A model generated the notes under the pieces. It was not told the origin of the DNA. It did not search any database and saw only the letters and a list, made by a program, of their open reading frames with translations. A stretch of 42,508 nucleotides of DNA from a virus, in the IMG/VR virus record IMGVR_UViG_3300036845_000159, positions 1 through 42,508 of that record; one strand, 5' to 3'. Positions 1 through 42,508 of the stretch are shown one piece after another (the first letter of the stretch is position 1; every line of letters starts with the position of its first letter). Position numbers and translations under genes: made by a program.

Positions 1-355
1 ACGTTTCCACGACCTTGACCACGAGCCAATTGCGCACGGCGCCGCCGGGCGGGTTGGGTACCTCGGGGAACTGGAAAAGGTCGCCGCCCTTCTGCGCGAC
101 GCGCACGACGCCCTGTTTGTTGCCGTAGCAGTAGACCGCGCGGAGCACGTTTTGCAAGTTCATGCCGTTGACTTGCGACAAATCCTTTGCGCTCAACGCT
201 TGCACTTGAATGCGGATACTCACGGGCGCGGCGTACGTGGACACGACGTTGCCCGCCGCGTCGGGCGCACCTCGTCCGGTCGATTGTATCCACGGGGCGA
301 GAATGTCCGGGTTAACCGTGGTGATCGCGCCGCGCACTATGCCGTGCAAATTCAT
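1..355 (-). CDS. Neck/tail-completion-like structural protein, 3' end outside window
   Basis: A leftward gene starts at ATG 355 and runs off the left edge after 118 codons. The visible protein starts MNLHGIVRGAITTVNPD, has a central stretch with QVQALSAKDLSQVNG, and ends in a WLVVKVVE segment. From memory this pattern matches small siphophage structural proteins encoded between the HK97-gp10-like protein and the tail genes. Its ATG overlaps the stop of the upstream gene as ATGA, so translation is probably coupled. Its position after the connector genes supports a head-tail joining or tail-completion role. The family is recognised by pattern only. Confidence 0.75.
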   Translation of the reverse strand, partial: MNLHGIVRGAITTVNPDILAPWIQSTGRGAPDAAGNVVSTYAAPVSIRIQVQALSAKDLSQVNGMNLQNVLRAVYCYGNKQGVVRVAQKGGDLFQFPEVPNPPGGAVRNWLVVKVVET

Positions 356-843
356 GACTCAACCTTATACGCGACGTTGCGCACCATGACGGAATTGTGG
401 ACGAGCCCTTTATTAAACCCTTTGATCTTAACCGTCAACGCCGCGTTGTCGGCGGGCCAACGTTGGATCGAGGTAACAATGTCGTTTTTCATTTCGCGGC
501 CCAATAGTTCGAGCGATTGCGGCCCGTTGAGTTTCGTTTGAATCATGAGCTTGCCCAAACCCTTTCCCCACTTGGCCGACTGTTCCGCAATCGTGTTGCG
601 AAAGAACGGACGCGCGGGCGCGGTCTTGGTCCCAAACTCATTCCAGAATGCAACCTGAGCGACCGAGACCGAGGCCGACGGTTTGGGCGTGGCCTTGCTC
701 CCGACCGCCGACAAAAACTTGCTGTTGTCGCCTACGGGGTAATTGACGCCCTCAAGAAATCCTACCTTGAGCGAACCGCCAACGCTGATCTTATGCGCGA
801 GTGCTTGTAGTGCTATCTCGAACTTGTGCGAGCTAGCAGCCAC
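352..843 (-). CDS. HK97 gp10-like head-tail/tail component
   Basis: This 163-residue protein carries the signature of the HK97-gp10-like neck/tail group: VGFLEG near the N-terminus, then WNEFGTKTAPARPFFRN in the middle. Members sit at the head-tail interface. I chose the GTG at 843 because a longer frame would run 80 bases into the upstream DUF4054-like gene, whose stop is at 833. With the GTG the overlap is 11 bases, normal for this operon. No strong Shine-Dalgarno site is visible, so a start a few codons away is possible. It sits between a connector-like gene and another small structural gene, as expected. Confidence 0.78.
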   Translation of the reverse strand: MAASSHKFEIALQALAHKISVGGSLKVGFLEGVNYPVGDNSKFLSAVGSKATPKPSASVSVAQVAFWNEFGTKTAPARPFFRNTIAEQSAKWGKGLGKLMIQTKLNGPQSLELLGREMKNDIVTSIQRWPADNAALTVKIKGFNKGLVHNSVMVRNVAYKVES

Positions 844-1339
844 ACCCGCCGCCCCCGAACCCGTCGAACGTGTTGCCACCCCAAGGCGTGTCGCACGTTT
901 GCAGCGGCGCAACGTAAACCGCCGTGCGGAATGGCGCGGTCGCGCTCCAAAACTGCGCGCCCCATTTCGTTTGCAGATAGAACGCGCTAGCCGCCGTGGC
1001 GACCATTTCAGCGGACACGGACACGGTGCCCTCGCTCGCTTGGTTTACCCGGCCCACGATGCCCGGCGCCGGAGTCACATTTCCGGCGGCGTCGATTGAT
1101 CCATAATTCAAAAAAGCAATATGCGCGGTCACGAGGCCGAGCAACGTTTCGCGCAAGTTCGCGTTTCGCACTCGCGAGCCGCACGTATTGTTGACGTACA
1201 GTTCGGCGAGCGCGAACGCGTTTTGCATTTGCAGGTTGGTGAGCCCCGTGAAATCCGGGTACATGGCGACGAACGCGGCGGGGTCAAAGGTCACGATCCC
1301 TTGGACTATCGGCGTATTTGTACACGGAATCACGGGCAT
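833..1339 (-). CDS. DUF4054-like head-tail connector protein
   Basis: This 168-residue protein has the order typical of DUF4054 phage proteins: VTFDPAAFVAMYPDF near the N-terminus, LAELYVNNTC, LLGLVTAHIAFLNYG, VGRVNQASEGTVSVS, and an aromatic stretch with TKWGAQFWSATAPFRT. Such proteins are head-tail connector or adaptor components made between the major capsid and gp10-like genes, which is its place here. The C-terminus is Gly/Cys-rich (GFGGGGCGC), which is unusual. The ATG at 1339 lies two bases after the previous stop. Confidence 0.82.
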   Translation of the reverse strand: MPVIPCTNTPIVQGIVTFDPAAFVAMYPDFTGLTNLQMQNAFALAELYVNNTCGSRVRNANLRETLLGLVTAHIAFLNYGSIDAAGNVTPAPGIVGRVNQASEGTVSVSAEMVATAASAFYLQTKWGAQFWSATAPFRTAVYVAPLQTCDTPWGGNTFDGFGGGGCGC

Positions 1340-1341
1340 GA

Positions 1342-1764
1342 TTAAGCGGCCTTGCTGCCATCGTCCTCGGCGTCGAACGCTTTGACTTGCGGCAGTTTCT
1401 TGCGGTCGAGGGGCTCAAACCCAATCTTGCGCTCGTCGGCCTGAGCAATTGCCAACGCCTCGGTTTTGTTCTTGGCCTTCCAAATGAGTTTGTTTTTGAC
1501 GATGTTCGAGTCCTTGTGCGCGGCAACCCACGCGTCGTACACGTCCTCGTCCACGCCCTCGGTGATTCCGGGCCGGAAGTTCAATCGCGCGGGTAGCAAA
1601 ATGCTTTCGCTTTTCGCGGCGCGTTGGTGTTCCTGATTCGCGCCGGCAAGCACGATACGCTTATAGGATTCGGTACGAACAATGTTGCCATTCTCGAATT
1701 TGTAGCCCGTTTCCAAGATAAGTCCATTGGGCAATTTACAGCCCACCACACATACATTACTCAT
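1342..1764 (-). CDS. Conserved phage structural-region protein
   Basis: The 140-residue protein starts MSNVCVVGCKLPNGLILETG and contains FRPGITEGVDEDVYDAWVAAHK. Similar small proteins (a KLPNGL start and a GITxVxxDxxxxW segment) lie between capsid and connector genes in many siphophages and are annotated only as structural or hypothetical. The C-terminus is charged and probably disordered. An AGGAG site stands about 9 bases before the ATG. No enzymatic motif is seen. Confidence 0.72.
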   Translation of the reverse strand: MSNVCVVGCKLPNGLILETGYKFENGNIVRTESYKRIVLAGANQEHQRAAKSESILLPARLNFRPGITEGVDEDVYDAWVAAHKDSNIVKNKLIWKAKNKTEALAIAQADERKIGFEPLDRKKLPQVKAFDAEDDGSKAA

Positions 1765-1793
1765 ACGTCGATACTCCTATTTACTGAGGGTCG

Positions 1794-2318
1794 TTAAACA
1801 AACTTCGCCCACGTGGATACCTGAGCCAAGCCGCCCGGATTGCATCCGAACGTCACAAAAAACGGTGTGAGTTCCGCTCCCGCGATCATACCCGAAACCG
1901 CGTGGCCGTCCACTAAGTCAGCGTACACGGGGTCGCCATAAAACGCGCCGCCGGGGAACTTGAGCCAAAAGGCACCCTTGGTGATCAGGGTCACGGGATA
2001 GCCCGAGCGCAAGTAGCGCGTTCCCCGATAGACGTACGCGGATTCCCAATTAGCCCGGCGCGGGATCACGACGCCGAGGTAGTCTTGCGCCGACGTACGC
2101 GCGTTCAGGACGACGCCCGCCGAAGACGCCCAACCGAACCGGCCCGCCGCAATTCCCGTTTGGCCGGGCGCTACGCCCGCGACGAGCGCATCCTCGCCCC
2201 CGCTCCCCGACGGGTACGGAGGGCCGCCGCCGGGCTCATAGTAGTACGGCGGCAGAAAAGCGAACGCGCCCTCGTATATAGGGCCGGGGTTCACCATGGA
2301 GGGGTTGAGGTTGGTCAT
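1794..2318 (-). CDS. Capsid decoration-like protein (short paralogue)
   Basis: This 174-residue protein resembles the longer protein on the other side of the major capsid gene (3448-4371). Both have a central GRFGWA or VGNFAF strand, an LGVVIPR or IGFLARE strand, a PVTL or MVTLY strand, and both end in a PGxLAxxSTWxxx tail (GGLAQVSTWAKFV here, GELAKISTW there). That supports paralogy and a role as a head decoration or fibre-base protein. The N-terminal 60 residues are Pro/Gly/Tyr-rich. No Shine-Dalgarno site is visible, and a terminator-like hairpin lies just before the ATG, so expression may be lower than that of the capsid gene. Confidence 0.7.
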   Translation of the reverse strand: MTNLNPSMVNPGPIYEGAFAFLPPYYYEPGGGPPYPSGSGGEDALVAGVAPGQTGIAAGRFGWASSAGVVLNARTSAQDYLGVVIPRRANWESAYVYRGTRYLRSGYPVTLITKGAFWLKFPGGAFYGDPVYADLVDGHAVSGMIAGAELTPFFVTFGCNPGGLAQVSTWAKFV

Positions 2319-2320
2319 AC

Positions 2321-2352
2321 GAAAAAGGCCGCCGCGATTGCTCGGGGCGGCC
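2321..2352 (-). terminator. Terminator-like hairpin after the major capsid gene
   Basis: On the leftward strand, GGCCGCC (2352-2346) pairs perfectly with GGCGGCC (2333-2327) across a 12-base loop, followed by TTTTT. It lies 26 bases downstream of the capsid gene and directly before the next ATG (2318). It looks like an intrinsic terminator or attenuator that would reduce transcription of the downstream structural genes relative to the capsid gene. Confidence 0.65.
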
Positions 2353-2378
2353 CTTGGTTCCTTTCGCGATCCACTCGA

Positions 2379-3407
2379 TTAGAAGTGCATCGAGGCGACG
2401 ACCGCCGGGTAGTAGAACACGGTGCCCCAGGTGCCCGCGCTCTTTTTCTGGCGCCAACCGCTGTCCATGGTGATCATGGCATGTGCGCGCATTTTCTCGG
2501 TGAACGCGGAGTCAACCACTTTCTGGCCGTCCACGGTCGCCGGGATCAACTGCACGAACTCGGTGCCGCTCGCGCTCGCCGTCGAGAACTCGGGCACGGT
2601 CACGACCTTGAGATTGGGGAAACCCTTTTTCATCATGTCGTACACGTTCGTGGCGAACGTCGCGTTCGACTTGAGGAAATTGACCTCGTTGCCCGGCGAA
2701 ATGCCGAGGGTGTAGTCGCTCGTCGGCGACAGAATGCCGTTGGACTGCAAAATCGCTTGCTGAACCAACCGCAGAATGTCGTTGTAGATCACGAGCGGGT
2801 CGGTGGCCGAGAACCACGAGGACGTCGCGGCGATGGCCGCCGGCAAGCTCGGGTCGTTCACGCCGCCGTAGTTCTGCAACCCGGCGATACCGAACAGATA
2901 CGAGGTGTTTTCGAATTTCGACATTGCCAGGGCCGCGCCCTGGTTGACGCCGTTCGCCCAGTCGATGCGCGCCTTTGCGGCCCGCTCCAATTCGCGCTCG
3001 CCCCAACGGGTGAAAAGCTGATAGTGGAACGACTGGCGTTGGGGCCAGTTCACGTTGTACCCGGCCACGCCGCCCTCGTTGAAATCGCCGTACGCGGTCG
3101 TCTGACCGGTGCGTTCCACGACAGGAAACGCGGCGGTGTCCGTGACCCAATCGCCGTACTTGCGCTCGCCGTAAAGCTCGGCGGCCTTGACCGGCGAGAC
3201 CTTGACTTGAATCAAGGTCGGGTCCACGTACGTGGTGAACAAGGACAGAATGCCCGCGTTGGCGGCGGTCACAAGACCGGGCTGCGCGTCGAATGCGCCG
3301 AGGTCGCGGTCCATGAACTGTAGAGTCAACGGGGCGTCGCCCGGTCGGCTCATAAAGTGAATGCCGTACTCGGCTGCGAGGCGGGCTTGGTCGAATGCGA
3401 TTTTCAT
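2379..3407 (-). CDS. Major capsid protein, DUF2184 family
   Basis: The 342-residue protein has the features of DUF2184 major capsid proteins: an N-terminal segment ending FMDRDLGAFDAQPG, then ELYGERKYGDWVTDTAAFPV, a QRQSFHYQLFTRWGEREL segment and a C-terminal FYYPAVV strand. It would form the icosahedral shell with the HK97 fold known for the family. It lies between a decoration protein gene and a terminator-like hairpin, as expected for the most abundant structural protein. A GGAAAC Shine-Dalgarno-like site precedes the ATG at 3407. Confidence 0.9.
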   Translation of the reverse strand: MKIAFDQARLAAEYGIHFMSRPGDAPLTLQFMDRDLGAFDAQPGLVTAANAGILSLFTTYVDPTLIQVKVSPVKAAELYGERKYGDWVTDTAAFPVVERTGQTTAYGDFNEGGVAGYNVNWPQRQSFHYQLFTRWGERELERAAKARIDWANGVNQGAALAMSKFENTSYLFGIAGLQNYGGVNDPSLPAAIAATSSWFSATDPLVIYNDILRLVQQAILQSNGILSPTSDYTLGISPGNEVNFLKSNATFATNVYDMMKKGFPNLKVVTVPEFSTASASGTEFVQLIPATVDGQKVVDSAFTEKMRAHAMITMDSGWRQKKSAGTWGTVFYYPAVVASMHF

Positions 3408-3447
3408 TTGCGTGTTTCCTGAGTCAAAAACGGTTCAAGGCGTGAGC

Positions 3448-4371
3448 TTACCAAGTCGAGATTTTCGCGAGTTCGCCCGGCCCGGCAAAGCTTCGAACCA
3501 CGAACGCGGTTACCACATTGGTGGAACCGGTGATCGTTTCCGCCGCCGTGTGGAACGGGGTATTGCCGGGAATGATCAGGCCGTAAGTACCCACGCCGCC
3601 GGTCGTTCCGGGGCCGAAACTGCCGATCGTGGTACCCGCCGTCACGCCGGTGCCGGTGACCGGGTCGCCGACGGACAGCGAGCCCGAGGCAACCGCCGTC
3701 ACGTTGAGGGTGGCCGACGCCGTGGTGATGGCCTCTGCCGCCTCGGTCGTAACCGCGCCGCTCAAATTGTAGACGGCGCCCACGGTGTTAGCCGTGCCGC
3801 TCGCGAGGCTCGTCACAACGTTGCTCGCCGTGCCGGTGCCGCTGACGATATCGCCAATGGTGATCACGCCCGAGGTGATCGTCGCAAGGGTCAATTGGGC
3901 GACGGTGGACACGGTCGCGAGGCTTCCGGTACCCGTGAAACCCACTTCGCCGGTCACGCTCGTGCTGGCCGCCGTGGTCGGTGCGCCCGTGCTTTCGTCC
4001 GCGTACACGGTCGAGCCGGGGGTGACACCGTTGCCGAAGTAGGCGAAAAACTCGCCCTCGTCATACAGCGTGACCATGAAACCTTGCGGTACGACAAGCG
4101 AGTCGCCCGCCAAGTACGTGGAAATCAAACCCTGTTCCTCGCGAGCGAGGAAACCGATTTGAGTACCGCTCGTGTACGACTGCGACACGGTTTCACCCGC
4201 GCTTGCGGTTGCACCCGTGACGAACGCGAAGTTCCCCACGATCAGGCCGCCAACGGGCGCCACGAGGGCACCTTGACCGGCGAGAACCGAGGCTCGGGGA
4301 TTCTGCGACGCGAAGTCGCCGCGAACCGCCGGGGCTTGGAGGGAATTGACGGAAGTGGGAAAATTGCTCAT
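3448..4371 (-). CDS. Capsid decoration-like protein with inserted beta repeats (long paralogue)
   Basis: The ATG at 4371 gives a 307-residue protein starting MSNFPTSVNSLQAPAVRGDF. The first 125 residues (FVTGATASAGETVSQ, IGFLAREEQGLI, QGFMVTLYDEGEFFAYFG) and the last 15 match the fold outline of the 174-residue protein at 1794-2318. Between them lie about 165 Gly/Ala/Thr/Ser-rich residues containing two copies of a pattern like SGxxxxGDxVxGTG...GT..TVGxYxLS. That resembles repeated beta domains of surface-exposed capsid decorations. It is encoded immediately upstream of the capsid gene. The role is inferred from context and composition. Confidence 0.75.
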   Translation of the reverse strand: MSNFPTSVNSLQAPAVRGDFASQNPRASVLAGQGALVAPVGGLIVGNFAFVTGATASAGETVSQSYTSGTQIGFLAREEQGLISTYLAGDSLVVPQGFMVTLYDEGEFFAYFGNGVTPGSTVYADESTGAPTTAASTSVTGEVGFTGTGSLATVSTVAQLTLATITSGVITIGDIVSGTGTASNVVTSLASGTANTVGAVYNLSGAVTTEAAEAITTASATLNVTAVASGSLSVGDPVTGTGVTAGTTIGSFGPGTTGGVGTYGLIIPGNTPFHTAAETITGSTNVVTAFVVRSFAGPGELAKISTW

Positions 4372-4384
4372 GTGTGCGGTTCTC

Positions 4385-5068
4385 TTAGCGGGACAGTCGG
4401 TTGAAATGCGGGAAAGCCTTGTCCATGGTTTGGACCGTGGCCGCGTCGCCAATCACAACGCCGGTTTTCGGCGCGTTCTTGACGGACGCGGCAAACAGGG
4501 CGCGCAGTGCGGACGGGTGTACGTCCTTGTGCTCGACCTTCAAATGCGTGAGGGCGGCGCCGTAGACTTGTTCGGCGGTATCGTACGCGACCGTACCGAG
4601 TACCGGCAACACTTCCGAGCGTGCCTGAAATAGTGCGGACTGCGAGGCGCGGTCGGCGGCGATACCGTCGGCCACGAGCTTGGCGACGGCGGCCTCGTCC
4701 ATGCCCTTACCCGCGTTCACGTGGGGCTTGACGCCGCCGCGCTCGGCGGTCACGAGGTCGATATCCTCGGCGTCCATTTCCTCAAGCTCGCCGTCGGCGC
4801 CGCGCTTGCCCAAACCCCAATTGCCGTCCTTGCCCTTGACCATGTCCTCGGCCTTGGCTCCGATTTTCTTGGCCGCTTCGTCGCGCGCCTTTTCGTCCTT
4901 GGCCTTGTCCTCGGCTTCCGCTTTCGCGGCGTCCTCGGCGGCCTTGTCCTTCGCGGCCTTGTCGAGCGCGAATTGCTCGGACAAGAGACTCGTTACGTCC
5001 TCGGGCTTTTTGTCGGTTGCAATCAAACCGGCGGCGACGAGGGCGGCAGACAGTACGGAAATTTTCAT
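4385..5068 (-). CDS. Possible nested scaffold protein from internal start
   Basis: Met343 of the protease frame (ATG at 5068) begins the sequence MKISVLSAALVAAGLIATD at the exact border between the DUF2213 protease part and the low-complexity coiled-coil part. An AAGAG stretch lies about 10 bases upstream. A 227-residue scaffold initiated in frame inside a protease gene is well known in lambdoid phages. The alternative is that the scaffold is released only by proteolysis. Confidence 0.35.
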   Translation of the reverse strand: MKISVLSAALVAAGLIATDKKPEDVTSLLSEQFALDKAAKDKAAEDAAKAEAEDKAKDEKARDEAAKKIGAKAEDMVKGKDGNWGLGKRGADGELEEMDAEDIDLVTAERGGVKPHVNAGKGMDEAAVAKLVADGIAADRASQSALFQARSEVLPVLGTVAYDTAEQVYGAALTHLKVEHKDVHPSALRALFAASVKNAPKTGVVIGDAATVQTMDKAFPHFNRLSR

Positions 5069-6094
5069 GTTTAAAAACTCTTGTGGGACTTCGTCCGTTA
5101 CAAACACATCCGGGCCGACTCGACCCTCGGTGACGAGGGCGACATGGTTACCGACAATTTGACGCATTATACCGTCGTAGTGGACGCCGTCAACTATGCC
5201 GGGCGTCATATCTGCTTTATAGCGGTAGCCCGATGAAAGTTCACTCTGCGCCTTTGACTCGATTGCGTCAATACCTTTTTGGTTCCAAACCGTGAGCCGC
5301 GCTTTCAAATACGGGGCTTGCCAGTGAACGCCGGAGACAACGCCGACGGTAAGCCACTCTTGCGGGCTCGCGGCGCTGACGCCCACGTGCTTGATCATGA
5401 GTTGCTTATTCTCGAACGTGGGCGCGGCGGCCTCAAGCTCCGAGGCCGCGCGATACAGCATATAAACGCGGGTGGGATCGAGGCCAAGCTCGGCTCCGTT
5501 CGGAATTTCCGAGCCCATATACGGGCACACATTCGCCTTGGAAATGTTCACCGATTCGACATGCATATGCCCGTCCAAATCGACGGAGCGCATGGAGCGA
5601 TCAAACGCAAGCTCTAACGCGGAATCGCCCGTGAGCGCCGCGAGTAGTTCCTCGTCGGTCAAATCGAGGTCCGGATCATCCGCCGTGTTGCCGGTAAGTC
5701 CGAGATGTTCTTTTTCGTGCGCGATTTCCTTTTCAATTTGCTTTATCCACACTTCGCGGGTTGCCCGCTCGCCCTTGGTCTTGGCATTCTGCAATCGCAT
5801 AGTTTCATTGTGAAGACGCAATTCCAACGCGCTCAAGTGCGATACATCCGGGGAGTTCTCGCCCACGGATACGCTCATGCCGCCCACTTTTTTAAGCCCG
5901 GAGCCAAACTTGCCGCTAGGGTCGCGCGGGTGTTTCGATTCCTCGAACGCGTCCTCGGCCTCGAACTCGACCTCGTCCTCGCCGTTCACCTTGTACGCAA
6001 TAGCGGCGGCCTGTTCCGGGGAATGTCCCGCGCGGATCAGTTCGGCGATATTTTGGGAGCGGGCTTTTTTGCCCTTGGCGTGGTTGAGCGGCAT
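4385..6094 (-). CDS. Prohead protease/scaffold fusion, DUF2213 family
   Basis: This 569-residue protein has three parts. Residues 1-40 contain SQNIAELIRAGHSPEQAAAI, a helix-turn motif often found at the start of such proteins. Residues about 165-335 match DUF2213: MRSVDLDGHMHVE, CPYMGSEIPNG, YRYKADMTPGIVDG and IVGNHVALV. The rest (about 343-569) is Ala/Lys/Glu/Asp-rich, predicted coiled and disordered, as expected for a scaffolding domain. DUF2213 proteins are phage prohead maturation proteases. The gene is just upstream of the decoration and capsid genes. A nested in-frame ATG at 5068 may release the scaffold separately. Confidence 0.85.
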   Translation of the reverse strand: MPLNHAKGKKARSQNIAELIRAGHSPEQAAAIAYKVNGEDEVEFEAEDAFEESKHPRDPSGKFGSGLKKVGGMSVSVGENSPDVSHLSALELRLHNETMRLQNAKTKGERATREVWIKQIEKEIAHEKEHLGLTGNTADDPDLDLTDEELLAALTGDSALELAFDRSMRSVDLDGHMHVESVNISKANVCPYMGSEIPNGAELGLDPTRVYMLYRAASELEAAAPTFENKQLMIKHVGVSAASPQEWLTVGVVSGVHWQAPYLKARLTVWNQKGIDAIESKAQSELSSGYRYKADMTPGIVDGVHYDGIMRQIVGNHVALVTEGRVGPDVFVTDEVPQEFLNMKISVLSAALVAAGLIATDKKPEDVTSLLSEQFALDKAAKDKAAEDAAKAEAEDKAKDEKARDEAAKKIGAKAEDMVKGKDGNWGLGKRGADGELEEMDAEDIDLVTAERGGVKPHVNAGKGMDEAAVAKLVADGIAADRASQSALFQARSEVLPVLGTVAYDTAEQVYGAALTHLKVEHKDVHPSALRALFAASVKNAPKTGVVIGDAATVQTMDKAFPHFNRLSR

Positions 6095-6142
6095 GCCTAC
6101 ATGGTATACCGCCGGAGGTTGACGCGTCTAGGGCGCGTCAAA

Positions 6143-6166
6143 GTTCCCGTGGGAACTTGAGCGAAA
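6143..6166 (-). repeat. Inverted-repeat element TTTCGCTCAAGTTCCC-N2-GGGAAC, copy 1
   Basis: On the leftward strand this 24-bp element reads TTTCGCTCAAGTTCCC, AC, GGGAAC and contains a perfect GTTCCC/GGGAAC palindrome; the arms extend to AAGTTCCC/GGGAACTT here (6141-6158). It lies between the Mu F-like gene and the protease gene. The same element, differing only in the two central bases, is found in the opposite orientation at 20571-20594, also at the 3' end of a leftward gene. There is no T-run, so an operator or RNA-processing site is as likely as a terminator. Confidence 0.6.
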
Positions 6167-6171
6167 CGCCG

Positions 6172-7077
6172 CTAATCATCAAAGGCGGGTATGATCGCGC
6201 GTCCGGTGCATCGGCAATTGATCAGTACGCCGGGGAGAATGTGTTGCCCCTTGCCGGGGCCGTTGGCGTCCGGGTCCCACCAACCCGTTTTGATATTGTA
6301 ACGCTTGCCGTTGTTTGCCACGTGTGTGGGACGCGGCACTTTGCCCGCGCTCGAATGCTCCCATATGGCGTGGGTTATCCCGAGTTCGAGGTCGCGCGTT
6401 GCTTCAATGACGGCTTTCGCTTTCGCGTTTTGGTCTCGCGCGATCAGCGCCGCGCGCTTGATTGTCACGCCGTACGTTGCGCGCAAGTCCTTGGACAAGT
6501 CGTAAAGGTCGCCGCCGCGCATGGCCGAGCGCCACACCTTGCCTTCAATCTCTTTTAGGTACTGCGCCGGTATTGAGCGAATGAGTCCGACATTTTCCGC
6601 GACGACGCCCCGGTACGCCTCCACGCTGCCCTTGCTCGGGGCAAATTTCACGGTGAACCCGGCCTCGCGGAACGCGGCGCGCATGCTGTTTTCGGTCGCG
6701 CGAAACGATCGCTCGGCGAATTGCGCGGCCATGCGGTCGGACATAGACTCAATTTTGCGCGTCCATTTCTCGCCCCACTTCGTCATTGCGCGTTTGATAA
6801 ACAGCGACGGGGATTTGACCGCGTCGGCGGCAATCGCTACTTGAAACAATTCATAAGGGCCGCGCGCGGGCTCAAATTCCACGATAAGACCGTCACCCGC
6901 GTATCCCGTGGGCGCGGCCTCGCGGTACGCGTCGAGGATTTCGCGCACCGATAGACCCATGCTGTACACGATATGCTCAAGGCGTGATTGGTACCACGCC
7001 TCAACGCCCGCGTTCGGGCGGATCGCCCGGAGGGTTTTAAACCGGTTCGTTGCCGTCTTGAGGTGTCGGAGTCGCAT
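6172..7077 (-). CDS. Mu F-like / SPP1 gp7-like head morphogenesis protein
   Basis: The start at ATG 7077 (MRLRHLKTATNRFKTLRAIRPNAG) has a GAGG site 10-14 bases upstream and gives 301 residues. The C-terminal third has the family signature: RPTHVANNGKRYNIKTGWW followed by GQHILPGVLINCRCTGRA. Mu F-like/SPP1 gp7-like proteins are minor head proteins that associate with the portal. Here the gene lies downstream of portal and upstream of protease, the usual order, but interrupted by extra genes. The first 41 bases overlap the end of the endonuclease VII-like gene, so that gene was probably inserted at this junction. Confidence 0.85.
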   Translation of the reverse strand: MRLRHLKTATNRFKTLRAIRPNAGVEAWYQSRLEHIVYSMGLSVREILDAYREAAPTGYAGDGLIVEFEPARGPYELFQVAIAADAVKSPSLFIKRAMTKWGEKWTRKIESMSDRMAAQFAERSFRATENSMRAAFREAGFTVKFAPSKGSVEAYRGVVAENVGLIRSIPAQYLKEIEGKVWRSAMRGGDLYDLSKDLRATYGVTIKRAALIARDQNAKAKAVIEATRDLELGITHAIWEHSSAGKVPRPTHVANNGKRYNIKTGWWDPDANGPGKGQHILPGVLINCRCTGRAIIPAFDD

Positions 7078-7540
7078 ATGCGATAAGCCTCGGCAAAATG
7101 TTAGGGTCGGCGTCAATCGTGCCGAGGTACCAATTGCATTGGTGGCAAAGGATACCACGCACGCGCCCCGTGGCGTGGTCATGATCGACATGGAGCGGAG
7201 TTTTACCGGGGCGCCGCGAGCAAATTGCACACCCGCCGCCTTGCGCCGCTAGCATGGCGTCGTATTCGTTTGCCGTTAGGTTGTACTTGCGGACAAGGCG
7301 TTCACTGCGGCGGGCGCGTTTGTGCGCGGCGTCGTTTTTAAGTTCCCGCCAGCGCCGCGACCGATATCCCTGTAGCTCTAACTTGCGCTCCGGCGTGAGT
7401 TTCGCTAGCCAGTTTTCATTATTTTTCCGTTGCCGGTTGCGGTATTCCGGGTTCTCCCGCTTGAGCCATTGGTCGTAGCAGCACCGACACAACCCACGCG
7501 CTTGGTGCTTACGCGTCGGATGACACGTTGCTAGCTTCAT
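7037..7540 (-). CDS. Recombination endonuclease VII-like homing endonuclease (copy 1)
   Basis: The 167-residue protein from ATG 7540 (GAGG about 10 bases upstream) has an N-terminal Cys cluster (CRCC) and a C-terminal endonuclease VII (HNH-type, beta-beta-alpha-metal) domain: CAICSRRPG, LHVDHDHATGRVRGILC, HQCNWYLG. Paired CxxC motifs bind zinc and the DHDH segment is catalytic in the family. Free-standing phage copies are usually homing endonucleases. Its start overlaps the end of the MazZ-like gene by 32 bases and its end overlaps the start of the Mu F-like gene by 41, consistent with insertion into a gene junction. Confidence 0.87.
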   Translation of the reverse strand: MKLATCHPTRKHQARGLCRCCYDQWLKRENPEYRNRQRKNNENWLAKLTPERKLELQGYRSRRWRELKNDAAHKRARRSERLVRKYNLTANEYDAMLAAQGGGCAICSRRPGKTPLHVDHDHATGRVRGILCHQCNWYLGTIDADPNILPRLIAYATPTPQDGNEPV

Positions 7541-8024
7541 GCTCGGCCGCCTCGCGTTCAATGTCTAATTGCAACTCCGCAAGGACGCGCCACGCGGCCT
7601 TTGCCAGATGCCTCCCGCCGTCCTTGTCGTACCGAATGCCGATACCGTGGTCCATTAGATGCCTCGTAGCGGTATCCAATTGATTCATGGACTTGCCGCG
7701 CGCCCAATGCAGCGGTTCGCCGGGGTTATGTTGTTCGTTCCCCCGACGCGACACGTCCGCGACGGCGCAACATGCGAGTGGGAAATACATAAGCAACCCT
7801 CCAAATACGGGTAACGATTTGCGCGCCGCGTCCTCGGTCGGCAGTCCGATTACCGGGGCCGATTCGATTACCGGCGGTCCGCCGCGCTTGACTAGCTCCT
7901 CGCTATTCGCCTCGGCTGGCGGCGCGGCCACGCAACCCGCACCGCAATTCATGCAGGTAAATTCATCGCCCGGTTTCACCCCGCGCGGGGCCGCGTGGCC
8001 TTGGCGTTCGCAATAATTTGACAT
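7509..8024 (-). CDS. dATP/dGTP diphosphohydrolase-like protein (MazZ / DUF5664 type)
   Basis: The protein is 171 residues from ATG 8024 with an adjacent GAGAGGTG ribosome site. Residues about 1-35 form a Cys/His zinc-ribbon-like head (C5, C24, C27, C31). Residues about 71-158 match the family: LPVFGGLLMYFP, RRGNEQHNPGEPLHWARGKS, QLDTATRHLMDHG, DGGRHLAKAAWRVLA. MazZ of cyanophage S-2L, in the MazG-HisE superfamily, converts (d)GTP to (d)GMP for synthesis of 2-aminoadenine DNA. The domain also occurs in phages with ordinary DNA. Its place in the structural operon is odd for a nucleotide enzyme. No PurZ or DatZ homologue is in the window. Substrate is inferred from the family only. Confidence 0.75.
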   Translation of the reverse strand: MSNYCERQGHAAPRGVKPGDEFTCMNCGAGCVAAPPAEANSEELVKRGGPPVIESAPVIGLPTEDAARKSLPVFGGLLMYFPLACCAVADVSRRGNEQHNPGEPLHWARGKSMNQLDTATRHLMDHGIGIRYDKDGGRHLAKAAWRVLAELQLDIEREAAEHEASNVSSDA

Positions 8025-8036
8025 GTTCACCTCTCG

Positions 8037-9701
8037 TTATCGACAGTATCGGCCGTTTACGATCACAATCAATTGCGCCTTGCCGTTCGCCATGATCAGG
8101 CCGTGAGCCCAAAGCCACGAGGACGGAGCCCCGGAGGCGTACGGTTGGTCGGGCTCGGCAGAGTGGCCGACTTGCATTGACCCGCTTTCCTCGCCCGGCC
8201 CGTGGCCGTGTGCAATCATGGTTTTGACACCGATGCGCGACAGATTGCGCAACGCGCCCTTGGCACCGTTCGGCCCCTTGTGCCCGTGGTACTGGCACTC
8301 GTATTTGCCGACGACGAGCGATTCGCCCGACTTGAGGCAAACGACATTCGGGATATTGCGCGACTCGACGCAATACGGAAACGGCGACGGATAGGTCGGG
8401 AAACCCTCGGGCGTCAACGTGGCGTTGGCCTCCATGTATGAGGCCATGCGCAAAAGAAACCGACGGTTTTTGACGGCGACCTTTGCCCAATCGGTATTTT
8501 TGACGACCCAACGTCGCAGCATATCATCGTGGTTGGAACGCTTAACATAGGTCGTCGCGAAAGACGGCGCGACCGAGGCTAGATAATCAATGGTTGCGTT
8601 GACCTCGCCCTCCACGTTATCGCGGTCGCCGGTTGCGAGTGCGCCCTCCACGAATGGGTCGTGCGCCTCGTGCGGGTTGCACGACTGCGCGTCGAGCAAA
8701 TCGTTAAACATGATCTTGCGCGGCTTGAGCGTGGTCACTATGCCCTTGGGGCCGAACGTGGCGTCGTGTACCGCCTTGGACTTGGTCGCCGCGTGCGTGT
8801 CGCCTAGCTCGATTCCGAGCGGACGGTCGGCCGCGCTTATGCCGTCTTGGGTCACGAGCAAGCCTTTTGCGCCGTCAATAAAGTTTCCTTTGCTGTCGGC
8901 GTTCAATCGACGCGCCCAAAATAGTGGCCCTTCAATTTCGACAATGAGCGCGCCCGTGATGAAATGGTGTTCGCCGCTCTTGCCGACGTTCGAGGGAATG
9001 AAATTCTGTTTCGTGCAGGCTCCGGTTGTCATCATGAGCTTTGCCATTTTGTGACCCGGCGTCGCAACGCTCACTGTCTGCGCGCGAGTGTGGCCGAGGA
9101 TACCCGAGGACGCCCCCGTAAATCCCTCTTTGCTCGTGAGCGGCGAGGACGCCGTCGGCAGCACATTGATATCAGCAAGCAACGTCAAATTTTTGTTGAT
9201 CACCGTTCGCTCATTGTGCAAGTAGCGATTGGTGCGTACGGTTTTCCACTCGCCGTGCTCGTCGCGAACTTTGCGCACGTTCAAGAACGCATCGTCCCAC
9301 CACATGGACCCGCGCGCATCTTTGGACCAAATAGACGTGGGGTTCGAGTACCGGAGCGGGATCACCACGATTTCGGCGTCAATCTTTTTCGCGTACCGCT
9401 TGAGCGCCCGCCAAAATTGGATATTGACCGGGGTCGCGTTTTGCGCCGTGGTAATCAACAGCGTATGCGCGGAGCCAATGCGACCATTGGTGAACACGGG
9501 GAATTGATCTACGGCATTTTGCCAGTTCGGCCCCCGTACTGACGCGCTCGGGTCCGTAGTCGAATAGCACAAAGTTCGCGCGCCGCCCTCTCCCCGTCGC
9601 CGACACGTCCACCGAGTTTTTCCCTTGGCAGTTACGGAGCCCCGGTTCATGGGGCGGCCACACTTGGGGCACGGCGGCCCGGATTCCTTGGGAGCACTCA
9701 T
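8037..9701 (-). CDS. Zinc-ribbon metallophosphoesterase-like phage protein (T5 A1-like)
   Basis: The 554-residue protein has an N-terminal zinc ribbon (C11, C14, C33, C45) followed by a conserved block with TTAQNATPVN and VVIPLRYSNPTS (about 84-124). The C-terminal half has metallophosphoesterase landmarks in order: LGDTH (299-303), FNDLLD (332-337), SNHDD (389-393, in place of GNHD), YHGHKG (471-476) and AHGHGP (497-502). This architecture resembles the phage family that includes T5 protein A1, involved in early DNA transfer and host DNA degradation; that link is from memory and tentative. An AAGGA site lies about 10 bases upstream, and the ATG overlaps the previous stop. Its position between portal and head genes is unusual for an early T5-like function. 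Confidence 0.6.
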   Translation of the reverse strand: MSAPKESGPPCPKCGRPMNRGSVTAKGKTRWTCRRRGEGGARTLCYSTTDPSASVRGPNWQNAVDQFPVFTNGRIGSAHTLLITTAQNATPVNIQFWRALKRYAKKIDAEIVVIPLRYSNPTSIWSKDARGSMWWDDAFLNVRKVRDEHGEWKTVRTNRYLHNERTVINKNLTLLADINVLPTASSPLTSKEGFTGASSGILGHTRAQTVSVATPGHKMAKLMMTTGACTKQNFIPSNVGKSGEHHFITGALIVEIEGPLFWARRLNADSKGNFIDGAKGLLVTQDGISAADRPLGIELGDTHAATKSKAVHDATFGPKGIVTTLKPRKIMFNDLLDAQSCNPHEAHDPFVEGALATGDRDNVEGEVNATIDYLASVAPSFATTYVKRSNHDDMLRRWVVKNTDWAKVAVKNRRFLLRMASYMEANATLTPEGFPTYPSPFPYCVESRNIPNVVCLKSGESLVVGKYECQYHGHKGPNGAKGALRNLSRIGVKTMIAHGHGPGEESGSMQVGHSAEPDQPYASGAPSSWLWAHGLIMANGKAQLIVIVNGRYCR

Positions 9702-9850
9702 TTCGGTTTGATCCTTACGCCGCGATAGAACCCCGGCGGCTCGGGTTTGAAACGCTTTTCAATTTGCGGTTGGTGCTCGGCTCGTTTCTGCCGCGTGGCA
9801 ATGACCCCCGCGTCGGCTACTTGTCGCATCGATTCTTTAGTCTGTGCCAT
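9698..9850 (-). CDS. Small basic hypothetical protein (50 aa)
   Basis: ATG 9850 directly follows the TAA of the cupin-like gene, with GGAAGGG upstream, and the TGA overlaps the ATG of the metallophosphoesterase-like gene (ATGA). The product, starting MAQTKESMRQVADAG and ending FYRGVRIKPK, is highly basic with no Cys and no hydrophobic segment. Coupled translation on both sides supports a real gene. The function is unknown. Confidence 0.65.
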   Translation of the reverse strand: MAQTKESMRQVADAGVIATRQKRAEHQPQIEKRFKPEPPGFYRGVRIKPK

Positions 9851-10375
9851 TTATCCGCAACCCTTCCCTACTGTTGATTCACTGCCTTTCGCGGAGTAAT
9901 CGCGCTGGCCGCAATAATCCTTCCAATGCTTCCAACCATTGCCACACCAAAAGCCCCACTCACGAATCGGGGGGAACCTAAACCAAAGTGACCATATGGG
10001 ACCGTGGGACAATACCACACGATGCGGGGTCGCCGCACGTCGAAAGTAGGGGATGAATGGTAACCGGAGCTTGAGCACGTAGCCATAGGGATACGCGGAG
10101 CGCGGCACGGGGGTACGCGTGGGATCGGCCCGGGGGTCGAACAAAACCTCGGTGTAACACCCGGTCAGCAAGATACTGATATTGTGCCCCGAATGATCGT
10201 GCAATGCGCGGTCGTCGTCGGACCTATGCCAACGGTGCAGCGACAATTGCCACGCGCATTCGACGGTTTTGCCCGTGTCGAGTTCGGCGCGGTAACCAAC
10301 CACGCGTCGCCATAAGTGCCAACGCGAGGTTTGCGGGTTGGCCTTGGGTCCGATATAAAGGTCGGGCGGTCTCAT
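9851..10375 (-). CDS. Cupin-like conserved phage protein
   Basis: The 174-residue protein contains RSDDDRALHDHSGHNISILL, with a metal-binding-like HDH, a second His further on (TPHRVVLS), and WGFWCGNGWKHWKDY near the end. This pattern is typical of a small phage family with a cupin-like fold that I know only as uncharacterised; a dioxygenase or sugar-modifying role cannot be assigned. No Shine-Dalgarno site precedes the ATG. The predicted -10 of the promoter at 10387-10415 would start RNA only about five bases upstream, so the mRNA may be leaderless when made from it. Confidence 0.7.
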   Translation of the reverse strand: MRPPDLYIGPKANPQTSRWHLWRRVVGYRAELDTGKTVECAWQLSLHRWHRSDDDRALHDHSGHNISILLTGCYTEVLFDPRADPTRTPVPRSAYPYGYVLKLRLPFIPYFRRAATPHRVVLSHGPIWSLWFRFPPIREWGFWCGNGWKHWKDYCGQRDYSAKGSESTVGKGCG

Positions 10376-10386
10376 TTATGGGGGCG

Positions 10387-10415
10387 AGTATTTATGAAAC
10401 TGACGGACACGTCAA
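10387..10415 (-). promoter_or_regulatory. Leftward promoter overlapping a TGACG-N4-CGTCA palindrome
   Basis: The perfect palindrome TGACGGACACGTCA spans 10401-10414 in the 42-base gap between portal and cupin-like genes. Read leftward it gives TTGACG (10415-10410), a 17-bp spacer and AATACT (10392-10387), a good -35/-10 pair for sigma70. The start site would be near 10380, so a protein bound to the palindrome would block the polymerase. It is one of about ten copies of this palindrome. Confidence 0.65.
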
Positions 10416-10417
10416 GC

Positions 10418-12235
10418 CTATTTCGGCGGACCCTTCGCCTTGGCTGTTTTTGCGGCGGCCTTGCGATCCGCGTCGCTTTCCTTTGCGCCGTGCTGGCGGT
10501 CCTTGTCTGCCTCGGCGCTCGCGTGCTCGCGGTCGGCGTCCTTGTTGGGATCAAGGGGCGGCGCCATTGGCTCGCCGGTCTCCGGATCAATGCCCGAGTT
10601 TGGATCAATCGGCGGTCCCGGCGCATCACCCGTAAGGCCGTCGTACCCGCTGTTCGGATCGCCCGCAAGGCGCGTTCGTACTTCGTCAGGTGATATCGCG
10701 CCCATGGCGACATACTTGTCGTCGCGCTCGGCCTCGGCCTTTAGAACTTCCGCATTTTCCTTGGCGGTCGGCTTGAACAGCGTTTTGAATTTGAATGTAA
10801 TGTCCGGGTCCACCTCGCCGTACAAATCCATTTGCACGATTTCCAATGCGCGCTTGATGTGATCGCCGAACGTGTGTTGCTGTTGAGCGTTGACCCAATC
10901 GTAAAACGCTTGGAACTCGCCCTCGGTCGTTGCGCCCAAACCCGTGGGCGTAATGCCGAACAGTTTGACGAGGGGGATATGCGACGGTGCGCTCATGTGC
11001 TCTTGCGACTGAGCTTGCAATTTGTCGAGCGACGCGAGCGACACTTGGAGAGTTTTTAATTCCTCCGAGTCCTTGTTCGTAATGAACACGCCCTTATTAT
11101 CGCGCGAGGCCGTGAACATTTTTATACGCTGCAATAGCGTGGGGCCGTTGTCGCCTCCCTCTTGGACGGTCGATTGCATGTCGGTCGAAAGGTTCACAAT
11201 CGAAAAAATCGAGATAAGATCATTGACCGACTTGGCCGTGCGGAGCCAACGGTCGATATACGGTGCCATGAGTTGCGCGAGCGAAATGCCCGTGAAATTG
11301 TAAGACGGCTTGAGCAAGTCGGGGAGCGGGCGAGATATCACGACCATGAGGCGCGTGGTATGTGTTTTTTTGCCGAGCATGAACCACGATTGCGGGACGT
11401 AAAAATCCGGCAATTCCGGGCGGTTCGCGTTGTAGTTGTACGGGGTCATCCAGTACGGTTCGATCGCCGTAACGCGCATCAAAGTTCCCTTTTTTATTTG
11501 CTCGATCACGAGCGGCGTTTGGCGCACCTTGTCATTATCGGCACCCTTGAACTCCCAGTACAAATGACCGCCGCCGAACTGTCCGTCGTACAACGCCACG
11601 GTTTGGAACCGTTCGCGGAGTTTGAGTTCGTCCATGCGGTCGGTGATTTCTTTTATTTTTTCCTCGGTCGGGTCCACGACCTCGTCGCCCTCGGCGGGTT
11701 CGTCGTCGCCCGGGGGCGGTGGCGCGGCGTCGCCGGTCACCTTGGGCTTGTCGCCCTTGTCCTTGTCGTCGCCGTCCGGTGCCTTTGTGGCACCGCCCTT
11801 TGATACGATCTCGATCCACTCACGGGTCATTTCCGTGGACATGACCTCACACGGCGCGCGGTACTCGCTGATTTGTTGGAGCGCCGCGAGGTATGGGAAA
11901 CCGGGGAACGTCAGGCCGCAGCCGAGCGCGGACGAGTTTAGAAACGAGAACGTGGGCGCCGTGGTGCCGCCGTCGTCATACGCCATGGTGCGTTCGGTCT
12001 CGCGGATTCCGTTAGCGTCCATGGCGAGAACGAGGTCGCCACGGGTCACCGCGGGCAACACGTCGGGAAACACCCCCGGCGGGAGCGCCGGGCGGGCGTA
12101 CTTGACAAACTTGGGCGTTGGGGCCAATTGCTCCATGATTCGCTCGAACGCGGCGAGTGATAGCGCGGGCTTGGCCGGAGCGGGCGCGTTGACGACGGCG
12201 GGGGCTTTAGAAAACAAGTACTTAAATATGTTCAC
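10418..12235 (-). CDS. Portal protein, DUF1073 type
   Basis: The 605-residue protein has the outline of DUF1073 portal proteins: GFPYLAALQQISEYRAPCEVM, EMTREWIEI, YDGQFGGGHLYWEF, a MAPYIDRWLRTAKSVNDLI helix and HIPLVKLFGITPTGLGAT. Portals form the dodecameric channel through which DNA is packaged by TerL. Two low-complexity segments stand out: an Asp/Lys/Pro-rich insert at about 160-200 and a C-terminal Asp/Ala/Lys-rich tail after about 540. The ATG overlaps the TerL stop as ATGA. Confidence 0.88.
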   Translation of the reverse strand: MNIFKYLFSKAPAVVNAPAPAKPALSLAAFERIMEQLAPTPKFVKYARPALPPGVFPDVLPAVTRGDLVLAMDANGIRETERTMAYDDGGTTAPTFSFLNSSALGCGLTFPGFPYLAALQQISEYRAPCEVMSTEMTREWIEIVSKGGATKAPDGDDKDKGDKPKVTGDAAPPPPGDDEPAEGDEVVDPTEEKIKEITDRMDELKLRERFQTVALYDGQFGGGHLYWEFKGADNDKVRQTPLVIEQIKKGTLMRVTAIEPYWMTPYNYNANRPELPDFYVPQSWFMLGKKTHTTRLMVVISRPLPDLLKPSYNFTGISLAQLMAPYIDRWLRTAKSVNDLISIFSIVNLSTDMQSTVQEGGDNGPTLLQRIKMFTASRDNKGVFITNKDSEELKTLQVSLASLDKLQAQSQEHMSAPSHIPLVKLFGITPTGLGATTEGEFQAFYDWVNAQQQHTFGDHIKRALEIVQMDLYGEVDPDITFKFKTLFKPTAKENAEVLKAEAERDDKYVAMGAISPDEVRTRLAGDPNSGYDGLTGDAPGPPIDPNSGIDPETGEPMAPPLDPNKDADREHASAEADKDRQHGAKESDADRKAAAKTAKAKGPPK

Positions 12236-13881
12236 GTTTCAAAGTCTCGCAACATGTCGTCCGAAATTATCAGAGGATTCTTGCGGGGAGAGTAGCACAT
12301 CATAACCGCGTCGGCCAAGTTCGGCGACCGGGTATCGTCGGGGACCTTGTCCACAATGCGCTTGCCGCTCGGTTGCCACTTCCAAACGGGTTGGATTAAC
12401 TCCGAGGCGAGGGTTGCAAGTTCGGGGAGTTGTGGGTCAATGCACACAATGAGACTGGGATCATATGGCTCGCCCTTGCTCGCTTTCCACGACTCGTTGA
12501 ACATCGTGTACAGATGCCACCACGCTTGGGCTTTGTAGTTCGCGAACATGTCCTCGTTTTTTATCTCCGAGCGCGGCGCGCGGCGCTCCGGCCACAACAC
12601 GGCGCCCGAGCCCCGGAACGGGACGGCGGTCACCTCGCGGAACTCGCGCGGCGATTCCTTGCGACGCAACTCATTCAATACGCGGATATCGCCACGCACG
12701 TTCGCGCCCATGCCGTCGGCGTCGTACTCGAATATGCGCTCGCCCAATTGCTCGACCGTGACAACGGCCTCGGTCGTCGTGGCGTAAAGGTCCGAGCCCT
12801 TGCCGCTCCACGACTTGAGATAATCAAGCACGAGCCCCTTGCGTGACGCCAGCGCGTTTTTGTCGCGGCCTTGGTCCGCCACGTCGAGCGCGGTTCGTCG
12901 TAGCCCCGTGGCCGTTATGCCGAGCTTGAGGTGCAACCCAATGGCGGCTTGCACCATGTCCGACGGTATAATGACATTGTTCGCCGCGGCGTCGAAATTA
13001 CAGTCTATTTCCTGAGCGACGATGACGGGGTCAAGCGCGTTGGGTCCCGTGCTCTTTCCGTCGTACCACGCTTGATCCTTGCGCGGGTCGTCCCGCCATC
13101 CGAACCGAAACACGCGCGTTTGCCCGCTATGGACTTTTTCCGCAAACGAGTTCGCTTTACCATTGACTGAACTCATGTCGATACGGCAGTCGGTCGTCGC
13201 CGCGAGCGAGGCGTCAATCAGTTTGGGGCGCTCGACGTGCGCGGCCTCGTCCACGATGTACACTGATTTGCGACCGCCGCGCCCGATATTGTCCCCCGCC
13301 TCGCCAGTAACGCTCGACCCGGTCTCGGGGAAATGCAGACGCATGTGCGCCGCGTGGCGGCCAAGCTCCCACCCGCACCGAAACTCGTACGGCAACCATT
13401 GCAAAAACATCTTGGCTTTGTAGAACAAAGTGTCCGGGTCGCCGCTCCGGTCCACTTTATCTTCTTTAGCGGAACCTATACCAACCATAAAATCTTTGAT
13501 AAAAAGACACTTGGTACACGACCACGCCATCGCGACCCACGACGCGCCCACGTCGCGAGACTTGACGACGGCGCCACCCTCGCCTTTGTTGTACCCGTCC
13601 TCGATCCATTGGATAAGCTCGACTTGCTTTGGGAACAGCAAAAACGGCATGACCGGGGAGCGCGGTTTCAACACGCGAGGGTCAATGGTCAACGCCCAAT
13701 CGCTTATAAATTGTGCGACGTGGTCCGCATAATATCGCTTGATCAATAGTAATTCTTTGGGGTACGCGCGCAGAAAAGCGATACGGCGGGCGCGTTCAAT
13801 AAATATCGGTCGATAATCCGGGTTGCGGTAGTCAATCGGAACGATAGGCGGAATAGCAAATGCAGGGTCAAAGGGAGACAT
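12232..13881 (-). CDS. terL: Terminase large subunit
   Basis: From ATG 13881, preceded by CACGAGGA, the protein is 549 residues. The ATPase has a Walker A-like KSRDVGAS loop (107-114) of the type found in terminases and a Walker B VYIVDEAAH (207-215). The nuclease part has RTALDVADQGRDKNA (first acidic residue D333), FEYDADGMG (384-391) and a late NLADAVMM segment, matching the three acidic clusters of RNaseH-like terminase nucleases. It pumps DNA through the portal and cuts concatemers. It is the first gene of the leftward head operon, while the small subunit is far away at 21145-22026. Confidence 0.93.
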   Translation of the reverse strand: MSPFDPAFAIPPIVPIDYRNPDYRPIFIERARRIAFLRAYPKELLLIKRYYADHVAQFISDWALTIDPRVLKPRSPVMPFLLFPKQVELIQWIEDGYNKGEGGAVVKSRDVGASWVAMAWSCTKCLFIKDFMVGIGSAKEDKVDRSGDPDTLFYKAKMFLQWLPYEFRCGWELGRHAAHMRLHFPETGSSVTGEAGDNIGRGGRKSVYIVDEAAHVERPKLIDASLAATTDCRIDMSSVNGKANSFAEKVHSGQTRVFRFGWRDDPRKDQAWYDGKSTGPNALDPVIVAQEIDCNFDAAANNVIIPSDMVQAAIGLHLKLGITATGLRRTALDVADQGRDKNALASRKGLVLDYLKSWSGKGSDLYATTTEAVVTVEQLGERIFEYDADGMGANVRGDIRVLNELRRKESPREFREVTAVPFRGSGAVLWPERRAPRSEIKNEDMFANYKAQAWWHLYTMFNESWKASKGEPYDPSLIVCIDPQLPELATLASELIQPVWKWQPSGKRIVDKVPDDTRSPNLADAVMMCYSPRKNPLIISDDMLRDFET

Positions 13882-14031
13882 ATAAAAAATCCTCGTGCAG
13901 TGAGAATGGCAAGACGTGGGCACATAGTAGCATATTAATCAAAAGTGTGACGCAGTTCTCGTCCATTCCGTCAGTTTTCAGGTTCTAATGCCTAACAGAT
14001 GATCCGTTCGACATTCAACCCAAGGTGAATT
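13882..14031. promoter_or_regulatory. Divergent promoter/operator region between TerL and the rightward operon
   Basis: This 150-bp gap separates two divergent operons. A TGTGACGCAG element starts near 13946 and a right half-site TCCGTCAG lies at 13967-13974, similar to the dispersed palindromes. Rightward, TCTAAT (13984-13989) is a candidate -10 before the gene at 14032. Leftward, TACTAT (13929-13924) is a candidate -10 for the TerL operon. No TTGACA-like -35 is well placed, so activator or phage-factor dependence is possible. Confidence 0.5.
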
Positions 14032-14820
14032 ATGGATATGAACATGCCCGCGTTGCCCGCCGAGATTACCCCGGCGCGAATCACTGCCGCCGCGTTGCCC
14101 GGTCGAGTCGAGGCCGCGCGTATGGCGCTCGCTCGGTGTGAGGACTTGAGCGAAGTAATGAATTGGAAGAACGCCGCCGACGGTTTGGCCGCGCTCGCAA
14201 AAACGCTTAAGGTCGCGCCCGAGCTTATCGCGTCTACGAATCGACTTGTTAAAGATGCTATTTTACGCATGGGGCAATTGTTGGTCAAATATCCCACCGA
14301 GCGAACAGCGGTTAAAGTCGCGCCGTTCACGGTCAAACTTCCTAAGTCTAAAAAAGATAGACTTGGACGGCAACGTGAAGCGATAACTATCGTTCGCGAT
14401 ACTATTCCCGGAAAAAACGCGCGAACCGAAATAGCAGAAACTGCGGGCATTCCAAAACATATAGCGATACAAGCGGCCCGCGTGGCAGAGGCGCCACGCG
14501 CGACCCAACAGAAAATTTTAGCGGACAATAAAATAAAGCCGTCATCTCGCGCTATGGCGGCGGCGTGCCCATCCCGCCAACCCGGTGAATTTAAAGGCGT
14601 TCATCATTCGGATGCCATGCGTAGGGTAACGCGCGGTCCCAGCGGGAACGGCTCGTACGGATTGCACGGCGCGAAATATTGTCTAAAAACAATTCCGCTT
14701 AATGAGATACGCCGCCTAACAACCGAGGAGCGAAAAACTGTCTATACCCACGTAACTGAATGCCTTGAACTTTTAGACGCAATCAGCCAACGCCTTGACG
14801 CAACGGAGCCCAAGAAATGA
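14032..14820 (+). CDS. HTH-containing regulatory-like protein, unrecognised
   Basis: The 262-residue protein has an AGGTGA site just before its ATG. Residues about 20-85 (ARMALARCEDLSEVMNWKNA, then NRLVKDAILRMGQLL) resemble the helical N-terminal domain of mobile-element proteins of unknown function. The central part (ARTEIAETAGIPKHIAIQAA) looks like a helix-turn-helix of ParB/KorB type, which suggests DNA binding. It heads the rightward operon of small genes and overlaps the next gene as ATGA. The middle of the gene is visibly richer in A/T than its neighbours, which may mean recent acquisition. It could be an early regulator, but that is inference. Confidence 0.65.
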   Translation: MDMNMPALPAEITPARITAAALPGRVEAARMALARCEDLSEVMNWKNAADGLAALAKTLKVAPELIASTNRLVKDAILRMGQLLVKYPTERTAVKVAPFTVKLPKSKKDRLGRQREAITIVRDTIPGKNARTEIAETAGIPKHIAIQAARVAEAPRATQQKILADNKIKPSSRAMAAACPSRQPGEFKGVHHSDAMRRVTRGPSGNGSYGLHGAKYCLKTIPLNEIRRLTTEERKTVYTHVTECLELLDAISQRLDATEPKK

Positions 14821-15311
14821 AAACGCCACTTAAAACGGTGCTCGAGTACCCCAACCATTTGAAACGCGCCGCGAACTCTAAGCAATTCGGCAAGAAAGCA
14901 ATGCGCGCCGCAACCACTCGGCTACGCGAAATTGCCCGCACCTCGAAAATGGACCAAGCGGCATTTGACTCCCTCGAATACCGATGGGGCGGCGGCGACA
15001 CCGTGGGGCGACTCCCGCTCACGGACGAGAACAAGGTCAATGACTTTATCCGCGCTCGTACCCGAATCTGGCGTAACACTTGGATCACCGAGGCCGCCAC
15101 GATGCACATTGGCTCGGACGCCTACGCGGGCATGATCGTCGAGGTTAGCTCGACCGGCCACCAAGTCGTGTTCGCGCGCGAGGGCCAATCCCACCGCGTG
15201 ACACGCTTTAGCCGCCGCCCCAAACAGGACAACACCTACGTTGAGGTCGGCGGTAAGAACCGGTACCTCGTCCTCGGCGTGGCCGAAACCAAACTCGACC
15301 CGGGGTTCTAA
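14817..15311 (+). CDS. Hypothetical protein with duplicated N-terminal domain (long form)
   Basis: The 164-residue protein starts at the ATGA overlap with the previous gene. Residues about 12-93 are nearly identical to the N-terminal 82 residues of the protein at 16226-16522. The rest (IGSDAYAGMIVEVSSTGHQVV to LGVAETKLDPGF) is a separate domain, resembling small phage domains that end in LDPxF and are of unknown function. The shared part is basic and includes WGGGDTVGRLPLTD. No catalytic motif is seen. Confidence 0.7.
   Translation: MKTPLKTVLEYPNHLKRAANSKQFGKKAMRAATTRLREIARTSKMDQAAFDSLEYRWGGGDTVGRLPLTDENKVNDFIRARTRIWRNTWITEAATMHIGSDAYAGMIVEVSSTGHQVVFAREGQSHRVTRFSRRPKQDNTYVEVGGKNRYLVLGVAETKLDPGF
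14850..15094 (+). repeat. 245-bp direct repeat, copy A
   Basis: This stretch matches 16229-16473 with no gaps and about 12 mismatches by my count (about 95% identity). Only two mismatches change the protein (Lys to Glu, Thr to Pro). The match ends abruptly at ATCACCGAGGC, after which the two genes differ completely. This indicates a recent segmental duplication with selection on the protein. Confidence 0.9.
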
Positions 15312-15315
15312 ACTG

Positions 15316-15356
15316 TGACCGGGTTCGCATCTTATTGACGATTCCGTCAGTAGGAT
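15316..15356 (+). promoter_or_regulatory. Tandem operator/promoter: TGTGACC box and TGACG-N4-CGTCA palindrome
   Basis: CTGTGACCGGGTTCGCAT begins at 15314 and TGACGATTCCGTCA lies at 15336-15349, 20 bp further on. TAGGAT at 15351-15356 is a candidate -10. The same order of boxes with the same 20-bp step occurs at 36888-36929. The downstream leader also shares a 20-base stretch with that locus, so both genes are probably co-regulated. Confidence 0.6.
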
Positions 15357-15387
15357 GCGAGTCACGGTCAAACAACGGAGCAACGAA

Positions 15388-15696
15388 GTGAAAAAGTTTA
15401 CCCTGAAAATCAACACGCCGTACGGCGAGTTCACCCGCACGACGGGCACCGCGTACACACATGTGGTCGTCAGTCACCCGGTTAGCCGTTGCGGCAAGCC
15501 CATCGTGAGCGCCGCCGAACTCCACGCTAACCTCGTGGCCGACGGCAACCGCACCTCGGGCGTTATGGCTCGCGTCATGAAAGACCGGGGCTACTTGGTC
15601 TCTTGGCACGCGAGCGAGGCGAACGCGCGCAAGGCCGCCGAAAAGGGAAATAGCGCGTATTTCACCACCCGCGACGGCGAGGTGTACTCCCTATGA
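15388..15696 (+). CDS. Hypothetical protein (102 aa)
   Basis: I chose GTG 15388 because GGAG lies 10-13 bases upstream within a leader (GGTCAAACAACGGAGCAACG, 15366-15385) that also precedes the GTG of the UvrD-like helicase at 36960. The product starts MKKFTLKINTPYGEFTRTTG and includes SRCGKPIVSAAELHAN and MKDRGYLVSWHASEANARKA. It is not a family I recognise. It probably folds as a small alpha/beta domain and overlaps the next gene as ATGA. Confidence 0.65.
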   Translation: MKKFTLKINTPYGEFTRTTGTAYTHVVVSHPVSRCGKPIVSAAELHANLVADGNRTSGVMARVMKDRGYLVSWHASEANARKAAEKGNSAYFTTRDGEVYSL

Positions 15697-16241
15697 ACGG
15701 CGACCCGCGATACACCGAGCCCAACCGGCGGGCTTATCCGCCGGTCACTCGGGCGGCCATCCTGCCATTCTACAAACGCCTTATAGCGGCGTTCGGCAAG
15801 CTCGCTGATATGCCTGTGGGCGTCGCCGAGGACCGCCGAGCGGGCGGGCGGGGCGACTACGTGAGCCGCCGGAGCCGCGCCCGTACGTGTTGGGCGAGCA
15901 CCAAGCCGACCGACGGGCACCATAAGGGATGGGGCCGCATGATCCACGATGCGTCACATAGGGTGTTCGAGGTCCGGCACCCGCACGCGCGGCCCCACGA
16001 CGGCGGCCACGCCACGCTCGAACGCGAAATGGTGGAGTACGTCGAGCGCAAGGGATGGGTTGCAAAACTCGAACTAGCTAAACTGCCGACGCCCAAGCCC
16101 GACAAGTTCGCCAAGCTCGCGCGGGCCGAGGCGGCGCTCGAACGGTGGAGGACCAAAGCCCTCCGCGCGCACAATGCAATCAAGAAATTAGACCGAACCA
16201 TTAAACGACTCAACCGGAGACCGACATGCCCAACCATTTGA
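15693..16241 (+). CDS. Hypothetical basic protein with C-terminal coiled coil
   Basis: This 182-residue protein starts at an ATGA overlap. The middle has many His and Arg (HHKGWGRMIHDASHRVFEVRH), and the C-terminal 45 residues form a very basic helix (LARAEAALERWRTKALRAHN onward) likely to be a coiled coil. Nucleic acid binding is plausible but not shown. It overlaps the start of the next gene by 16 bases. Confidence 0.6.
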   Translation: MNGDPRYTEPNRRAYPPVTRAAILPFYKRLIAAFGKLADMPVGVAEDRRAGGRGDYVSRRSRARTCWASTKPTDGHHKGWGRMIHDASHRVFEVRHPHARPHDGGHATLEREMVEYVERKGWVAKLELAKLPTPKPDKFAKLARAEAALERWRTKALRAHNAIKKLDRTIKRLNRRPTCPTI

Positions 16242-16522
16242 AACGCGCCGCGAACTCTGAGCAATTCGGCAAGAAGGCCATGCGCGCCGCGACCACTCGG
16301 CTACGCGAGATTGCCCGCACCTCGAAAATGGACCAAGCGGCGTTCGACTCGCTCGAATACCGATGGGGTGGCGGCGATCCCGTGGGGCGGCTCCCGCTCA
16401 CGGACGAGAACAAGGTCAATGACTTTATCCGCGCTCGTACCCGAATCTGGCGTAACACTTGGATCACCGAGGCGTTACTCGACTTGGTCGAGGAAATGGA
16501 AGATTTTTACCCGGAGGCGTGA
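16226..16522 (+). CDS. Hypothetical protein with duplicated N-terminal domain (short form)
   Basis: The 98-residue protein (GGAG just upstream of ATG 16226) repeats the N-terminal domain of the protein at 14817-15311 almost exactly for 82 residues. It then ends in a different acidic tail, LLDLVEEMEDFYPEA. The pair therefore shares one domain with alternative C-termini, which could act as different effectors or as an antagonist that lacks the long partner's second domain. The function is unknown. Confidence 0.68.
   Translation: MPNHLKRAANSEQFGKKAMRAATTRLREIARTSKMDQAAFDSLEYRWGGGDPVGRLPLTDENKVNDFIRARTRIWRNTWITEALLDLVEEMEDFYPEA
16229..16473 (+). repeat. 245-bp direct repeat, copy B
   Basis: This is the second copy of the repeat at 14850-15094. 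The divergence point is the codon after ATCACCGAGGC, where copy B continues with GTTACTCGAC. The intervening 1.1 kb holds two unrelated small genes. Homologous recombination between the copies would delete them. Confidence 0.9.
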
Positions 16523-16527
16523 TAACC

Positions 16528-16541
16528 TGACGGAGTCGTCA
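16528..16541 (+). promoter_or_regulatory. Palindrome TGACGGAGTCGTCA before a small operon
   Basis: The palindrome lies right after the stop of the short-form gene (16522). It is followed by GTTTTTAAC and a GAGGA ribosome site for the gene at 16563. TTTTAA at 16544 is only a weak -10 candidate, so here the site may be a pure operator or an internal promoter. Confidence 0.55.
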
Positions 16542-16562
16542 GTTTTTAACCGAGGACAATTT

Positions 16563-16721
16563 ATGGAAAACAACGTTATAGACGCCCGGCAACTCTTCGC
16601 CATGTCGCGCGCGGCGGCAGAGGCGGCCCGCGAGTTCGACATTGACCTCGCCGCGCTTGAGGCAGATCTACACGCGGTGATGAAAACGGGCGAAGGCTTT
16701 ACGAGCGCGACCAATGAATAA
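16563..16721 (+). CDS. Small acidic hypothetical protein (52 aa)
   Basis: ATG 16563 is preceded by CGAGGA at a good distance. The product, with ARQLFAMSRAAAEAAREFDI and LAALEADLHAVMKTG, is probably all-helical and acidic. It overlaps the next gene by eight bases. Its position directly after a TGACG palindrome suggests it begins a transcription unit. It is not recognised. Confidence 0.6.
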   Translation: MENNVIDARQLFAMSRAAAEAAREFDIDLAALEADLHAVMKTGEGFTSATNE

Positions 16722-16863
16722 AGCACTGCGCGCCGCCGCGCTCCGATACGCAAAGCGTGTCGTGGCAAAAGAGGTGCGGATATATCAACCGCAAATCACG
16801 GCGCTACTGTTCGCCGCCTACGGTGCCGGATCACGACGAGCAACACGGAAAAACAAATCATGA
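16714..16863 (+). CDS. Small basic hypothetical protein (49 aa)
   Basis: The product starts MNKALRAAALRYAKRVVAKE and ends in a basic tail, ATRKNKS. It begins inside the end of the previous gene and its TGA overlaps the next ATG (ATGA). Such tight overlaps on both sides are the rule in this operon and are the main support for this gene. The function is unknown. Confidence 0.55.
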   Translation: MNKALRAAALRYAKRVVAKEVRIYQPQITALLFAAYGAGSRRATRKNKS

Positions 16864-17237
16864 CACGACCCGCACAAACCACGACCATGTACCGTATCGG
16901 ACGTTGGGGCCAACACAAGATCGAGGCCGTTGAGGTGGTCAAACGCACCGAACAATTTACAACGTACCTCGCTCCCACGTATCAAGCGGGCAAGTTCCGC
17001 GAGGTGCGTGAAAAGCACAGCGCGGGTGAATGGTTCGACACGTGGGCGGCGGCGCAGTGCGAGCGAGTCCGCCGAGCCAAGGCCAATATCGAGCATTACG
17101 TCACTCAATTAGAAAAAGCGCGGTCACACCTCGCCGACCTTGTACGCGAGCACGACCCAACGCCCCGCCCGTGCCCCCGGTGCGACGGCGGGTTCGAGTG
17201 CCTAACGCATGCCAAACCCGGCAAACCGGACGTTTGA
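16860..17237 (+). CDS. Hypothetical protein with C-terminal zinc-binding-like motif
   Basis: This 125-residue protein has a helical middle (AAAQCERVRRAKANIEHYVT and QLEKARSHLADLVREHD) and a C-terminal CPRCDGGFECLTH motif with two Cys pairs and a His, suggesting a zinc knuckle. It may be a small nucleic-acid- or protein-binding factor. It ends the second sub-operon, just before a promoter region. Confidence 0.6.
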   Translation: MTRPAQTTTMYRIGRWGQHKIEAVEVVKRTEQFTTYLAPTYQAGKFREVREKHSAGEWFDTWAAAQCERVRRAKANIEHYVTQLEKARSHLADLVREHDPTPRPCPRCDGGFECLTHAKPGKPDV

Positions 17238-17242
17238 AACTG

Positions 17243-17283
17243 TGACGCGCGTCGCTACAGTTCCGCGAGTTCCGGGCGATAAT
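17243..17283 (+). promoter_or_regulatory. Promoter with TGACGCGCGTC box and GATAAT -10
   Basis: GAAACTGTGACGCGCGTC starts at 17237, and GATAAT (17278-17283) follows. The ATG of the next gene is only seven bases after the -10, so its transcript would be nearly leaderless. The same 18-base box occurs on the minus strand at 20451-20468. No good -35 hexamer is present, which suggests activation or a phage factor at the box. Confidence 0.55.
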
Positions 17284-17290
17284 TTGCCCC

Positions 17291-17449
17291 ATGAACACCG
17301 AACGCCGCAATGCCGATCGACTCGCACGGGACCGCGCCGAATACCTGGCCGTGCTGAAAATGGAGCGCCAGTCCGACACAGTTTTTAGGTGGGCGGTGGC
17401 GGGGCTGATAGTCGCCGCCGTCCTCATGCTCGTAACTTTCATCATCTAA
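17291..17449 (+). CDS. Small membrane protein (52 aa), possibly from leaderless mRNA
   Basis: The product starts MNTERRNADRLARDRAEYLA, a basic amphipathic segment, and ends with one membrane helix (WAVAGLIVAAVLMLVTFII), so it is predicted N-in. No ribosome site is seen. A GATAAT hexamer ends eight bases before the ATG, so translation may start on a leaderless transcript. Small one-helix phage proteins include holins, antiholins and superinfection-exclusion factors, but nothing selects between them. Confidence 0.65.
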   Translation: MNTERRNADRLARDRAEYLAVLKMERQSDTVFRWAVAGLIVAAVLMLVTFII

Positions 17450-17463
17450 CAGAGTGATTCACT

Positions 17464-18111
17464 ATGGCAAACTTTCACGCAATCCCTAAGACCGTATTTT
17501 TTGGGGGCCCGCGACCCGGCGACCGCCGCCCGCGCATTTCGTGGCGAGTGGTGGACGTTGACGCCGGTCACAACGAACGGCATTGGCCGCGCGTCACGGT
17601 CGCCACGTGTAACGACGAAGCGACGGCGACCCGTATCGCGTCCATGCTGAACGGTGAGGCCGCAATCGGAGGCGCGATGGCGGCGGCTAACGTCGAGCTA
17701 ACGGGACGCCTCGCACAGCAAGGCGAGATATTGCGCAAAGCGCTCGATACCCGCAACGCGTGGGAGGACGAGGTCAAACGATACTCCGATGCGCTCGCCA
17801 CGGCACGCGCCGAAATCGACGAGCTAAAAGCCAATCGCGAGGACGGCCGAAACGCATGCGCCGCACTTCGGGACGAGATCAAAGCCGTACGTGAGCGTAA
17901 CGCCAGCCTCGAACGATTCCCCGCCGACGGCGTGCTCGTCAATGCGTTGCGCAAGGACTGCGCGGAACAGGCCGCCAAATGCGACAAACTCGTGGGCGAT
18001 ATTACTAAGTTAGGCGGCCAGCTATACGACGTGCGCAAGGACCGCGACCAAGTCCTCGTCGAACGGGACGCGCTTATCGATCGATTAAACGGTATCCGGA
18101 AATACGTATGA
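17464..18111 (+). CDS. Coiled-coil hypothetical protein (215 aa)
   Basis: The N-terminal 60 residues contain beta-like segments (ISWRVVDVDAGHN, VTVATCNDEATATRIASMLN). Residues about 65-215 are a long heptad-rich coiled coil (AQQGEILRKALDTRNAWEDE, RSRYSD-like helices, DQVLVERDALIDRL). No known family is recognised. It may be a structural, tethering or oligomeric adaptor protein. It overlaps the next gene as ATGA. Confidence 0.65.
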   Translation: MANFHAIPKTVFFGGPRPGDRRPRISWRVVDVDAGHNERHWPRVTVATCNDEATATRIASMLNGEAAIGGAMAAANVELTGRLAQQGEILRKALDTRNAWEDEVKRYSDALATARAEIDELKANREDGRNACAALRDEIKAVRERNASLERFPADGVLVNALRKDCAEQAAKCDKLVGDITKLGGQLYDVRKDRDQVLVERDALIDRLNGIRKYV

Positions 18112-18341
18112 ACGACGGCCAAGCCGCTATCGAGGTCGGCCCCCACGCTGTGGCATGCCCGGACGGGCGCCGGGGGTGCCTCGTGGCGCGCACGGTGACC
18201 GGGATCATGGGAATCGTCCGGTTTCCGGGCTCGACCTTGCTGGGGGCTTATCCGTTGGCCGCGCTTGAATATTACGTGCCGGAGACCATACCGGCCACGC
18301 GGCCCGACCGTTACCCGCCAAAGGCGAAAAAGAGTGGGTAA
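18108..18341 (+). CDS. Hypothetical protein (77 aa)
   Basis: The gene starts at an ATGA overlap. The product has a beta-rich middle (GCLVARTVTGIMGIVRFPG) and a Pro/Lys-rich C-terminus ending PKAKKSG. It has two Cys but no clear zinc site. It is not recognised. Confidence 0.55.
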   Translation: MNDGQAAIEVGPHAVACPDGRRGCLVARTVTGIMGIVRFPGSTLLGAYPLAALEYYVPETIPATRPDRYPPKAKKSG

Positions 18342-18579
18342 CGCATACGACGCGCACGCGGCGTTGACGGCAACGGCCCGGTTGCGCATTCTGCGCGAGA
18401 ACGAGGACCCGAACGAGGGCGAACCCATGACCGTGGCCGAGCGGCGGCACCGTCAGGCCGAGGCGCGGCGCATGCACGAGCTTGCGGTACGCGGGTATTC
18501 AATCGAGGCCGACACCAAAGGGAACGTATCTCTTTGGTACATGCATCGCGGCCAACACAAATTGCGAGGTGAAACATGA
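18334..18579 (+). CDS. Hypothetical basic protein (81 aa)
   Basis: GTG 18334 overlaps the stop of the previous gene, and the TGA overlaps the next ATG. The product (GNAYDAHAALTATARLRILR, then a charged helix, then GYSIEADTKGNVSLWYMH) looks like a helix followed by a small beta unit. The GTG start is chosen from the overlap pattern; ATG 18427 is an alternative. The function is unknown. Confidence 0.55.
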   Translation: MGNAYDAHAALTATARLRILRENEDPNEGEPMTVAERRHRQAEARRMHELAVRGYSIEADTKGNVSLWYMHRGQHKLRGET

Positions 18580-18998
18580 AATGCGATATCTACACCGACG
18601 CCGAGCCCGTGGCGCTCCCAATGTCCAAGTTCGACTTGCAACGGCGCCGGGACGAGGCAATGCACGCCCACGTGGTCGGGCTCGCGCAAGATCAACTCGC
18701 GGCGCTCCGGGCAAAAATGCAACCGTGCCGCTCGCCGTACTGCGAATGCATGGTCGGCCAATGCACGTCCCCCGGTTTTTACGATGCGCGCGAATTTACG
18801 ATCAACACGGCGACCGGTGCTCAACTCGACGCGTGGGCCAACGCGCCGCGATCTATCGGGGTAGCGGACGCCGAAATGCACGCATTACTCCAAACGAATT
18901 TTTCACAAATTGAGACGCGCGTCACGGCTGCGCAAGTAGCGCGAGACCTAAACTCATTGCCCGATTGGTTCACCAATACAGCGAGGTACAACAAATGA
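18576..18998 (+). CDS. Hypothetical Cys-containing protein (140 aa)
   Basis: The product starts MKCDIYTDAEPVALPMSKFD, preceded by GCGAGGTG, the usual ribosome site of this phage. It holds a CRSPYCECMVGQC cluster near residue 50 that could bind zinc and a C-terminal helical half. No family is recognised. The stop overlaps the next ATG as ATGA. Confidence 0.62.
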   Translation: MKCDIYTDAEPVALPMSKFDLQRRRDEAMHAHVVGLAQDQLAALRAKMQPCRSPYCECMVGQCTSPGFYDAREFTINTATGAQLDAWANAPRSIGVADAEMHALLQTNFSQIETRVTAAQVARDLNSLPDWFTNTARYNK

Positions 18999-19246
18999 AA
19001 TTACGCGAGTATCTAACGTTCGCCGTGCTCATGCTCGTGTTGAGCGCGTGCGCCGTGTGTGACACTCACCCGGTCGCATGCAAGGTCGCGTTGGGCGTCG
19101 CCGTCGTGGTCGTGGCGGGTGAGGCCGCCGCCTATGGCGTCAAGCACGCGCACATGTCCAGCAATTCGAGCAACACGAACAGCGCCCCGCCAGCGCCGCC
19201 CCCGCCGGTCAATCCGTGCGCGGGCAACCCGGCGTGCGCGACATGA
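18995..19246 (+). CDS. Small Pro-rich lipoprotein (83 aa)
   Basis: The start MKLREYLTFAVLMLVLSAC is a lipoprotein signal with lipobox LSAC and Cys19 as the lipidation site. A second hydrophobic stretch (VALGVAVVVVAGEAAAYG) follows, then Ser/Asn and Pro-rich sequence ending NPCAGNPACAT. The Pro-rich lipoprotein form recalls Rz1-type outer spanins, but there is no embedding Rz gene and the lysis genes are far away at 38-40 kb. Surface exclusion is another possibility. Confidence 0.65.
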   Translation: MKLREYLTFAVLMLVLSACAVCDTHPVACKVALGVAVVVVAGEAAAYGVKHAHMSSNSSNTNSAPPAPPPPVNPCAGNPACAT

Positions 19247-19416
19247 ACGTCATCCGCAACCCGCATGCGCTGCACTATTGGGCCGAACAACAAGCGATAG
19301 CCGAGCGGCGCAAACAGGCCGAGGTCGATAGTGTGATTGACCTTGCGTTCACCGAGCACGAAATGCGCGTAGCGATGGCCGCATTAGATCGCGGGCTAGG
19401 CGAGGCGGGCACTTGA
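19243..19416 (+). CDS. Small hypothetical protein (57 aa)
   Basis: It starts at an ATGA overlap with the lipoprotein gene. The product is a single helical, charged protein (NPHALHYWAEQQAIAERRKQ, then FTEHEMRVAMAALDRGLGEA). It is not recognised. It ends in an overlap with the TTG start of the next gene. Confidence 0.55.
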   Translation: MNVIRNPHALHYWAEQQAIAERRKQAEVDSVIDLAFTEHEMRVAMAALDRGLGEAGT

Positions 19417-19607
19417 ACCCCGCCGCGTTCGTCTTGGTGATCACGCTCATACGGTCGGGCGGCGAGGTCCACGAGTTCGTCAAGCCGCCGCCCCACCAAA
19501 CCATTGCGGAATGCACCCGCGCGGGCGAGGCTAACAAATCCCTGTACTTGCGGGTTGAGCACGTCATGCCGCATAATTTCTCCTATCGATGCGAGGTGCA
19601 ACAGTGA
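19413..19607 (+). CDS. Small hypothetical protein with hydrophobic N-terminus (64 aa)
   Basis: A TTG start at 19413 overlaps the previous stop (TTGA). The product starts MNPAAFVLVITLIRSGGEVH and holds two Cys that could pair (TIAECTRAGE, YRCEVQQ). Export through the short hydrophobic start is possible but weak. The start choice rests on the overlap pattern of the operon. Confidence 0.48.
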   Translation: MNPAAFVLVITLIRSGGEVHEFVKPPPHQTIAECTRAGEANKSLYLRVEHVMPHNFSYRCEVQQ

Positions 19608-19735
19608 ACAAGCCTCACCTATGGTTCGCACTTGGTTGGTGGTGGTGCGGCAATAGACGTACCGCCGCGTTTGTATTTCGCGGGAGAACGCCACTTGAAG
19701 CGTATTTAGAGCGGCAACGTTGGCTCGGTCTATGA
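19604..19735 (+). CDS. Small Trp-rich basic hypothetical protein (43 aa)
   Basis: GTG 19604 overlaps the previous stop (GTGA) and has GCGAGGTG at the usual distance. The product starts MNKPHLWFALGWWWCGNRRT and is Arg/Trp-rich. The good ribosome site and overlaps on both sides (ATGA with the next gene) support translation. The function is unknown. Confidence 0.5.
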   Translation: MNKPHLWFALGWWWCGNRRTAAFVFRGRTPLEAYLERQRWLGL

Positions 19736-19938
19736 ACGACACAAGCAAGTCACCCCTTGCAGCGTTTTGCACGTGTGACAATTCTTGCGGCGGCGGCCAT
19801 TGGGTCGGCTGTCAATTGGTGTTCATCGCCGAGGCGGCCCAAGCCGTCGTCGCCGAGGCCAACGCGCGCAAGGCGTCACCGTCGCCGTATATGGGCATTC
19901 TCGACGGGGCACTCAAGGGCACGGTGACGCCCATATGA
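19732..19938 (+). CDS. Small Cys-rich hypothetical protein (68 aa)
   Basis: The product starts MNDTSKSPLAAFCTCDNSCG and continues GHWVGCQLVFIAEAAQAVVA, so four Cys and a His cluster in the first 32 residues, possibly a zinc site, before a helix. The gene is overlapped by ATGA at both ends. It is not recognised. Confidence 0.55.
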   Translation: MNDTSKSPLAAFCTCDNSCGGGHWVGCQLVFIAEAAQAVVAEANARKASPSPYMGILDGALKGTVTPI

Positions 19939-20174
19939 CCAAGCATTGGCAATGGTGCGATCATCTCCAAATCGCTTTACGTGACCCCAAGGGCAGACCC
20001 GCGACGTTTTGCGCCGGTTGCCACTTGAGCGTTACTGCAACGCCCGGCCCGCTCGTGCATTACTTGGGCGGCCACTACCACGTGGAATGTGTGCTCGACT
20101 TGCTCCCGGCGCCGCCCGAGCGTGACGTGTATGCGTTCCCATTCTCTCAAACTCCCTATGGTTTGCCGCCATGA
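19935..20174 (+). CDS. Small zinc-finger-like hypothetical protein (79 aa)
   Basis: The product starts MTKHWQWCDHLQIALRD and has CAGCHLSV in the middle and HYHVECVLDLL further on. The Cys/His spacing (CDH, CxxCH, HxHxxC) suggests a LIM- or treble-clef-like zinc unit. It may bind nucleic acid or a host protein. It overlaps both neighbours. Confidence 0.55.
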   Translation: MTKHWQWCDHLQIALRDPKGRPATFCAGCHLSVTATPGPLVHYLGGHYHVECVLDLLPAPPERDVYAFPFSQTPYGLPP

Positions 20175-20266
20175 ACGACCACGAGGCGCGCATGTCGTAC
20201 TTTTGTTGGGGCGTCATCGTCGGCGCTGGGATCGTCGCGTGGGCATGGGCGCTGCACTCGTGGTAA
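20171..20266 (+). CDS. Single-helix membrane peptide (31 aa)
   Basis: ATG 20171 overlaps the previous stop (ATGA). The peptide is MNDHEARMSYFCWGVIVGAG followed by IVAWAWALHSW, one membrane helix. It is too short for family assignment. The overlap pattern and hydrophobicity are the support. Confidence 0.45.
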   Translation: MNDHEARMSYFCWGVIVGAGIVAWAWALHSW

Positions 20267-20415
20267 GCGCCGCTACACCGTGGCGACCGGGCGAGGTCGA
20301 ACACATCGTCGAGGTCTGCACGGGCCGACGCCCAAGCGCACCGTGGGCACCCGTGTTGAACGATGCGCAACGCGCCGCCGAGGCCAAGCGGGCGCGCAAG
20401 GCCAAGCGCCGCTAG
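20245..20415 (+). CDS. Small basic hypothetical protein (56 aa), last gene of the tower
   Basis: The frame from ATG 20245 (or GTG 20260) runs to a stop at 20415. The product includes WRPGEVEHIVEVCTGRRPSA and ends in a strongly basic Ala/Arg/Lys tail. It overlaps the membrane peptide gene by 22 bases. The tail could bind nucleic acid. The start is uncertain. Confidence 0.42.
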   Translation: MGAALVVSAATPWRPGEVEHIVEVCTGRRPSAPWAPVLNDAQRAAEAKRARKAKRR

Positions 20416-20576
20416 CAGGCTTGATACGGTCGAATCAATACCTCATTCCGTGACGCGCGTCACAGTTTCGCCCTATTTGTAGGCGTTATCTGACAGCATA
20501 GTGTGCGGCGTTCCCTGAATTAGTCCCGTTGCAATGCGAAAGTGACCTCGCCGTCAATACCGACGGTTTATTTCGC
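20416..20576. promoter_or_regulatory. Intergenic region between convergent operons with box and hairpin
   Basis: This gap holds the perfect palindrome TGACGCGCGTCA (20451-20462). Read leftward it belongs to the same 18-base box as at 17237. It also holds one copy of TTCCCTGAATTA (20511-20522) and a CCGTC/GACGG hairpin (20551-20566) followed by TTTATTT, a possible weak rightward terminator. A promoter here would transcribe against one of the convergent operons, so the palindrome may be an operator or roadblock site. Confidence 0.45.
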
Positions 20577-20594
20577 TCAAGTTCCCTTGGGAAC
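20571..20594 (+). repeat. Inverted-repeat element TTTCGCTCAAGTTCCC-N2-GGGAAC, copy 2
   Basis: This is the second copy of the 24-bp element found on the opposite strand at 6143-6166. Here the palindrome covers the stop codon and last codons of the leftward gene at 20577-20912. Both copies sit at the 3' ends of leftward genes. Confidence 0.6.
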
Positions 20595-20912
20595 ACGCGC
20601 GGCACACGTGACGCCGCTTATCTCGCGAATGTCGGTCGGACCGCTGTCGATCCAATCATTGAACTCGCCGATGGCGTCGGGCGGCGGCATTGTGCCGTCC
20701 TCGCTAGAATAGCTCCACCATGTCCCGTTCGCCTCGTGTACCCATAGCGTTCCGCGTGAGCCGCACCACGACAAGCCCCACGTGCCGAGCGGCGGGTGCT
20801 GGTAGTCGTGTGACGGTCGCGCCTTGGCGGGCGGCTCGTCGGCGTTGGCAACGTACACGGCGGCCAGAACGCCGCAAATGATCAAGGCGAGTGATAGCGC
20901 AAATCGTTTCAT
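20577..20912 (-). CDS. Exported hypothetical protein (111 aa)
   Basis: ATG 20912 overlaps the previous stop (ATGA). The N-terminus MKRFALSLALIICGVLAAVY leads to a likely signal peptidase site after ANA, so the mature protein is periplasmic. It has Trp/Gly-rich sequence (TWGLSWCGSRGTLWVHEANG) and two Cys that could pair. It lies downstream of TerS with another exported protein. Lysis or exclusion roles are possible but unsupported. Confidence 0.6.
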   Translation of the reverse strand: MKRFALSLALIICGVLAAVYVANADEPPAKARPSHDYQHPPLGTWGLSWCGSRGTLWVHEANGTWWSYSSEDGTMPPPDAIGEFNDWIDSGPTDIREISGVTCAARVPKGT

Positions 20913-21142
20913 AAGCATTGACGTAAGTCTCCGTTGGGGGCGTCGTACACGGCGGGGCATGCCGTCCTTGGACCGTATTGCATGTGACCCTGTATGTCAA
21001 TCTGACGAAGCGGTCGATGCGCGGGTGTGACGTGTCCGTCGAACACGGGGCGCGGCGCGGGCATGGTGTGCGAGACGTGTATCAAATAATCGCCTATGGA
21101 CACGAACGCGAGCGCTATAGCAAAGCCGATATAACGTTTCAT
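20909..21142 (-). CDS. Small exported or membrane-anchored protein (77 aa)
   Basis: ATG 21142 has AAGGGGTG just upstream, inside the end of TerS. The start MKRYIGFAIALAFVSIGDYL is a hydrophobic signal or anchor similar in style to that of the next gene (MKRF), and two Cys lie near the C-terminus. The rest is His/Pro-rich. No family is recognised. Confidence 0.58.
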   Translation of the reverse strand: MKRYIGFAIALAFVSIGDYLIHVSHTMPAPRPVFDGHVTPAHRPLRQIDIQGHMQYGPRTACPAVYDAPNGDLRQCL

Positions 21143-21144
21143 CG

Positions 21145-22026
21145 TCACCCCTTGGTTGGTGGATTGAGCATGCGAATATACGCGTCGGCGGCGAGGCGCG
21201 GGTCGGCTTGTTCAGCGAGCGAGATACCGTCGAGCGGCGCGGCGCCCGTGAGCGGCAAGCCCTTGCCGTCGTTCTTGTACGCCCCGAGCATTTTTAACAT
21301 CATGTCACGGGCTTGCTGTTTGTCGTATAGCTCAACCGTAATAACGCCGTCCTTGTCCTGTTTGATGTTCTTGATGCACTTGAGCGCGGCAGGCGATAGT
21401 TTCGTCGTGTCGGCAATGATCGTGCGCTCGATCCCGTTGCCAAAGCACGTGGGGCATGTAGGGTTCGGCGGCAATTGCCAGTCGTACCCAAAGCCGCCCG
21501 AGCACGTGGGCAACGTCATGCGCTCGCCCTTGGGAATTTTCCCGCCAACGGCGATCAGTGTCACTTGCGCGTTGTACGCGTCGAGCGCTTGCGCAAACTC
21601 GCCCGCGTCGCGCCATTGCATACCATAGGCCGTGCCGTTGCAGTGTCGGCAATTGTATTTTTGCACGCGCACGATTTCGTTTGTGTCGGTCGTCACGATG
21701 TCCGCGAGGTCGCGCAAAATATCGATAGCGCGAGCAATGCCGGCGGTCGCGAGACGGTCTTGGATTTCGGCCACGCGCTTGTTGACGTGGTCTCGTGCGA
21801 GCACGGCGGCGGCGCTCGACCATATCGAGCGGTACGCGGCACCCGGCGCTACATCGTGCGACGCCTTGTAAGCGCTGACGAGCGAGCGCGACTCAGCGTA
21901 GAACTGCGCGAACACGACCTCGCGGGGCGTGAGTTCACGTTCGCCCACCATGACCGGGAGCGGCACGCGCGGCAAGATTTCCACGGGCACAGCGGCCACG
22001 GTCGCGAGTTCGTTCATGCCCGCCAC
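21145..22026 (-). CDS. terS: Terminase small subunit
   Basis: The 293-residue protein begins with a DNA-binding-like part: LTPREVVFAQFYAESRSLVS (32-51), then SAYKASHDVAPGAAYRSIW and ARDHVNKRVAEIQDRL. This order of helices is typical of phage small terminases that recognise the packaging site. A zinc-binding insert follows (C126, C129, C175, C191, C194; YNCRHCNGTAYGMQWR and CPTCFGNGIE), a known variation of phage TerS. The start is GTG 22026 or ATG 22017. It is isolated from TerL by more than 7 kb and transcribed away from the AT-rich region. Confidence 0.82.
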   Translation of the reverse strand: MAGMNELATVAAVPVEILPRVPLPVMVGERELTPREVVFAQFYAESRSLVSAYKASHDVAPGAAYRSIWSSAAAVLARDHVNKRVAEIQDRLATAGIARAIDILRDLADIVTTDTNEIVRVQKYNCRHCNGTAYGMQWRDAGEFAQALDAYNAQVTLIAVGGKIPKGERMTLPTCSGGFGYDWQLPPNPTCPTCFGNGIERTIIADTTKLSPAALKCIKNIKQDKDGVITVELYDKQQARDMMLKMLGAYKNDGKGLPLTGAAPLDGISLAEQADPRLAADAYIRMLNPPTKG

Positions 22027-22069
22027 AATCGCACACCCGCCCGGCGCCGGTCAACCACGTGCCGAGGCG

Positions 22070-22112
22070 TTGTCAAAAATTCCTTGTCAAAAAACTCTTG
22101 TCAAATTATACA
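22070..22112 (+). promoter_or_regulatory. Sigma70-like promoter over three 14-bp TTGTCA repeats
   Basis: TTGTCA occurs at 22070, 22084 and 22098, exactly 14 bp apart, each followed by AAA. The second copy forms a -35 with TATACA at 22107-22112 after a 17-bp spacer, a strong promoter match, reading rightward toward 22398. A protein binding the repeats would cover the promoter. Confidence 0.6.
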
Positions 22113-22320
22113 CTTTTGATCACGAGCCCCGTTGCCGTCGGAGCCGTCGGATACACCCTTACTTTAACTGACGTTCCGCAAGCATTGATTTCATTGACAT
22201 TTTTCCCCTAAATTCCCTGAATTAAGAGCGAATCCGCAATGCTCAGTGCAACAAATTAGTGGTTAGTTATTCAGTAGGTATAGACAACATGAATTAATTA
22301 CTTAATAATCCGTAGGTGCG

Positions 22321-22346
22321 AGCATGTACGGGGTATCCGACATGCT
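22321..22346. repeat. Inverted repeat AGCATGT-N12-ACATGCT
   Basis: Perfect 7-bp arms with a 12-base loop lie about 50 bp before the ATG at 22398. There is no T-run. It may be an operator or an RNA hairpin in the leader of the zinc-finger gene. Confidence 0.5.
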
Positions 22347-22397
22347 TGATTTATAACGCGTCGGAACCCCTCGGCGCCTAATGTATGAGGTGACCTA

Positions 22398-22859
22398 ATG
22401 ACCAATTTAATAGACCGCCGCGCGGCGCTCGACGCCGGGCTCGCTCGCTACAATACCGGCCAACCCTGCAAGCACGGCCACATGGCCGACCGATTCACGG
22501 CGAACGCCGGTTGCGTGTTGTGCGTCAATCCCAAGCGAGCGCACCCCGGTTCCGGTTTTAAATGGATTGTGACCCGCGTCCCCATGCCCGAGGCAATCAC
22601 CCTCGAACCGGCGCAAGCCGCCGAGCTTGAATCGTTGTTGCGCGTGTGGGCCGAGTACAAATTGCGCGAGTGGGGTTTCGGCTCGAACCCGAACGCGCCG
22701 GTAAAAGCGAATTGGGGCTCGGATGCGCCCGGCGCTATCGTCATTGACGAGGCCAAGGTGTGGCAGGTGCGACAAGCCGACGGCACGCTCAAGCCCACGA
22801 CCCGCGAGACCTATGTCGCGGACGTTGCGGCGGCCACGGGCACCCCAATTGAGGGGTGA
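22398..22859 (+). CDS. Orphan zinc-finger protein related to the HNH endonuclease N-terminal domain
   Basis: GAGGTG precedes ATG 22398. Residues 5-43 (RRAALDAGLARYNTGQPCKHGHMADR, written here in pieces: YNTGQPCKHGH, then CVLC) match the N-terminal zinc unit of the endonuclease VII-like proteins at 26819 and 30068 (YYTGKPCPRGHVAAR, CTRC). The HNH part is absent. Instead there is LEPAQAAELESLLRVWAEYK and a C-terminal half of unknown fold. It may be a DNA-binding protein derived from a homing endonuclease. It is the first gene after the AT-rich control region. Confidence 0.65.
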   Translation: MTNLIDRRAALDAGLARYNTGQPCKHGHMADRFTANAGCVLCVNPKRAHPGSGFKWIVTRVPMPEAITLEPAQAAELESLLRVWAEYKLREWGFGSNPNAPVKANWGSDAPGAIVIDEAKVWQVRQADGTLKPTTRETYVADVAAATGTPIEG

Positions 22860-23275
22860 TCACCGGATACACCGACGCCCGAGGGGAACGCCGCTCAAGC
22901 GTTGGATGCGCAATAGGCTCAAGCGTAACAAGCTCCAGTGCTGTCGGTGCGCCGCTATGCCCTTCGCCCATCGTCGCGGCTCCACGGGCTCCGTACGCAT
23001 CGGGAGGGCCACTATTGAGGTCGAGTGTGGCGGGTGATACAGTCGCCCCACGGGACCCGGTGAGCGCGCATTCGTCACGCTCAAGCGGCGCCAACCGTTG
23101 CCCTTGGCGGGGGCCGGGTCCTGATTCACTGCAATCAATCACTTACGCAGTTCCGTCGGTTCGACTTGCCACGCGCGCCCGGAGCGCCTACCGTTTGAGG
23201 TGCGGGGCCGCCCCAACCCAATGAACCTACGCGCAACCGTTGCACCTCGGCGCGTAGCGGGGCGCCCCGCTTCAT
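22860..23275. other. Region of uncertain coding content
   Basis: Several short frames cross this 416-bp stretch and none is convincing. A frame from GTG 22856 (GTGA overlap) to 23224 is Ser/Ala/Pro-rich and low in complexity. A 43-residue frame at 22906-23037 has CCRC and a late Cys. A 51-residue frame starts at ATG 23221. A region with ACGCAGTTCCGTCGG (23144-23158) resembles the control region near 13951. Hairpins are present: GGGGCCGCCCC at 23204 and AGCGGGGCGCCCCGCT, a perfect 16-bp palindrome at 23256-23271. Confidence 0.4.
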
Positions 23276-23437
23276 ATGAGACAGTCTCTGTCATTCCGCC
23301 CGCTGTACGAGTACCCCGCCATGCCTCGCCCGCTCACACCACGTTGCGCCCCGGACCTTCCCGAGCATTGCTATAACGACGAGGATAGCGACGGGGAATG
23401 GACGCACGAGGGAGACCCCGAGGCGGCCGAAGAGTAA
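23276..23437 (+). CDS. Possible small acidic protein (53 aa)
   Basis: The frame starts at ATG 23276 (MRQSLSFRPLYEYPAMPRPL) and ends with CYNDEDSDGEWTHEGDPEAA EE, a strongly acidic tail. The amino-acid mix looks more natural than the alternatives in other frames, but no ribosome site precedes either ATG (23276 or 23321). If real it could be a DNA-mimic-like acidic protein, which is speculation. Confidence 0.35.
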   Translation: MRQSLSFRPLYEYPAMPRPLTPRCAPDLPEHCYNDEDSDGEWTHEGDPEAAEE

Positions 23438-23442
23438 AATTG

Positions 23443-23487
23443 TGACGCCCGACACGCTTTGACGACCTCGTCAGGGCGTACTATGCT
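23443..23487 (+). promoter_or_regulatory. Promoter with both box types and TTGACG-17-TATGCT
   Basis: TGTGACGCCCGACAC begins at 23441 and the palindrome TGACGACCTCGTCA covers 23460-23473. TTGACG (23459-23464), a 17-bp spacer and TATGCT (23482-23487) form a good sigma70 promoter for the four small genes that follow. The palindrome overlaps the -35 and part of the spacer, as expected for a repressor site. Confidence 0.7.
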
Positions 23488-23521
23488 CGCGACTGATCAA
23501 TTCAACTCACGAGGTGTCGCC

Positions 23522-23581
23522 ATGATAATTGTTGCCTGGTTTGCTGCGGTCGCCGTGTGCGCCGCCGCGTTGCGTTCGTAA
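23522..23581 (+). CDS. Very short hydrophobic peptide (19 aa)
   Basis: GAGGTG lies five bases before ATG 23522. The peptide MIIVAWFAAVAVCAAALRS is one hydrophobic helix with a basic end. The stop overlaps the next ATG as TAATG. It may be a membrane peptide or simply a leader that couples translation of the following genes. Confidence 0.5.
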   Translation: MIIVAWFAAVAVCAAALRS

Positions 23582-23796
23582 TGCCGCGTCGCAATCTCCG
23601 TTCGATTGGCCCGTACGCCACGACCTCCACGATTCCCGATAGGCCGGGCTATGCGGTGGTTGTCGATATGATCACATTCGCACGTTCATATGACTACACG
23701 AGCGCCGAGGCCGCCCAATTGCGCGAGTGGTTGACGATTCGCGCCGCCGGATATCCGCCCGAGCGGCGCGAGCCGAGGTTCAGGGGCGGCGCATGA
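23581..23796 (+). CDS. Small hypothetical protein (71 aa), tandem paralogue 1
   Basis: The product shares its layout with the next gene: RSIGPY near the start, a VVVD strand, a charged helix and an AAGYP near the end (RSVGPY, FVVDV, NAGYP in the next). They are tandem paralogues of an unrecognised family. The gene is coupled to the peptide before it (TAATG) and to the next gene by ATGA. Confidence 0.6.
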   Translation: MPRRNLRSIGPYATTSTIPDRPGYAVVVDMITFARSYDYTSAEAAQLREWLTIRAAGYPPERREPRFRGGA

Positions 23797-24008
23797 AATT
23801 TCCGCATAAGCCGCGTTCAGTCGGCCCGTATAACGTCCAGCGAATTGGCGTGGACCCGGATTTTTTCGTGGTGGATGTAAACACCCTATCAACTTCGCCA
23901 AAGTCCGGTGACGGGTATTCCCTTGAGGACGCCGTAAGGCTAGCTTGGTGGCTGGAAGAGCGCAACGCTGGATATCCAACGGCTTTAAAATTTGAGCGCA
24001 ACTCATGA
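23793..24008 (+). CDS. Small hypothetical protein (71 aa), tandem paralogue 2
   Basis: The protein starts MKFPHKPRSVGPYNVQRIGV and includes DAVRLAWWLEERNAGYP. Similarity to the preceding protein is clear over most of the length, though low at the residue level, so the duplication is older than the 245-bp repeat. It is probably a small alpha/beta domain. Overlaps on both sides are ATGA. Confidence 0.62.
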   Translation: MKFPHKPRSVGPYNVQRIGVDPDFFVVDVNTLSTSPKSGDGYSLEDAVRLAWWLEERNAGYPTALKFERNS

Positions 24009-24178
24009 TAGGCGCGCTCGCACATTTGAAACGTTTGTTTTCGCGTAGAGTGCCGGCGCGCGTCGAGCCGATCACGTTTGACCGCGTTTCGCTCCGTCGG
24101 GCGAATGCGCGCCGGTACCTACGCCTCCGGGGAATCACTCGCGTCAAAGGGGTGTACGGCTCGCCGGAAGGGTTCTAA
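24005..24178 (+). CDS. Small basic hypothetical protein (57 aa)
   Basis: The start at the ATGA overlap gives MIGALAHLKRLFSRRVPARV, and the product ends RVKGVYGSPEGF. It is strongly basic and Arg-rich, suggesting nucleic acid or ribosome contact. It is the last gene before the terminator at 24214. Confidence 0.55.
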   Translation: MIGALAHLKRLFSRRVPARVEPITFDRVSLRRANARRYLRLRGITRVKGVYGSPEGF

Positions 24179-24213
24179 TCGCGCGGGGTGTCATCCCCAA
24201 CCCGCACGAACTT

Positions 24214-24240
24214 GCCCGGCCTAGCGCCGGGCTTTTTTTT
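24214..24240 (+). terminator. Intrinsic terminator of the 22.4-24.2 kb operon
   Basis: GCCCGGC (24214-24220) pairs with GCCGGGC (24226-24232) across a five-base loop and is followed directly by eight T. It is the clearest rho-independent terminator in the window and fixes the end of the rightward unit. Confidence 0.92.
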
Positions 24241-24242
24241 GT

Positions 24243-24350
24243 CTACAGTTCGGGACCGATCTTGTTACGGTGGGCGGCGGCGTGCATCACGCCCGCGACG
24301 ATGATCAAGAGCACATAAGCGATGGCGAAAAATATTACGGATTTGGGCAT
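24243..24350 (-). CDS. Single-helix membrane peptide (35 aa)
   Basis: On the leftward strand, ATG 24350 has GGAG about eight bases upstream and encodes MPKSVIFFAIAYVLLIIVAG, then a short basic His/Arg tail ending GPEL. It has one membrane helix. It is followed by the T-rich face of the terminator and preceded by the promoter at 24380-24408, which has a 17-bp spacer. The promoter, ribosome site and size together make it credible. Confidence 0.6.
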   Translation of the reverse strand: MPKSVIFFAIAYVLLIIVAGVMHAAAHRNKIGPEL

Positions 24351-24379
24351 TTTGGAGGCTCCATTGTGACCGAGTTCGC

Positions 24380-24408
24380 ATAGTGACCTAAACTGACGGA
24401 CTCGTCAA
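24380..24408 (-). promoter_or_regulatory. Leftward promoter TTGACG-17-CACTAT over a palindrome
   Basis: The palindrome TGACGGACTCGTCA (24394-24407) read leftward forms TTGACG (24408-24403), a 17-bp spacer and CACTAT (24385-24380). It would drive the 35-residue membrane peptide. A TGTGACCGAGTTCGCAT box at 24366-24382, like the one at 15315, lies on the other side of the palindrome. Confidence 0.62.
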
Positions 24409-24414
24409 TATTTG

Positions 24415-26841
24415 TCACTTTTGCGCGTTCAAATACATTTCGCGCACCATGAGCGGATTCGCCACGAGGCGCGACGAGTGCCCCGCCACGATGTACAGCG
24501 TTGGGCGCCCTCCCGTCGGCAAGTCCTGAGTAATACGCCCGTCAGGGAGTTGCGGGTGTCGCTCGTATCCCAACGTCGTGAGCATTTCCACGCGCTTGGA
24601 CCGGGACACGAACTTACCACGGCTCGATTGGCCCAAGAGTATGGCGAGGGCGTCGGAGCTAATCCAACCGCCTTTAAAGCCCGCCTTGCCGACGGCAATA
24701 GCCTCTTGGATATCTTGCTCGATCCCGCCCAACCCGGCGTTAATGGCCTCTTGCGTTGACGTGGTGATCGGTGCGCGCCGAGCACCCTTGGCAAAATTGT
24801 AGTGCTCGGGAATATCGTACGTGCGGAGGTAATGCAGAATGCTCGCGTTGCCGCCGCCCTCGAACCAATCGAACAAACGAATAAAGTACGCCTCGTCCAA
24901 CCCGTCGCGGGCCAAGTCGGCGAGCGATTGTTGCGCGGCGAACAGCGGGCATATACGGCGGTCCTCTTGCGTCTTGCGGATACCGTCCTTGTGATTGGTG
25001 TTAAAAATCATGTTGAAACAAACTTCGCGCGTGACTTGGTCAACGCCCTTTTTCTCGATTTCTTGGAACTGTTCCGTAATCATCGTCTTGAGCTTTTCCC
25101 ACGTCGCGGCATTTCCCTCAATCGTTTTTATTTCCTCAACCAGGATCATGAGCTTTCGATACAGATAGCCGTTGAAATGATTGTCCAAATTCGCGGCGCT
25201 CGCGCTATAGACGTAGTCGAGCCCGAGACAATATTGCATCACCTTGGTCAAGAACGATTTGCCGTTACCGGGTACACCTTGGATCAACAGCGCCCACGCG
25301 GCTTTGACGCCGAGGTTTTGCACGCACGCGGCCACGAACGACGTGTATATGACCGCGTCCTCGCCGTTGGGAAATAGCTTTTTTATGTGGTTGGTATACA
25401 AGCTCACGTCGCCCGGCGTCGCGACGACGAGCGGGTCGCGCCACGTGTTTATGTACTTGAGGCCGAGGCGTTCGCGCTCGGCGTTCTCAGGCTCGCGCGG
25501 GTCAAAGTATGTTCCATGCACTGTCGGAAACTCCACGAGTTGCGATTGCGTGAACGTGGACCAAGCCGACTTATCTATCGCATTGGTGATATCGACAATG
25601 AACGAGCGCCCACGGTATCGCTCGTCATTGTCGAACGGCTCGCGTTTAAGCGTGTGGCCGCTCGGGATCATAATTTGATTCATGTCTTGAACGTACAAGC
25701 AACCCTTGAACAAAATGCGTTGCGCGTCGCCCGTCAATATCTTGCCGTGTCCGGTCTCGGGTGCCGCAATCGGCATTGCATTAGGGACCGGCGGTATCTC
25801 AACGCCCGCGACGATTACCGGCGGGGGAGGGGGTACGAGGGACCCGACGAGGTGCGGGGGAGGCGGCGGGGGAATGAGAGAACTTGGCACGACTCCGGCA
25901 ACGGTGGGCGGGATATCGGCTTGCGCGGCTCGCTGCTTATAGTAGGTCGTTTGCCACGCGGCGGCCTTGGTGATTGTTCCGCGTAGATAGCCCTCGCGTT
26001 GCCACTTGGGCCGGTTGAGCGCGGAGCGTTCGCCGATAGCCAACATGCGATCACAATTGCCGCCGGTCCAAAATGCGAGGTGATTAAATAAGGCTTGGTC
26101 CGCTGAACTGCCGTCATAGTCTTTACCCGCTGATTGTGGAGGGAATGCGATTGCGAGGCGTTCGACGTTGCCCGCTAATAGGTCGGCCACGCTCGCCTTG
26201 CTGCCGAACAATGCGCCCGCTGATTTGCTCGCGACCATGCGCCGGATTAACTCGTCGTCGTCCGTGGGGCCGTCCCATTGCGGCGCGGGCTCAGTCGTCC
26301 AACCATCACTCGATAACTCGGCGCCGGGCGGGAAATACTGCGCGATCAAGTGCGGCAACATGTGCGTGGCGTCGAACGTTTCGTCGCCTTGCGCGTTGGT
26401 GCCGGTCACTCCGATGAACCGGAGTTCGGTGTAAAACTCTATCCCGAGTCCCGTGTGGCGCTTGCGATGCGCGGGAGCTTCGTTTAAGTAGCGGAAAAAA
26501 ATATGAATGCCGCGCCCCGATTGCGACACTTCGATATACGCCCCGTGGAACTTTCGGCATAGTTCCTGAGCAATTGGCGACCATGTTCCGTCGTCTTGCA
26601 ACGCTTTGTCTATATCTAGGACACCTACGCCGCAGCCTTTCCACAAAACAAATCCGGCACCGTACTCAGGGCCAAGAAATTTGGACCACGTTATAGCCAC
26701 CGTGCCGCGCATCCAATTAGCCGGATCGGTAGCGTCTATCGCGTGTAAATTTTCGGGGTGTACTGGAACCTTTCCTTGGCGGCGGTACACTATCCACTGG
26801 ACATTATTTTGAAGGGATTTAAGCACGCCGTAGGTACTCAA
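24415..26841 (-). CDS. Bifunctional primase-helicase (Prim-Pol plus SF3-type helicase)
   Basis: The 808-residue protein starts with a Prim-Pol-like domain: GVGVLDIDK (71-79) with two metal-binding Asp and VSQSGRGIHIFF (105-116). A helical middle follows (SSADQALFNHLAFWTGG), then a Pro-rich linker (about 322-356 with PPPPPP and PPPPP), and a C-terminal helicase with Walker A GVPGNGKS (522-529) and Walker B LMILVEE (564-570). This order resembles NrS-1-type primase-polymerases with a DUF5906 helicase. It would unwind and prime phage DNA for the polymerase at 34.6-36.9 kb. The start overlaps the end of an endonuclease VII-like gene by 23 bases. Confidence 0.87.
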   Translation of the reverse strand: MSTYGVLKSLQNNVQWIVYRRQGKVPVHPENLHAIDATDPANWMRGTVAITWSKFLGPEYGAGFVLWKGCGVGVLDIDKALQDDGTWSPIAQELCRKFHGAYIEVSQSGRGIHIFFRYLNEAPAHRKRHTGLGIEFYTELRFIGVTGTNAQGDETFDATHMLPHLIAQYFPPGAELSSDGWTTEPAPQWDGPTDDDELIRRMVASKSAGALFGSKASVADLLAGNVERLAIAFPPQSAGKDYDGSSADQALFNHLAFWTGGNCDRMLAIGERSALNRPKWQREGYLRGTITKAAAWQTTYYKQRAAQADIPPTVAGVVPSSLIPPPPPPHLVGSLVPPPPPVIVAGVEIPPVPNAMPIAAPETGHGKILTGDAQRILFKGCLYVQDMNQIMIPSGHTLKREPFDNDERYRGRSFIVDITNAIDKSAWSTFTQSQLVEFPTVHGTYFDPREPENAERERLGLKYINTWRDPLVVATPGDVSLYTNHIKKLFPNGEDAVIYTSFVAACVQNLGVKAAWALLIQGVPGNGKSFLTKVMQYCLGLDYVYSASAANLDNHFNGYLYRKLMILVEEIKTIEGNAATWEKLKTMITEQFQEIEKKGVDQVTREVCFNMIFNTNHKDGIRKTQEDRRICPLFAAQQSLADLARDGLDEAYFIRLFDWFEGGGNASILHYLRTYDIPEHYNFAKGARRAPITTSTQEAINAGLGGIEQDIQEAIAVGKAGFKGGWISSDALAILLGQSSRGKFVSRSKRVEMLTTLGYERHPQLPDGRITQDLPTGGRPTLYIVAGHSSRLVANPLMVREMYLNAQK

Positions 26842-27286
26842 TTGCTCTTAGCAATCCCGCCTCGTTATCCCCCAAACCTCCGATACAGACGTTGCAATGA
26901 TTACAAAGCCAACCTCTAAAGCGATTCGTTTCGTGGCAATGATCAAGAACCATTTTCTTGGGGGATTTTCCGCATAGCTCGCAAGTTTTCGGCTCGGGTC
27001 TGTTCGCGAGCGGCATTTTACGCCACTTTCTAGATTTATTCCTATGCGCCGGATCGTTTCGATATCCGCGTTGATATTTCTTTCGTGATGATTTGAACGC
27101 GTGCGCGTCCGTCCCATACCATTGGGTCAAATGCCTTTCTCGCGCGCACTCAACGCATCTTGTGCAACTAACGTATCTGGCAGCCGTATGCCCATTACAA
27201 CAGGGTTCTCCCAAATCGTACGTAGTATCTCCGCGCGCCTTTGCGGCGGCGCGAATATCGTGCTTTTGTTTTCGAGTCAGCTTCAC
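26819..27286 (-). CDS. Recombination endonuclease VII-like homing endonuclease (copy 2)
   Basis: GTG 27286 starts a 155-residue protein. The N-terminal zinc unit has EPCCNGHTAAR and CTRCVEC. The C-terminal endonuclease VII domain has CELCGKSPKKMVLDHCHETN, RFRGWLCNHCN and a final GLLRAIEYL helix. Conserved Cys pairs and DHCH residues are present, so it is probably active. The gene is visibly more A/T-rich than its neighbours. It ends inside the first codons of the primase-helicase gene, the same pattern as the other two copies. Confidence 0.87.
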   Translation of the reverse strand: MKLTRKQKHDIRAAAKARGDTTYDLGEPCCNGHTAARYVSCTRCVECARERHLTQWYGTDAHAFKSSRKKYQRGYRNDPAHRNKSRKWRKMPLANRPEPKTCELCGKSPKKMVLDHCHETNRFRGWLCNHCNVCIGGLGDNEAGLLRAIEYLRRA

Positions 27287-27291
27287 GTGGA

Positions 27292-27570
27292 CTAACCCGT
27301 GATCAGTTTTGCGGCGGCGTCCTTTTGGGCTTGAGGCGCGGTCTTGGCAATGCGATTCCCTGCGGCCAATGCCTTGGCGAGTATGCCGTGCTGATACGTG
27401 GCAATCGCCTCGCGCACAATGGCGTCGTGCAATCGCGCCATGGTCTTAAAGTAATACGACACGGTGCCCTCGGCGCAACCGGCGCGCGTGGCAACGGCGA
27501 TTCGCGTCACGGCGGGGAAACCCTTACGCGATGCGATTTGCACGGCGGCGTCTAAAATAGCTTGCTTCAT
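27292..27570 (-). CDS. TetR-like helix-turn-helix regulator, short (92 aa)
   Basis: The protein starts MKQAILDAAVQIASRKGFPA and continues VTRIAVATRAGCAEGTVSYYF, the classic TetR helix-turn-helix with the YYF end and a following LHDAIVREAI helix. Full TetR proteins are near 190-210 residues; this one has only the DNA-binding domain and a short C-terminal extension, so it lacks most of the ligand-binding domain. A CGAGGT site precedes ATG 27570. A TGACGAGTCAGTCA palindrome lies 15 bases further upstream (27585-27598), suggesting autoregulation. TetR-type repressors bind palindromes of about this length, making it the best candidate for binding the repeated TGACG palindromes. Binding is inferred. 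Confidence 0.72.
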   Translation of the reverse strand: MKQAILDAAVQIASRKGFPAVTRIAVATRAGCAEGTVSYYFKTMARLHDAIVREAIATYQHGILAKALAAGNRIAKTAPQAQKDAAAKLITG

Positions 27571-27584
27571 ACTAATACCTCGGT

Positions 27585-27598
27585 TGACTGACTCGTCA
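27585..27598 (-). promoter_or_regulatory. Imperfect TGACG palindrome before the TetR-like gene
   Basis: Read leftward, TGACGAGTCAGTCA starts at the TGA stop of the VRR-NUC gene and lies just before the ribosome site and ATG of the TetR-like gene. The right arm is AGTCA instead of CGTCA. A weaker site is common for autoregulation. CTGACG with TATTAG 16 bp further could be a promoter, but it would leave almost no leader. Confidence 0.55.
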
Positions 27599-27967
27599 GG
27601 GTAGTTGATTCTCGTTTGAAATAAAAGCCGCGTATCCGCCGTCGGTGTTCACCATGTCCAACCAACGCTTTTGGGCGACCTCGTGTTCGTCGTTCGGGTT
27701 ATAGACCCAATCCTCGTCCTTGCATTCTATAGAAACAAATTGCGCAATTACTTTCCCGACCATGTCGGGGGTGATCACGACCGCACGCCACCCGACGAGG
27801 TCGTGCGACTTGACCACGTCGCCCAATTTCTTGGAATCATTGCCGAGGCCATAGCGGACCCAACGCCCGGTCGCGTCCTTGAACGCGCCGCGATTGTTGC
27901 GCCACATGCGCCAGCCCAAGCGCGCGAGCGCGAGGCGGACGAGCGATTGTACGCGGCCCTCGCTCAT
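27596..27967 (-). CDS. VRR-NUC domain nuclease
   Basis: From ATG 27967 the protein is 123 residues and matches phage VRR-NUC nucleases: LGWRMWRNNRGAF, RWVRYGLGNDS, SHDLVGWRAV with the catalytic Asp, ITPDMVGKV, VSIECK (Glu-x-Lys of the PD-(D/E)XK fold) and AQKRWLDMV. Such enzymes process branched or flapped DNA in phage replication or recombination. The ATG overlaps the stop of the membrane protein gene (ATGA). It is encoded next to the SF2 helicase, which fits a shared role. Confidence 0.86.
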   Translation of the reverse strand: MSEGRVQSLVRLALARLGWRMWRNNRGAFKDATGRWVRYGLGNDSKKLGDVVKSHDLVGWRAVVITPDMVGKVIAQFVSIECKDEDWVYNPNDEHEVAQKRWLDMVNTDGGYAAFISNENQLP

Positions 27968-28236
27968 GCTCCGTACGCCCATTTGGTTACAAATATCGAG
28001 AACACCGAGCCCAAGCCGCCGCCGAGCACACACCCGGCCATGCTCCAACGGTCGCGGTTCTTGTCGTCCTCCACGAACTTGGCGCCCGCGTAAAAGTGGA
28101 ACCCCGATATAACCATGTCGGTACCGAGGGTCCAACCATAATGGCCTTGGTTGTACGCGCGGCCATTCGCCACGACGAGCGCAAAGGAAATAAATTCCAT
28201 GGCAAACCAAAAAGCAAAGCGGCGGTAATTATTCAT
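27964..28236 (-). CDS. Small membrane protein (90 aa)
   Basis: The protein starts MNNYRRFAFWFAMEFISFAL and has a second hydrophobic segment near the C-terminus (AGCVLGGGLGSVFSIFVTKW), with a charged FVEDDKNRDRW between them. Two membrane helices give a hairpin topology. It is coupled to its neighbours by ATGA on both sides. The role beside DNA enzymes is unknown. Confidence 0.65.
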   Translation of the reverse strand: MNNYRRFAFWFAMEFISFALVVANGRAYNQGHYGWTLGTDMVISGFHFYAGAKFVEDDKNRDRWSMAGCVLGGGLGSVFSIFVTKWAYGA

Positions 28237-28391
28237 GTGTCAAACCTGTCGTGAGGCCAAACCGGATCGTGTTTGCAGCGAGTGCAAAACGTCACTAGCT
28301 CCCGGTCGAACGGGCGAGGATACCGATAAACTCGGTGGGGTTTATGCCCAAAAATTCTACAGAGTAGTTGCTTAAGCGACTTTAACCGCAT
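28233..28391 (-). CDS. Small zinc-ribbon-like protein (52 aa)
   Basis: ATG 28391 lies inside the end of the SF2 helicase gene (20-base overlap) and the TGA overlaps the next ATG. The product has LLCRIFGHKPHRV and VTFCTRCKHDPVW. This C-x-F-GH...FCxRC form is a common small phage zinc protein of unknown function. The opposite strand also has a CxxC-containing frame, but the overlaps and known form favour this strand. Confidence 0.68.
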   Translation of the reverse strand: MRLKSLKQLLCRIFGHKPHRVYRYPRPFDRELVTFCTRCKHDPVWPHDRFDT

Positions 28392-30078
28392 TATATACGC
28401 CTTGCTTGGTGAGTATCGCTTGGATTCGCTCGCGGAGCGCGTCGGCGTCCTGAGCGTTCAATGCTTGGGCGCTCAACACGTCAGTGCCGAACGTCAGATA
28501 AAAACGCTTTTGCGCCTCACGGTGCCCGTGGTCGAGTTGTTCTAGCCAACCCATATACAACGCCATGACCTCGCGCAATTCTTGCTGCGATTGCTGGCGG
28601 GAGTAGTGCGCGTGCTTGACCTTGCCGTGCGCGACCGTCACACCGAACGGCAACACGGGCGGCCCGTCTACCCGCTTTTTCTCGGCCTCCAACGCGCGTA
28701 GCACCTCGGGGTCAAGCTCGCACATATCGCCTTCCACTTGCGCGGGCGTGGAGCGCGCGGCGGGGAGCGGCACGGGGGCACCGCAATAGGGGCACTTGGT
28801 CAAATATCGTTCGTACGGTCGGAGACATTCGAGGCACGAGCGCAACGGTATGCCATCCGACGATTTCGATTTTCGCTCGCGGCGGTCGAGCGTATACTCG
28901 CGCGGCGTGTCGGGGAGCCCGTGGCGTAGCCAATTCTGTACGTGGTCGATCAATATGGCGCTAGGTTTGGGACTCGCGGCAATGTGGGCTTTGCGTTGCT
29001 CGTCCGTGAGGTCGTTCCACACGGCGGTCAACTCGTCGCTGATCAGCAAGCGCAACGCGCGCCCGGTTTGCTGTGCAAATAGCTGAAACGACGCCGTGGG
29101 CCGGGCCATGCTGACGACCTCCACGGCGGGCACGTCCACGCCCTCGCCGAGCACGTCCACGGACACCAATTGCAAAATTCGCCGCTCGCGAAACTGGCGC
29201 ATGAGGGCACCGCGCACCTCAAGTGGTGTTTCCCCCGTGATGATTTCTGCGGGGACACCCGCCGCGCGATACGCCGCCGCAATCTCGGTCGCGCTCTCAA
29301 TGTCAACGGCAAAGGTAATCCCGAGCTTTCCCGCCGCGAATTTCAAATACGTGGCGACCACGTCGCCCACAATGGTGGGGCTCGCGTGGACCGCCGCGCG
29401 TACTTCGTCCTGGTTGAACTCACCCGAGGCGCCGGTATGCACGGCGTCGAGATTCACGTCACTCGTGGGGCATATGAGGCGGTACGGGCAAAGCATGCCC
29501 ATTTCAATTAGGAATTTTGCATTGGGTCCGATCACGAGCGCGTCGGCGAGGCCGTCGGCGTTGCGGCCCAACCCTTTGTTGTCACCTCGTAGCGCGTGCG
29601 CGGTCAGGAACAAGCCGCGCGCATTGGGGAACATATCAACGGCGGTTCCCCACTTATTATTTGCGAGCGTATGGTGTCCTTCGTCCACGATTGTGAGTTG
29701 TGTTTCGTCCATCCATCGTTCACGCGTTTTTACTTTGCGAATTAGGGTATCGACTCCGGCCACACGTGTGGAAGATCGCGGATTGTATTGGCTAAACCCG
29801 TGCGTATCCATTTCAAGCGCCACAATTTGCCGAATAATTGTGGACGGTGCGATTATCGAGTGCGGAACGTGCTCGCGATTTAGCATGAGTGCGAACTGAC
29901 TAACAAGTTCCTGACGGTGAGCGATAGCGATAGATGGGACGTTAAAACCTTTGACTATGTGCCCCATTACAACAGTTTTTCCCGACCCCGTGGCCGCTGT
30001 CGCAATGACGTTGCGAGCGCCCGCATTCCACGCTGAATAAATGTCCTGCACAAATTCGGTTTGATAATTACGAAGCAT
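28372..30078 (-). CDS. SF2 DNA helicase (DEAD/DEAH-like)
   Basis: The 568-residue protein has the SF2 motifs: a Q-like RNYQ start, ATGSGKT (29-35), IAHRQELVSQ (motif Ia), TIVDEGHH (129-136, a DEGH box), LFLTAHALR (motif III as TAH), FAVDIESA, DVLGEGVDVPAVEVV and QQTGRALR (motif VI). A zinc unit near residue 430-455 has CLECLRPYERYLTKCPYCG. Similar SSL2/UvsW-like phage helicases act in replication fork processing and recombination. The start overlaps the end of an endonuclease VII gene by 11 bases. Confidence 0.9.
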   Translation of the reverse strand: MLRNYQTEFVQDIYSAWNAGARNVIATAATGSGKTVVMGHIVKGFNVPSIAIAHRQELVSQFALMLNREHVPHSIIAPSTIIRQIVALEMDTHGFSQYNPRSSTRVAGVDTLIRKVKTRERWMDETQLTIVDEGHHTLANNKWGTAVDMFPNARGLFLTAHALRGDNKGLGRNADGLADALVIGPNAKFLIEMGMLCPYRLICPTSDVNLDAVHTGASGEFNQDEVRAAVHASPTIVGDVVATYLKFAAGKLGITFAVDIESATEIAAAYRAAGVPAEIITGETPLEVRGALMRQFRERRILQLVSVDVLGEGVDVPAVEVVSMARPTASFQLFAQQTGRALRLLISDELTAVWNDLTDEQRKAHIAASPKPSAILIDHVQNWLRHGLPDTPREYTLDRRERKSKSSDGIPLRSCLECLRPYERYLTKCPYCGAPVPLPAARSTPAQVEGDMCELDPEVLRALEAEKKRVDGPPVLPFGVTVAHGKVKHAHYSRQQSQQELREVMALYMGWLEQLDHGHREAQKRFYLTFGTDVLSAQALNAQDADALRERIQAILTKQGVYNAVKVA

Positions 30079-30502
30079 GCACAGCCTTCGCCAGATATTG
30101 AACGGCCTTTAAAAGCCCGTCGATATTGTCCCCGAATTTGCCCAGTCCCGTATTACATTTGGCACATAACCAACCTCGGAATTTTCCGGTTACGTGGCAA
30201 TGATCCAATGCAAGCACGCGCCCAATAGAAACCGCGCCGCAACACTCGCACGTGGTCGGACGAGGTCGCGTAGGCTCGGGATACTTATTGAAAATGCGAG
30301 CAAATCTACGGCGCCCCTCGGGATTGTTGCGGTTCCAGCGGTAGCCGTCCTCGGTATTACAGCGGGTGCAATAGCAACTAGACGTTAAACGCGCGGCGAC
30401 GTGACCTCGCGGACAAGGTTTTCCGGTGTAGTATGTTCGGCGATTTTTGGCAATAGCCGATTTGCGCGATTTGCAAAGGTCCCGATTAGTCGGTTTCAAC
30501 AC
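30068..30502 (-). CDS. Recombination endonuclease VII-like homing endonuclease (copy 3)
   Basis: GTG 30502 starts a 144-residue protein. The N-terminal zinc unit is YYTGKPCPRGHVAAR with CYCTRC. The nuclease has CECCGAVSIGRVLALDHCHV, GKFRGWLCAKCNTGLGKFGD and a final GLLKAVQYL helix. The active-site DHCH and zinc Cys pairs are intact. It starts inside the end of the HNH gene and ends inside the start of the SF2 helicase gene. Confidence 0.87.
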   Translation of the reverse strand: MLKPTNRDLCKSRKSAIAKNRRTYYTGKPCPRGHVAARLTSSCYCTRCNTEDGYRWNRNNPEGRRRFARIFNKYPEPTRPRPTTCECCGAVSIGRVLALDHCHVTGKFRGWLCAKCNTGLGKFGDNIDGLLKAVQYLAKAVHAS

Positions 30503-30804
30503 GGGAACATTTCCAAGGCTCGGCCCTCGCGTCGGGTGGCGTACCGCCTTTCGGCGTGGTGGCGCGCATCATATGCTAAATGACAGTGTTGACACAATGC
30601 CCGGAGGTTTGAACGCTCGACGTTGGCGGGATTGTGGTCAAGGTGCGCAGTCTGTATAAAGGCGACCGTGCCGTGGACCGGGTGGAACCAACGGTGCCGG
30701 GCGCCGCAATGCTGGCAAGCCCACCCGGCGGCCTCGCGTACCTCGAATGAGATACGCTCCCAATTTGTCGGGTATCGGGAGCGCCAGCGTTGAAAGCGTG
30801 TCAT
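30496..30804 (-). CDS. HNH endonuclease
   Basis: ATG 30804 gives 102 residues. The HNH core is CQHCGARHRW, then AHLDHNPANVERSNLRALCQ and HCHLAYDARHH, with the two CxxC pairs and the D-H and N residues of the fold. This type is a free-standing HNH enzyme, a homing or general nuclease. It is the first gene of the leftward DNA-metabolism operon and is divergent from the gene at 30876 across a palindrome. Confidence 0.85.
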   Translation of the reverse strand: MTRFQRWRSRYPTNWERISFEVREAAGWACQHCGARHRWFHPVHGTVAFIQTAHLDHNPANVERSNLRALCQHCHLAYDARHHAERRYATRREGRALEMFPC

Positions 30805-30816
30805 GCGGACGAGTAT

Positions 30817-30830
30817 TGACGACTCCGTCA
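30817..30830. promoter_or_regulatory. Palindrome TGACGACTCCGTCA between divergent operons
   Basis: The site lies in the 71-bp gap between the leftward HNH gene (start 30804) and the rightward gene at 30876. TTTATGCA follows it rightward as a weak -10 candidate. A repressor here could control both directions at once: the leftward DNA-metabolism operon and the rightward replication operon. Confidence 0.65.
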
Positions 30831-30875
30831 GTTTATGCAAGCATGCGTCCCACTTTCCATACGAGGTGCAAAATT

Positions 30876-31733
30876 ATGAAAGTAATGTTCGAGGTCGATA
30901 CGGGCAACGTTGCCGAAACGCAATTGATTGCAAATTTTTTAATCGACGCCGCCGATCTATCGGTCGCGCAAGCCAAGACGGCCGCCGAGACACCAAGACT
31001 CGTGGAAACCGGCACGCTTGCAACCAGCCCCTACAATTTCACCGCCGGTTCACCCGAGCGTGCCGCGTTCAGCGAGCCCAAGCCCTCGAACGTTGTACCG
31101 ATCAAACCCGAGCCCGCCGCGCCCCCGGTTCCCGGTGCCGTGCCGACCGAGCCTGAGTTCGACGCGAACGGCATGCAATGGGACGCCCGCATACATTCAG
31201 GCAACAAAGCCAAGACCATTGGCGGCGCATGGAAAAACCGCCGTGGAGTGGCCGAGGCCGACCGCCTCGCCGTTGAGGCCACGTTGCCGCGCAAAGCGCC
31301 CACGGTGCCCGCCACGAATGCGTTGCCGCCCCCGCCGCCGGGTGCATTGCCGCCGCCCCCGCCGCCGACTCCCGAGCAAATGGGCGTGACGCGGGTCGCG
31401 GGTGTCGTGATCCCGCCGGGCGCGTCACTCGCTGACGCCGTCACCGCTCTGAAAACGCCGCCCCCGCCGCCGGGTGGGGTCCTCACGCCGCCGGAGGACG
31501 ACGAGGCCGACTTGGAACCGGACGCCCCGCCAATGCCGCCGGTACCGCCCGCCGCGCCCGCTATCGATTTCCCCACGCTCATGGTGAAAGTGTCGGAGGC
31601 CATGGCCGCCAACCTTATGACCGTGGAGTCGGTACAGGCGAAAATTAAGCCCCTCGGTATCGACACGCTGTTCGCGTTGAGTGGCCGCGACGACCTCGTC
31701 GTGCCCGCCGCCAAGGCGTTGGGGTTTGCATGA
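30876..31733 (+). CDS. Conserved phage protein with Pro-rich linker, linked to DUF2800/SSB operon
   Basis: ATG 30876 has an ideal GAGGTG site; longer frames have none. The 285-residue protein contains FDANGMQWDARIHSGNKAKT and GGAWKNRRGV, a motif of an uncharacterised phage family usually encoded near SSB-like genes. A long Pro-rich part (runs of five to six Pro, about 148-225) follows, then a C-terminal helical unit with FPTLMVKVSEAMAANLMT. It may tether replication proteins. It is the first gene of the rightward replication operon. Confidence 0.72.
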   Translation: MKVMFEVDTGNVAETQLIANFLIDAADLSVAQAKTAAETPRLVETGTLATSPYNFTAGSPERAAFSEPKPSNVVPIKPEPAAPPVPGAVPTEPEFDANGMQWDARIHSGNKAKTIGGAWKNRRGVAEADRLAVEATLPRKAPTVPATNALPPPPPGALPPPPPPTPEQMGVTRVAGVVIPPGASLADAVTALKTPPPPPGGVLTPPEDDEADLEPDAPPMPPVPPAAPAIDFPTLMVKVSEAMAANLMTVESVQAKIKPLGIDTLFALSGRDDLVVPAAKALGFA

Positions 31734-31936
31734 GCGGCCATAAGAACGCGGGCGATACCTGGGACGTAACCGGCAGTAGCGTATCGGAATGCTCGCTCGT
31801 GGTGCTGCAAGACATTCGCGACGAACTTAAACGCTTGAACGCCGTGTTACATTGCACAAATTTCCTAGCGATTCCGCGCAAACTCGAATCGATTCGACGC
31901 AACACGGCAAAGCCGCGCAAGCGTGTGCGCAAATGA
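31730..31936 (+). CDS. Small hypothetical protein (68 aa)
   Basis: It starts at ATGA with the previous gene and ends at ATGA with the next. It includes SVSECSLVVLQDIRDELKRL and a basic C-terminus ending PRKRVRK. Similar short proteins are common in this part of phage replication operons. The basic tail suggests DNA contact. The function is unknown. Confidence 0.62.
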   Translation: MSGHKNAGDTWDVTGSSVSECSLVVLQDIRDELKRLNAVLHCTNFLAIPRKLESIRRNTAKPRKRVRK

Positions 31937-32475
31937 AACGTACCGCCATGATCAGTGCGGACGAGGTGTACCGATACGGGCTTGGCCGCCAATGGAATTT
32001 TGAGGCCAAGCCCGTGGTGGACCCCAAGACCAAGGCCGAAACGCCGGGGCGCCTCAAGTGCCTATTGTGGCTCATGTTCAACCCGAGCACGGCGGACGCC
32101 GACCGGGACGACAACACAATCCGCAAGTGCGTCAAGTTTTCCGCCGCGTGGGGTTTCGACGCCATGCTCGTGGGCAACCTGTACGCGTTCCGCACACCAT
32201 TCCCCGAGGTGCTAAAGAAATTCAACGGCGACCGCGTGGGGCCGGAGAACGACGCGCGCATCAAGGAAATGTCGAGCATTTGCCCCATGGTCGTGTTGGC
32301 GTGGGGAACCCACGAACTTGCACGGCCTCGCGGCATTGAGGTCTCGCGCATTCTCGCCGAGGTGCCCAACCTAAAAGTTTGCCTCGGGCTCACCAAGAAC
32401 GGGTCGCCCAAACACCCGCTTTATATTTCCGACGATACAAAACCCATACGCGTGGGCTCGGTGAACGGAGCATGA
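31933..32475 (+). CDS. DUF1643 family protein
   Basis: The 180-residue protein matches DUF1643: LLWLMFNPSTADADRDDNTI, then FSAAWGFDAMLVGNLYAFRT, ICPMVVLAWG and a C-terminal HPLYISDDTKPI. The family is frequent in phages and bacteria and of unknown biochemical role, perhaps nucleotide-related. It is coupled to both neighbours by ATGA. Confidence 0.85.
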   Translation: MKRTAMISADEVYRYGLGRQWNFEAKPVVDPKTKAETPGRLKCLLWLMFNPSTADADRDDNTIRKCVKFSAAWGFDAMLVGNLYAFRTPFPEVLKKFNGDRVGPENDARIKEMSSICPMVVLAWGTHELARPRGIEVSRILAEVPNLKVCLGLTKNGSPKHPLYISDDTKPIRVGSVNGA

Positions 32476-33593
32476 GCGCCCGCGAGCATGCGCCGATAGC
32501 GCCGTCGAAACTCTATCGCATTGTCCCGTGTGCGGGCTCCGTCGCGTTGGAGGCACCGTTCGCCGACAAGCCGCAAACCGAGGCCGCCGCCGAGGGTGAG
32601 GCCGGGCATTGGGCCGCGTGGCTGTTCGCGCTCGCCGCGCAATGCACGGGCGACGGCGTCGTACCGGGCGTCGGTGACAAAGCTCCCAACGGCGTGGCGA
32701 TTGATCAAGACATGCTCGACGGCGCCGAAATGTACGTGGACGCGTTGGAGGGGTTCAAAGGGACCGCCGAAACTCGCGTCGAGATTCCACGCGTCCACGC
32801 AAAGTGTTTCGGCACGCCCGACTTTTGGCAATGGAACCCGGCCACGAAAACGTTGCGGGTGACCGATTACAAATACGGGCGTCGATACGTCGAGGTGTTC
32901 GAGAACTATCAACTAGCAGCGTACGCCGCCGGGCTCATTGATCAATTGGGGTTGAACGATCAGGACGTAATTGTCGAGTTCTTAATCGTGCAACCGCGTT
33001 GCTATCATCCCGACGGCCCGGTGCGCGAGTGGCGCACGAGCGGGTCGCGCTTGCGCTCGCTCGTCAACGTATGCGCGAACGCCGCCGAGGATGCGCTCGG
33101 CCCGAACCCCAAGACCAAGACCGGGTCGCATTGCATTGACTGTTCCGCCGCCGCCGTGTGCAAGACCTTGCACATTGCCGGGCAATCGGTGCTTGAGTTC
33201 TCCGGGTCGGTCGAGGCCATGACATGCAACGCGGACGAGGTCGGCGTGCGATTGTCCCAAATCAATCAGGGTTTGGACTTGCTCAAGGCGTTGGCCGGGG
33301 GGTTGGAGGAACAAGCACTCGGAATGATTCGTCAGGGCAAGAGCGTGACGAATTGGGGCATTGGGCACACGCAACCCCGGCAGACTTGGAACGCTCCCGT
33401 AACCACGGTCAAGGCGTTGGGCTCGCTGTATGGTGTGGCGCTGACCGAGGAAACTTTCGCCATGACTCCAAAGCAAGCAATCAAGCGCAAAATTCCCGAG
33501 GCGGTTATCGGCAAGGTCTCGCACGTGCCGAACGGTACAGCAAAACTCGTGCCAGATTCGACCGTTCGGACTAGAAAGATTTTCCAAAAGTAG
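32472..33593 (+). CDS. PD-(D/E)XK nuclease-like protein, DUF2800 family
   Basis: The start at 32472 gives 373 residues. The N-terminus SKLYRIVPCAGSVALEAPFA and AAEGEAGHWAAW are typical of DUF2800, with a Cys and EG..H motif of PD-(D/E)XK nucleases. The catalytic part is GTPDFWQW...LRVTDYKYG followed by ENYQLAAYAAGL. Two Cys-rich positions (HCIDCSAAAVC) suggest an iron-sulfur or zinc site as in Cas4/AddB-like nucleases. These enzymes are encoded next to DUF2815 and polymerase genes in phages, as here. Exonuclease function is inferred. Confidence 0.85.
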   Translation: MSAREHAPIAPSKLYRIVPCAGSVALEAPFADKPQTEAAAEGEAGHWAAWLFALAAQCTGDGVVPGVGDKAPNGVAIDQDMLDGAEMYVDALEGFKGTAETRVEIPRVHAKCFGTPDFWQWNPATKTLRVTDYKYGRRYVEVFENYQLAAYAAGLIDQLGLNDQDVIVEFLIVQPRCYHPDGPVREWRTSGSRLRSLVNVCANAAEDALGPNPKTKTGSHCIDCSAAAVCKTLHIAGQSVLEFSGSVEAMTCNADEVGVRLSQINQGLDLLKALAGGLEEQALGMIRQGKSVTNWGIGHTQPRQTWNAPVTTVKALGSLYGVALTEETFAMTPKQAIKRKIPEAVIGKVSHVPNGTAKLVPDSTVRTRKIFQK

Positions 33594-33598
33594 TATAC

Positions 33599-33612
33599 TG
33601 ACGAGTCCGTCA
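33599..33612. promoter_or_regulatory. Palindrome TGACGAGTCCGTCA with adjoining TATACT
   Basis: The site lies between the DUF2800 gene and the ATG at 33630, immediately before the GAGGTG site. TATACT overlaps its left edge (33594-33599) and could be a rightward -10, placing the palindrome over the start of transcription. No matching -35 was seen. Confidence 0.58.
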
Positions 33613-33629
33613 ACAATGAGGTGCAAAAT

Positions 33630-34568
33630 ATGAGTGATTCTAAGGACGTTTTATTGCCGGTCGGTCGTATCGTGTCAGGCAATCTGTACACGGCGAGCGA
33701 CAAGGACGCGGACGGCAAGCCGCGCTTGATCAAGAACGGCCCCAAGGCCGGACAACCCACGAGCCAATATTATTTTGGTCTCGCCATTCCCAAGACGCCG
33801 GGCGCAACCCATTTCGGACAAGAGCCGTGGGGCGCGCAGTTTTGGGCGCTCGGTAACCACGCGTTCCCGAAAATCGCAGAATCCCCGACCTTTTCGTGGA
33901 AAGTGATCGACGGCGATTCGGCGATTCCGAACACCAAGGGCAACGCGCCCAAGGATCAGACCGGATACCCCGGCCATTGGATCGTGTCCTTGACCCGCAA
34001 CGGCGAAATGGGACCGTTCAAAATCACCAACGGCGACGGGTCGGCATATTTGCTCGACCCGAACGTGGTACAGGCTGGCGACTTGGTCGAGGTCCACGTC
34101 ACCATACTCGGGAACGACTCGACGCAACGGCCCGGTATCTACGTGAACGCGAATATTGTTGCGTTCGTCGGATACTCCCCGCTTGGCCGCATTGCGCAAG
34201 GCGTCGATCCCAAGAGTTTGGGACTCGGCAAGAGTGCGCGCCCCTCCACGGTTGCCGCTCCGATTGGCGGTTCAACCGCGCCCGCTCCGGCGGCTCCGGT
34301 TCCGGGTGCCGCCGCTCCTGCCCCGCCGCTCCCGCCCGCGCTCCCCGGTGCCGCTCCCCCGGTGCCCGGCGCCGCAATACCCGGCCCCGTGGGCGTTGTT
34401 CCGGCCCCGGCGTATCTCGCCGTCCCGCCGACGCCGCCCGCCCCGCCAGCGCCGCCAGCGGCGGCCAAGGTGCTCAAGGGCGCGTTCGCCGCGTATTCGT
34501 ATGAAGCTGTTATTGGTCAGGGGTGGACAAACGCCTCCTTAATCGCTGCCGGATATCTGGACCCGTAA
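33630..34568 (+). CDS. Single-stranded DNA-binding-like protein, DUF2815
   Basis: ATG 33630 has an ideal GAGGTG. The 312-residue protein has an N-terminal OB-fold-like part (VGRIVSGNLYTASDKDADGK, GLAIPKTPGATHF, and VQAGDLVEVHVTILGND) matching DUF2815, a T7 gp2.5-like single-stranded DNA-binding group. From about 205 to 285 it is very rich in Pro and Ala. The C-terminal YEAVIGQGWTNASLIAAGYL is a small conserved end. It would protect single strands for the polymerase encoded next. Confidence 0.8.
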   Translation: MSDSKDVLLPVGRIVSGNLYTASDKDADGKPRLIKNGPKAGQPTSQYYFGLAIPKTPGATHFGQEPWGAQFWALGNHAFPKIAESPTFSWKVIDGDSAIPNTKGNAPKDQTGYPGHWIVSLTRNGEMGPFKITNGDGSAYLLDPNVVQAGDLVEVHVTILGNDSTQRPGIYVNANIVAFVGYSPLGRIAQGVDPKSLGLGKSARPSTVAAPIGGSTAPAPAAPVPGAAAPAPPLPPALPGAAPPVPGAAIPGPVGVVPAPAYLAVPPTPPAPPAPPAAAKVLKGAFAAYSYEAVIGQGWTNASLIAAGYLDP

Positions 34569-34611
34569 GTGACTCGGGAGGAAGCAAAGAAATTAGGGCG
34601 CCCTCGCTACA

Positions 34612-35241
34612 ATGGGGGGCGCCCTTGTCGGCGCGGACACATCGCAGCATTTTACATCGAAGCCCATGCATTACGGTGAACGATTCAAAGTCGCGCACGG
34701 GTATAGCACCGCGTGGCCGCCAATTGATTTTGAGACGTATTCTGAAAGTGGGTTCGTATGGGATGCCGACGAGCAAAAGTGGGAATCCTTGCCGGGGCAC
34801 TCTAATCAATCGCGCGGGATCAAAGCCGTGGGCGTCAGGAACTACGTCGAGCACCCTTCGTTTGAGGTTCTGTGCATGGCATACGATTTGCTCGACGGAG
34901 TCGGCCCCGCCTTGTGGACGCCGACGCGCCCGGAGCCCACGCGGCTACTTGACCACGTGCGGCGCGGGTTGATCCTGTCCGCTTGGAATGTCGAATTTGA
35001 ATGGACCGTGTGGAACTGCTTTTGCGTGCCGCGCTTAGGATGGCCGCCGCTCGCGCTCGAACTGCTCCGGTGCGACATGAGCAAGGCCGCCGCTAACGCG
35101 TACCCGCGCGGGCTCGCGAATGCGGGCGAGGCGTTGCACCTCGTCAACCAAAAGGACCCGGACGGCGACCGCCTTATACGTAAGCTCACGGTGCCAAAAA
35201 ATCCGACCAAGAAAAATCCGGGGTTGCGTTGGCTTCCATAA
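34612..35241 (+). CDS. DNA polymerase family A, N-terminal exonuclease fragment
   Basis: This frame holds the start of a 3'-5' exonuclease: PPIDFETYSESGF has motif I (DxE) and ILSAWNVEFEWTVWN has motif II (N...FE). The sequence continues through LIRKLTVPKNPTKKNPGLRW and then meets a stop at 35239. The matching C-terminal part continues in the -1 frame from about 35233, and motif III is there. So as written this product lacks exonuclease motif III and all polymerase motifs. The start is uncertain: ATG 34612 or ATG 34666, with GGGAGG at 34576-34581 rather far upstream. Confidence 0.78.
   Translation: MGGALVGADTSQHFTSKPMHYGERFKVAHGYSTAWPPIDFETYSESGFVWDADEQKWESLPGHSNQSRGIKAVGVRNYVEHPSFEVLCMAYDLLDGVGPALWTPTRPEPTRLLDHVRRGLILSAWNVEFEWTVWNCFCVPRLGWPPLALELLRCDMSKAAANAYPRGLANAGEALHLVNQKDPDGDRLIRKLTVPKNPTKKNPGLRWLP
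35196..35202 (+). other. Slippery-like A AAA AAT in the polymerase frame change region
   Basis: The zero-frame codons here are CCA AAA AAT, giving a heptamer A AAA AAT of the form used for -1 ribosomal frameshifting. The -1 frame is open from 35184 to 36890. A second, weaker site (G AAA AAT) lies at 35211-35217. The polymerase sequence seems to stay in the first frame until about 35232, so the site may be coincidental and a one-base deletion near 35233-35252 is the main alternative. Confidence 0.4.
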
Positions 35242-36890
35242 TTACATTCGACCGTGCGCCCGAGGATTTCGCAAAGCTGTATGGCTATTGCGTGCGCGAC
35301 GTTATAACCGAGCTTGAGGCGTGCTCGCGGCTCCCTGACTTGACGCCGCGCGAGTTCGCCATTTGGCAAACGGACCAAAAGATAAATTTGCGCGGCATGT
35401 ACATCGACCTCGTGGCCGTGGAAAACTGCCTCGCGATTGTTGAGCAAGCGACCGAGAAATACAACGCCGAGTTGCGCGGCCTCACGGCCAACCACGTACA
35501 GAAATCGAGCGAGGTTGCCGCAACGCTCCGTTGGTTCGCCTCGCGCGGGTTGTATCTCGACAATTTGGACGAGGATACGGTATACGAAACGCTTGAACGC
35601 AAGGACTTGCCGCGCGATATCATGCGAGTGGTCCGCATTCGGCAATTGCTGGCGTTCGGCTCCGTAAAGAAATTGTACGCCATGCGCTCCCAACGTTCAC
35701 GCGACGGGCGGTTGCGCAATCAGTACGCGTACCACGCTGCGCACACGAGCCTATGGAACGGGCAAAACGTGCAAATGGCGAACCTGTACTCGGGCAAGCT
35801 CAAGACACCCGCCGAGGTTGAGCAAGCGTTGGCCTGTATCGCCACGCGGCACTTGCCGACGGTCGAGGCGTGTTTCGGCGACGCGCTCGAACTCGTGGCC
35901 GATTGCTTGCGCTCAATGGTCATTGCGGCGCCGGGCTGCGACTTGATCAGCGCGGACTATTCCGCAATTCAAGCCGTCGTCCTCGCGTGCCTTGCGGGCG
36001 AACAATGGCAAATCGACGTGTTCAAAACACACGGCAAGATTTACGAGGCGACCGCCGCCGGGATCACGGGCAAGACCCTCGAATACTATTTGCAGTATCG
36101 CAAGGAAAACGGACGGCACCACCCCGACCGCCAAACAATGGGGAAAATTCCCACGCTCGCCTCGGGGTTCGGCGCATGGGTTGGCGGGTGGAAACGGTTT
36201 GGCGCTGACGTGTACGGCGACGACGCGGCAATCAAGGAAATGGTACTGCGCACCCGCGCGAAGATTCCAAACACCGTCGAATTTTGGGGCGGCCAAACCC
36301 GCAACAAGTTCAACCGCGCCCCGGACGGCTCGTATGATCCCGAGCGCGACGAGTGTTTCGGGTTGGAGGGCGCCGCCGTCCGGGCGATTGAAAACCCCGG
36401 CGTGGCGTTCGGATATCGTGGAATCACCTATTGCGTGCAACACGACATTTTGTACTGTCAACCGCCGACCGACGGCGCCCCGCTTCAATACCACGAGCCC
36501 CGATTGGCCCCGAGCCAACGCGCGTATGCCAGCGCTTGGGAAAAGGAAATCACCTACGTTGGTTGGAACTCGAACGCCAAAAAGGGCGCGAGCGGGTGGC
36601 AACGCATGAAATTGTACGGCGGCGTGCTGACCCAAAACGTTGTCGCCAAGGTCGCCCGCGAGTATCAGGCCAACGCAATGGTGGACTGTGAGGCCGCCGG
36701 GTACCCGTGGGTCATGCACACGCACGACGAGGGCGTCGCCGAGGTCCCCGAGGGGTTCGGCTCGACCGCCGCGTACCTCGAAATCGTCAACCGGCGCCCC
36801 GCTTGGGCCGTGCTACCGGACGGCTCCCCGTGGCCGGTCAAGGCGCCCGACGCATGGCGCGAGAAACGATACGGGAAATGGGAAACGTGA
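35229..36890 (+). CDS. DNA polymerase family A, C-terminal polymerase part
   Basis: From TTG 35229 the frame encodes 553 residues; the frame is open from 35184. Exonuclease motif III is LYGYCVRDV (Asp24). Polymerase motif A is SADYSAIQ (Asp243), where the usual steric-gate Glu is Gln248. The O-helix region is QTMGKIPTLASGFGAW, and motif C is HTHDEG (His499, Asp500, Glu501). Length and motifs match phage family A polymerases such as those with DYSAIEA. The Gln is a single-base change from Glu. Its stop codon overlaps the palindrome at 36888. Confidence 0.86.
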   Translation: MASIITFDRAPEDFAKLYGYCVRDVITELEACSRLPDLTPREFAIWQTDQKINLRGMYIDLVAVENCLAIVEQATEKYNAELRGLTANHVQKSSEVAATLRWFASRGLYLDNLDEDTVYETLERKDLPRDIMRVVRIRQLLAFGSVKKLYAMRSQRSRDGRLRNQYAYHAAHTSLWNGQNVQMANLYSGKLKTPAEVEQALACIATRHLPTVEACFGDALELVADCLRSMVIAAPGCDLISADYSAIQAVVLACLAGEQWQIDVFKTHGKIYEATAAGITGKTLEYYLQYRKENGRHHPDRQTMGKIPTLASGFGAWVGGWKRFGADVYGDDAAIKEMVLRTRAKIPNTVEFWGGQTRNKFNRAPDGSYDPERDECFGLEGAAVRAIENPGVAFGYRGITYCVQHDILYCQPPTDGAPLQYHEPRLAPSQRAYASAWEKEITYVGWNSNAKKGASGWQRMKLYGGVLTQNVVAKVAREYQANAMVDCEAAGYPWVMHTHDEGVAEVPEGFGSTAAYLEIVNRRPAWAVLPDGSPWPVKAPDAWREKRYGKWET

Positions 36891-36929
36891 CGCGCGTCAC
36901 ATAAAACTGACGGTTCCGTCAGGCATAAT
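36888..36929 (+). promoter_or_regulatory. Tandem palindromes and CATAAT before the UvrD-like helicase
   Basis: TGACGCGCGTCA (36888-36899, starting at the polymerase stop) and TGACGGTTCCGTCA (36908-36921) have starts 20 bp apart, about two helix turns. CATAAT follows at 36924-36929 as a -10. The leader then shares GGTCAAACAACGGAGCAACG (36937-36956) with the one at 15366. This is the best example of the two-box layout. Confidence 0.68.
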
Positions 36930-36959
36930 AGCTCTAGGTCAAACAACGGAGCAACGCAA

Positions 36960-38432
36960 GTGGAACACATTTTTACTGACTCGGCGTACCAAGAGGGCAT
37001 TTACAAGTTTGTCGCGAACCCCAACGCGGGCAACGGAATCGTGGTTGCGGTCGCGGGCTCGGGCAAAACCTCAACCGGCACGCGCGCCGTGTCGAAAATC
37101 GCCCCCGGCCTTTCCCACATTTACCTTTCGTTCGGAAAGGACATTGCCGCCGAGTTGCGCAAGCGCGGCGTCAACGGTCGCACGTTCCACTCGCTCGTCA
37201 TGCAACCCGTTCTCCGGGCGCGCGGCGTGCGCGAGCCCAACCCCTCCAAACTGCGCGGCCTGATCGACGCGAACCTCGGCGACGACGACGCCCGGTTGTA
37301 CGGCGCGTTCATGTCAAAGCTCGTCGGCCTCGCCCGCCAAATGGGCGTCGGTTGCTTGGTCGAGGATGCGCCCCGCGTGTGGGAGGACTTGGCCGCGTTG
37401 CACGATATCGAATTGGACCGCGAGGAATCCGACTACGCCCGCGCTATCGAGCTTTCCCGGCAATTGCTCAAGTGGTCCACCGAGTCCAAGGAATGCGATT
37501 GGGACGACCTCTTGTACTTCGCCGTCAAGGACGGAATCGTATTGCCGAAATTCGATTTTGTGTTCGTGGACGAGGCGCAAGACACCAACGCCATACAGCG
37601 CGCGATTGTCCGCAAGATCATGAAACCGACCTCGCGCATGATCGCCTTTGGTGACCCGGCCCAATCAATCTACGGGTTCCGGGGCGCGGACTCGTCAAGT
37701 ATGGACATGATCGCCTCGGAGTTCGGTTGCGTCGCGCTCCCGCTGACGGTCTCGTACCGTTGCCCGGTCAGCGTGGTCAAGTTCGCCCGCCAATGGGTCG
37801 GCCACATTGAGGCCGCCCCGAACGCCCCCGAGGGCTCGGTCACCGACTTGGGTTACACGTGGGACGCCAAGACGTTCAAACCCCGCGACCTCGTGGTGTG
37901 CCGCACGACCAAGCCGATTGTGAAAGCCGCGTACAAACTCCTAAAGGCCGGAGTGCCCGCCCAAATCATGGGTAAGGAAATCGGCGAGGGGTTGGCGAAA
38001 TTGGTCACCAAAATGAACGCCAAGGGCGTTGACGCGCTAATCGAAAAACTCTACGCCTACACGGCGCGCGAGGTCGAGAAAGCAATCGCCAAGAATCAGG
38101 AATCTAAGGCCGAGTCGATACAGGACAAAACGGATTGCGTGTTGTTCCTTATCGACGCGCTCCCCGAGACCGAGCGCACGGTGCCCGCGTTACTCGACCG
38201 CATTTCGTGGTTGTTCGAGTCCACGGTGGACGCGGTCATATTCGCCACGATCCACAAGGCCAAGGGTTTGGAGGCCGACCGGGTGTACTGGCTGAACTCG
38301 TCACAGTGCCCGAGCAAGTGGGCGCGTCAGGACTGGCAAAAGCAGCAAGAGAAAAATTTGTGCTACGTCGCAGCAACGCGGGCCAAGTCGGAACTCGTGT
38401 TGATCGAACTGCCGGAGAAAAAGGCGGCTTAA
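36960..38432 (+). CDS. UvrD/Rep-like SF1 DNA helicase
   Basis: GTG 36960 has GGAG 9-12 bases upstream. The 490-residue protein has VAGSGKT (31-37), FVFVDEAQDTN (200-210), FGDPAQSIYGFRGAD (230-244), LPLTVSYRCP, FATIHKAKGLEADRVYWL and CYVAATRAKSELVLI, which are SF1 helicase motifs I, II, III, IV-like, V and VI. It is a compact UvrD-like enzyme, shorter than the bacterial proteins. It is probably used in replication or repair with the polymerase upstream. Its end overlaps the convergent DUF1353 gene by four bases. Confidence 0.9.
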   Translation: MEHIFTDSAYQEGIYKFVANPNAGNGIVVAVAGSGKTSTGTRAVSKIAPGLSHIYLSFGKDIAAELRKRGVNGRTFHSLVMQPVLRARGVREPNPSKLRGLIDANLGDDDARLYGAFMSKLVGLARQMGVGCLVEDAPRVWEDLAALHDIELDREESDYARAIELSRQLLKWSTESKECDWDDLLYFAVKDGIVLPKFDFVFVDEAQDTNAIQRAIVRKIMKPTSRMIAFGDPAQSIYGFRGADSSSMDMIASEFGCVALPLTVSYRCPVSVVKFARQWVGHIEAAPNAPEGSVTDLGYTWDAKTFKPRDLVVCRTTKPIVKAAYKLLKAGVPAQIMGKEIGEGLAKLVTKMNAKGVDALIEKLYAYTAREVEKAIAKNQESKAESIQDKTDCVLFLIDALPETERTVPALLDRISWLFESTVDAVIFATIHKAKGLEADRVYWLNSSQCPSKWARQDWQKQQEKNLCYVAATRAKSELVLIELPEKKAA

Positions 38433-38860
38433 GGCTGAATCGCCACGTAGGCCATGAAATCGGCTTGCGTGGCGAATGAGGCGGCCAAGGTACGGGCGCC
38501 GTCCGTGTGCCACGCGTCAGTACCGAACAAGTGGACCGCCTCGTAAAACGCCTCTGCGTCGGCGTGGACCGCGCCCTCGGCGAGCATGGCGGTACGCAAG
38601 AAACGGTCGGCAAAGTCTTTCGGGTGGGTTTGGTGGGCGTATAGCCAATCGTGTACGACCGCCGGGCGCCGTGAGAGGCCGTTGGGGTCGAATGCCGGGA
38701 GATTGCGCAACGCGCGGGGGATTGACGCCAAGTCGGTACGAAAGCCGACGGGAACGGCTATGCGGCCGAATTCGGCATTGCACCAAATGAGCGGGGCGCG
38801 AACGACCCAAAAGTCGTCGCGCCCCGTGTCGGCCTCAAGCACTAGCGGACTAGTGAACAT
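38429..38860 (-). CDS. DUF1353 family protein
   Basis: The 143-residue protein matches DUF1353: IAVPVGFRTDLASIPRALRN and RPAVVHDWLYAHQ, with KDFADRFLRTAMLAEG after. DUF1353 proteins are common beside phage lysis genes and have no settled function. The HDW and D-x-A-D patterns look like a metal site. GGTGAG precedes ATG 38860. It is the last gene of the leftward lysis and tail-fibre unit. Confidence 0.85.
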   Translation of the reverse strand: MFTSPLVLEADTGRDDFWVVRAPLIWCNAEFGRIAVPVGFRTDLASIPRALRNLPAFDPNGLSRRPAVVHDWLYAHQTHPKDFADRFLRTAMLAEGAVHADAEAFYEAVHLFGTDAWHTDGARTLAASFATQADFMAYVAIQP

Positions 38861-38877
38861 ATTTACTCACCAAGAGC

Positions 38878-39402
38878 TTAACCGCGAGCGAGGTAATCGC
38901 CTCGATCACGTATGACCAATTGAAAGCCCATCGACGTACCAGCCGACGCCGTCTTGGGTAGGAACCGGTCACATTCGGCAATGACCCACGCGAGCACGGC
39001 GCCGACGTCCACTTGGACCTCGTTTGCCTTGGCGTTCGCCCCGAGCTTGCCCACATAGCTGTTGACCGTGGCGGAAAGGGCGGCAATCAATAACTGTGAC
39101 GCGGCGGCGTCGCCCGGCGGTAGCTGTAGGGCTTGAACCTTCGCGGCGGCAACCGATTCGAGGGTCGCCAGCGTGGCAACGGTGCCCACGTTCACGGCCT
39201 GCACTTCCAACGCAATAGCTTTGATCGAGGCGGCCCGGGCGGCCTGAGTGGCCGGGTTCACGCCGACGAGTGTATCGACGCCCACGGCGACGGCGATTGC
39301 GTCGAACGGCTGTGCGGCGGGGCTTTCGAGTTTCTGTATCAGCGAGCAAGCGCCGAGCATGGCGACGAGAACGGCGGCACCGAGGTAAATTGATAAACGC
39401 AT
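38878..39402 (-). CDS. Lipoprotein from internal start (possible outer spanin or exclusion protein)
   Basis: The internal ATG 39402 starts MRLSIYLGAAVLVAMLGACS with lipobox LGAC and Cys19. AAAAAGGA lies 10 bases upstream, a strong Shine-Dalgarno site, stronger than expected by chance. The mature part is Ala/Val-rich and helical (AQPFDAIAVAVGVDTLVGVN, IKAIALEVQAVNVG) and ends with MGFQLVIRDRG. In the lysis cassette it is a candidate spanin or a lipoprotein blocking superinfection. It shares all its codons with the fusion frame above. Confidence 0.6.
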   Translation of the reverse strand: MRLSIYLGAAVLVAMLGACSLIQKLESPAAQPFDAIAVAVGVDTLVGVNPATQAARAASIKAIALEVQAVNVGTVATLATLESVAAAKVQALQLPPGDAAASQLLIAALSATVNSYVGKLGANAKANEVQVDVGAVLAWVIAECDRFLPKTASAGTSMGFQLVIRDRGDYLARG

Positions 39403-39678
39403 GTCGATAAATCCTTTTTGGTTGGGAACGGACGGAGGAACCGGGGGCGAGACTTTGTCCGCCAGTGACTTGGAGGTCAGCACGCGGCAAACGATCATTG
39501 CGAACGCGAGCACGCGGCAAATGACGGTCGTGGTGTGGGCGTCGAGCCCGAGTGATTCGAGCGTACCGGGCGTCACGAGCGGCGTCAATTCGCCCAAGAC
39601 CTCGGCGGCGGCGGCAACCCAAATCGTTAGCGAGTAAATCGCGCCCTTGATGGCGGCGACAGCGGATTGGAGGTTCAT
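38878..39678 (-). CDS. Holin-like domain fused in frame to lipoprotein
   Basis: The 266-residue frame begins with a holin-like part: MNLQSAVAAIKGAIYSLTIW, a Leu/Thr-rich middle, a second membrane segment (TTVICRVLAFAMIVCRVL) and TSKSLADK near residue 68-75, where such small proteins normally end. Instead the frame goes on through a Pro-rich linker (SPPVPPSVPNQKGFID) into a lipoprotein (see 38878-39402). A lost stop codon is the simplest explanation. The two parts may still be made separately, because the second has its own ribosome site. Holin function is inferred from size and place. Confidence 0.6.
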   Translation of the reverse strand: MNLQSAVAAIKGAIYSLTIWVAAAAEVLGELTPLVTPGTLESLGLDAHTTTVICRVLAFAMIVCRVLTSKSLADKVSPPVPPSVPNQKGFIDMRLSIYLGAAVLVAMLGACSLIQKLESPAAQPFDAIAVAVGVDTLVGVNPATQAARAASIKAIALEVQAVNVGTVATLATLESVAAAKVQALQLPPGDAAASQLLIAALSATVNSYVGKLGANAKANEVQVDVGAVLAWVIAECDRFLPKTASAGTSMGFQLVIRDRGDYLARG

Positions 39679-40052
39679 TACATGATTCCTTGAAAAGTCA
39701 CGCTAAAGTGATCGGCGTCAACAGAGTGGAAATAGTACCCCGCCGCGCACAATGGATCAAGCGTAAGCCAATAATCAGCCAACGGCTTGAACGCGTCGGC
39801 GCCCTGTAGCACCCCGCCTTTGAATAGGTTGAAATCCACGGCAAGGCGTTGCATATGCAGGGAATTCGATATGCCCGCGCCGCTCGCGGCATTGGCGGCG
39901 GCTTGCTGCTTGGTGCGCCACGTCTCGCCCTCGGTGACCTCGTACCCATTGGCCTCGCACCAAAGTATCAATTTCGCCATGCACCTAGCGTGCAGCCATT
40001 GGCGATCGTGTAACGTGCGCGGGTCATGATCCGGCATGGTCGGGTTGCTCAT
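39678..40052 (-). CDS. Endolysin, M15-type peptidase
   Basis: ATG 40052 (ATGA overlap) gives 124 residues. They match M15 L-alanyl-D-glutamate peptidases: EVTEGETWRTKQQAA, SNSLHMQRLAVDFNLF (His66 and Asp73) and DADHFS (His115), which are the zinc ligands of the family. It cleaves the peptide stem of cell-wall peptidoglycan during lysis. There is no signal peptide, so it needs the holin candidates beside it. The stop overlaps the next start. Confidence 0.87.
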   Translation of the reverse strand: MSNPTMPDHDPRTLHDRQWLHARCMAKLILWCEANGYEVTEGETWRTKQQAAANAASGAGISNSLHMQRLAVDFNLFKGGVLQGADAFKPLADYWLTLDPLCAAGYYFHSVDADHFSVTFQGIM

Positions 40053-40255
40053 TTGATCCGCCGCCCGGCCTTGATGTGATAGTACGAGGCGGCGGCGGCG
40101 GACACCATGACCGCGAGCCCGGCGCCCCATTGGATGTACAGAGAAATTTGTGCCGAATGCATTGCTAGCCACCCCGTGAATGAAACCGCGAACCCATAAT
40201 CGGCGAGTTTCACGTGCGGCGCAATCGGGGTGGCACTGAAAAATTTAAGTTTCAT
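40049..40255 (-). CDS. Small membrane protein, holin candidate (68 aa)
   Basis: The protein has two hydrophobic segments (YGFAVSFTGWLAMHSAQ, and YIQWGAGLAVMVSAAAASYY) and a basic tail (HIKAGRRIK), which is typical for a small holin. It lies immediately upstream of the endolysin gene and is coupled to it by ATGA. Two holin-like proteins flank the endolysin, so one may be an antiholin. Confidence 0.62.
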   Translation of the reverse strand: MKLKFFSATPIAPHVKLADYGFAVSFTGWLAMHSAQISLYIQWGAGLAVMVSAAAASYYHIKAGRRIK

Positions 40256-40259
40256 GGTT

Positions 40260-42404
40260 CTAACTCAACAGGTAGCTAAACGAGCACTGTATGCCTTTCG
40301 TGCTGGACCCGGTCCAGTTCGATGTGCCGCCCACGTTACCCGTTGTGAGGTTTAATTTATAAAAGGTCCATGTGCCCGACGCGGAATTAATCCCGATCGC
40401 ACCGAGCACGTTAATTGCGTTATCCACGAATGTGCAAGGTAAAAGTTGATTGTGCGACGCAGGCTGTATTGCGGCGGGGACGCCCGTCATAGTGAACGTA
40501 GTCGCGTTTGAGGCACCGCTTTGAAGCATAAACACGGTTGCCACGTTGCCTACGATGGAATACGACACGGTTGCAGTTGTGTTCGTGGATACCCCGGTAA
40601 ACGTGCCGGTAAATGAACCGGACTGAAATACGGGGGTATCTGCAACGTAAAGCTGAGTTGCGTTGATCGTGCCCGCACCCTCGTTGGTGTGAGTTCCCGT
40701 AAAAATTCCACCACCGTTCGCAAACGTCATGGAAACGGTATTAGCGGGGGCAATGACTACCGCATTTGTGCTATTGGTTTCTACCTGCATTACATCCGAA
40801 CCGCTGAGCGGCCCGAAGAAAATACCACCACCACCTACCGTAAGCCCATCCCCCGAAAGTATAATACTCGCGGTTTGCGCGGCCGTAGCCTTTACTTGTA
40901 CCCCGGCAATGCTGCTAGCCTGACTGATCACAACCGGTGCCGTTGTACCCGCACCCGCTACGTTGATCGCGGAGCTACCGGAAATCTGATTTGCCGTTAT
41001 GGCGACACCGCTTGCGGGCGTAAACGTATGCGGATTGGTCCACGTTGGTGTGATGGCCTGGGAGAGCGCAGGCGCCGCATCTGAGCGCATGAACGTAGCC
41101 GCCGAACCGTTAACCGCCGTCAACCCTGTTGAGGCCGAGGGGTTCGCGCCGGTCGGGTACGCGGGGGTGGCCCACGCCCCATCACCCCGCCAAAAGGTTG
41201 TAGAACCCGCCGTGGTACCGCTGTTCAAATTGTTGACCGACAAATTACCGGTAACGCCGCCCGCGCCCGAGGCGGCCAAATTGATTGCGGGTAAATCGGC
41301 ACCAACGATCGCACGTTCCGCTAGCGCACCCGTCGAGCCGTTCGGCGTCGCCAAGAAAAGGTTGGCCGTTTGTCCGGTCGCGTAGCTGATCGCCAGCGTA
41401 CCCGAGGACGTGATCGGCGAGCCCCCAATGGCAAAGCCCGCCGGGACCGTTTGCGCCACGCTCGTGACCGTACCGGCGCCGCCGGAGGGCACGGCCCACG
41501 TACCGTCGCCACGCCAGAACGTTGAACCCGTTGCGCTCGTGCCGCTGTTCAGGTTCCCCACCGGTAGATTACCCGTAACCCCGCCCGCCCCGCTCGTAGC
41601 GAGATTGACCGCCGGGAGGTCAGCGCCCACGAGTGCCCGAAGTGACACCGCGCCCGTCGAGCCGTTCGGGCTCGCGAGCACTTCATTTGCAGTTTGCCCC
41701 GTGGCGAAAGTCAGTGCGAGGGTGCCGGTATTGGTGATCGGAGAACCGGCCACGCTGAACACCGACGGCGCCGTCAAGGCCACGCTGTTGACCGTGCCGC
41801 CGCCCGCCGCGACCCAAGTACCGTCGCCCCGCCAAAAGGTCGAGGACGAAGCGCCCGTGCCGCCGTTGAGATTCGTCACGGGTAGGTTCCCCGTCACGCC
41901 GCCCGCGCCCGAGGCCGCAAGATTGATCGCGGGAACATCAGCCCCAACAATCGCGCGAACGCTCAACGCGCCGGTTGATCCATTCGGCGTGGCGAGGAAT
42001 GAATTTGCCGTTTGCCCCGTGGTGCCGGTAATGGCGAGCGTTCCCGAGTTCGTGATCGGGGACCCGGTCACGGTGAAATATGCTGGGGTCGTCAGGGCCA
42101 CACTGTTGACTGTGCCGCCGCCCGTGCCCGGAGGGGTTGCCCATATGCCGTCGCCGCGCCAGAACGTGGTTGACGACGCCGTGGTCCCGCCGTTGAGGTT
42201 GGTCACGGGTAGGTTGCCCGTCACGCATGAACCGCCCGAACCGAGTATCACGGTTTGCGAGTTCCATGTGCCGCCTAGCGCGCAACCGGGATAGAACTGC
42301 TTGTACGCTTGCGCGTGGACTACTTGTGAGACGAACGCCGCGACGATAAGCGCGGGCAACCAGCCCCAATCTAAAAATCTTTTCATCATGAGATGGGTAT
42401 CCAT
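40260..42404 (-). CDS. Tail fibre / receptor-binding protein with repeats and signal-like N-terminus
   Basis: The 714-residue protein starts with a hydrophobic signal-like segment ([19 protein letters not shown], 15-33) and [11 protein letters not shown]. Three repeats of 106-109 residues follow (about 61-169, 170-275, 276-383) and part of a fourth. Each starts VTGNLPVxNLN, has [10 protein letters not shown], SPITxxGTLA, [13 protein letters not shown] and ends [13 protein letters not shown]. The C-terminal 330 residues differ and end in a beta-rich tip ([21 protein letters not shown]). This is the design of a trimeric beta-structured tail fibre. An N-terminal signal is odd for a virion protein. 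The start at 42404 has no clear ribosome site; ATG 42389 and 42386 are alternatives. Confidence 0.78.
41256..42224 (-). repeat. Three tandem ~320-bp repeats in the tail fibre gene
   Basis: The repeats cover about 42224-41898, 41897-41580 and 41579-41256, with a fourth partial copy from 41255 to about 41166. They match at protein level and in much of the DNA. Recombination between copies would shorten or lengthen the fibre shaft. Confidence 0.8.
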
Positions 42405-42508
42405 AAGTCAAGGGTGGTCGAGTACCGCAAAGTTTGCGGCACATATTGCGTTAAAATGACGGACGTTGACAAGCGGAAACGATTTGCCGCCGCCGAATTC
42501 GTGTCGAG
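42405..42508. promoter_or_regulatory. Upstream region of the tail fibre gene with two palindromes
   Basis: CCGCAAA-G-TTTGCGG, a perfect inverted repeat, lies at 42425-42439. TGACGGACGTTGAC at 42457-42470 resembles the dispersed palindrome and, read leftward, is followed by TTTTAAC as several other copies are (CCGTCA then TTTT). AATATG near 42444 is a weak leftward -10. No gene is visible at the right edge. Confidence 0.5.

Follow-up and report, generated by a model that had tools for sequence, protein, structure and literature searches.

The TetR-like protein and its gene neighborhood

The DNA under study (the window) spans an entire IMG/VR virus record, 42,508 bp in length. A short tetR-like gene lies on its minus strand inside a helicase–nuclease–primase region, a placement likewise seen in relatives, and the elements that define the locus are as follows.

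27292..27570, minus strand: tetR-like gene, 92 aa, phrog_8723 family, ATG start
27448..27504, minus strand: helix-turn-helix, residues 23–41 (AlphaFold2 model and family alignments)
27448..27471, minus strand: recognition helix, residues 34–41 (AlphaFold2 model and family alignments)
27596..27967, minus strand: nuclease-type gene (phrog_93), immediately upstream of tetR and in its operon
28372..30078, minus strand: DNA helicase (phrog_16), upstream of tetR in the same operon
24415..26826, minus strand: DNA primase (phrog_1829), downstream of tetR in the same operon
33630..34568, plus strand: Gp2.5-like ssDNA-binding/annealing protein (SSB; phrog_7011), putative regulon member

A family-profile scan of the window reveals one TetR_N protein in the 42.5-kb record, as the sequence-only reading had stated in calling it the only TetR-type protein present. 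Residues 5–50 match Pfam TetR_N (PF00440; E=2.6e-9, 37.2 bits against a cut-off of 24), and the phrog_8723 profile match spans residues 2–87 (E=1.8e-23). That reading had also described a 92-residue protein that retains the helix-turn-helix and lacks the ligand domain, and both points hold: the open reading frame at 27570–27292 (minus strand) carries TetR_N as its only Pfam match, with none for a ligand-binding or C-terminal domain, and therefore no ligand would be expected.

The AlphaFold2 monomer is confident (mean pLDDT 92.3, pTM 0.81) and comprises helices 2–16, 23–30, 34–41, 44–57, 61–69, 73–76, and 80–91. Matches to PDB structures cover mainly helices 1–4, which superpose on TetR DNA-binding domains, including the N-terminal helices of BetI, AcrR, EbrR, and EilR, over ~58–64 residues with a TM of ~0.6 on the query. 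The full-length fold is matched only by phage proteins, three of them with a TM of ~0.9. Canonical TetR repressors reach ~200 aa in total and carry a C-terminal ligand-binding and dimerisation domain, in place of which the phage protein has a phage-specific segment of ~30 residues resembling no TetR ligand domain. The protein is classed as a TetR_N-domain protein rather than a canonical TetR regulator, and its profile match together with its full-length compact fold places it in phrog_8723.

The genome itself is mosaic, with a replication module (24415–38432) like that of Jedunavirus, CP-T1, and SppYZU01, and a portal region (352–13881) like that of unrelated Aeromonas and Pseudomonas phages. 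A direct repeat of 262 bases (92% identical; 14833–15094 and 16212–16473) marks a recent gene duplication in a region of small genes, and tandem repeats of ~320 bases (41154–42239) lie within gene 40260–42404.

A compact phage family

The sequence-only reading had regarded the protein as a truncated TetR, a description that the family contradicts, as the short form is the norm, with 92–112 aa in most members. Each of the 17 members scanned matches phrog_8723 and TetR_N, with no hit to any TetR C-terminal family. At 92 aa, the protein has the usual full length of a compact family that is widespread among phages; a truncated pseudogene or broken TetR is rejected, with length, C-terminal helices, and fold kept across the family.

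With the window protein as query, tblastn retrieves 57 phage records from GenBank; with a relative as query it retrieves 105. Of the GenBank phages with relatives, 21 were read for sites, and the window was added to them. An IMG/VR search with the window protein returned no relative, and no near DNA relative of the window was found among GenBank phages. Two alignments of the family (A1 and A2) diverged too much to serve in pattern scans, and single-protein scans yielded only 9 loci. The family is present throughout Klebsiella Jedunavirus, and the ‘putative TetR transcriptional regulator’ of this group, of Vibrio phages CP-T1 and 138, and of Iodobacter phage PhiPLPE belongs to the same phrog_8723 family. 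The common neighbors of tetR in relatives are genes for a helicase, a nuclease or methyltransferase, and a primase. A previous account of phage tetR genes notes them only as co-opted cellular regulators and gives no operator or regulon (PMC3391216).

Several family members depart from their annotation or from the common architecture. Relatives of 144–167 aa in Scuro (21424–21924), SppYZU01 (38065–38565), and G005 (26832–27257) form a tandem variant, in which an extra degenerate TetR-type helix-turn-helix precedes the main copy. In Pectobacterium phage PEAT2 the gene (14201–14479) is intact yet absent from the GenBank annotation, and several other records list tetR merely as hypothetical.

Palindromic sites in the window

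The palindrome TGACG-N4-CGTCA occurs in 8 perfect copies, against 0.15–0.18 expected in Markov sequences; CTGACNNGTCAG, the motif tested first, is not enriched. All nine copies (the 8 perfect ones and the copy at tetR) are intergenic, although intergenic DNA makes up only 13% of window positions, a figure derived from our own gene calls (87% coding), from which at least one small gene (23522) is missing. The candidate operators, given without strand, are listed below.

27585..27598: operator at tetR, TGACTGACTCGTCA, one mismatch; 14 bp from the ATG, overlapping the stop codon of the upstream nuclease gene
30817..30830: operator TGACGACTCCGTCA; divergent region between two replication operons
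33599..33612: operator TGACGAGTCCGTCA; 17 bp ahead of the gene for the Gp2.5-like SSB/annealing protein
24394..24407: operator TGACGGACTCGTCA; just past primase, 43 bp before a small gene at 24350–24243 (minus strand)
23460..23473: operator TGACGACCTCGTCA; textbook TTGACG -17- TATGCT (23482–23487)
36908..36921: operator TGACGGTTCCGTCA; 38 bp before the helicase gene at 36960, with CATAAT 2 bp downstream
15336..15349: operator TGACGATTCCGTCA; 38 bp before 15388 (plus strand)
16528..16541: operator TGACGGAGTCGTCA; 21 bp before 16563 (plus strand)
10401..10414: operator TGACGGACACGTCA; 25 bp before 10375 (minus strand; phrog_4786)
20543..20556: possible weak operator TGACCTCGCCGTCA, one mismatch; intergenic, no obvious gene served

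The imperfect copy that the earlier reading had placed just upstream of the tetR start is indeed present (TGACTGACTCGTCA). A lone copy with one mismatch is not significant, with 2–3 expected per genome; its position is significant because relatives also have an operator before tetR.

A second palindrome, GACGCGCGTC, lies at 17244–17253, 18914–18923, 20452–20461, and 36889–36898. It often reads TGACGCGCGTCA, with the same TGACG half-sites at N2 spacing, and GACGCGCGTCAC with at most one mismatch gives 11 matches in the window against 1.3 expected. One copy of this second palindrome sits 10 bp upstream of the 36908 operator.

Promoter geometry of the sites

Across phages, 76 site–gene pairs were collected in which the site lies 30–62 bp from the start codon. 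A T precedes the left half-site, generating TTGAC, in 67 of the 76 gene-facing pairs, and TAnnnT stands exactly 17 bp from this half-site in 33 of the 76, compared with 0–7 at other offsets. In most phages the palindrome thereby overlaps the −35 hexamer and half the spacer of a predicted sigma70-type promoter, and a bound protein should therefore exclude RNA polymerase.

The window displays the same arrangement. AnnnT occurs at the matching offset in 4 of the 5 gene-facing TTGAC sites (23460 plus, 24394 minus, 30817 plus, and 10401 minus; background 4%). Specifically, the 30817 site facing the plus strand reads TTGACG -17- AAGCAT (30839–30844) ahead of an ATG at 30876, and the minus-strand readings of 24394 and 10401 are TTGACG -17- CACTAT and TTGACG -17- AATACT, respectively. 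The 23460 site is followed 48 bp on by the ATG at 23522, which opens the small frame missed by the gene calls. The −35 geometry is absent at 16528, 33599, and 27585, where 14–21 bp separate operator and start codon and the operator sits downstream of the promoter, ahead of the ribosome-binding site.

This geometry bears on two alternatives. The palindrome could be a mere strong −35 element, or another DNA signal such as packaging or methylation, unrelated to TetR; its left half does coincide with the −35 hexamer, but the second half and the N6 spacing between TGAC and GTCA are conserved and unneeded by a promoter, and the motif is missing from TetR-free phages with the same replication module, which makes this the least credible of the readings considered. 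An activator that acts from the same sites and brings RNA polymerase to promoters of the middle or late phase is unlikely, albeit the most plausible of the alternatives. It would suit the sites at 10401, 15336, and 16528, which precede late or small-operon genes, and some TetR-type proteins do activate (PDB 7amt is labelled LuxR with activation DNA). Nevertheless, the site falls on the −35 hexamer of promoters whose good TTGAC and 17-bp spacer make an activator unnecessary, and a protein sitting over this hexamer should exclude sigma70 region 4. Moreover, operators before the protein’s own gene and before replication genes better suit feedback repression.

Co-occurrence of protein and site across phages

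In de novo palindrome searches, TGAC-N6-GTCA ranks first or close to first in KsaM-C1, MEW1, AAM22, PEi21, CP-T1, and Scuro, with strong enrichment also in PEAT2 and Geezett, and N6 alone among the spacings is enriched. Intergenic counts range from 1 to 13 in 11 phages that share the same helix type (window included), compared with 0 in 11 phages with other helix types; members of the latter kind, such as PD0307 and VP16T with their PPA-type helices, and others, lack the operator. Correspondingly, the recognition-helix start xG[TSIL][VI] is present in 11 of 11 site-bearing phages and 2 of 13 others (Fisher P=3e-5). In the protein tree, the phages with both motif and matching helix fall almost into a single clade; helix–site covariation therefore represents one or few events and is weak as independent evidence. 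The stronger evidence for the protein–site link is provided by a blind scan and by TetR-free controls.

The blind scan searched IMG/VR with TTGACG-N4-CGTCA-N9-TANNNT only, and 50 of the records hit were then searched for the protein family and for all motif copies. The protein is encoded in 21 of 21 records with at least three copies and in 4 of 29 with fewer (P=4e-10), the latter comprising 3 of 7 two-copy and 1 of 22 one-copy records. What the sequence-only reading had offered as mere co-occurrence thus gains a statistical footing, with binding itself predicted, and its proposal that phages with the motif also encode the protein is borne out in records picked by motif alone. Relatives with palindromes and no protein were sought, and among the 50 records none was found at three or more copies; the four two-copy records without the protein may be chance hits or fragments.

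The controls behave in the same manner. Intergenic sites are absent from all five phages without the protein, of which 9NA, Carvaje, and PM-CJR have the same replication module and two Aeromonas phages the same portal. P106B was dropped as a TetR-free control: it encodes a divergent member with the helix THGAIQYHF, and it has no intergenic sites.

The distribution also argues against a host regulator reading the sites, for example the TetR-family protein RutR of E. coli. The RutR operator, TTGACCANNTGGTCAA, is similar, with TTGAC half-sites and the same N6 spacing, and the site copies before tetR in enterobacterial phages read TTGACCA...CCGTCAA; position 6 of the RutR box is C, where most phage sites have G. 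However, phages of one host genus differ, with sites in MEW1 and none in Carvaje (Klebsiella), in MR14 and none in Psp6 (Pseudomonas), and in CP-T1 and none in VP16T and 1.009.O (Vibrio), and the protein is encoded in every one of the multi-copy records. Host control is accordingly very improbable. RutR resembles the phage protein in its TetR-type domain, with a weak NCBIfam match of 21 bits, but differs in its length of ~200 aa and in having a domain that binds pyrimidines (PDB entry 6z1b, RutR with uracil).

The predicted operator also recurs at fixed genes. It precedes tetR in 11 of 11 group phages (within 3 mismatches of the 12-base consensus) and in 18 of 20 blind-set loci (at most 2 mismatches), mostly 39–50 bp from the start codon; the tetR-proximal copy deviates from the perfect palindrome in the window, as in most group phages, and is perfect in some blind-set members. 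A site before the SSB gene is found in 10 of 11 group phages, compared with 0 of 4 control phages whose SSB was found. Together, these sequence statistics establish a candidate operator with its promoter geometry, its linkage to the protein family, and its place before tetR.

Other-helix phages yield no convincing alternative palindrome except in SFCi1 (GTTAC-GTAAC) and PY6 (GTAGCGC-N4-GCGCTAC), and these may be terminators or something else. In Pseudoalteromonas phage PY6, the five intergenic copies (7108, 8015, 12383, 19993, and 28189) are either terminators or the operator of its PPA-type TetR relative. In Shewanella phage SppYZU01, TGAC and GTCA words are almost absent, perhaps through restriction-site avoidance, and 0.0 TGAC-N6-GTCA pairs are expected; the phage keeps two perfect operators, at the SSB and post-primase positions.

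Proposed role as an early shut-off repressor

The arrangement is best explained by a compact, ligand-independent TetR-type repressor that would act, in a self-limiting manner, on early and replication promoters, a reading to which we assign a probability of about 0.72. The protein would be produced from the helicase–nuclease–tetR–primase operon, bind TGAC-N6-GTCA (best as TGACG-N4-CGTCA), presumably as a dimer, and keep host RNA polymerase off about nine promoters of the phage. Since an operator precedes tetR, the protein would limit itself; since tetR sits in the replication operon, levels of the protein should climb alongside those of the replication proteins, whereupon it would close early promoters, its own among them, and the imperfect copy would let tetR escape longest. 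With the SSB gene and both divergent replication operons in the putative regulon, the most likely job is thus to turn off early and replication transcription on accumulation. From the patterns above we infer a dimer, direct binding, repression rather than activation, timing, and ligand absence. The term ‘master regulator’, used in the sequence-only reading, is fair insofar as about nine putative promoters are concerned, and the position of the relatives’ site over the −35 hexamer points to repression as the form of that regulation.

A CI-like repressor keeping a prophage silent would suit the many operators across the genome, which resemble prophage repressor systems, and CP-T1 is recorded as an induced lysogen. 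This role is improbable, given that the family occurs throughout Klebsiella Jedunavirus, that Geezett is described as virulent (PMC8638582), that tetR lies within a replication operon and not in an immunity region of its own, and that no integrase was found among the window proteins scanned, which are part of the full set.

The proposed repressor shares palindromic operators and putative autoregulation with canonical TetR repressors; a palindromic operator at the regulator’s own promoter, a feature of that family, is predicted for it from sequence. Lambda Cro and mycobacteriophage L5 gp71, the latter with many stoperators, are small phage repressors that act at several genome sites. The likeness to Cro lies in the proposed role of early shut-off and in several operators overlapping core promoters, but the fold is different: fold and profile are those of TetR_N, with no Cro/XRE fold or homology. 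L5 gp71 differs in its oriented stoperators, as opposed to the palindromic, promoter-embedded operators predicted here. The open-licence literature, text search included, yielded no description of the operator, an absence that is weak evidence of novelty.

Implications for the phage family

On balance we favor a wider picture in which the mini-TetR family and its TGAC-N6-GTCA operator form a module moved between phages of differing virion types and hosts, with the operator serving also as −35 hexamer at many promoters, so as to provide a general early shut-off switch in a large group of 40–50 kb phages; other helix types would read other operators. A gene listed as ‘TetR regulator’ or ‘hypothetical’ in more than 100 GenBank phages, including many Klebsiella phages studied for therapy, thereby gains a predicted operator, regulon, and promoter map, and promoters are supplied for phages with an undescribed transcription programme. 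Within the compact phage TetR family, the operator alone predicts the presence of the regulator, which would represent a minimal, ligand-free TetR scaffold of ~90 residues.
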